Part shown: positions 1 to 42,150 of the stretch, in pieces
Position numbering within the stretch: position 1 is the first letter of the stretch
Layout of the letters: each line of letters starts with the position of its first letter
DNA from: an uncultured Lachnospiraceae bacterium
GTDB lineage: Bacteria; Bacillota; Clostridia; Lachnospirales; Lachnospiraceae
Assembly (NCBI GenBank): GCA_947624025.1
Contig: CANQIJ010000002.1
Coordinates: forward strand, 1 to 42,150
Direction: 5' to 3'
Length of the DNA: 42,150 bases
The notes under the pieces: generated by a model
Seen by the model: the letters and a program-made list of their open reading frames with translations, nothing else
Told to the model about the DNA's origin: nothing
Databases searched by the model: none
Program-made: the position numbers and the translations under genes

Positions 1-60
1 GAAAACATTTTGGATATTGTGTATCATTGACCAGAAATATTTCAAGGAGAGTACCATCGT

Positions 61-1740
61 ATGGAAAAAAGCGGCCGTATTATTTTTTATTGTGACTCTG
101 TGACTCTTAACTGGATCCCGGAACTTTCCCAAAAAATAAACAGCCATTTTCCGCCAAAGGATGGCTACGCGCTTGAAATATCGACGATCGATGATATCAA
201 TACCTTTGAAGACGCCGCTTCCCGGCTTAGCGGATCTGATCTAAAGGGTGTCGCTGCGATAGTGCTCCTGACCGGGTGGAACGATTGTGTCGTTCATCGC
301 AGGAAGTATTCGGATATCGTACGTTACGCGGACCGGATCAGATCACTGGCAGGATCAAACAATATCCGCATCATACTATCGACATTGCCTCCCGCGCGGA
401 AATATGCTTCTCTTATCCGAAAATACAATCACGATCTGTTGGAATATGCCGTGCGTACACAGACACGCGTTGCCGACCTCTATCAGTATCTTCAAAAAGC
501 CGGCATGACTTCCTATGCTTATTCCCGGGATCCTGTTGTCCAAAAAACCGTTGCCGAAGCCGTCTTCCCTGTGCTGACCAGGACCAGTCTGTTGGTCTTA
601 TGGCAATTTAACGGCAGATATGCGCACTGTAACTACAGCTGTCCCTATTGCTATGTTGCCACAAGCGTAAATAAGGGAATTCATTTCCAATACGATATGG
701 ATACATGGGAAAAAGCATTTGATAAGCATTTTCACGACAAGGAAGTGATCTTTTATTTTTCGTACGGTGAACCCATGATGGCAGGAAATATCTTTTACGA
801 CGCTCTGGAAATGATCGGCCGTCATCCCTCCTGGTCCGTCAGAATGACGTCAAATGTCTCTCTTCCTTTGGACAGATTATTGGCGACAAGGCTTGCCGCA
901 GAAGGCCGTTTGAACATCAATGCCTCTTTTCACCCGACGCAGATCTCCCTATCGGATTTTATCAAAAAATGCGATGAGATACGTTCTCACGGCATCGAGC
1001 CTTCCGTGATCTATGTCATGTATCCTGATCAGATCGACGCGCTCGAGGAGTATATGCCGGTTTTCCGGGCGAAGGGCTATGTCGTCCATATACGCGCATT
1101 CCGCGGTTTATACAAGGGACGCAAATATCCCCAGGCGTACTCTCACAGGGAGTGGAAGAAAACCGCCAAATATATGGATCGCGGGAATTTTAAATATCAG
1201 CTTCATGCGGTAAACGGACTCGGCAGAATGTCTATGCTGGGAATGTCTCACATCTTAATAGACAATTATGGAAAGATCGAAATGTGCGACAGCTACGTTG
1301 GCGACCGCCACTATGGCAATATATTTGACAACAGGATCTTTCTTGATGTAAAACCATATCCTTTCCCCGGATTGGTCCCGCTCGCTGCGGTAGATGATAT
1401 CGCCGACTATACGGAGCTTGAATACAGAGAGCTCGAGGGCAATAACGTAAACTGCTATAACGAACAGGGCGGCGTTATCAAAGATGCCGACGGTACGATA
1501 CATTACCCATATGAAAATGTCGATCTGGACAATAAGGCATTGATAACGAAGCTCAGAAAGGTTCCCGCTCCTTTTCAGCCTTCATGGCAGTTTTGGACCA
1601 ATCCCAAATGGCTGGTGCAACATTTTATCTACTCCTTTTTGATCAAAAAGTACGGCAAATATATCTGGGCCTGGTGGAAGGGGAAATGGTCGCTCCTGAA
1701 AAAGGGCAAATTACGTGCCAAGAATTTCTGGCACAGCTAG
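61..1740 (+). CDS. Radical SAM protein with N-terminal SGNH-hydrolase-like domain
   Basis: CNYSCPYC (CX3CX2C) radical SAM motif. N-terminus aligns by eye with SGNH blocks: IIFYCDSVT (block I), LLTGWNDC (block III). AAGGAG-type RBS just upstream. Confidence 0.8.
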   Translation: MEKSGRIIFYCDSVTLNWIPELSQKINSHFPPKDGYALEISTIDDINTFEDAASRLSGSDLKGVAAIVLLTGWNDCVVHRRKYSDIVRYADRIRSLAGSNNIRIILSTLPPARKYASLIRKYNHDLLEYAVRTQTRVADLYQYLQKAGMTSYAYSRDPVVQKTVAEAVFPVLTRTSLLVLWQFNGRYAHCNYSCPYCYVATSVNKGIHFQYDMDTWEKAFDKHFHDKEVIFYFSYGEPMMAGNIFYDALEMIGRHPSWSVRMTSNVSLPLDRLLATRLAAEGRLNINASFHPTQISLSDFIKKCDEIRSHGIEPSVIYVMYPDQIDALEEYMPVFRAKGYVVHIRAFRGLYKGRKYPQAYSHREWKKTAKYMDRGNFKYQLHAVNGLGRMSMLGMSHILIDNYGKIEMCDSYVGDRHYGNIFDNRIFLDVKPYPFPGLVPLAAVDDIADYTELEYRELEGNNVNCYNEQGGVIKDADGTIHYPYENVDLDNKALITKLRKVPAPFQPSWQFWTNPKWLVQHFIYSFLIKKYGKYIWAWWKGKWSLLKKGKLRAKNFWHS

Positions 1741-1793
1741 TTTCGCATACATGATCGGATGACAGGATATCACCCCAAAGGCAGGACCGGACT

Positions 1794-2795
1794 TTGAACA
1801 ATACGTTATATGGCGAACAATTATATCTGGTATCAGACCATTACGGGATCACAACCTTACGGGACGACATTATATGGCTTGACTACTCCTGTTCCGGCAT
1901 AGGCTTAAACTATAGCGGAACCCGGATCACCTTTGAGTTTGTGTCAACGATAGCAAGCGCCGACTATGCATGGATCGAGATCCATTTGTATGCAGACGAT
2001 ATCCTGAAGCGCTCTGTCCATCTGATCGACCGGGAGAAAACGACTGTCTCTCTGGAAACCTCCGGGGTTACCTGGATCGCTGTTTTTAAGCGCACAGAGA
2101 AAAAGTATAATCCCGTCGGCATAAGCTGCATAGAGTATAACGGTCAGCTCCTTCCCTGTCAGCCATCGAACAGAAAGCGGATCCTTTTTATCGGAGACAG
2201 TATTTCCTGCGGATACGGTGTTGAACGCTTTAGTCTTTTGCATAGATTTTCGACTAAATTTGAAAACGGATTAAAGGCCTATCCGTTTCTCTTAAGCCGC
2301 ATGCTAAACTTCGATTATGATATCATCGCCTATTCCGGGATCGGTGTCTGGCGTTCCCACAAAAACTTTACATACGGAGTGATCCTCTCCAAATATAAGG
2401 AGGAAACGGCTCATCTGCCTGTTATGACCCCCCCCCACCTAATTATTGTCAACATAGGAACCAACGATTCCGGCCGCATTCGCACCGCGGAAGATAAATA
2501 TGCATTTGAAAATGCCTATAGGCAGCTTATAAGCTGTCTGCACCGGCAGCACCCCGGGGCCACGATCCTCTGCGCGATCGGACCCATGAAATGTGTGGTA
2601 AAGGATCATATTAAAAAAATCTGTCTGGAATACGCCCGAAACGATGGCCTGGATATTCATTTTGTTAAATTAACGCGAAGATTATGGGACGGGATCGGCA
2701 TCGGAAAGCATCCTACTTCTGTCACACAGCGGGCGAACGCCCGTCAGCTGTATCGGTATTATAAGAAAAACTGTGCCGAAGATGTTGAAGAATAG
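1794..2795 (+). CDS. SGNH/GDSL hydrolase, CE2-like carbohydrate esterase with N-terminal beta-sandwich
   Basis: RILFIGDSISCGYG, IVNIGTNDSG, C-terminal GIGKHPT; TTG start; N-terminal jelly-roll-like region as in CE2 esterases. Confidence 0.75.
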   Translation: MNNTLYGEQLYLVSDHYGITTLRDDIIWLDYSCSGIGLNYSGTRITFEFVSTIASADYAWIEIHLYADDILKRSVHLIDREKTTVSLETSGVTWIAVFKRTEKKYNPVGISCIEYNGQLLPCQPSNRKRILFIGDSISCGYGVERFSLLHRFSTKFENGLKAYPFLLSRMLNFDYDIIAYSGIGVWRSHKNFTYGVILSKYKEETAHLPVMTPPHLIIVNIGTNDSGRIRTAEDKYAFENAYRQLISCLHRQHPGATILCAIGPMKCVVKDHIKKICLEYARNDGLDIHFVKLTRRLWDGIGIGKHPTSVTQRANARQLYRYYKKNCAEDVEE

Positions 2796-2802
2796 ATCAA
2801 AG

Positions 2803-2826
2803 CAGGGCGGTCCACAGACCGCCCTG
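2803..2826. terminator. Perfect 10-bp stem hairpin between convergent genes
   Basis: CAGGGCGGTC-caca-GACCGCCCTG, between stops at 2795 (+) and 2878 (-). Confidence 0.7.
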
Positions 2827-2877
2827 TACCATTTCATTTATCGTCACTGCAAACCTTTATCGAACTCTCAGCCCGCA

Positions 2878-4485
2878 TCACGCCTTATTGCCCAACACCA
2901 GCGTCACCTTTCTGCTCACATAACCGTTGTTAGAAGCTGACATTACTGTCAGTTCTACGCTCTCACCCTTGGCGTGGAATTGCAGCTCCTCCTGCAGATC
3001 GTCCATGGAGTCGATCGACTCGCCGTCAAATTCCGTAATGATATCACCCTTCTGCAGTCCCGCCTCGGCTGCTGCCGTATTGTCATATACCTGATATACG
3101 AACACGCCTTCGGGTATGCCGTACATATCCGATACATCATCGGTAACGTCGATGCCGGATATCCCCAGATAGCCTCTCTCTTCCTCGGCTACTTTATTCT
3201 TGGTCTCTTTGAGCATCAGATCCGCTATGATCGGGCTTGCGGATGAGATCGGGATAGCGTAGCCCATTCCTTCTATCGCGCTGCCGCCGATCTTGTTGGA
3301 ATTGATACCGATCACTTCGCCCTTCATATTCAGAAGCGCGCCGCCGGAGTTGCCCGGGTTGATCGCCGCGTCTGTCTGGATAAAAGTGCCGTCTGAACCG
3401 TCGGAAAGCTCTATGCTTCTGTCAAGCGCACTGATGACGCCTGTTGTAACAGACTGCCCGTAGCCTAACGAGTTGCCGATGGCAATAGCGGGTTCGCCCA
3501 GCTCCAGCGAATCGGAATCGCCCAGGGTCGCAACGGCGATCTGATCCTTCGTGCTTTTATCAATATGATCTAAGGACACCGCGATCACCGCGAGATCCAT
3601 ATCCGCATCGGTTCCTTTGACGGAGGCCTCCACCTCGCTGCCTTCCACGAACTTTACGGTCAGCTTCTCGGCGTCCGCTATCACATGATAGTTGGTCGCG
3701 ATCAGAAGCTCCGTATCGTTTTCTCCCACGATAATACCGGATCCGCTGGCCTCGGCTTCCTGGGCATAGGACTGTCCGAAGAAAGACATCTTTTCGGTAT
3801 AATGATTGTTGATGGATACCATGGCGGGCATCACCTCGTCCACCACTGCCGATACATCAGACACGACGGTGGTCACACTGCCGGTGTTCTGTATCCCGCT
3901 TGCCGTCTTCGAGGCGCCATCCTGATCTGACAGATCTGTCGTTTTATTTTCCAAAACAGATTCCGCACCCTCGATAGCGTCCTCCGCATCCTCGATCAGA
4001 GCTTCCTGCCCGGGCGTGGGCGCCGCATCGGACACCTGCGCCTTATCGTCTTTTCCGAACAGATCGGTTACGGACTGCACCGCATACAGGCCGACACCCG
4101 CAAAGATTCCGAACAGGATACCGAGCGATACACTGACAAGCGCCTTTTTGAAAAAGGGACCGTGTTCCTTCTTCTTTTTCTTCTCTTTTTTATCCATGCT
4201 CCGGTTCATCTGCGAATAATCGTTGGGATAGGTATTGCCATACTGATAATTCGCCGTATGTCCGGTATACATGCCGTTCGCCGTATGTCCGGCATACGAG
4301 CTTCCTGTCTGCCGGCTTGCGTAGGGATCCTCTGCCGTGCGGTTTGCGTAGGGGTTCTGCTCCGTACGCCGCGTATAAGAGCTTCCCGACGTATCGGACG
4401 TGTATGAGCCGGTGCGCTGACCGTTATCGGACTGATTTGTATGATCGTAATTTGAATTGGTGTTTGGATAGTTATTGTCGTACAT
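2878..4485 (-). CDS. htrA: HtrA/DegP-like membrane-anchored serine protease with PDZ domain
   Basis: Triad motifs ATNYHVI, DMDLAVI, NPGNSGGALL; PDZ GYLGISGIDV...AGLQKGDIITEFDG; one TM segment; GGGAGGAG RBS. Confidence 0.95.
   Translation of the reverse strand: MYDNNYPNTNSNYDHTNQSDNGQRTGSYTSDTSGSSYTRRTEQNPYANRTAEDPYASRQTGSSYAGHTANGMYTGHTANYQYGNTYPNDYSQMNRSMDKKEKKKKKEHGPFFKKALVSVSLGILFGIFAGVGLYAVQSVTDLFGKDDKAQVSDAAPTPGQEALIEDAEDAIEGAESVLENKTTDLSDQDGASKTASGIQNTGSVTTVVSDVSAVVDEVMPAMVSINNHYTEKMSFFGQSYAQEAEASGSGIIVGENDTELLIATNYHVIADAEKLTVKFVEGSEVEASVKGTDADMDLAVIAVSLDHIDKSTKDQIAVATLGDSDSLELGEPAIAIGNSLGYGQSVTTGVISALDRSIELSDGSDGTFIQTDAAINPGNSGGALLNMKGEVIGINSNKIGGSAIEGMGYAIPISSASPIIADLMLKETKNKVAEEERGYLGISGIDVTDDVSDMYGIPEGVFVYQVYDNTAAAEAGLQKGDIITEFDGESIDSMDDLQEELQFHAKGESVELTVMSASNNGYVSRKVTLVLGNKA
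4230..4370 (-). repeat. 27-bp tandem repeats coding 9-aa Tyr-containing repeats in the HtrA N-terminal tail
   Basis: ttcgccgtatg at 4250 and 4277 (period 27); protein NPYANRTAE/DPYASRQTG/SSYAGHTAN/GMYTGHTAN. Confidence 0.7.
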
Positions 4486-4550
4486 AATACTTCACTCCTC
4501 CCGGATCTTCTGGTCGGTTTCGTGCCGATCTCTTTTTTGATCTTGAGGCT

Positions 4551-4624
4551 AGTATATTCTTTAATTGTGTATAAATTGTGACGGCTTTTTATTGAAATTG
4601 TGTTTTAAACTTGTAGCTTTTGTG
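4551..4624 (-). promoter_or_regulatory. htrA promoter with direct repeats in 11-bp register
   Basis: AATTGTG at 4563, 4574, 4596 and TTTTGTG at 4618 on + strand; TATACT on the minus strand at 4556-4551, with a 17-bp spacer to the repeat at 4574. Confidence 0.55.
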
Positions 4625-4673
4625 ACCTGGCGCCGCAGCCTCTGTCCGCCGCCGCAGCGTCCTGATATCGAAA

Positions 4674-6500
4674 TCATTCCACCGTAACGGACTTCGCCAG
4701 ATTTCTCGGCTTATCCACATCGCAGCCCTTGCCTACGGCTACATAGTATCCGAACAGCTGCAGCGGTATGATCGCCAGCGAATTGGCAAAATACGGATTC
4801 GTTTCGGGAATGTAGATCACATAATCCGCCGCCTTCTCGATCGCCTTGTTTTCCTCGCAGGTAACGGCCAGCACAAACGCGCCCCGCGCCTTGACCTCCA
4901 CCATATTGCTGATGGTCTTGGCATAGAGCTCCGGCTGCGTGGACACCGCCGCCACGAGCGTTCCTTCCTCGATCAGTGAGATCGTGCCGTGCTTTAATTC
5001 GCCCGCCGCATACGCCTCGGAATGGATATAGGAGATCTCCTTTAATTTGAGAGAGCCTTCTAAGGAGATCGCATAGTCGATGCCCCTTCCTATGAAAAAC
5101 ACATCCTTGGCTCCCACATACCGGTTGGCGAATTTCTGGATCTTCAGCTTATTGTTAAGCAGCATCTCGATCTGATCCGGCAGGCATTTCAGATCGCCGA
5201 GCATGGCCGAAAACGCCTCCGGATCAATCTTCCCGCGCACCTTCCCGATCTTCATGGCAAGAAGATACAGGGCGATCAGCTGTGCGCTGTAGGCTTTGGT
5301 CGTCGCGACGGCGATCTCCGGGCCCGCCCAGGTATACATGACGTTATCCGCTTCTCTCGCAATGGAGCTTCCCACTACATTGACGATACCCAGCACCTTA
5401 AACCCGCGCGCCTTCGACTCCCTGAGCGCCGCGAGCGTATCCGCCGTCTCCCCGGACTGACTGATCACCACCACCATGGAGCCTTCTTCCAGGATCGGAT
5501 CGCGGTATCGGAATTCGGAGGCGAGATCCACCTCCACGGGAATACGCGCAAGACCCTCGATGACATATTTCCCGGTCACCCCCGCATGGTACGCGGAGCC
5601 GCAGGCCACGATATGGATCTTCTTAAGGGCGGCCAGCTCTTCATCCGTCATATGCAGCTCTTCAATGACGATGTCATCGTCCTTGATCCTTGGCATCAGC
5701 GTATCCGTCACGGTCTTGGGCTGTTCGTACATCTCCTTCAGCATAAAATGCTCGTAGCCCGCCTTCTCCGCAGCGTCCGTATCCCATTCGATCGTAACGG
5801 GATCCTTACGGAGCTCTTCCTCATCCACCGTATAGAAATGCATGTGATCCGCCCGCAGGCGCACCACTTCCTGATTGTCCACATAATAGACTTTTCTCGT
5901 ATATTTCAGGATCGCCGGCACATCGGATGCGATAAAGCACCCTTCATCGCTCTGCCCTACGATCAGCGGCGAGTCTTTTCTGGTCGCAAAGATCTGATCC
6001 GGACAGTCCGCGAAGAGGATACCCAGGGCGTAAGAGCCTTCCACGCGGTGGAGCACCTTGGTGACCGCCTCCAGCGGATTCCCCTTGTAATAATAATCCA
6101 GCAGATGCGCCAGCACCTCCGTATCCGTGTCGGATACAAACCGATAGCCCTTATCGGCAAGCATCTGGCGAAGCTGCAGATAATTCTCGATGATACCGTT
6201 ATGTACGACCGTGATCGTCTCATCCGCATTAAAATGAGGATGGGCGTTGGTATCGTTTGGAACGCCGTGAGTCGCCCAGCGGGTATGTCCGATACCGCAG
6301 AAGCCGGGCATCGTCTCGCCTCCGCGCGTGAGATTCTCCAGGACCTTAAGCCTCCCGACGGATTTGGTGATATTGATCTTCTCCCCGTCATAGATCGCCA
6401 TGCCTGCCGAGTCATATCCCCGGTACTCCAGCTTACTGAGCCCGTCGAGAATAATGGGAGCCGCCTGCTTCTTCCCTATATAACCTACAATTCCACACAT
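4674..6500 (-). CDS. glmS: Glutamine--fructose-6-phosphate aminotransferase (isomerizing)
   Basis: MCGIVGYIG N-terminal nucleophile Cys; two SIS domains; terminal DKPRNLAKSVTVE. Confidence 0.98.
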   Translation of the reverse strand: MCGIVGYIGKKQAAPIILDGLSKLEYRGYDSAGMAIYDGEKINITKSVGRLKVLENLTRGGETMPGFCGIGHTRWATHGVPNDTNAHPHFNADETITVVHNGIIENYLQLRQMLADKGYRFVSDTDTEVLAHLLDYYYKGNPLEAVTKVLHRVEGSYALGILFADCPDQIFATRKDSPLIVGQSDEGCFIASDVPAILKYTRKVYYVDNQEVVRLRADHMHFYTVDEEELRKDPVTIEWDTDAAEKAGYEHFMLKEMYEQPKTVTDTLMPRIKDDDIVIEELHMTDEELAALKKIHIVACGSAYHAGVTGKYVIEGLARIPVEVDLASEFRYRDPILEEGSMVVVISQSGETADTLAALRESKARGFKVLGIVNVVGSSIAREADNVMYTWAGPEIAVATTKAYSAQLIALYLLAMKIGKVRGKIDPEAFSAMLGDLKCLPDQIEMLLNNKLKIQKFANRYVGAKDVFFIGRGIDYAISLEGSLKLKEISYIHSEAYAAGELKHGTISLIEEGTLVAAVSTQPELYAKTISNMVEVKARGAFVLAVTCEENKAIEKAADYVIYIPETNPYFANSLAIIPLQLFGYYVAVGKGCDVDKPRNLAKSVTVE

Positions 6501-6532
6501 ACTTTCTTCCTCCCGGCATCAGCCTGCGTCTT

Positions 6533-7459
6533 TTATTTCCAGTAATCTTTGTTGGAAGACATGGCGACGACCATTCTTCCCGGGAACATGCGGTAATGTT
6601 TCCCGAATGTATAGCCTATGTATTTGAACGCGCTCTGAAGGAGCACATAAGGGATCCGGCTCCTCGCATGGGAATTCCACAGGTGGCGCACCGTCTGCTT
6701 TACCAGGCGCATTCCTTCGGACTCAGAGGGATATGCCTGAAATACCTCGGGATGCTGCGCCTGGGATACCCCCAGGTCGAAATTCCTGTGAAACTGCTCT
6801 GCGCAGCTGTAATCATGCGAATGGTACACCTTCGCGTCCGCGGCATAGGCGATGCCGTAACCCTTTTCTATCGCTTTGGCGGCATAGAGCATATCCTCGT
6901 TAAATATTGTATGTTTGACAAAACCGCCCAATACATCAAATATCTTCCTGTTATAAGCCGCGCATACATTGGAGAAGAAAAAAGTCTTAATGCCGAGCTT
7001 CTCCAGATCCGCCGCGGTTTTGACCGCCGACTGATCGGGATAATTAAAGCCGCGCGTATATTTCTCGGCCTCGCTGCTCTCTTCCCCGGCAAGCTGTCTT
7101 GCATAAGATGCCGCCACGTTTTCCGCTTCGAGCGGCTTTAACAGCTCCTTCAGAAGATCGTCGTCCGCCGGAACGGCGTCCTGCGTCATCATGACAAAAT
7201 AATCCGCATCCGAACACTGTACGCCCTTATTGCGTGTTTTTCCGTGGTCAAATTCGCGTTTTGACAGATGTTTTACTACGATATTATGATAATCATTCCT
7301 GTAAGAAGTGCCATAAAACAGGCGGTCAAAATACTTTTGTTCCGTGTTCATGACGATAATGCGGTTTACCGGAACGCTCTGGCGCTCCAGCCGCTCGATC
7401 ATGGTCAGGAATTTCTGATCCGGCTTGTACGCGGGGATTATAATGTCCACCTTTTTCAC
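6533..7459 (-). CDS. GT2 glycosyltransferase (rhamnosyltransferase-like)
   Basis: VDIIIPAYKPD...; TQDAVPADDDLL; GT2 fold signature. Confidence 0.85.
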   Translation of the reverse strand: MKKVDIIIPAYKPDQKFLTMIERLERQSVPVNRIIVMNTEQKYFDRLFYGTSYRNDYHNIVVKHLSKREFDHGKTRNKGVQCSDADYFVMMTQDAVPADDDLLKELLKPLEAENVAASYARQLAGEESSEAEKYTRGFNYPDQSAVKTAADLEKLGIKTFFFSNVCAAYNRKIFDVLGGFVKHTIFNEDMLYAAKAIEKGYGIAYAADAKVYHSHDYSCAEQFHRNFDLGVSQAQHPEVFQAYPSESEGMRLVKQTVRHLWNSHARSRIPYVLLQSAFKYIGYTFGKHYRMFPGRMVVAMSSNKDYWK

Positions 7460-7480
7460 GTTCTGTCCCTCCCCGAAAGA

Positions 7481-7507
7481 AAAGGAGCCAGCAAAACCGG
7501 CTCCTTT
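7481..7507 (-). terminator. Rho-independent terminator-like hairpin after the LCP gene
   Basis: AAAGGAGCC-n9-GGCTCCTTT; on the minus strand followed by a T-rich stretch. Confidence 0.6.
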
Positions 7508-7517
7508 GCTCTGCTTA

Positions 7518-8738
7518 TTATTTTAGATATCCGTTTGTATCGGAATAGATCTGTTCACTGCATGTCTTGACAGTCGCCGACGGCTCATAGTCATAGTCGT
7601 TGAACAGATACTGATGCAGCCATTTGACATTTTCCTCCAGAGAGACCGGAACAACGCAGGATCCCTTGGAACCGATCGTACCCGTCGCGCGGTTTTCTTC
7701 TCTCGGGAAGCCCGCCGTATCGGAAATATAATATTTGCCCACGTCGCCGAGCATCTCTATGATCTCCGACAGATCTAACGATGTGTAAGTCTCTTCAAAT
7801 ACGGAATTGGCTATCTCCGTCAGGCTGGCCACGGAAGCCTTCTTCGCCTGATCCGCCACCGCCTGTATCACCTCACGCTGTCTCTCCGCCCGCCTGAAGT
7901 CGTCGCCGCCGCCATACCGCACACGGCAGTAGCCCGTTGCCTGAAGGCCGTTTAACAGCTGATAGCCTGCGGACGATACCGGTGTATAATCACGGTGCAG
8001 GTTTTCCGCCATACAGATCTGATAGTTGTTCAGATGATTCTTCTCGTTGTCATCCACATCGATATATACGCCGCCGAGCGCATCGATCGTATCCGTCAGT
8101 CCCGCAAAACCGACCGTGACGAAATCAGTGATGTTCATATCCAGATTCATGTTCAGCATATTGATCGCCATTTCGGGACCGCCCTTGGCGTATGCCGCAT
8201 TACATTTATTATAGGAATCGTTGCTCAGGTTCAGGTAAGTATCACGGTATACCGATACCAGCTTGCACTCGCCCGTATCCTGATTGATGGACGCGATCAT
8301 GATCGAGTCGCTCCGCGTGTTCTTCGTCAGTGCGCCGGTAGTGGAATCCACGCCGAACAGGGCGATATTGCGGTAGCCCTTCATCGTTGCTTCCTCCTCC
8401 TGCTGGACAGTGTCGTTGATGATGATATCGTCTTCCTTGATCTCCATCTTGCCGCCCTTGGTTGCCGTCAGGACGCTGTACAGAACCACGACCGCAATGA
8501 CGAGAACGATGATCTCAACGATAAAGATAATGATCCTTCTGCGCTGCTTCCTGGCTTTCTTCTTCCTGCCGGAGCCCTTCTTTCCGCTGCCCGAGCCTTT
8601 GCCGCCCGAGCTCTTTCCCCCTGAGCTTCTGCCTGACTGGCTGCTTTTGCCGGAGGGCTTCCTGCCGCTTTTGCTGCCGGACGAAGATTTTTTTCTCGGG
8701 CGTTCTTCTTCGTATTCATCTTCGATATACTTTGCCAT
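7518..8738 (-). CDS. LytR-CpsA-Psr (LCP) family cell wall polymer ligase with Ser/Gly/Lys-rich cytoplasmic tail
   Basis: ALFGVDST...RSDSIMIASIN...LVSVYRDTYL...CRVRYGGGDDFRRAERQREVI; one TM after a basic tail. Confidence 0.93.
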   Translation of the reverse strand: MAKYIEDEYEEERPRKKSSSGSKSGRKPSGKSSQSGRSSGGKSSGGKGSGSGKKGSGRKKKARKQRRRIIIFIVEIIVLVIAVVVLYSVLTATKGGKMEIKEDDIIINDTVQQEEEATMKGYRNIALFGVDSTTGALTKNTRSDSIMIASINQDTGECKLVSVYRDTYLNLSNDSYNKCNAAYAKGGPEMAINMLNMNLDMNITDFVTVGFAGLTDTIDALGGVYIDVDDNEKNHLNNYQICMAENLHRDYTPVSSAGYQLLNGLQATGYCRVRYGGGDDFRRAERQREVIQAVADQAKKASVASLTEIANSVFEETYTSLDLSEIIEMLGDVGKYYISDTAGFPREENRATGTIGSKGSCVVPVSLEENVKWLHQYLFNDYDYEPSATVKTCSEQIYSDTNGYLK

Positions 8739-8787
8739 ACGTTGTACTCCCTTAATTTCATATGATCATGAAATATTACTGTTCTCT

Positions 8788-8816
8788 ATTGTCTCATATA
8801 TTCACGCAAAAATCAA
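8788..8816 (-). promoter_or_regulatory. Candidate proximal promoter of the LCP gene
   Basis: Minus strand TTGATT-N17-GACAAT. Confidence 0.35.
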
Positions 8817-8839
8817 GCTGTAGCGTAAACCTACTTACG

Positions 8840-8867
8840 ATTATACTACATCTTGATATAATTGCAA
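8840..8867 (-). promoter_or_regulatory. Candidate distal promoter of the LCP gene
   Basis: Minus strand TTGCAA-N16-TATAAT (perfect -10). Confidence 0.5.
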
Positions 8868-8941
8868 CCTGTTCACGGTCTCTTATGACAAATCTTCCCG
8901 CGGGCTTCTTCACGAGATCTTCTTAAAGAAATAGTATCCCG

Positions 8942-10351
8942 CTAATAGGCGTTTTTATTTATGAACCCCTTGAAAATCGTAAGGAACATGATCTTAATGT
9001 CAAAAGACAGCGTCCAGTTCTCTATATAGAAAATATCGTATTCTATCCTGCGCTTGATAGACGTATCGCCCCGGTATCCGTTGATCTGCGCCCAGCCCGT
9101 CAGTCCCGGTCTGACCTGATGCTTCACCATATACCGTGGTATCTCTTCCTTGAATTTCTCCACGAACTGCGGGCGCTCCGGTCTGGGACCGACCACGCTC
9201 ATATCGCCCTTCAGGATATTGAACAGCTGGGGCAGCTCGTCGATGCTTGTCCGGCGCAAGAATCTGCCGACTCCCGTCACGCGGGGATCGTCCTTTGTCG
9301 TCCACGCCTGTTCCTCCGCCACAGCCTTCTGCACCTTCATCGTCCGGAACTTGTACATTTTAAAAGGCTTATTGTGCAGACCGATGCGCTCCTGCTTAAA
9401 AATAACGGGGCCGCGCGATGTACAGCCGACAGCGACGGCGGCGAGCAGCATGACGGGCGATGCGACCACCAGCCCCACAAGGGAAACGATGATATCGACC
9501 ATCCTTTTCATGATCCAGTTCAGGGTATTGGTCAGCGGAACATAGCGGATATTGATGACCGGAAGCCCCATCAGATCCTCCGTGTACGGCCTGCTGGGGA
9601 ACATACTGTTATAATCCGGTATGAACTTCGTGTGGACGCCGGACTTCTCGCAGATATCCACGATGCGCTCCAGATCGTCGTAATCCTTTAACGGCAGCGT
9701 GATGGCGATCTCGTCCAGCTTATTCTCCGGGAGGATGTACAGAAGATTGCCGATCGAGCCCACTACCTTGACGCCCTTATAGATCGTTCCCCGCGGAACG
9801 CTGTCGTCAAGAATGCCCCGCACAACATAGCCCCACTGGGGATTTGCATTGATACGGTTGATATATTCCTCCGCCGCCCGGGAGTACCCGACCAGCAGGA
9901 TATATTTGAGATTATAACCTTTTTCACGAAAATACTGCAGGAGGATGCGGATCAGCGTACGCCCCAGATTCGTCAGAAGGATGTTGATGATGAAGAAGTA
10001 CGCCATCATGGCACGGGAGAAATGAACCTGCGCGACCAGATACCAGCCCGCCATCAGGAGGATAAGCCCTACCACATTCGCCTGAAAGATATTGAGGATC
10101 TCGTACTTATGCACCGTCGCGCGCTTCGGCGTATACAGATTAAAATTATAATACAGGATAAGATAACCCGGCACGATCACATAGAGCATCTCAAAATAGG
10201 TGCGCATGGAAAGAACACCGACGTTCGCGTCGATGTCGGAAAAAGGGCTTGCAAACTTCAGATACCAAGCCAGCATATAGGACGCCGCTATGATCAGGGC
10301 ATCCAAGACTACATGCAGTCTGTTGAAATACTTCTGGTTATCTTTGATCAT
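8942..10351 (-). CDS. Exopolysaccharide polyprenyl glycosylphosphotransferase (WbaP/CpsE-like)
   Basis: Multi-TM N-terminus; C-terminal KRMVDIIVSLVGLVV...KMYKFRTMK...RRTSIDELPQLFNILKGDMSVVGPRPE. Start moved to MIKDNQ. Confidence 0.95.
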   Translation of the reverse strand: MIKDNQKYFNRLHVVLDALIIAASYMLAWYLKFASPFSDIDANVGVLSMRTYFEMLYVIVPGYLILYYNFNLYTPKRATVHKYEILNIFQANVVGLILLMAGWYLVAQVHFSRAMMAYFFIINILLTNLGRTLIRILLQYFREKGYNLKYILLVGYSRAAEEYINRINANPQWGYVVRGILDDSVPRGTIYKGVKVVGSIGNLLYILPENKLDEIAITLPLKDYDDLERIVDICEKSGVHTKFIPDYNSMFPSRPYTEDLMGLPVINIRYVPLTNTLNWIMKRMVDIIVSLVGLVVASPVMLLAAVAVGCTSRGPVIFKQERIGLHNKPFKMYKFRTMKVQKAVAEEQAWTTKDDPRVTGVGRFLRRTSIDELPQLFNILKGDMSVVGPRPERPQFVEKFKEEIPRYMVKHQVRPGLTGWAQINGYRGDTSIKRRIEYDIFYIENWTLSFDIKIMFLTIFKGFINKNAY

Positions 10352-10431
10352 ACCTAGAACCCCTATGCACGTATCATACAATATTTTCCCTTAAAATACA
10401 ACCTGACGGCGCTGTGCTGCCCGGCTATGCG

Positions 10432-11496
10432 CTAACGCTCCGCAAAACGATACCATATATTACGCCACAGCTCCAGCTGTATGAGAAAACAGTTGTACAG
10501 CCTGTCCCCGGAAAAGCGCACCCGCCGCTCTCTTCCGGTCCCCAGCAGGCAGATCGCGATCCCTCTGCCAAGTCCCTTAAGATAAGTGCGGCCCAACCCT
10601 TTTCGCGCAAAAAACAGGCCCTTGACCGCAAATCCGACGAGCAGAAGCGGCAGATTCAGGAGGATCTGGAACGCCGGCATATTCTTGTATACAAGATACA
10701 CGCTGTTCCGGGACGTCAGGGATACCTTGAACTCGTTGTAACGGGAACCGCTCGCGCCGCTCCCCGCATGGTAGACTACCGCTTCGGGAATATACAGATT
10801 GACATAGCCGGAAAGCCTCGCCCGGTATCCCAGATCGATGTCCTCCAGATAAGCAAAATGATGCTCGTCCATACATCCGATCTCGTCAAACAGCTTTCTC
10901 CTGTAGATCGCCGCGCCTCCGCAGGCGGCAAATACCCTGCGCCCGCTCTGATAGTCGCGCCACGGTCTGTCCTTGCCCCGGGCAAAAGCCCAGCCGAGCG
11001 CACAGTAATAATCGCCCGCATCGTCGATCAGCTCCGGCTGATACATATTGCGCATCTGCGCCGATCCCGAAAATACCTCGGGATGCCCCTCAAGGGGTTT
11101 TTCAAGCGCTTTAACAAATCCTGATTTAACTTTCGTGTCATTATTCAATAAAATAACATATGTTGTTTTACTTCTGGCGATCCCCTCGTTGACGGCTCTG
11201 CAGAAGCCGTAATTCTTGTCGAGGCATACGAGCTCGACCCCCGGAAATCTATCCCGGACGAGCTGCCGGCTGCCGTCCTCCGAGCCGTTGTCTACCACGA
11301 TGATATGCGCGGGTTCATCCGCGAGCGAGTGAAGGCAGTCCTCTATATATTGGATCCCGTTATAATTTGGCACCACTACCGTAGACCGTATCCGTTGTTC
11401 CATTACATCTCCGTTCCGGGCTGCCGGCCGCGAAGAGACGCCGTCAGCCGCGTATGCATTCCTCAAGCCGCCGTCAAAAGCCTGCTCATCTGCCAT
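10432..11496 (-). CDS. GT2 glycosyltransferase (WbbL-like rhamnosyltransferase family)
   Basis: STVVVPNYNGIQYIEDCLHSL...ILLNNDTKV...EDIDLGYRARLSGY. An internal ATG at 11403 (MEQRIRSTVV) with GGAG upstream may be the true start. Confidence 0.88.
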   Translation of the reverse strand: MADEQAFDGGLRNAYAADGVSSRPAARNGDVMEQRIRSTVVVPNYNGIQYIEDCLHSLADEPAHIIVVDNGSEDGSRQLVRDRFPGVELVCLDKNYGFCRAVNEGIARSKTTYVILLNNDTKVKSGFVKALEKPLEGHPEVFSGSAQMRNMYQPELIDDAGDYYCALGWAFARGKDRPWRDYQSGRRVFAACGGAAIYRRKLFDEIGCMDEHHFAYLEDIDLGYRARLSGYVNLYIPEAVVYHAGSGASGSRYNEFKVSLTSRNSVYLVYKNMPAFQILLNLPLLLVGFAVKGLFFARKGLGRTYLKGLGRGIAICLLGTGRERRVRFSGDRLYNCFLIQLELWRNIWYRFAER

Positions 11497-12898
11497 AGCG
11501 CAGGGATATCCGCGGATCCCAGAGTACCCGATATCCGCATTGTGCGGCGGCCGCTCCCAGCTCCCTGCTCAGCTTGCGATACCCCGCTTCATCACAGGAC
11601 AGCCCCGTCACGTCGGCTATCCGCACCCCGGCGGCGCCGCGAACGGTGCGCTCTCTATAAGGCAGCCCCGTGATCTGCTCATAGACCTCATACAGCTTCG
11701 GGCTAAGGAGCATGCATCTGATATCGACCGCCGCCACATCCTGTTTTAACGATGCGCGGTGTGTGCTCCCGCCGCTGTATTCCTTATAAAGGCCCGCGTA
11801 CAGGCAATTACCGCTCTCATCCATGGCTCCCGCGCAGATCCTGCCGCGCGCATCCAGGATCCTGCCTCCCACGATCCCCACATCCGCTCTGACCGACAGG
11901 ATGTCGGGAAGATAGCTGATCTCATAGAAGCCCAGATGCCGACTGTGTTCCACCGTCACATGCCATCCGCGCCCCGCGCAGAAATCCGCAAGCGCTCTGC
12001 GCCCCGCCTCGTACGCATAAGACTTACTGGCGGTATTGTCTGCGGTGGAGCCCGTATGGCAGCGCCAGTGATACAGCACCCTCGGAATATGGGATATCTT
12101 CTGCGGCAGCTCCCATACCGCCGATGTTTCCAACAGCCTGTCAACAATGCGCAGCACCAGGTCGTAATCCTGCGCGCCGTCATACTCGCCGCGCAGCCCC
12201 AGTTCCCTGATCAGATCAGACCGGACGGCCATAAAATGACAGATGTAATTATTGGATAAAATTAAATCTAAATTAAATTTTTCTTTCTTGTGGGGCGATA
12301 AAAACTGCTGCGCACCGTCATCAAGCTTATCTTCATCCGTATACAAAAGCGCCGGCTCCATTCCCTGCTCCTTCGCCTGATCAACCGCTTTTGCCATATG
12401 ATAGATGGCGTCCGGCGAAAGAAGGTCGTCGTGGTCGAGCAGCGCGACATAATCTCCCCTCGAGAGCGCGATGCCGGCATTCGTATTTTCAGAGATACCC
12501 TTATTTTCCGTCAAATGCAGGTATTTGATGCGTTCGCCGCCCGGCCTGCATGACATTTCCTTAACGATCTTCTCTGTGCCGCCCTTTTGACCCGCATCCG
12601 CAATGATCAATTCCCACTTTTCATAGCTCTGGCGCAGCACGGAATCGATCATCTCCCGCAGAAAGCTCTCTTTTGTCTCATAGGCGGGCACCACGATGCT
12701 GAACACGCTGTCATAGGCGGCCGACTCTCTTCTCTGGCTCTCCAGCACAGCCTCCGGCGGCTCCTCGTAGCGGTAACAGCCGCCTCTCTCCTCGCCGATC
12801 CGCTCCTTCACGGCGTAATAAGTGTGGCGGACGCCGTTTTTCTTCAGATAGCGCACGGTCTTTATGAAATTATTCTTTTTAAAGATCCCAAGCCCCAT
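11486..12898 (-). CDS. GT2 glycosyltransferase
   Basis: FSIVVPAYETKESFLREMIDSVLRQSYEKWELIIAD...YVALLDHDDLLSPDAIY. Start moved to MGLGIFKKNN. Confidence 0.88.
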   Translation of the reverse strand: MGLGIFKKNNFIKTVRYLKKNGVRHTYYAVKERIGEERGGCYRYEEPPEAVLESQRRESAAYDSVFSIVVPAYETKESFLREMIDSVLRQSYEKWELIIADAGQKGGTEKIVKEMSCRPGGERIKYLHLTENKGISENTNAGIALSRGDYVALLDHDDLLSPDAIYHMAKAVDQAKEQGMEPALLYTDEDKLDDGAQQFLSPHKKEKFNLDLILSNNYICHFMAVRSDLIRELGLRGEYDGAQDYDLVLRIVDRLLETSAVWELPQKISHIPRVLYHWRCHTGSTADNTASKSYAYEAGRRALADFCAGRGWHVTVEHSRHLGFYEISYLPDILSVRADVGIVGGRILDARGRICAGAMDESGNCLYAGLYKEYSGGSTHRASLKQDVAAVDIRCMLLSPKLYEVYEQITGLPYRERTVRGAAGVRIADVTGLSCDEAGYRKLSRELGAAAAQCGYRVLWDPRISLRYGR

Positions 12899-12969
12899 GC
12901 CGCCTCCATCATGACCTGCCGCATAAATGATCATCGCCCCGCACAGGCAGGGCGATGCAGAATCCTCTC

Positions 12970-14691
12970 TTAGAGATATGCTTTCAAATCTTCCGTCAGT
13001 TTATTCAGGCGCTTCTCGGCATCCTCCAGTCCGGTCCCTTTGACACCCATGTAAAATTTGATCTTGGGCTCCGTGCCGGACGGGCGGGCGCAGCACCAGG
13101 AATCGTTGGTCAGGTCAAAATAGAGCACGTTGGATTGCGGAAGGCCCGTCACGCCTTCTCTGCCGGTCTCCAGATCCACGGTCTTACCCGTATTGTAATC
13201 CCTAAACTCCTTCACCTTCAGATCGCCAAAGCTCTTAGGCGGGTTGCTTCTCAGCTTATCCATGATCTCCGCGATCTGCTTCGCACCGTCGATTCCCTTC
13301 ATGGTGATCGAATACTGGCTCTCCTTATAATATCCGTACTTCTCGTACAGGGCGATCATCTGGTCCCATACGGTCCGGCCGTGCTTCTTGCACCATGCAG
13401 CCATCTCGCACAGGCACATCACCGCAACAACGGCATCCTTGTCTCTCGCATGGGTTCCCGCCAGACAGCCGTAGCTCTCCTCGAGACCGAATACGTAATG
13501 GTTGGAGCCGCTCTGCTCAAACAGCTTGATCTGCTCTCCGATATACTTAAAGCCTGTCAGCACCTCGATGAACTTTACCTTGTAATCCTCCGCGATCGCC
13601 CGCGCCATGTTGGTCGTCACGATCGTGGTGACAAGGGCGGGATCCTCAGGCATCTTACCCGTCGCGGTCCTCTCTCTTAAGATATATTCCGCGATCAGCA
13701 TACCGGACATATTGCCCGTAAAAGGCACGTATTCGCCGGATTTGGTATCCAGCGCATAGATTCCCAGTCTGTCCGCATCGGGATCCGTCGCCAGGACGAT
13801 ATCCGCATGCTTCTCCTTCGCCAGCTTGAGCGCCAGGGTAAACGCCTTGGGATCCTCGGGATTCGGATATTCCAGCGTGGTGAAATCGGGATCGGGCATC
13901 TCCTGCTCGGGCACCACATACACATTCTGAAAGCCAAGCTCCGACAGGATCCTTCTGACCGGAACATTGCCCGTGCCGTTAAACGGGGAATACACGATCT
14001 TCATATCCTCCGCCATCTCTTTGATGACCTCCGGATGGATGATCTGCTTCTTCAGCTCCGCCATGTACCTGTCGTCGATCTCTTTGCCGATGACCACGTA
14101 GAGTCCGGCCTTCTTCGCCTCCTCCTTATCCATGGTCTTTACCGTATGATAATCGGTGACATTCTTCACTTCCGTGATGATCTCTTTATCCCTGGGAGCG
14201 GTAACCTGCGCGCCGTCCTCCCAATAGCACTTATAACCGTTATATTCCGGCGGATTGTGGCTCGCCGTGATCACAATACCGGAGATGCAGCCCAATTCAC
14301 GCAGCGCAAAGGACAGCTCCGGCGTGGGCCGTAAAGAATCAAACACATATGCCTTGATACCGTTTGCCGCCAGACACAGCGCTGCCTCATCCGCAAATTC
14401 GGGAGATTTTCTCCGGGAATCGTAAGCGATCGCCACGCCCTTAGCCTCTCCGCCCTGTTTCTTTATGTAATTCGCCAGACCCTGCGTTGCCTTGCGCACC
14501 GTATAGATATTCATGCGGTTCGTGCCCGCGCCGATCACGCCGCGCAGTCCGCCGGTACCGAACTCAAGCTCCTTGTAGAAACGATCCTCCACCTCTTTTT
14601 CATCGTTCCTGATCGCAAGAAGCTCCTGCTTGGTCGCGTCGTCAAAATAAGAGTCTTCTACCCAAAAATCAAATTGTTCTCTGTAGCCCAT
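12970..14691 (-). CDS. Phospho-sugar mutase (phosphoglucomutase/phosphomannomutase, PgcA-like)
   Basis: GIVITASHNPPEYNGYK (active-site Ser loop), ATDPDADRLGIY metal loop, CCARPSGTEPKIKFY. Confidence 0.95.
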   Translation of the reverse strand: MGYREQFDFWVEDSYFDDATKQELLAIRNDEKEVEDRFYKELEFGTGGLRGVIGAGTNRMNIYTVRKATQGLANYIKKQGGEAKGVAIAYDSRRKSPEFADEAALCLAANGIKAYVFDSLRPTPELSFALRELGCISGIVITASHNPPEYNGYKCYWEDGAQVTAPRDKEIITEVKNVTDYHTVKTMDKEEAKKAGLYVVIGKEIDDRYMAELKKQIIHPEVIKEMAEDMKIVYSPFNGTGNVPVRRILSELGFQNVYVVPEQEMPDPDFTTLEYPNPEDPKAFTLALKLAKEKHADIVLATDPDADRLGIYALDTKSGEYVPFTGNMSGMLIAEYILRERTATGKMPEDPALVTTIVTTNMARAIAEDYKVKFIEVLTGFKYIGEQIKLFEQSGSNHYVFGLEESYGCLAGTHARDKDAVVAVMCLCEMAAWCKKHGRTVWDQMIALYEKYGYYKESQYSITMKGIDGAKQIAEIMDKLRSNPPKSFGDLKVKEFRDYNTGKTVDLETGREGVTGLPQSNVLYFDLTNDSWCCARPSGTEPKIKFYMGVKGTGLEDAEKRLNKLTEDLKAYL

Positions 14692-14805
14692 GGTAATACC
14701 TCCGTTATTGTTCTTTGTTACCTCGTTATTTTACCATATCTGCGGCACAACCGTAAATATATTTATGCGGTTTTCTGTATGTTTTCCGTGCGCAGAACGC
14801 TCCGC

Positions 14806-16806
14806 TCACTTCTCATACCGCAGCGCGAAATCGCTCCGGTCCAGGGAAAAATTCGGATTGTAATACGGATCTCCCCGGTCCAACAGCTCCTTCCACTTCG
14901 CGCGGAATGCCTCCGACTCCCTCTCATAGCGCTCCGCCTTCTCCCCGTGATCGTCCAGGCCGCGAGAGACCGATTCGTAATGGTACAGCTCGGCAAAGGG
15001 TGTGAATACGTTGACATACCCGGCTTTCCACGCCCGGATGCACAGATCCACATCGTTCAGCGACACGGCAAAGCTCTCGTCCAGACCGCCCAGCTGCTCA
15101 TACAGCGATTTTTTCATCATCAGGCAGGCGCCCGTGACCGCCATCACATTCTGTGCATAGCAAAGCCGTCCCATGTATCCTAAGTTGCTGCTGCTGACCC
15201 TGTGATGGCTGTGTCCCGCCGTCCTGTGTCTGCCCAGTCCAAGCACCACGCCCGCATGCTGGATGGTCTTATCCTCATAATACAGCTTCGCGCCCACCGC
15301 ACCCACATCGGGCCGCTGCGCATACATCAGCAGCTCTTCGATCCAGTCCAAAGATATGACACTTGTGTCATTATTTAGCAGGAGGACATATTCCCCGCGC
15401 GCTTTTTTGACAGCCGTGTTATTGATCCGGGAATAGTTGAAGTCTCCCTCGTAAGTGATCACTCTGATATTGGGATCCTCCTGTATTTTTCTGTAGTATT
15501 CGAATATATCCTCTTCCGTGCTGTTATTTTCGACTATCAGGATCTCATAATTGCCGTAGCTGCTCTTCTCAAGGATCGACGTGATACAGCGCTCCAGGTC
15601 CTGCCTGTGGTCCTTGTTCGGGATCACGATGCTGACAAGCGGATTTCCCTTGATCTCATACTTGATCTGAAAGATTGTCTCGAACGCTTTCGTAGACCGG
15701 ATCTCAAAATTCTCAAACCCCTGCTCACGCAGATGCGCCGCCACCGCCCCTTTCGCCGCGTCAACGGCATAGCTCTTGGCATTGATATCCGCCGCCACGC
15801 TGCCGGAATGCGAACGCCAGTAATAGAGCAGCTTCGGCACATGGACCACGCACTTTGCCCGGCTGGTCAACCGCAGGATCATGTCGTGGTCCTGGCTTCC
15901 GTCAAATTCCGACCGGAAAACCACGCCGCCTTCGAGCAATCTTCTGTCAAATGCACTGAAATGACAGATATAATTGTTGGCGCGCAGATTGTCGGGTGCA
16001 AAGTCCGGCTTAAAATGCAGCGTGATCATGTGGTCGATCGTCTTATTTCCCTTAAACGTCGCCTCATCACAGTAGATATAGTCCGCGCCCTTATCGCAGA
16101 TAACCTTCCTATATTCATACAGTACGCTCGGATGCAGCACATCGTCATGGTCAAAAAGCGCTATATAATCGCCCGACGCCATAGCGAGGCATGCGTTCGT
16201 ATTGCCGGATATTCCCTCGTTCTCCGGAAGCTTCCGGTATAAGATACGGGGATCGTGCTGTGCGTACTCCCTGCAGATCCGCTCCACATTCCCGTGCTTT
16301 TCATCGGAGCCGTCCGCAAGGCACAATTCCCAGTTTGCATAGGTCTGCGCCCTGACAGAGTCGATCGCCTGGCGCAGGAACTTCTCCGGTGTGTTATAGA
16401 GCGGCATCAGAATGCTGAACTTTACGCTGCGCAGGAACTGTTCACTGCTCTGGCGCTTTGCTTCCTCCGCATCCGGAAAGCTTGCCGTTCCATGCTGTAT
16501 GCGCGCTTTTCTCTCGATACTCTTGGCGTCAAGCTTGCGGATAACGCCCCTGATGCTCCCGCAGTATCCCAGTCTCTCCTTCGTCCTGCGCATCCAGTGC
16601 ACACAGGAACGAAGGGGTTTGGAAAAACGCCAGAACACACTTCCCTTAATACGCCCCAGCCTGTTCTCCAGCTCGGCTCTCCTGCTGTCCGCCTCCGCCA
16701 GCTTCGCGGCCAGGACCTCCCCCTTGCGCTTCTCCCGCTCATAGGCGTCTTTATAGTAACGAAGCCTCTCCTCGTCCGACATTGTTTCCGGTGCCTTCTG
16801 TTCCAT
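14806..16806 (-). CDS. Two-domain GT2 glycosyltransferase with N-terminal coiled coil
   Basis: FSILMPLYNTPEKFLRQAIDSV...FDHDD and second domain VSIVIPNKDHRQDLERCITSIL...LLNNDTSV; N-terminal YYKDAYEREKRK...GSVFWRFSKPLR. Confidence 0.9.
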   Translation of the reverse strand: MEQKAPETMSDEERLRYYKDAYEREKRKGEVLAAKLAEADSRRAELENRLGRIKGSVFWRFSKPLRSCVHWMRRTKERLGYCGSIRGVIRKLDAKSIERKARIQHGTASFPDAEEAKRQSSEQFLRSVKFSILMPLYNTPEKFLRQAIDSVRAQTYANWELCLADGSDEKHGNVERICREYAQHDPRILYRKLPENEGISGNTNACLAMASGDYIALFDHDDVLHPSVLYEYRKVICDKGADYIYCDEATFKGNKTIDHMITLHFKPDFAPDNLRANNYICHFSAFDRRLLEGGVVFRSEFDGSQDHDMILRLTSRAKCVVHVPKLLYYWRSHSGSVAADINAKSYAVDAAKGAVAAHLREQGFENFEIRSTKAFETIFQIKYEIKGNPLVSIVIPNKDHRQDLERCITSILEKSSYGNYEILIVENNSTEEDIFEYYRKIQEDPNIRVITYEGDFNYSRINNTAVKKARGEYVLLLNNDTSVISLDWIEELLMYAQRPDVGAVGAKLYYEDKTIQHAGVVLGLGRHRTAGHSHHRVSSSNLGYMGRLCYAQNVMAVTGACLMMKKSLYEQLGGLDESFAVSLNDVDLCIRAWKAGYVNVFTPFAELYHYESVSRGLDDHGEKAERYERESEAFRAKWKELLDRGDPYYNPNFSLDRSDFALRYEK

Positions 16807-16812
16807 ATGGCG

Positions 16813-19284
16813 TCATCCTTTCTCCGGTTTACACGGCATACAGCCATCGCCGCGCATCTGCCTGCCGCCTGCCGGCGGTACCGTACAGCTTACGTCACTC
16901 CATGTGATCAGCCTGCCGCCCTGTCCGTCCGTGTACAGCATACCGACACGGTACGTGCCCGGCTGCAGATCGGACGTCCTGATCCGGAGCGCAAAGCCCG
17001 CAAGCCCGATGTTCTTCTCTGTCGGAATGACAGTCTCCACATCCCTGCGATGCCACGGCGACGGTACGGCAATATAATCCGCCCTGCCCGGCGCACCCGC
17101 CTCCGCTTCGGTATCCGCGCCCCGGTCCGTTCCGCTGTCCTGCCGCTCATTCCGCAGCAGCACATATTTGTCATAACATGCGTTATCTAATCCCGGTGCG
17201 TAGCACCAGCCCATGATCCACAGAATATCCGGCTCATCGGCATGTATCTTGTTCTGGATCCCGGCACGGTCCACCGTCAGCCGCAGACGGCCCGGGCTTG
17301 CTTTGGCGATCTGCTCTTCCCGCAGGAGATCGGGAACGACCGTATACAAATGGTCCTCGTACGGAAATTTATAATTACACCTGTAATCCGACGCGTTGTC
17401 GATCAGCGCACGGTGATAACAGCTATCCTGTCCTCTCATCCGGGGATGCTTGTCATACAACGCCTCTTTCTCGTCAAGGAGGCGCTCCCACTTGGCTTCG
17501 TCCTGTTCGTCCGCCCCTCTGCTCAGTGATTCGTGATGATACAGCACGGCATCGTTGCGCTGTACGTTATAATAGCCTGCCTCGATCAGCTTAAAGCAAA
17601 ACTCCACATCGTTGTAAGCGACCGCCATCGTTTCGTCAAAGCCGCCGACCTCCTCATATTTCTCGCGGCTGACCATCAGGCAGGCTCCGGTGACTCCGAT
17701 CATATCGTAGACGACACGGTTGCGCCCGTAATAATAATCACGATCGTCCGGAAACGTTACCAGCTTGTGGGACGGCCCGATCTGCATATTGGTAATGCCC
17801 GCATGCTGGATATCCTGCGTACCCGCATACCACAGCTTGGCGCCCACCGCACCCGTTTGCGGCTGCAGGGCCTGGCCCGTCATGCGCCTCAGCCAGCTCT
17901 GTTCGATGATCTCAATGTCATCGTTCAGGAACAGGATCAGATCGCCCGTCGCCTTTGCCGCGCCCATATTGCACATTCTGGAGAAATTAAACGGCATCTG
18001 CTCATAGAGATAAGTAAAACCGAACTGATGCTGCAATTCCTCCATCCGCTGCCGGTTTGATTCGCTGCTCCCGTTGTCCACGACGATCCATTCATAATAT
18101 TGATAATCCGTTTTCTGCCTGAATGACGTAAGACACCGCTCCAATACATCAGGATGATCCCTGGACGGGATCACAACGGAAACGACATGATGGGGCTGAA
18201 TGTGCCCGTCCGCGCTCTGTGCGCGTACGCACCGTTCTCTGCCGGAGATGGAGGTATCGTAGACCACATGATACAGCTCAGGCTCCTGCCCGCTTATCAG
18301 GCTTCCCCTGATACCGCGCCTTGCCAGCGCCGCTTCCCTTACCGCGACACATTCCTTCCCCGCCCCGGTCAAGTAACGTCCACGCTCCATTTCCTCCGTG
18401 AGGCAGCTTTCCGCCATCCGGAACCGCTCCGCCGGATCCTCACACTCTTCCGGCTTAAACCCGGACCTCTCGGAGGGCTCATAGGCGCGGTGATAAAGCA
18501 CCCTGTCAAGATGACATATACTCTGACCGATCGACGTATCACGCACCATGCACCGTTTTGCCGCCGCCTCCTCCAGACGCAGGCACAGATCATAGAAGCG
18601 CACCGCCTGGCTGCCCTGCTCCTTTCCGTCCGCCGCATCGCCGCTCAATACCCCGGATAACAGCCCGGCCCTGACCGCCACCAAATGCCCCCAGTAATTA
18701 AAGGCAAGAAGCGTATCGGGAGAATAGTCCGGTTTCAGCCACGGACACATACGGTAAGCCGGCTTCTCCCAGTAAAAATCTTCATCCGTATACAGGATCA
18801 GGCAGGACGGATTATTGTTAAAACATGTTTTAATCTCATTAAATGTGCTCCCGTCCAGGAAACCCCTGCCATACGTTAAAATGATAATATCCGTATTCGG
18901 AATTTTGACAGCATCCCATCCCGTAACGCTTGTTATTTTATCATCACAGCTGTTATTTTCCTGCTTGATCCATTCCAGATACGGATGCGTCTGGCGGTCG
19001 AGCTCTTCTCTGTAGCGCGCAAGGGCAGCATCCCGCCCGGCGTCCGTGACCGTGTTCCCCATCCGGTCCGGCCTGTTCTTCAGTCTGCGGTACAGCTTCC
19101 GAAACGGCGCCGACGCCTTCCAGAAGGGACTGGAAGCAATATGCGCCAGATGATCCTCCAGATCGGCCTGGCGCCTCTGCGCATCGGCTATCCTGCCCGC
19201 CAGCACGATATTTTTTTTGCGTTCGCTCTCATATGCCGCCGCATAGTAAGCGGCCCAGTCATATTGTCCCGTATGCCCTCTCAT
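16813..19284 (-). CDS. GT2 glycosyltransferase with partial first GT domain, complete second GT2 domain and C-terminal beta-sandwich-like region
   Basis: VSVVIPSRDHPDVLERCLTSFRQ...FLNDDIEI...AYNDVEFCFKLIEAGY; N-terminal YYAAAYESERKK...SSPFWKASAPFRK parallels the adjacent GT. Confidence 0.88.
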   Translation of the reverse strand: MRGHTGQYDWAAYYAAAYESERKKNIVLAGRIADAQRRQADLEDHLAHIASSPFWKASAPFRKLYRRLKNRPDRMGNTVTDAGRDAALARYREELDRQTHPYLEWIKQENNSCDDKITSVTGWDAVKIPNTDIIILTYGRGFLDGSTFNEIKTCFNNNPSCLILYTDEDFYWEKPAYRMCPWLKPDYSPDTLLAFNYWGHLVAVRAGLLSGVLSGDAADGKEQGSQAVRFYDLCLRLEEAAAKRCMVRDTSIGQSICHLDRVLYHRAYEPSERSGFKPEECEDPAERFRMAESCLTEEMERGRYLTGAGKECVAVREAALARRGIRGSLISGQEPELYHVVYDTSISGRERCVRAQSADGHIQPHHVVSVVIPSRDHPDVLERCLTSFRQKTDYQYYEWIVVDNGSSESNRQRMEELQHQFGFTYLYEQMPFNFSRMCNMGAAKATGDLILFLNDDIEIIEQSWLRRMTGQALQPQTGAVGAKLWYAGTQDIQHAGITNMQIGPSHKLVTFPDDRDYYYGRNRVVYDMIGVTGACLMVSREKYEEVGGFDETMAVAYNDVEFCFKLIEAGYYNVQRNDAVLYHHESLSRGADEQDEAKWERLLDEKEALYDKHPRMRGQDSCYHRALIDNASDYRCNYKFPYEDHLYTVVPDLLREEQIAKASPGRLRLTVDRAGIQNKIHADEPDILWIMGWCYAPGLDNACYDKYVLLRNERQDSGTDRGADTEAEAGAPGRADYIAVPSPWHRRDVETVIPTEKNIGLAGFALRIRTSDLQPGTYRVGMLYTDGQGGRLITWSDVSCTVPPAGGRQMRGDGCMPCKPEKG

Positions 19285-19287
19285 CCG

Positions 19288-21381
19288 CTATAACAGCCCT
19301 CTTTTCCGTATATGCTTCACCGTTTCCTCCGGCAGTCTCGTCACTTCCATGCTCACCTGCAGCAGATTGCTTTCCTCATTCGGCATCCCCGCAAGGGACA
19401 GGGTAATGTTCGGATCCCGCGTAGGGAACGCATAAGTATTGTCTCCGACCTTAAAACCGTTTACCGTCACCCGTTTTTCCTTTAACGGCACGGGCGTCCC
19501 GTTCCATCTGATCTCACTAAGCCAGATGAGGCAGAAATCGCTGCAGGGGTCGATCCGAAGGGCGCTTCGCCCGCCCGGCACCGGAATCTCCAGCTGCGTC
19601 ATGCCGTCCTCCGAAATGCGGATCTGTTCCTGTGACGCTTCATCCGGGAAAAAGGACTGTTCTTCGCAAAATCCCCCTCCGGTGTCTTCATAGATCTGAA
19701 CACGGTCTTTATGCCCCGACGCCTCCTGTCCCTTGCAGAACGCTTCCACGGTATAGACAGGATAACCTATGTTATCTCTTATCTCCGCCAGTGACATTCT
19801 CTTACCCGTCACGTATTTTTGGAACCTCATTTCCTGTTTTCGGTACTGCTCGGCCTCCGACTGGTCGACAGTAAGTTTTTCAAAAATATAATCCAGATTT
19901 AATGCATTCCTTTTTTCGTCCTCCAGCAGATAACAGTACACCGCGCGAAAAGCGATCTGCTTCGTCTCGACAGACTGTGGAAAGCTCCATTCGCAGTCGA
20001 TAACATTCCATGTGTTATCTACGTTATCCGGCACAATAATATTCGCAAAAATCAGATCATAGTCCGTGATCCCGGCGTCCTCCCCGACAGAGATCCGTTT
20101 CAGGTATTCGTCGAACAGGCGCAGGAAGCCATCCGTATCATTATGGGAAAGCCGTTCGTCCATAAGCTCTTCCAGCGTCCGGCCATCGACGAACTCCAGG
20201 CAAAGACAGGGCGGCTCCCCCTCCTCCAGCCTGCATCGGTTGACAGCCAGCCCGCTGCCTGCGTAGCGCTGTGACAGCCGCTTATAGGCATCGGCCGTCT
20301 TGCGGATATGTTCCCACGCCTCTTTACATAACGGGTGTTTTTCAATTATTTTTCCGCTTCCGGTATCCTTTAGCACCGTTTTGATACAAAACTGAGGCGC
20401 CCGGTCATTGGAATACTTTACATATTTTTCTGTCAGCGCCGGACCCAGCACCATCATATAGGAATTGGAGAACAGCGGAAACATGCCCTCCTGTATGATC
20501 GAATCAAATACTTTCTTCTCATCAAACAGCTGCAGCCTTTCTCGGTCGAAATTGCGCAGATTGGACGAAAGCTCTCCCCTATTCGGCAGCCTTTCATCGG
20601 AATACAGGCATGTCATGAATTTATAATCGGGGTAAGGGTAATACATCTGTGCCTGCCGGTATCCGCAGCTTCCGGCGATCCGGCGCAGTCTGTCGGCAGT
20701 GAAGGTCCGCACCGCGGCGCCGTCGGGATAATCCTCCAGGCTGCTGAAATAGGTCCCAAGATGGTCTTCCTTGCATCCCGCCCAGTATTTCAGTCCGAAT
20801 CTGTTCTCTATGGCGATGGCGATATGTCCGTCAGGCCTCACATGCTTCTTAATGATATTCAGGAAATCTTCATAGGGCGCCGGCGAATCGATATAGGACT
20901 GCGCGTACTCAAAAACGCCGATCAGACATATGAGATCGTAATCACATTCCAGATCCGGCTCCACATCCTGAAAATTCCCTACATGGATCGTCACATTATC
21001 CGCATCCATGTGACGGTAGGCATTGATCCTGCTTCTCTTGCGCGACAGATCGATACAGGTCACCCGGCCCGCCTTGCGCGTGAGCGCCCCCGTGATCGCG
21101 CCGCAGCCCGAGCCTACCTCCAGGACCTTCATGTCCTTTGTGATCGGGAGCCACTCAACGATATTCTCCCTCTGCGGCGACAGATGATACAGGATCGGCC
21201 AGCTCGCCCGCTCTTCGATGATGCGCTGATATTCCACCTGCGCATAATTGCGGGCAATGTCCAGCAGCTCATCCTCCACATCTCCGTCGCAGTAATAGTC
21301 TTCCCCCGGATAATGCGTCAGATCCAGTTTGATCCTTCCGATTTCCTCAATGATTCTTTCTGACATATGTGTCATCCTCAC
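19288..21381 (-). CDS. Class I SAM methyltransferase fused to kinase (APH/WbdD-like) domain
   Basis: MT motif I KVLEVGSGCGAITG; kinase-like CIKTVLKDTGSGKII, LCLEFVDGRTLEELM, ITDYDLIFANIIV (D-x6-N), WNVIDCEW. Confidence 0.75.
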   Translation of the reverse strand: MRMTHMSERIIEEIGRIKLDLTHYPGEDYYCDGDVEDELLDIARNYAQVEYQRIIEERASWPILYHLSPQRENIVEWLPITKDMKVLEVGSGCGAITGALTRKAGRVTCIDLSRKRSRINAYRHMDADNVTIHVGNFQDVEPDLECDYDLICLIGVFEYAQSYIDSPAPYEDFLNIIKKHVRPDGHIAIAIENRFGLKYWAGCKEDHLGTYFSSLEDYPDGAAVRTFTADRLRRIAGSCGYRQAQMYYPYPDYKFMTCLYSDERLPNRGELSSNLRNFDRERLQLFDEKKVFDSIIQEGMFPLFSNSYMMVLGPALTEKYVKYSNDRAPQFCIKTVLKDTGSGKIIEKHPLCKEAWEHIRKTADAYKRLSQRYAGSGLAVNRCRLEEGEPPCLCLEFVDGRTLEELMDERLSHNDTDGFLRLFDEYLKRISVGEDAGITDYDLIFANIIVPDNVDNTWNVIDCEWSFPQSVETKQIAFRAVYCYLLEDEKRNALNLDYIFEKLTVDQSEAEQYRKQEMRFQKYVTGKRMSLAEIRDNIGYPVYTVEAFCKGQEASGHKDRVQIYEDTGGGFCEEQSFFPDEASQEQIRISEDGMTQLEIPVPGGRSALRIDPCSDFCLIWLSEIRWNGTPVPLKEKRVTVNGFKVGDNTYAFPTRDPNITLSLAGMPNEESNLLQVSMEVTRLPEETVKHIRKRGLL

Positions 21382-21419
21382 GTTCTGCCGCCGGTCCGCG
21401 CGCCCCGGAGCGTCTGCCG

Positions 21420-22718
21420 TCAGCGCACCTCTACTCTGGAATCCATATCGTAGAAGCCGACCGTATCCTTATCTGAGATCACCGTCAGCTCCAGCACATC
21501 ATACAGCCTGTGATACACGGTAAAATCGTTGTTTTCATAACCGGTGACGCCCAGGGACAACAGATATTCGCCTCCCTGAAGGTTCATTTTCTGTGTAAAA
21601 GTGATCTCCCGCTCTTCCCCGGTCCTGACAGGCTCCAAAAAAGCCTTCTCAAGCATCGTGTTCGTTCCGGTGATCTCCGTTCCCCGCACGTTTTTGATCG
21701 TAAAAGCAAAGATCGGCGCCGTCAGATCTTCCGTCATGCGCACCTTCATATGGATCGCAAAGGTGCTTCCCTTGAGGATCGCCGACGTCCTGATGCCCTT
21801 TTCATCCGTAATATAGTATTCCGTGATCACGGCTTTCTTAGACCCGTATTCCAGCAGCTCAGGATTCTCTGCTCTCTGCCGTTCCTTCGCTGCAGCGTCC
21901 GGTGTATGCCCGGTCGATGCGGCGGCGGAGCGCACGTCCTCGTCGTCCAGCAGACTGTCAGACCCGGATTCCGGCAGCGTATACTGACCCACCAGCACCT
22001 GCTTATAGATATCGATCATCTGCTTGGGCGCACCCTCGCCCAGCTTGACGCCCTGATTGAGCAGCACGACCCTGTCGCAGTATTTGCTGATGCTGCTCAG
22101 ATCATGGCTGACAAACACGATCGTTTTTCCCATCGATTTAAATTCTTCAAATTTGTGATAACATTTCGCCTGAAAAAAGACGTCTCCCACGGAGAGCGCC
22201 TCGTCCACGATGAGGATCTCCGGCTCGATATTGATGGCTACCGCAAAGGCAAGCCGCACGAACATACCGCTCGAATAGGTCTTGACCGGCTGATATACAT
22301 ACTCTCCGATATCGGCAAACTCCAGTATCGCATCCAGCTTCTCATCGATCTCTTTCTCGCTGAAGCCTATCATCGTGCCGTTGAGATAGATATTCTCTAT
22401 GCCGTTGTATTCCATGTTGAATCCCGCGCCGAGCTCCAGCAGAGCCGAAATACGGCCGTTGACGGTCACATCTCCGGCGGTCGGGTTCAGTACGCCGGTA
22501 ATGATCTTGAGGATGGTAGACTTGCCGGAGCCGTTCGTGCCGATGATCCCCACACATTCTCCCTGGTAAACGGTAAGATCCACGCCTTTCAGGGCATGAT
22601 GCTCCGTATGATGTCTGCCCCGGCCAAACCCTAAAGCCTCTTTGATCCGGTCCGAGGGCTTGTCGTACAGCTTATACACTTTTTCCAGATTCGTAACCTG
22701 AATCGCAATGTTTTCCAT
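21420..22718 (-). CDS. Polysaccharide ABC transporter ATP-binding protein with Wzt-like C-terminal domain
   Basis: Walker A GTNGSGKS, signature YSSGMFVRLAFAVA, Walker B ILIVDEALSVGD; about 150-aa C-terminal beta domain typical of Wzt. Confidence 0.93.
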   Translation of the reverse strand: MENIAIQVTNLEKVYKLYDKPSDRIKEALGFGRGRHHTEHHALKGVDLTVYQGECVGIIGTNGSGKSTILKIITGVLNPTAGDVTVNGRISALLELGAGFNMEYNGIENIYLNGTMIGFSEKEIDEKLDAILEFADIGEYVYQPVKTYSSGMFVRLAFAVAINIEPEILIVDEALSVGDVFFQAKCYHKFEEFKSMGKTIVFVSHDLSSISKYCDRVVLLNQGVKLGEGAPKQMIDIYKQVLVGQYTLPESGSDSLLDDEDVRSAAASTGHTPDAAAKERQRAENPELLEYGSKKAVITEYYITDEKGIRTSAILKGSTFAIHMKVRMTEDLTAPIFAFTIKNVRGTEITGTNTMLEKAFLEPVRTGEEREITFTQKMNLQGGEYLLSLGVTGYENNDFTVYHRLYDVLELTVISDKDTVGFYDMDSRVEVR

Positions 22719-22745
22719 AATGATATCCTATCCGCCCGGCAATGC

Positions 22746-23777
22746 TCACAGCACATCCGCAAAATGTACCCTCAATTTTCTGAAGATCAGTGTGCCGATA
22801 CAGAAAAGACTGATCGTAAAGATCCAGAAGTATGTGGAGGAATAGAAATGCTCCCAGAACCACACCTTTTCATATATCGCACTTCTGTAGCCGTTGACGA
22901 TATACACAAGCGGATTTAATTTAAAAAGAGTTTTCATGTTATCCGTCTTAAGCATGGAAATGTCCCAGAGGATCGGCGTCGCCCACATACCGATCTGCAG
23001 GGCGATATTGATGATCTGCTGCAGATCCCTGATAAACACCACAAGGGCGCAGGTGAGATAACTCATCCCCAGCACCAGCAGAAACATGCACAGGCTATAA
23101 TATAACATCTGTAATGTATAGATGCTCGGATAATACCCGTAGCCGGCGGATACTAAGAGCAGGATCACTACAAAGAAAGCGTGGATGAACGTGGCCGCGA
23201 TCACCTTGATGATCGGCAGGATACTGATATTGAACACTACTTTTTTGACAAGATAATTATATTCGATCAGCGCCATCGTACCCTGTGTGATCGCCTCCGA
23301 AAAATAAAACCACGGCACAAGCCCCGCCGTCAGATACAGCACATAGGGCACATTCAGCCCGCTTGCCACGAGCTGGCTCCTGGTATCAAACACCTTGTCA
23401 AAAACGATCCAGTACATGACCACGGTGACGACCGGCTGCGCCATCGCCCACACGATACCGAGATAGGAGCCGGCGTAACGTTTCTTGAAATCATTCTTTG
23501 CCAGCTTCCAGATCAGTTTCCTGCTCTGAAAAAGCTCCGCGGGTATCACCATGATCCGTTCATAGTATATGGCGTAAACAGCGCAGGTAAAAACGATCAG
23601 TACGCAGCCGCTGATCTTTTTCATCTGCTCTGTCACCGGATCGGCAAGAGGATTGTGATGATTGATGATGACCAGAGCCAGAATCAGACCAAGCCCCCAG
23701 AATATCGCTATTCCTGCGGGCTTACCGGGATATTTGACGCTATGACCGAAACGATTCTTATTTCCTGCTTTCTTCAC
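22746..23777 (-). CDS. Polysaccharide ABC-2 transporter permease (Wzm/TagG-like)
   Basis: LIWKLAKNDFKKRYAGSYLGIVWAMAQPVVTVVMYWIVF; multi-TM; GTG start with GAGG upstream. Confidence 0.93.
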   Translation of the reverse strand: MKKAGNKNRFGHSVKYPGKPAGIAIFWGLGLILALVIINHHNPLADPVTEQMKKISGCVLIVFTCAVYAIYYERIMVIPAELFQSRKLIWKLAKNDFKKRYAGSYLGIVWAMAQPVVTVVMYWIVFDKVFDTRSQLVASGLNVPYVLYLTAGLVPWFYFSEAITQGTMALIEYNYLVKKVVFNISILPIIKVIAATFIHAFFVVILLLVSAGYGYYPSIYTLQMLYYSLCMFLLVLGMSYLTCALVVFIRDLQQIINIALQIGMWATPILWDISMLKTDNMKTLFKLNPLVYIVNGYRSAIYEKVWFWEHFYSSTYFWIFTISLFCIGTLIFRKLRVHFADVL

Positions 23778-23815
23778 ACTGACATATCCTCTGTTACAAC
23801 CGCTGACCGCCGCAG

Positions 23816-24379
23816 TTACCTGCGGCAGGTTTTCGTAAATTCCGCAAAGCTTCCGTGCCCTTTGTCCTTATCGGACAGGATCGGCTCTGTGCCTTCGGGA
23901 ACAGGCCATTTCACGCCGATGTCAGGATCGTTCCACATAATACCGCCCTCATCGTTCGGATGATAGAAATCGGTACATTTATAAGCGAATTCGGCATAAT
24001 CGGACACTACATAGAAGCCGTGCGCGAAATCCTTCGGAATAAAAAACTGTTTCTTGTTCTCCTCCGACAAAAGCACCCCGTGCCACTTGCCGTATGTGGG
24101 CGAGCCCGGCCGCAGATCCACCGCGACATCATAGACCTCACCGCGCAGAACACGCACCAGCTTGTCCTGCGGATAACGGATCTGAAAATGCAGCCCTCTG
24201 AGCACACCGCCCCTGGATGCGGACTGATTGTCCTGCACAAAGATCTGGTCGATTCCCGCCGCCTTGTAATCATTATAGTTATAAGACTCCATAAAATAAC
24301 CCCGGGCGTCTTCAAATACCGCAGGCGTGATCACCTTAAGCCCTGCTATCTCACATGTTTCCACTGTTATTTTTCCCAT
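23816..24379 (-). CDS. rfbC: dTDP-4-dehydrorhamnose 3,5-epimerase
   Basis: DARGYFMESYN, QDNQSASRGGVLRGLHFQ, VDLRPGSPTYGKW. Start moved to MGKITVE. Confidence 0.95.
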   Translation of the reverse strand: MGKITVETCEIAGLKVITPAVFEDARGYFMESYNYNDYKAAGIDQIFVQDNQSASRGGVLRGLHFQIRYPQDKLVRVLRGEVYDVAVDLRPGSPTYGKWHGVLLSEENKKQFFIPKDFAHGFYVVSDYAEFAYKCTDFYHPNDEGGIMWNDPDIGVKWPVPEGTEPILSDKDKGHGSFAEFTKTCRR

Positions 24380-24474
24380 GATCCCTGTATCCCTATATCC
24401 TTTCCTTCCTAAAACAGATTCATACTGCTCTTGAGCCCGAATCGCCCGCGTAAGCCCGCGCATTCGTTTTGCGT

Positions 24475-25827
24475 CTACTCTTCCCCGCCGGTCGTGGGAA
24501 CGTTGCCGCTGTCGCCGTCAATCACTCCCGAATATGCCGCCGCGCCCCTGGCATGGTTGATGGATGTATCGATATTCATGTAACAAAGATCCAGATCAAC
24601 CCTGGTCTCTATACCGTCCACAGTACCCTTGGACGTATACTGCCACATATCGTAATATCCGTCATAGGTGGGCGCATCGGCGTATTCCGCCAGCCACACT
24701 CTATATTGTGACAGTTGTGTCATATCTAATCTTCCGTTCAGCCAGTTTTTAGAAGCATAGATACACGCCTCATATCCCGATGCGGTGACCGTCTCCAGAA
24801 ACGCTTTGTGGCACTTCATCCGCTCCTCTGCGTCCAGCCGGTCCGCGCGTCCGTTTCCTCCCGCGCTCTCACTGTCCAGGACCACCGGATAGTCCACATC
24901 ATAATCCTCGATCAGACGGATCACCATGCTGGCTTCCTCGATGGCCTCCACCTCGGTTACCGCCTGTGTAAAGAAGTATACGCCCACAGGGATGCCCGCC
25001 TCGATCGCACCCCTGATATTGGTCTCATACATGGGGTCTAAAACCAGCGCACCGCTGGAAGCGCCCCGGTATCCGCAGCGGATGATGGCAAATTCCACTC
25101 CCGCATCTTTTACCTTCTCCCAGTCTATCGTCTCATTCCACCGGGATACGTCGATCCCCAGCCGTCCGCTGCCGGAATCAAGCTCCAGCTCCGTATTTTC
25201 GCTTCCGTCGGCCGTCTCCTCCGCACTGTGGACAAATTTATCCTCCTTCTCCACATCGACGTCATTCTCCGTCAGGATCATATACTCGATATCATCCAGG
25301 ACGCGATACTCCACTGACTGCTTTACCTGTATCGTCGTGATCGTGTTCGGCACGATGTACCCCTGCGCCTCCTCCAGGGAAACGCTGTATTCTCCCGCGC
25401 GCAGACCGTCAAGATAGATCACGCCGTCCTCGTCCGAGTCGGTGTATTCGCCCAGCTCCTGTATTCTGACCGTAAAAGGTACGCCCGACACCAGTCTCCC
25501 CGCGCTGTCCACTACCATGATGCGCAGATCTTTTGCGACGGAGCTCATAACGAGCGAGACTCGTCTGCCGGAATAGCTCTCAATACTCTTAAACTTAACC
25601 TCGGGATCAAAAAAAGTTTCATCCGCCAAAAAGCCCGACAGATCGTTTCCCAGCTGCGTTTCCTCCCCGGTCTCCTGTACGGATGCCGTTTGTTCCGCCT
25701 CCGCCTCCGGAGACAGCCCCAGCTTATGCCTGATGACGTCAGGGTTCATGGCTGCGATCGCGCCGATCAGAACCACAAACATAGCCGTCATTGCGATCAG
25801 CATTCTTCGCATTCTCTTAGAGTCCAT
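24475..25827 (-). CDS. Membrane-anchored GH25 muramidase with CnaB/prealbumin-like domain
   Basis: [33 protein letters not shown]...[10 protein letters not shown]-terminal [23 protein letters not shown]-like domain. Confidence 0.9.
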
Positions 25828-26686
25828 TGGCAACCTCAACCATATACTGGCCGTATGCCGTCTTCATCAGTGGCTTAGCCAGCTCCAACAGTTGTTCCTT
25901 CGTGATAAAGCCTCTCTTGTAGGCGATCTCCTCGATGCAGGAGATATATAACCCCTGCCGCTTCTGGAACGCCGCGACGAAATCCGCCGCATCCAGCAGG
26001 GAATCGTGATTGCCGGTATCCAGCCACGCGAAGCCCCGGCCGAGCGTTTCCACATACAGCTCGCCTCTTCTCAGATATTCGTTGTTAATGCTGGTGATCT
26101 CGATCTCACCCCTTGCCGAGGGTTTTACGCCGGCGGCGATATCCACCACATCATTGTCATAGAAATAGAGTCCCGGCACCGCGTAATTGCTCTTAGGATG
26201 CTCCGGCTTTTCCTCGATCGAGACCGCCCTGCCGTTCTCGTCAAATTCCACCACGCCGTACTCTCTCGGATCCCTGACATAATAGCCGAAGATCGTCGCT
26301 CCCGACTGTCTTCCCGCCACCTCTCTAAGCACCCTGGAAAAGCTCTGTCCGTAGAAGATGTTGTCGCCCAGCACGAGCGCCACATTGTCCGAGCCGATAA
26401 AATCGGCGCCTATGATAAATGCGTCGGCCAGCCCGCGCGGAGACTCCTGCACAGCGTACTCCATCTTAAGCCCCAGCTGTTCGCCCGTTCCAAACAGTTC
26501 CTTAAAGACAGGCAGGTCTCTCGGGGTGGAAATGATCAGGATATCCCGTATTCCCGCCAGCATAAGAATAGACAGCGGATAATAGATCATCGGTTTATCG
26601 TATATCGGCATGATCTGCTTCGATATGGCTTTTGTAAGCGGATACAGGCGTGTGCCCGAGCCTCCCGCAAGTATGATACCTTTCAT
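25817..26686 (-). CDS. rfbA: Glucose-1-phosphate thymidylyltransferase
   Basis: [39 protein letters not shown]. Confidence 0.97.
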
Positions 26687-26775
26687 GTTCCTCTCCTCCG
26701 GAGCGTTTACGTAGGACCGGCGCATCAGCGCGATCCTGCAAGCCGCCCCTGTCTAAAGCAGCCCCGGCAGCCGTG

Positions 26776-27855
26776 TCACTGCCTGTACATCTCTTCGTAA
26801 TATTTCTGGTAATCGCCGCTTGTCACGTTGCGCATCCAGTCCTCATGTTCAAAAAACCATCGGATCGTGCGGCGTATGCCGTCCTTAAACATCGTTTCCG
26901 GCTCCCAGCCGATCTGTGACCTGATCTTGTCCGGCGCGATCGCATATCTTCTGTCGTGGCCCTTGCGGTCCTCCACATAGGTGATCAGATCCTCGCTGAC
27001 AAGCGCCCTGCGCGGATCATCCTCCGGCAGCATTTCCCTAAGCGTCTCCAAGATGATCTTAATGATCTCTATATTCTGCTTTTCATTGTGGCCGCCGACA
27101 TTGTAGGTTTCAAAGAGCCGCCCCTTCTCCTGCACCATATCGATCGCCTTGGCATGATCCTCCACGTACAGCCAGTCGCGGACGTTGCGGCCATCCCCGT
27201 ATACCGGAAGCTTTTTCCCGTGCAGCGCGTTATTGATGATCAGCGGAATCAGCTTCTCCGGGAACTGGTACGGGCCGTAATTGTTGGAGCAGTTCGTAAT
27301 ATTGGCCGGAAATTTATAGGTATCCATATAGGCTCTCACCAGCATGTCCGATCCCGCCTTGCTCGCGGAGTAAGGACTGTGGGGCGCATACGGAGTCGTC
27401 TCATAGAAATATCCGCCGTCCTCTTCCAGAGAGCCGTACACTTCGTCGGTAGAAACATGCAGGAATTTCTTATCGGGCTTAAAGCCGCCCTCCGGAAGCT
27501 CCCATGCCGCCTTGGCGCAGTTTAACATCACAGCCGTGCCAAGCACATTGGTCCGCACAAAGACCTCCGGATCCTTAATGCTTCTGTCCACATGGCTTTC
27601 CGCCGCGAAATGGACTACCCTGTCAATATCGTTCTTCGCAAAGATGTCCGCGATCGCCTCTTTGTCGCATATATCCGCTTTGACAAAGGCGTAGTTGTCC
27701 CTGTTCTCGACATCCTTGAGATTCTCCAGATTGCCCGCATAAGTGAGGGCATCCACGTTGATGATCCGTATATCGTTATCGTATTTGCGAAACATATAAT
27801 GGATATAGTTGGAGCCGATGAAGCCGGCACCGCCTGTTACAAGATAAGTCCTCAT
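26776..27855 (-). CDS. rfbB: dTDP-glucose 4,6-dehydratase
   Basis: TGGAGFIGSNYIHYM, HFAAESHVDRSI, YSASKAGSD. Confidence 0.97.
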   Translation of the reverse strand: MRTYLVTGGAGFIGSNYIHYMFRKYDNDIRIINVDALTYAGNLENLKDVENRDNYAFVKADICDKEAIADIFAKNDIDRVVHFAAESHVDRSIKDPEVFVRTNVLGTAVMLNCAKAAWELPEGGFKPDKKFLHVSTDEVYGSLEEDGGYFYETTPYAPHSPYSASKAGSDMLVRAYMDTYKFPANITNCSNNYGPYQFPEKLIPLIINNALHGKKLPVYGDGRNVRDWLYVEDHAKAIDMVQEKGRLFETYNVGGHNEKQNIEIIKIILETLREMLPEDDPRRALVSEDLITYVEDRKGHDRRYAIAPDKIRSQIGWEPETMFKDGIRRTIRWFFEHEDWMRNVTSGDYQKYYEEMYRQ

Positions 27856-27913
27856 CCGTTTTCTCCTTGCCGCTTTTTCTTATCTATTGTACTATGAGTG
27901 CTCATAAAGCGCA

Positions 27914-27945
27914 AGCGGCGTCAGATCTTTATCTTCTGCGCCGCT
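27914..27945 (-). terminator. Stem-loop between GH25 gene and rfbB
   Basis: AGCGGCG-t-CAGA ... TCTG-CGCCGCT; weak T tract, so terminator or processing hairpin. Confidence 0.35.
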
Positions 27946-27968
27946 CACATGGAAATATGCCGCATCCC

Positions 27969-30698
27969 TTAATATGCCATATAGCTTATGTTCATATCTA
28001 CGTTGCCGTTTATCCCGCTGATCCTGCCCTTGGAGGAATACTGCCACATATCGTGCCTGGTCGCCGTATAAGTCGGCGCGCTTGCATACTGCGCAAGCCA
28101 GATCTTATAGCCGGTCAGGCTGGCGGTATTGATCTTCTCGGTAAACCATGTCTTATTCGCATAGATGCCTGCCGAATACCCGGAATCCTGTACGGTCGCG
28201 CAGAATGCCTTGCACACCGCCGTTCTCATCTCCCTGCTCACACCGTCGCCCCGGCCGCCGCTCGACTCCACATCCAAAAAGATCGGATAATCAAGACCGT
28301 ACCCGCTGACAAGTCCGATCGCCATGGAAGCCTCCAGTACCGCCTCCACTTCGTTGACAGCCTGGCTGAAGAAATAGACTCCGACCTTCAGGCCGGCCGC
28401 CTTTGCTCCCTTGATATTGCTTCTGAATTTCGGATCCTCAATCAGCGCGCCGCTGGAGGAGCCTCTGTAACCGCACCGGATGATCACATAAGACACGCCG
28501 GAATTTTTGACGGCATTCCAATCGATATTGCCGTTCCACTTGGATACGTCGATTCCCATCGTTCCCGATCCCTGGGAAAGCCTGCCGTCGCTTCCGAAAT
28601 TATATCTGGCGCCCTGGATGACCTGCTCGCCCGTCACGTAATTGCCGTTTTTATCATAATAATACACATAACCGTCTATCGTCTGCCACCCGGTATAGGA
28701 ATACACCGCTTTCTGCAGGTAGAATTTCATGCCGTCCGCGTAGTAATCGGCATAGGTCGCCTCCACATAGCCTCCGTCCTTCCTGATATAGACCTGATTG
28801 CCGTTCTTATCCTTGAGCTTGGCCTGGCTGTCGACCTGCTTTTCCGTCTTCTCGACCGTAACCTTACAGGTGGCGGATGCGTCGCCGCACTTAACCGTGA
28901 TCGTGGCCGTCCCTGCGGCGATTCCCTTAAGCTCTGCCGTGGCCGCGTTCTGGCTCACGATCTGAACAATCTTCTCATCGCTGCTCGACCAAGCGACCGT
29001 ACCGCCCTCGGGAGTCGTCTTTGCCACAGCCTGTCCCGTGCCGCCGACCGACAGCGTAGCGGGGCAGCTCGAAACAGCTACCGAATATTGGTCGGGCGTG
29101 TTTGTTTCGCCCTCCCCCTGAGCCTTACATTTTGAACTGTCCTCTTTGCAGACCGGGCAGTTCTGATCAACCCGGTCCGATGTACAGCGGCTCGTGCAGT
29201 TACATATCGGGGAATCGGTATCCTTCGGCTGCTCGGGCTCGGTGATCTCCCTGCCGACGCAGTTCTCCGGATGCTCCCTGCAGACCGGACAGGTGCCGAT
29301 CCTGGAGGAATCCGTACAATGCGGGCCTTCCGGATCGCATGTACAGGTCTGCTGTTCCTCCGGCGATGTCGCCTCACGCCCCATACAATTATCGAGACTG
29401 GCTCCGCATGCCGCACAGTCGGGATTGGCTTCGCCTACACATTTATTTTCACAGATACAGTCGTCGGGGCCCCATCCCTCCTCCGTCTCGGAGGTCGTGA
29501 CGATCTGTGCCCCTCCGGTTTCTACGATCTTCATAAAGCCTCCGGCCCTGCCGCTCAGCGACGGATCCGGAATATTGTCTTTGCTGATCTCCTCGTAGCT
29601 CTCGTCCGAATTGATGAGCGTCTTGGTGGATTCCACCCACTCAACGGTATCCTGGAGCGCCGATTCCACCGCGGTATCCTGTTTAGCGGTATCCTCAACG
29701 GCCGCATTGACCTCCGCCTCGGTCTTTACCTCATCGGCGACCTCCACCTTCTTATAGGCGATCGTATCCGTAACCTTGACGCTCACAGCCGAGGAAGGCA
29801 GCAGATAATTCTCAAATCCGCTCTCCTTAAAAGGTTTGGCCGTCACCTGATAGGTGCCCGCATCCAGTCCCGTCTGATAGATGATGCCGTCCTTATCCTC
29901 ATCCTTCAGATCGAAGGTCTTCTTGCCGTTTGACACCTCCACGGTAAACGGCACACTGCCGATCAGCTTTCCCGTCGCCTTATTGACAAATTTGATCTTA
30001 AGGTCGGACTGTACCGAGGTCAGATTGACGGTGACCTCGATCCCCTCCTTCTTTTCCTCTGTCTGTTCCGTGACCTCTTCCGGTTCTTCCAGATCGATCA
30101 TAGCCGCCAGCCGCGCCGATTCGGATACCGCCACAAGCCCGCTCTCGCCGATCACGGAAACGCCCTCGATCTGTTCGCCGACCGACGCAAAGGTCTCGAT
30201 CTGCTTCTCCACGTTCCTGGCGTTCACATACAGCGAACCGGAGACAATCACGCCCGCGATCACGACAATGCCCAGCATGGCCACGATCATGTCCAGAACC
30301 GTCATTTCCTCCAGGAACCGCCTGAAGCGCACAAACACCCCGTCGTCTTCATCATAATCGTATTCGTCGTCGTCATCATCCTCGTCGTCGTATTCGTCGT
30401 CGTCGAAGTCCTCATCATCCTCTTCCCCGTCGAAGTCTTCGTCTTCCTCGAAATCCTCTTCTTCGAGCTCCTCATCGTCCTCTTCTTCATCGTAACGCGA
30501 CGACGCCTTCCGTCCATCCGTACGTCCCCGCCCGTTCCGAGCAGATTCTATCATCTCATCGTCCAGGCATAAGAACTCAAGCGTATCGTCAGTCACAGTG
30601 TCTTCGTCTTCCTCGTCAAAGCCTTCCTCACCGAGAAATTCCTCCAGAAGCTCTTCCCCGGCCAAATGTTTCTTACTGCTGTTCTTATTGTCCTTCAT
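27969..30698 (-). CDS. Large membrane-anchored GH25 muramidase: acidic cytoplasmic tail, TM, CnaB-like, Cys-rich repeats, Big2-like, wall-binding-like repeat, GH25
   Basis: GIDVSKWNGNIDWNAVKNSG...YPIFLDVES; Big2-like LSVGGTGQAVAKTTPEGGTVAWSSSDEKIVQ; WQTIDGYVYYYDKNGNYVTGEQ repeat. Start moved to MKDNKNSS. Confidence 0.9.
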   Translation of the reverse strand: MKDNKNSSKKHLAGEELLEEFLGEEGFDEEDEDTVTDDTLEFLCLDDEMIESARNGRGRTDGRKASSRYDEEEDDEELEEEDFEEDEDFDGEEDDEDFDDDEYDDEDDDDDEYDYDEDDGVFVRFRRFLEEMTVLDMIVAMLGIVVIAGVIVSGSLYVNARNVEKQIETFASVGEQIEGVSVIGESGLVAVSESARLAAMIDLEEPEEVTEQTEEKKEGIEVTVNLTSVQSDLKIKFVNKATGKLIGSVPFTVEVSNGKKTFDLKDEDKDGIIYQTGLDAGTYQVTAKPFKESGFENYLLPSSAVSVKVTDTIAYKKVEVADEVKTEAEVNAAVEDTAKQDTAVESALQDTVEWVESTKTLINSDESYEEISKDNIPDPSLSGRAGGFMKIVETGGAQIVTTSETEEGWGPDDCICENKCVGEANPDCAACGASLDNCMGREATSPEEQQTCTCDPEGPHCTDSSRIGTCPVCREHPENCVGREITEPEQPKDTDSPICNCTSRCTSDRVDQNCPVCKEDSSKCKAQGEGETNTPDQYSVAVSSCPATLSVGGTGQAVAKTTPEGGTVAWSSSDEKIVQIVSQNAATAELKGIAAGTATITVKCGDASATCKVTVEKTEKQVDSQAKLKDKNGNQVYIRKDGGYVEATYADYYADGMKFYLQKAVYSYTGWQTIDGYVYYYDKNGNYVTGEQVIQGARYNFGSDGRLSQGSGTMGIDVSKWNGNIDWNAVKNSGVSYVIIRCGYRGSSSGALIEDPKFRSNIKGAKAAGLKVGVYFFSQAVNEVEAVLEASMAIGLVSGYGLDYPIFLDVESSGGRGDGVSREMRTAVCKAFCATVQDSGYSAGIYANKTWFTEKINTASLTGYKIWLAQYASAPTYTATRHDMWQYSSKGRISGINGNVDMNISYMAY
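29122..29460 (-). repeat. Three tandem Cys-rich repeats within the large GH25 protein
   Basis: CICENKCVGEANPDCAACGASLDNC / CTCDPEGPHCTDSSRIGTCPVCREHPENC / CNCTSRCTSDRVDQNCPVCKEDSSKC. Confidence 0.8.
30340..30494 (-). repeat. Low-complexity acidic (Asp/Glu) coding tract
   Basis: Dense tcg/tcc/tca triplets on + strand; protein YDEEEDDEELEEEDFEEDEDFDGEEDDEDFDDDEYDDEDDDDDEYDYDEDDG. Confidence 0.9.
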
Positions 30699-30781
30699 CT
30701 TTCCTCCGCAGCGAATCCGCCCCACAGCAGAACAGTCTGCCGGCGATGCGGTCCTCTTGTCCTTATGTAAACCCTTATTTT

Positions 30782-30798
30782 TTAACAATTTTGTAACA
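30782..30798 (-). promoter_or_regulatory. WalR (YycF)-consensus box upstream of GH25 gene
   Basis: Minus strand TGTTAC-AAAAT-TGTTAA fits TGTWAH-N5-TGTWAH. Confidence 0.5.
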
Positions 30799-31019
30799 TT
30801 TTATCCTGCTCTCTGATGCCGCCCCCACAGATCATTTCGGGAGAATTGCGGCGTAATTGTCGAGAAGCAGGCTGTTAAACCTGTTTCGATTGTAACATAA
30901 AACTGTAATAACATCAAGGTAATTTGCAATTCTTCCGAATTTAGTAAGATTTACATAATATTTGTATCTTTGCGCGATATTTAACATCGCTTAAAACGCT
31001 ATATTCCGTTAAAATACGC

Positions 31020-31048
31020 TTGACTTTATCTTCCATAACTGACACAAT
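31020..31048 (+). promoter_or_regulatory. Candidate sigma-A promoter for zinc-ribbon gene
   Basis: TTGACT-N17-CACAAT, about 55 nt upstream of the ATG at 31105. Confidence 0.4.
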
Positions 31049-31104
31049 ACAAGTGCAACCTTACAATTTCAACATTCATTTTAATTCAAAAAGGGGATTT
31101 TACT

Positions 31105-31428
31105 ATGATGTACATGCACTATTGTAAGCGTTGCCACCGGGTCTATATGTTAAACGGGCATAAGCAGATGTGTCCCAAGTGCCGTGAACAGATCACGGAG
31201 TTAAAGATCTCTTACATGGATTATGTCACGATGGATATGAATGCCCGGGAACAGTTAAACAGCTACTGCGCAGACGAAGAGCATCTGCAAAGTCTCAGTA
31301 CTACATACCGTATGTACAAATACAGCAAGTGGTACAAAGAGCTACAGGAACAGTTCCCGCAGACAACTATCCTGACATATCCTGTGGCAGAGAGAGCCCC
31401 GATGGATAACGCAGTGTCCATGGTCTGA
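31105..31428 (+). CDS. Small zinc-ribbon-like protein of unknown function
   Basis: YCKRCHRVYMLNGHKQMCPKC (paired CxxC); AAGGGGA RBS. Confidence 0.75.
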   Translation: MMYMHYCKRCHRVYMLNGHKQMCPKCREQITELKISYMDYVTMDMNAREQLNSYCADEEHLQSLSTTYRMYKYSKWYKELQEQFPQTTILTYPVAERAPMDNAVSMV

Positions 31429-31449
31429 CTTCCATGCGGCACGGCCCTG

Positions 31450-31494
31450 GAGCGCTTCCGAAGATCGTAAGGATCTTTGGGGCGCTCATTTTCT
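31450..31494 (+). terminator. Rho-independent terminator-like hairpin after the zinc-ribbon gene
   Basis: GAGCGCTTCCGAAGATC-gtaag-GATCTTTGGGGCGCTC followed by attttct. Confidence 0.7.
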
Positions 31495-31670
31495 GTCGGT
31501 CCGAAGCGTTTCTTACCCGCGCTCTTCCCCATTTTCCGTTCCGCACCGCATCGGCCGCTTCCGGTAAAAAGAAAGATTTTATTAAAAAAACAGGAATACA
31601 TGGATTTTTAGACCGTTTCATAGTAAAATAAACAGAGCAGGCGGTCAAACGCCCGCCAAAGGAGGACTTT

Positions 31671-32714
31671 ATGAAACACGAACCCACAGGGCAGGAACCC
31701 ATATCCGATGATCGAAACGACGCACCGGAAGACCGTGCGCCCGAGCAGGATACGCCGGGCAGACGCCTGCCCGTTAATATCCATGCGCTCATACTGTGCG
31801 CCATCGTACTGATCGTGGCCTTCTCCGCATACCGGTTATACAGATGGAACAAGGGCGTTCCGTCCGATTACGACCCGGACTATCAGACCACCGACTTTGA
31901 CATCGAGACCATGGACAATATCATTCCGCTGCTGCCGGAAAAGCTTGAGGGGCACGAAGACGATGGCGTAACTACCATCTTATGTCTCGGCGATGATCCT
32001 TTTTCCCTGAACCAGGGCGAAAACGGACTGGCGGAGCAGATTGCCGCCAAGACAAAGGCCACAGTCTATAACGGCTCTTTTACGGGCACAACGATCGCGG
32101 CCGGATATCCGACCTATAACGACTGGTACATGATCGATGCGTTTTCCTTTTCCTATGTGGCGCAGAGCCTGGCCAGCGGTGATTTTGACCAGATGAAGCA
32201 CGCCGCCGCCTTAAGCTACGACGAGTCCTTTCCCCGCACGGCAGAGCTGCTGGAATCGATCGATATGAACAGCGTGGACGTGATATGCATCATGTACGAT
32301 GCCAGCGACTATATCAACCTGCGGCCATGCGACGACCCGAACGCGCCCTACGACATCGTAACCTATACCGGCGCGCTGCGAAGCGGTATCACCGCGATAC
32401 AGGAGGCATACCCGCATATCCGTATCGTTGTCATGTCGCATACGTTCTGCCACTCGATCGGCGAGGACGGCAATTTCCAGAACGGCGACCGCACGGATCT
32501 CGGGAACGGGACCATAAGCCACTATTGGCAGAAGGAGATGGATGCCTGCATGGACTGCGGCGTTTCCTTCATCGACAATTTCTACGGCTCCGTCAACGAA
32601 GACAACTATCTGGACTACATGACGGACTATATCCATTTCAACGACGCCGGCCGGGAGCTGCTCGCCCGCAGATTCGCGGAATGCATTTTCCCCGAGTCTT
32701 CGGATGCGCAATAA
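31671..32714 (+). CDS. Membrane-anchored SGNH-like protein with GDD in place of GDS
   Basis: N-terminal TM; ILCLGDDPFSLNQGENGLAEQIAAKTKATVYNGSF; C-terminal DYIHFNDAGRELLARR (DxxH). Confidence 0.7.
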   Translation: MKHEPTGQEPISDDRNDAPEDRAPEQDTPGRRLPVNIHALILCAIVLIVAFSAYRLYRWNKGVPSDYDPDYQTTDFDIETMDNIIPLLPEKLEGHEDDGVTTILCLGDDPFSLNQGENGLAEQIAAKTKATVYNGSFTGTTIAAGYPTYNDWYMIDAFSFSYVAQSLASGDFDQMKHAAALSYDESFPRTAELLESIDMNSVDVICIMYDASDYINLRPCDDPNAPYDIVTYTGALRSGITAIQEAYPHIRIVVMSHTFCHSIGEDGNFQNGDRTDLGNGTISHYWQKEMDACMDCGVSFIDNFYGSVNEDNYLDYMTDYIHFNDAGRELLARRFAECIFPESSDAQ

Positions 32715-32735
32715 TGACACCCGTGTCAGTATTGC
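32708..32735. terminator. Palindrome spanning both convergent stop codons
   Basis: GCAATA-a-TGACAC-cc-GTGTCA-g-TATTGC; next small hairpin CGTTG-aaaa-CAACG at 32735-32748. Confidence 0.5.
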
Positions 32736-33781
32736 GTTGAAAACAACGTTTCAAAATCAAACCTGTCGATCACGGCGCGCATATGCTCCAGCGCGCCTTT
32801 CATTTCGTCTCCGCTTGTCACCTCACAGGTCCCGTCTGCGAAGCATTCGGTCATATACCGGTTGATATCCCTGTGATAATGGGTGTAGTCCGCATAATTG
32901 TTCAGATCCGTCACGATCTTCTCCTGATCGGCAAAAAAGAATACGCGCACGTTATCATAAGACAGCAGAGTATCGGTAATATACTGATATTCCGCCATTG
33001 TCGCTTCCAGATGGTTCTCCGTCATCACATCGTTCCAATACAGGATGCTGTACGGCGGGAAAAAGATATAAAAAACGGTATCCGGATTCTGTTCGATATA
33101 CGGACAGATGTTGACGCGGAGATTTTTTTCAACGCTTTCAAGGTACGCGTCCGGGGCAGCTTCCGTCTCTGACCTCGCCGGCGGTTCGTAGTTGTGCATG
33201 ACCCACTGGATATTATAATATTCATCGGTCCACCAGCTCTCATAGACCGTGGCAAGATCCGTCTTCTCCGAATCGGCGAGCGGCCGCAGGATATAGTTGA
33301 GCACAACGTCTTTGTTGAAGAGATAGCGCACATCATTGAGAAGATTATCGTCGTAGAGGTACGCCGGAATCGGGTATTTCGTCTCGTCCACGCCGCCGCT
33401 GTAGGTCATCACATCCACGCCGAGGAATACCGAATCCACTTCCCGTCCGCTGTCAAAGATAATCTCCATGATATTAGCCTGATCCTTAGGATAAGCTCCG
33501 CTGTAACACAATTTGACCGTATGAAGCCCCAGTAATTCCTCAAACCAGCGGGTGTCAAAGTTCACCGTCATGGAAGAGCCCAGGATCACACTGTCGTATT
33601 CCAGATTTTTGGCCATACCCGGATTCTGGGAAAGCTGATTGTCCACAAGATACGGAAAATGCGCAAGCGGCGCATGGTATTGAAAAAAAGGATCCACCCA
33701 GATCACCAATGCCGCCGTGAGGACCAGGAATACCAATAGGAATACCGCCAGGGATACCGTCCACTTTTTGAATCTGTTCAT
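32726..33781 (-). CDS. DltD/AlgJ-like SGNH-fold protein associated with MBOAT
   Basis: N-terminal TM; SVILGSSMTVNFD block I-like; C-terminal DYTHYHRDINRYM; adjacent to MBOAT. Confidence 0.65.
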   Translation of the reverse strand: MNRFKKWTVSLAVFLLVFLVLTAALVIWVDPFFQYHAPLAHFPYLVDNQLSQNPGMAKNLEYDSVILGSSMTVNFDTRWFEELLGLHTVKLCYSGAYPKDQANIMEIIFDSGREVDSVFLGVDVMTYSGGVDETKYPIPAYLYDDNLLNDVRYLFNKDVVLNYILRPLADSEKTDLATVYESWWTDEYYNIQWVMHNYEPPARSETEAAPDAYLESVEKNLRVNICPYIEQNPDTVFYIFFPPYSILYWNDVMTENHLEATMAEYQYITDTLLSYDNVRVFFFADQEKIVTDLNNYADYTHYHRDINRYMTECFADGTCEVTSGDEMKGALEHMRAVIDRFDFETLFSTQY

Positions 33782-33822
33782 AACCTCTGCCCCGTTACCC
33801 GTTCGTGTAAGCGCCGGGTTTC

Positions 33823-35319
33823 CTAAAAATTAAAATACAAGAAAGTACTCACCTGTGAAAAGGAAAGCACACACCACACAGCCAGAACCGCAAGCGCAAA
33901 CGCAGACCCTGCTCTGTACCGCAGGCTTTCCGCTCTCTGCGCCGCATTTCTGCCGATCATTGCCAGATAAATGCCCGCCGCGAGCATAACGCACAGGGGA
34001 AGATAGCCGGCATACGACAGCCGGTCCAGGCCAAGCACCTTGACCGCATACCACAACTCATCCGGTCTCACCGCTTCCGCAAGCTCTGCGGCGATCCTCT
34101 GTACCGGACCCTTCACTGCGGTATACAGCAGTTGGTTTGCCTGAGAAATATCTGCGGCGCGGAAATAGACCCACGCCACACTTACATAGGCAAACAGAAG
34201 CAGCGATGCGGCCGTTCCCACCGTCTTGCCCGGACCGCGCCCGGACTGTCTCTGCAGGAATCCCGGCTTCAGGCTTCTCTGCCAGAATCTCGTCGCCGCA
34301 TACAGCAGGCCGTGGAGCAGTCCCCACACCAGATAATTCCACCCCGCGCCGTGCCACAGCCCGCTGAGCAGGAAGACGATCATCAGGTTCAGGTACATCC
34401 TCGCCGCGCCGGCGCGGCTGCCGCCTAACGGGATATAGACGTACTTCGTAAAAAAACGGTTCAGGGTGATGTGCCATCTTTTCCAAAAATCAATGATATT
34501 GACCGCTTTGTACGGCGAATCGAAATTGACCGGGATCTCAATGCCGAGCATCCTGCCGATCCCCCGCGCCATATCGCAGTATCCGCTGAAATCAAAATAA
34601 AGCTGCAGCGAGTAGAGAACCATGACAAGCACTGCGTCAAACCGTCCGAGCGCCGCAATATTGGCATAGCCGTAATCGACCCCCGCGCCGAACGTATCCG
34701 CGAGCAGAACCTTCTTGGACAGTCCCAAAATAAACAACCCGGCGCCCTGCGCGATCCGCTCCCACCTGACAGGTCTGTGTCCGATCTGCGCAAACTGCGG
34801 GAGCATCTCGCTGTGATTGACGATCGGGCCCGCGATCAGCTGCGGAAAGAAAGAGACAAAAAGCGTATAATCGACAAGCGGGCAGTCCCTCACCTCGCCG
34901 CGGTAAGTATCCGCCACAAAGGAGATCTGCTGAAACGTGAAAAAGCTGATGCCAAGGGGCAGCAGAATGTTCTTAAGCGCCACGGAAGTGCCGAATACGG
35001 CATTGACCGTCCCGGCAAAGAAATCATAATATTTAAAATAGAACAACACGCCAAGATCGACCGCCACCGCAAGTACCATGACCGCCTTATGCGGCCTTCG
35101 GCACAAGATCCTGTGAAACAGATAATTCACGCCGATGCTGCATATCATGATGAGCAGGTAGGCAGGATTAAAATATCCGTAGAACCAGAAGGACATAAAG
35201 ATCAGGAAAAGCTTGTCCTGCACCGCCCTGCCCTGCCCTCTGTGATTCGACGGAAGGTAGAAGCCCAGCAGACATATGGGTAAAAAAACAAACACAAAAA
35301 TATAGGAATTAAATAACAT
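33823..35319 (-). CDS. MBOAT family O-acyltransferase (AlgI/PatA/DltB-like)
   Basis: Multi-TM; FDFSGYCDMARGIGRMLGIEIPVNFDSPY; LSGLWHGAGWNYLVWGLLHG catalytic His region. Confidence 0.95.
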   Translation of the reverse strand: MLFNSYIFVFVFLPICLLGFYLPSNHRGQGRAVQDKLFLIFMSFWFYGYFNPAYLLIMICSIGVNYLFHRILCRRPHKAVMVLAVAVDLGVLFYFKYYDFFAGTVNAVFGTSVALKNILLPLGISFFTFQQISFVADTYRGEVRDCPLVDYTLFVSFFPQLIAGPIVNHSEMLPQFAQIGHRPVRWERIAQGAGLFILGLSKKVLLADTFGAGVDYGYANIAALGRFDAVLVMVLYSLQLYFDFSGYCDMARGIGRMLGIEIPVNFDSPYKAVNIIDFWKRWHITLNRFFTKYVYIPLGGSRAGAARMYLNLMIVFLLSGLWHGAGWNYLVWGLLHGLLYAATRFWQRSLKPGFLQRQSGRGPGKTVGTAASLLLFAYVSVAWVYFRAADISQANQLLYTAVKGPVQRIAAELAEAVRPDELWYAVKVLGLDRLSYAGYLPLCVMLAAGIYLAMIGRNAAQRAESLRYRAGSAFALAVLAVWCVLSFSQVSTFLYFNF

Positions 35320-35345
35320 TGTTCTGCTCCGTTTGATCCATGCAG

Positions 35346-36125
35346 TTATTTCACAGCTGCGATATCCGTCTCCGTATCCTTATAGATCAGATATTCCCCT
35401 ACCCGGTCATACAGGGCATACCCGTATCCGGTCAGCGGCTCCTGCAGCTTCCTGTCTTCCTTAAGGACGATATACGCACAGGGATACTGCCGGGCAAGCT
35501 CCACGAAGGACCGTGTCTTTATCACTTCATCCTCCTCCATCGCACTGTACATATCATTCCAGTAGCCCCACCTGTCGATCAGCATCTCCCTGCCGTACGG
35601 AAGCTCTATGTTGGTGCTGTACTGACGCACATAATAGATCAGATCCGCCGGGACAAGAATCGTGATGCGCCCCTCGCCAGGTTCGATCAGATCCACGATA
35701 TCGACCGCATCCTGCGGAAGATGATAGGCGTTCTCGGCCTTCGCAATATTTTCGCTGTCGTAGACATAATCACCGCAGACAATGACGGCGGCGCACATTA
35801 TGACCAGCCCGATCCGCCTGTGCCTCCCGCACAGCTTGATCATGCCATAAGCGCTCACCAGACTCATCTGCAGCAGCCACAACAATCTGTAGTATGTTTC
35901 CGAGTCATCCAGTATCCCCACAAACGCCTTGCGGAACAGCGGGCAGAAAAACAAAAGCAGAATAACCGTCGGCGCATAGACCAAAACCGCCTTCAGCCGC
36001 TTATCCTTCTCCGTCAGCCACAGGTACAGCAGCATAAAAAGATAGATACCCGCAAGATAACCGTTCTGATCAAATCCCATATAATTCTTGAAAATGACAA
36101 CGCTCTCCAAAAAGATACCCCACAT
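35346..36125 (-). CDS. Membrane protein, C-terminal half of a split GT-C/DUF6077-like protein
   Basis: Several TMs plus a soluble tail; same frame as the upstream ORF, separated by TAG and three codons. Confidence 0.6.
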   Translation of the reverse strand: MWGIFLESVVIFKNYMGFDQNGYLAGIYLFMLLYLWLTEKDKRLKAVLVYAPTVILLLFFCPLFRKAFVGILDDSETYYRLLWLLQMSLVSAYGMIKLCGRHRRIGLVIMCAAVIVCGDYVYDSENIAKAENAYHLPQDAVDIVDLIEPGEGRITILVPADLIYYVRQYSTNIELPYGREMLIDRWGYWNDMYSAMEEDEVIKTRSFVELARQYPCAYIVLKEDRKLQEPLTGYGYALYDRVGEYLIYKDTETDIAAVK

Positions 36126-36134
36126 AGAATGCTC

Positions 36135-37253
36135 CTATCTCAAAAGATATCCGTATGCCAGATACACATAGACCGCCATATAGATAACGTTCGGAATACA
36201 CGCAGCCGCCATCTTAACGATCACCTTCCCGTCCCTCTCTGTGACAGCAAGGCACAGCGCAGTCACCGCCATCAGGATACACACGAGGAATACGGCGATC
36301 GAGCTGCACAGCCCCGCTGCCGTATTGACGCAGGTCAGCAAGATCCACAGCCCGGTATCCTTACGGCTTTCCTTCGCCCCGTCGTATATACGCAGAATAA
36401 CCCAGAACAGAGCCGGGATCACGAGGCTGCCCGCCACGGCTTTGCCCTGCCACGTCCGGGTAAGGAAAAACGTCTCGTTCGTGTAGATCGACACGTTTCC
36501 GAATATTTGAAAGAAGGCCATAACGCACATGAAGACCGGAAGATTTTCCGAATGAAAAACGCTGCCGTCAGCTTCACCGCGCCTGCAAAACAGAATACGC
36601 CCAATCTCATAATATACAAGATAACTTAAAGGGATCAGTACAAGAGGCATAACCACATGCGACACGATCGTTGCATGTATATCGCTTTTTACCGCTACAT
36701 ACGCGATCCACATCGGAAACACCGCCAGCGCATGCCTGATATCCGGGTCCGTCGGCCTGCCCGTGTACGGCAGAATACGGTACATCACATCCGCCTGCTG
36801 CGCGATCAGCGATTCCACCACATAGTAGGCGTCATCCCCGTCAAAAGACGCATGGGATACCGCCATATACAACTGGACGCCGAGCAAAATAAAAAACAGA
36901 GCCCACTCAATCCGCTGCGCAGGTGGAAGCGGCTTAAACAGCGCACCGGGGCCCCGCACACTGCGGCTTGTCCCCTGCGTCTTATGCATGCGATACGTAA
37001 GCCACAGTCCCGCCGCTGCACACAAGAGACTTACGACCATAAAGCAGATCGAAGCCTTGGTAAAATTATTATATTTGACCCATAACACCGCGGGTATCGC
37101 AATAACCTCAAACAACGACCACATCAGAAAATAACCGGCCAGGAGCACCGTGCCCGGATCTTTTTTGTCTGCGGATATGAAATACGCCGGTATCAGACCG
37201 ATGCAGTACGGTATAACTAACAGCCAGAATAATAAGCTCAGAATATGAAGCAT
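36135..37253 (-). CDS. Multi-TM membrane protein, N-terminal part (GT-C/DUF6077-like)
   Basis: About 11 TM segments; HASFDGDDAYYV acidic motif in a loop after TM4. Confidence 0.65.
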   Translation of the reverse strand: MLHILSLLFWLLVIPYCIGLIPAYFISADKKDPGTVLLAGYFLMWSLFEVIAIPAVLWVKYNNFTKASICFMVVSLLCAAAGLWLTYRMHKTQGTSRSVRGPGALFKPLPPAQRIEWALFFILLGVQLYMAVSHASFDGDDAYYVVESLIAQQADVMYRILPYTGRPTDPDIRHALAVFPMWIAYVAVKSDIHATIVSHVVMPLVLIPLSYLVYYEIGRILFCRRGEADGSVFHSENLPVFMCVMAFFQIFGNVSIYTNETFFLTRTWQGKAVAGSLVIPALFWVILRIYDGAKESRKDTGLWILLTCVNTAAGLCSSIAVFLVCILMAVTALCLAVTERDGKVIVKMAAACIPNVIYMAVYVYLAYGYLLR

Positions 37254-37286
37254 AACATCCTCTCTCGATCCCTTAAAACTGAGTCT

Positions 37287-37315
37287 ATTGTATCATACTG
37301 TACATTTTCCCGCAA
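37287..37315 (-). promoter_or_regulatory. Candidate promoter for the split membrane protein/MBOAT transcript
   Basis: Minus strand TTGCGG-N17-TACAAT with TGA extension of the -10. Confidence 0.55.
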
Positions 37316-37370
37316 ATATGATAAAATTAAAAATGGTTTTTTATACTGACTTACGAATGCGAGGTAATCC

Positions 37371-38930
37371 ATGAAAAAGGTTTATGTTATCGGCGCCGGA
37401 CCCGCGGGTCTGACCGCAGCGTACGAACTGTTAAAGCAGAGCAAAGATTATGAAGTAGTCGTTCTGGAAGAAAGCGAAGCGATGGGCGGTATCTCCAAAA
37501 CCGTCAACTACAAGGGCAACCGCATGGATATGGGCGGGCACCGCTTTTTTTCCAAGGTGCCGGAAGTAAATAAGTGGTGGAACGATATGCTCCCGCTTCA
37601 GGGGAGCCCCGCCCGTGACGATATCAAATTATCCAGGGACATCCCCCTTGCCAAAAACGGTCCCGATCCCGAAAAAGAGGATCGTGTCATGCTGACAAGG
37701 AACCGTGTTTCCCGCATTTATTACAATCAGAAATTCTTTGATTATCCCATCAGCTTAAAATGGGAAACCTTTGCGAATCTCGGGCTTGCCACGGATATTG
37801 CGGCTGGCTTCAGTTATCTGGCGTCCGTTATACACAAACGCAAAGAAAATTCACTGGAGGATTTTTATATCAACCGCTTTGGCAAAAAGCTGTACTCCAT
37901 ATTTTTTGAACGCTACACCGAAAATCTGTGGGGACGCCATCCCAGAGAGATCGACCCCAGCTGGGGCGCCCAGCGCGCCAAAGGGCTTTCGGTATTTGCC
38001 ATCATTAAGGACATGTTCGGCAAGATACTGCCCGGCAGGAAAAACCGGCATGTTGAGACTTCCCTCATCGAATCCTTCAGCTATCCGAAGCTCGGACCCG
38101 GTCAGCTGTGGGATGTGACTGCCGAAGAGATCCGGAAGCTGGGAGGCACGATACAGACAAACTGTAAGGTAATTTCCCTCACCAAAAACGCAGACAACCA
38201 TATTGTCTCACTGACTTACGAAACGAACGGACAGCCTGTCACGGCAGAAGGAGATATTTTCATATCCTCCATGCCGCTTAAGGATCTGGTCGGCGGTATG
38301 AACGATGTACCCGCCAAAGAAGCTGCAATCGCGGCGGGTCTTCCCTACCGCGATTACAGAACGCTGGGCGTGCTCATCCGCAAACTGAATCTGCAGAATA
38401 AGACGAAAATAAAAACTATCGGCAACATCGTTCCGGACAACTGGATCTACGTTCACGACCGCACGGTACAGGTAGGGCGTTTCCAGATATACAACAACTG
38501 GTCACCCTATATGGTAGTGGATCTGGAGCATACGGTCTGGATAGGACTGGAATATTTCTGCAGCGAGGGAGATAAGCTCTGGAATATGTCTGATGAAGAG
38601 TTCTCTGCTTTCGGGATCTCAGAGATGATCAAGATGGGGCTGATCGACAGTAAAGAAGACGTCATTGATACCCATTCGGAATCCGTAAAGAAAGCGTATC
38701 CCGCATACTTTGATACCTACAGCGAGATCGATACGCTGATCGACTACCTGAAGGGAATCGACAACCTCTACTGCGTAGGACGTAACGGCCAGCACCGCTA
38801 CAACAATATCGACCACTCTATGATGACTTCCTTTGAGACAGTCAGGAATATCGTAAACGGTATTGACAACAAGGATAATATCTGGAGCGTGAACACAGAG
38901 CAGGAGTATCACGAATCCAAATCATCGTGA
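37371..38930 (+). CDS. NAD(P)/FAD-dependent oxidoreductase (amine oxidase / UDP-galactopyranose mutase-like)
   Basis: [18 protein letters not shown]...[17 protein letters not shown]...[11 protein letters not shown]. Confidence 0.9.
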
Positions 38931-39991
38931 TGACCCGACCCGGCCGCACGTCTTGCGGCCACCGCGCGCCCGGCAATTACCGCAAGTCCGGCGATCAGCA
39001 GAAAATAGAAGCTGATCCCTCTTGTCACGTAAAGCGATGGCATCAGATATCCGCCCGTAAAGATCGTTCCGAATATATTTCTATACATGAGTTCCGTGAT
39101 TCCCTGTGCCCCAGGCACAGGGAGCATATCTACAGCAATATAGACCGAAGCCTGAAGAAACGCTATTGTAAGCGCATCCGACCCTTTAAGGGCAAATCCC
39201 CGATAGATGATCCAGGTCATAATAAAAACACTGCATCTTTGCAGAAATGTAAACAGGCATACATAAAACACTTTCTGCTTATTATCGATCAGGAATCTTA
39301 CCGCCGACCTGTACCCTTCCACAAAATGCCCTATCTTCTCCGTTCTTTTTACCGAAGCTTTGAAAACTCCGATTTTAACTAACTGCCGCTCTGCCTTCAG
39401 CGCTACTTTCTTTATCACATCCGGCATCATCATGACCGCCAGGATCGCCAGCACCAGCGCCAGATTCAAGCCCAGTCCCAGAAGGTATAACGGGAAAAAT
39501 CCCCGAAGATAAGCTTTAAGTGGTTTATGCCAGAACAGCAGCATTGCGATCCCGATCAGCGCAAGCACAAGCTTATAGACCAGCGCTACCGTCATCAAAA
39601 CCACTGAGGATTCCGACAGGCTGTTATGGTCTTTTCGCATATAATACAGCTGCATCGGCTGACCGCCGGTAGCCGACGGCGTGATACCTGAATAGAAAAA
39701 ACCGATAAATGAATAGGAGATGCATCTGAGTATACTGCCCCTCCCATGCATGGAATGAAGCAAATACCAGATCATGATGCCCTCGGCGCTGACAAAAAAC
39801 AACGCCACGAGCATTGCAAGGCATAAAGCCCACGGTGACAGTTCGCGCAGCGCGTTGATGATCTGCTCCGCATCCTGCCCATGAAAAACGGTATAAAACG
39901 ACAGACACATGACCAGCAGGAAAAAAATCCCTTCCGCGATCCTTTTCCTGCTTATTTTCATTCTGCCCCTAACATTATGTCCGGTATCCAT
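38909..39991 (-). CDS. Flippase-like / LPG synthase TM-region (UPF0104/AglD-like) membrane protein
   Basis: [31 protein letters not shown]...; multi-[16 protein letters not shown]. Confidence 0.85.
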
Positions 39992-39998
39992 TTACACA

Positions 39999-40526
39999 TT
40001 ATCCTTCCACCAGTTTTGCCAGACGGCCCTCAAATACAGTCCTCTTATACGGATAATAATAGAAATCCTTCGGGGTTACAAGAGAAAAATGCTTAGACGA
40101 TATATCAATATGATTCTCGGCAAGCAGTCGCGCGATATAAGAAGAACATGTATAATGATCTCTCTGGTAAAACGGTATGCCGCACATGATAAAGAAAAGT
40201 CCGGCTACTGCGTAATGACTGCTCTTCCGGTATTGATAATCCTGACGCAGACGTCTTCTGATCCTCTCCTTCTGTTCCACGCTGCACTCCAGTTCGCACA
40301 CCCGGTAATCCGCGGTAGGAAAAGCCCGCAGTATTCTATTTTTATCTTCCCTCTCAAACCCTGCGAAGAACGGCAGCCTCGGATTTCTCCTTCCGAAGCT
40401 GTATGCCTCTTCGAGCCGCTCGTCCAGAGAAATCACAACATGTATATATTTCTGTTTCAGAAAGCGGCGTATGATACCGGCAAACAGTCCCGGCGTATCC
40501 ACCATCGCAATATAGATATGTTCCAT
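39999..40526 (-). CDS. Permuted papain-like (NlpC/P60 / YiiX-like) cysteine peptidase/amidase candidate
   Basis: His motif KYIHVVISLDERLEEAYSFG precedes Cys motif YTCSSYIARLL; GGGAGG RBS before MEHIYI. Confidence 0.6.
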   Translation of the reverse strand: MEHIYIAMVDTPGLFAGIIRRFLKQKYIHVVISLDERLEEAYSFGRRNPRLPFFAGFEREDKNRILRAFPTADYRVCELECSVEQKERIRRRLRQDYQYRKSSHYAVAGLFFIMCGIPFYQRDHYTCSSYIARLLAENHIDISSKHFSLVTPKDFYYYPYKRTVFEGRLAKLVEG

Positions 40527-40545
40527 ATCCGCTGCCTCCCACATC

Positions 40546-41601
40546 TTACTGAAACTGATAGATCCTCCGGGCCGCCCGGTAACCGCCTCTTGTAAGCATC
40601 CCGCCCAGTCTGCCGGGCAGATAAGTCAAACCGCTCAATGTGGTATACTTCAAGCGGAAATACAATCTGGCATTTTCCTCTTTTACATTATTCCACAGTT
40701 TTTTTCTCTTTCCGAACGCCTCATCGGAATTGATGAGCAGGAGATGGACCGAAGATATAGCCATCATAATGGAGATATTGCGGCACATATATTCTGCGAG
40801 CTTCGGATACCTCTCCTTCACTTCATTCAAGTCCACCGATCTAAGGACGATCTCTGTCACCTTGATCTGCTGGTCGATTCGGCTCATGAGGATCTTTTCA
40901 TTGACAGACTGATCCGGCCGCCCGATATAGTAATGATACAGATCCGTATCCATATAATAGATATGTCTTACACAGGGCAGTGGCTTGTAAGCAAATATAT
41001 TATCTACATAGAAAGTGTGCTCCGGTAAAACCACATCCGCTTCTTTAAGCAGGGCGGTCCTGAAGACCAGCGCATGCATGATCAGATACTGGGATGCATG
41101 AAATCTGCCGATGTCGTTCCAGTCACACATTACCTCCACCGGAAATACATTGCGGTAATGTACCGCATGGTACGTCCCCTCGTCCAGATGGTCATAGATA
41201 TAGTTGCAGACAAACATGTCAGGGATCTCTCTGACAAGTCCCGACTCCTTCATCGCGCAAAATCTTCTGATCCTGCCGAGCAGCCTTTGATATGCCCCTT
41301 CATCAAGCCAGTCGTCCGAATCGACCACTTTAAAATAAATTCCCTTTGCTGCTTTCAAACCGGCATTGACGCCCGAACCGTGTCCGCCGTTTTCTTTATG
41401 GACCGCCCTGACGATACCCGGATATGCTTTCTCATACCTATCCGCAATTTCTCCCGTTGCGTCCGTGGAACCGTCGTCCACTACGATGATCTCCACATCC
41501 CTGCCACCCACAAGCAGCGAATCTATGCAGCGGCTCATATAATCCTGGGAATTGTAGCAAGGTACAGTAAACGTGATATATTTTGTTTCTCTTTCGTCCA
41601 C
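40546..41601 (-). CDS. GT2 glycosyltransferase
   Basis: YITFTVPCYNSQDYMSRCIDSLLVGGRDVEIIVVDDGSTDATGEIAD; GTG start with GGAGG 8 nt upstream. Confidence 0.92.
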   Translation of the reverse strand: MDERETKYITFTVPCYNSQDYMSRCIDSLLVGGRDVEIIVVDDGSTDATGEIADRYEKAYPGIVRAVHKENGGHGSGVNAGLKAAKGIYFKVVDSDDWLDEGAYQRLLGRIRRFCAMKESGLVREIPDMFVCNYIYDHLDEGTYHAVHYRNVFPVEVMCDWNDIGRFHASQYLIMHALVFRTALLKEADVVLPEHTFYVDNIFAYKPLPCVRHIYYMDTDLYHYYIGRPDQSVNEKILMSRIDQQIKVTEIVLRSVDLNEVKERYPKLAEYMCRNISIMMAISSVHLLLINSDEAFGKRKKLWNNVKEENARLYFRLKYTTLSGLTYLPGRLGGMLTRGGYRAARRIYQFQ

Positions 41602-41660
41602 CCTTTTCACCTCCGGTTTCTATCTATCATAACGGCCAAAACCGTTGAATTTCTTCAATG

Positions 41661-41680
41661 AATTCTTAAATAATTCTTAA
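41661..41680. repeat. Direct repeat AATTCTTAA x2 with 11-bp period in divergent intergenic region
   Basis: AATTCTTAA at 41661-41669 and 41672-41680; degenerate copy near 41649. Confidence 0.6.
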
Positions 41681-41869
41681 AAAAACTCCGGTATGCATAA
41701 CAATGTCATCAAATTAAGGGGCATATTTTGAACTTTCCCGGTTTTATGCGGCTTAACCCGTCAACTTAACGATTTTTTTACCTGAAAAAGCCAAAAAAGA
41801 GTCCGTCTTTTTATGGAAAAATGTGCGGCATTCACCAGTTGATTGTGGAAACTAGAGAAGGAAGTTATT

Positions 41870-42001
41870 ATGAAAAAGAAAATCATTAAAATCAGATGTT
41901 CTATCGCACTGATGACCACCGCAATCGCTTTGATGATTGTGATGCCTATGAAGTGTATGGCTGCTCCTGTTGCTGCTTGTCAAGGACGTATTCATCATTG
42001 A
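41870..42001 (+). CDS. Small secreted peptide (43 aa) with signal peptide
   Basis: MKKKIIKIRCSIALMTTAIALMIVMPMKCMAAPVAACQGRIHH; GAAGGAAG RBS; below the ORF-track length cutoff. Confidence 0.55.
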   Translation: MKKKIIKIRCSIALMTTAIALMIVMPMKCMAAPVAACQGRIHH

Positions 42002-42077
42002 TGCTGCAAGCAGGGCGGCGTCTGCCCTGCGGTATTGGTCTGGATATTGTCGCTCATGTTCCTTCTTTGAACGCAAA

Positions 42078-42117
42078 AAAGGCGCATGGTTTACAATTTA
42101 CTGTTCCATGCGCCTTT
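42078..42117. terminator. 12-bp perfect stem hairpin downstream of the small peptide
   Basis: AAAGGCGCATGG ... CCATGCGCCTTT; preceded by GCAGGGC-n7-GCCCTGC at 42010-42030. Confidence 0.6.
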
Positions 42118-42150
42118 ACGCTGTTATTTTGATATTAAATTGTTTTTCCA

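What the first reader, a model, noticed from the sequence alone, without database searches (positions are those of the whole stretch)
35346..37253. Large membrane protein interrupted by a single in-frame amber codon
The ORFs 36135-37253 and 35346-36125 are in the same frame: ...TAT CTT TTG AGA TAG GAG CAT TCT ATG TGG GGT.... Read through, they give one about 635-codon protein with about 15 TMs, an early DGDDAYY loop motif and a soluble C-terminal domain, a GT-C-like plan. A GGAG precedes the second ATG, so restart is possible. Options: recent nonsense mutation, programmed split, or TAG readthrough. The upstream promoter (TTGCGG-N17-TACAAT) looks intact.
Basis: partly seen in the sequence, partly recalled or inferred. 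Interest (0 to 1): 0.6.

Follow-up and report, generated by a model that had tools for sequence, protein, structure and literature searches.

The report
Two-gene split GT-C glycosyltransferase
The stop codon does not break a gene: it is the normal end of the first of two neighbouring genes that, throughout this family of gut bacteria, together encode what looks like one membrane sugar-transferring enzyme (rare relatives encode it as a single gene).

Summary
The two ORFs, the TAG at 36135-36137 and the shared frame are real. The amber-interruption reading is not supported. In 77 of 77 Lachnospiraceae loci that hold both parts, the protein is encoded as two genes cut at the same place. The stop is TAG, TAA or TGA, the gap is 9 nt to 2.2 kb, and 38 of 77 are in another frame; one relative has two intact glycosyltransferase genes between the halves. 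A genome encoding a 94%-identical protein has the same TAG. dN/dS is about 0.17 on both sides, so neither half is decaying. At short gaps the stop is mostly TAG, because TAGGAG also supplies the Shine-Dalgarno of gene 2.

Gene 1 is DUF6077 (PF19554). Gene 2 has no Pfam family. Eight distant homologues are one uninterrupted ORF. Joined, the halves are predicted as one compact body (pTM 0.89) whose best solved-structure matches are all GT-C glycosyltransferases. DxDD is conserved in the expected loop. The operon continues with an MBOAT acyltransferase and an SGNH-like protein.

Best explanation: a GT-C enzyme made as two separately translated subunits that assemble in the membrane and add a lipid-carried sugar to a surface glycan. 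The split is established; assembly and chemistry are inferred.

The parts
36135..37253 (-). Gene 1: DUF6077 (PF19554) membrane protein, 372 aa; N-terminal GT-C half with the D138-G-D140-D141 motif; ends at TAG 36135-36137
   Evidence: Pfam 8.9e-118, whole model covered 3-353/354; motif conserved in at least 95% of 80 rows
35346..36125 (-). Gene 2: partner membrane protein, 259 aa, no Pfam family; last transmembrane helices plus a soluble C-terminal domain
36126..36137 (-). Junction TAG GAGCATTCT: the stop of gene 1 overlaps the Shine-Dalgarno (AGGAG) of gene 2; in the read-through model this region (residues 370-384) is disordered
   Evidence: 19 of 25 short junctions in relatives read TAGGAG
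33823..35319 (-). Next gene: MBOAT (PF03062; DltB-like) acyltransferase, 498 aa
   Evidence: directly 3' of gene 2 in 63 of 77 loci
32726..33781 (-). Next gene: 351 aa SGNH-like protein (GSSM and DYTHYH motifs), probable partner of the MBOAT protein
   Evidence: weak Foldseek matches to SGNH enzymes
37371..38930 (+). Divergent neighbour: FAD/NAD(P) amine-oxidase-type protein (PRK07208 family), 519 aa
   Evidence: found in 59 of 79 loci
37287..37315 (-). Promoter-like TTGCGG-N17-TACAAT upstream of gene 1
   Evidence: reading of the sequence only; not tested for conservation

Best explanation
The locus encodes a GT-C-fold membrane glycosyltransferase made from two genes. Gene 1 (DUF6077) supplies the first transmembrane helices and the catalytic DxDD loop; gene 2 supplies the last helices and the outer soluble domain. 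Ribosomes end at the TAG and start gene 2 nine bases on, using a Shine-Dalgarno that overlaps the stop. The two proteins then assemble in the membrane and probably move a sugar from a polyprenyl-phosphate carrier onto a surface glycan that the downstream MBOAT/SGNH pair acylates. Shown: two conserved separate genes, both under purifying selection, next to or fused to each other, and a joint GT-C-like predicted fold. Inferred: physical assembly, translational coupling, sugar transfer and its substrate.
For: Split in 77/77 loci that hold both halves, with three stop types, variable spacing and frame. 73 of 77 congeners match, and every match spanning both halves carries a stop. Two intact glycosyltransferase genes lie between the halves in L081. 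dN/dS 0.17 (gene 1) and 0.16 (gene 2) against the nearest relative. In wider Lachnospiraceae gene 2 follows gene 1 in 59 split cases, and eight homologues are fused. The window lies inside an all-split clade, 56 rows, SH-aLRT 91. AlphaFold2 on the joined chain: pLDDT 85, pTM 0.89, disorder below 50 only at the join. Top eight PDB fold matches are all GT-C enzymes, best E 6.8e-5. DxDD is conserved in most split and fused members. TAGGAG in 19 of 25 short junctions. MBOAT and SGNH-like genes follow.
Against: No biochemical data; no paper in the held library names DUF6077. The fold match is moderate (TM about 0.4, about 10% identity). The joined chain holds the halves near each other, so the model is weaker proof of assembly than a two-chain model would be. 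Frames are the same more often than one third (39/77, p 0.002), mostly through shared spacings in near relatives, so rare read-through cannot be fully excluded.
Confidence: 0.74

Rival explanations
1. Recent nonsense mutation in a single-gene enzyme (pseudogene in the making), or a sequencing/assembly error at the TAG.
For: The ORFs are in frame with a single stop, and fused homologues exist.
Against: An independent genome (94% protein identity) has the identical junction. No close relative has an open full-length frame. Both halves are under purifying selection. The window sits deep in an all-split clade.
Confidence: 0.01
2. Programmed TAG readthrough makes a joined protein alongside the short one.
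For: Same frame here and in 39 of 77 loci; TAG is the commonest stop at the join.
Against: 38 of 77 are in other frames, TAA and TGA are also used, and gaps run to 2.2 kb with whole genes inside. TAG ends 8 of 28 window genes. No PylS above cut-off. TAG excess at short gaps is explained by the TAGGAG overlap. The join is disordered in the model.
Confidence: 0.03
3. Two separate membrane proteins that work in one pathway but do not form one enzyme; gene 2 might be an acceptor-binding or accessory protein.
For: Always separate here; gene 2 has a soluble outer domain; GT-C helper proteins have been proposed (PMC8035078).
Against: Fused homologues with the same order; joined model confident as one body; fold alignments run over about the whole joined length.
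Confidence: 0.18
4. The pair has the GT-C fold but does something other than sugar transfer.
For: No characterised member; weak sub-threshold hit of gene 2 to exosortase/archaeosortase (E 0.048).
Against: DxDD in the expected outer loop; neighbours are glycan genes; GT-C-only top matches.
Confidence: 0.12

Closest known systems
GT-C fold glycosyltransferases (AglB/STT3, ArnT, AftB) and bacterial GT-C enzymes of multi-component transmembrane glycosylation systems (YfhO, GtlB, GtsC)
   Same: Predicted fold, many transmembrane helices, acidic DxD-type motif in an outer loop, soluble outer domain, glycan gene neighbourhood
   Different: Encoded by two genes; no sequence-level similarity to solved GT-C enzymes; donor and acceptor unknown
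DUF6077 (PF19554)
   Same: Gene 1 is a full-length member
   Different: The Pfam family covers only gene 1; its constant partner (gene 2) has no Pfam family
Alg13/Alg14 and bacterial EpsE/EpsF (split MurG-like enzyme)
   Same: A glycosyltransferase split over two genes, with re-fused forms in some lineages (PMC8993221)
   Different: GT-B fold and cytoplasmic active site (own knowledge); unrelated
MBOAT-SGNH O-acylation pairs (PatA/PatB, DltB/DltD type)
   Same: Downstream gene pair
   Different: Neighbours, not part of the split enzyme; the SGNH assignment is by motifs and a weak fold match

Membership tests
DUF6077 (PF19554) | Score above the curated Pfam cut-off over the whole model | tested here: met
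   393.6 bits against cut-off 27, positions 3-353 of 354
GT-C fold glycosyltransferase | GT-C fold (7 or more transmembrane helices with a catalytic outer loop) | tested here: met
   By prediction only: joined model; top eight PDB matches all GT-C, E 6.8e-5 to 2.3e-2
GT-C fold glycosyltransferase | DxD-type acidic motif in an outer loop | tested here: met
   D138-G-D140-D141 at least 95% conserved; present in most distant members, missing in a few
GT-C fold glycosyltransferase | Sugar transfer from a lipid-phosphate donor | not testable with these tools
   Needs biochemistry
Multi-component transmembrane glycosylation system | Linked polyprenyl-phosphate GT-A enzyme, flippase and GT-C | tested here: inconclusive
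   A GT2 gene (40546-41610) and a flippase-like LPG_synthase_TM gene (38909-39991) lie nearby here and in 15-17 of 79 loci; roles untested, no GtrA-type flippase seen among the genes scanned
Programmed stop-codon readthrough gene | Conserved frame and stop between the two parts | tested here: not met
   38 of 77 out of frame; TAG 45, TAA 20, TGA 12
Split glycosyltransferase (Alg13/14-like behaviour, not membership) | Two genes kept together, fused in some relatives | tested here: met
   59 split and 8 fused in the wider set; at least 3 changes on the tree

The most novel reading that the evidence does not exclude
A GT-C enzyme whose membrane core is cut between transmembrane helices and works as an obligate two-protein complex, with repeated fusion/fission across Lachnospiraceae: a GT-C counterpart of Alg13/Alg14.
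Probability: 0.62. Interest if true: 0.5.

Novelty: new variant of a known kind. Interest (0 to 1): 0.4.

Why it matters
It turns an apparent broken gene into a widespread two-gene enzyme, gives an uncharacterised Pfam family (DUF6077) a likely fold, motif and constant partner, and offers a concrete test of the proposal that some bacterial GT-C enzymes need a second protein (PMC8035078). It also suggests that annotation should treat the pair as one functional unit in gut Lachnospiraceae.

Tried and rejected
Recent nonsense mutation, sequencing error and TAG readthrough were tested and rejected. Sequence search of the joined profile against PDB gave nothing; gene 2 alone gave only chance-level hits. 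The direction of change (fission or fusion first) could not be settled: the tree has no outgroup and many long branches, and the one-clade test of the fused rows did not finish. Literature searches for a described two-polypeptide GT-C core found none, within an open-access library only.

Full report
Observation. The minus strand holds ORF 37253-36135 (372 aa), TAG, nine bases GAGCATTCT, then ORF 36125-35346 (259 aa) in the same frame.

What gene 1 is. It matches Pfam DUF6077 over the whole 354-position model (8.9e-118); the match ends at residue 365, seven residues before the stop. Gene 2 matches no Pfam family. The family is nearly restricted to Lachnospiraceae: 86 of 250 sampled genomes of the window's family (almost all of different genera) are over the cut-off, but only 4 of 399 genomes drawn across the phylum, all in that same family. 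One member was found in another family of the class (L119).

The split is old. 73 of 77 genomes of the genus have a match, and every match spanning both parts carries at least one stop. In 79 relatives from genome contigs, 77 hold gene 2 and all 77 are split at the same protein position. Stops are TAG 45, TAA 20, TGA 12. 39 are in the same frame and 38 are not. Gaps run from 9 nt to 2254 nt. In L081 two intact glycosyltransferase genes (6118-7179, 7223-8326) lie between the halves, and L034 shows the same order up to its contig end. In 63 loci with the MBOAT gene directly behind gene 2, frame offsets are 33/16/14. The excess of same-frame cases (p 0.002 against one third) is concentrated in near relatives that share a 9 nt or 111 nt gap.

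Neither half is decaying. Against the nearest relative (L044, identical junction) dN/dS is 0.17 for gene 1 and 0.16 for gene 2.

Why TAG. At gaps of 13 nt or less the stop is TAG in 22 of 25, and TAGGAG in 19; at longer gaps TAG is 23 of 47 (Fisher p 0.0018, not corrected for kinship). TAGGAG is both a stop and a Shine-Dalgarno, which fits stop-and-restart coupling. TAG ends 8 of 28 window genes and no PylS passes its cut-off, so TAG is an ordinary stop here.

Fused relatives. In the wider set gene 2 follows gene 1 in 59 cases; eight homologues are single ORFs of about 500-650 aa with the same order: L119, L128, L132, L162, L163, L164, L165, L166 (L164 and L166 are weak matches in the gene 2 part). 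L169 showed no detectable gene 2 part. On a quick tree of 87 joined rows, fused and split states need at least three changes, and the window lies in an all-split clade of 56 rows (SH-aLRT 91). The root is unknown, so whether fission or fusion came first is open. Alg13/Alg14 gives a precedent of one split followed by re-fusions (PMC8993221).

Fold. AlphaFold2 on the read-through sequence with 21 paired rows and further single-half rows gave pLDDT 85.3 and pTM 0.89; the only stretch below 50 is residues 370-384, the join. If the halves had no fixed relation, pTM would be expected nearer the larger half's share, about 0.6 (my inference). Foldseek against PDB: the top eight are all GT-C enzymes (AglB 6.8e-5, STT3 2.2e-4, ArnT 2.3e-3, AftB 2.3e-2), with TM about 0.4. 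D138-G-D140-D141 and much of SIYTNETFFLTRTWQGK are nearly invariant. Of seven fused rows examined, four keep DxDD and one GDD; L164 and L166 lack it.

Surroundings. The order gene 1, gene 2, MBOAT, SGNH-like is conserved (MBOAT in 64, SGNH-like in 60 of 79 loci). The SGNH assignment rests on GSSM and DYTHYH motifs and weak fold matches to SGNH hydrolases and OatA (best E 0.012; model pLDDT 74). The window is a surface-glycan cluster: GT2 enzymes, a Wzm/Wzt-type exporter, Rml-type genes, a phosphoglycosyltransferase and an LCP protein. GT-C enzymes with DxD motifs that use lipid-linked sugars are described for such systems, and reviewers speculated that small GT-Cs may need a second protein (PMC8035078).

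Verdict. The stop is a normal gene boundary. The pair is most likely a two-subunit GT-C glycosyltransferase; separate genes are shown, assembly and chemistry are inferred.

Noticed in passing
window 31671-32714 (+) and 1794-2795 (+): Two GDSL/SGNH esterase-type genes, one convergent with the SGNH-like gene: possible de-acylases beside the acylation operon.
   Followed up: no
window 27969-30788 (-) and 24475-25839 (-): GH25 lysozyme-type proteins, one with choline-binding repeats and one with a SpaA domain, inside the glycan cluster.
   Followed up: no
window 39999-40544 (-): 181 aa protein with no Pfam or NCBIfam family, conserved between a GT2 gene and a flippase-like gene in 11 loci.
   Followed up: partly
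L044 and L046 (genome G067): One genome holds two copies of the pair, 94% and 71% identical to the window's, each followed by MBOAT and SGNH-like genes.
   Followed up: partly
L081:6118-8326: Two glycosyltransferase genes inserted exactly between gene 1 and gene 2.
   Followed up: yes
L167, L170, L172, L176, L180, L181: Tandem duplicated gene 1-gene 2 pairs in some genomes.
   Followed up: no
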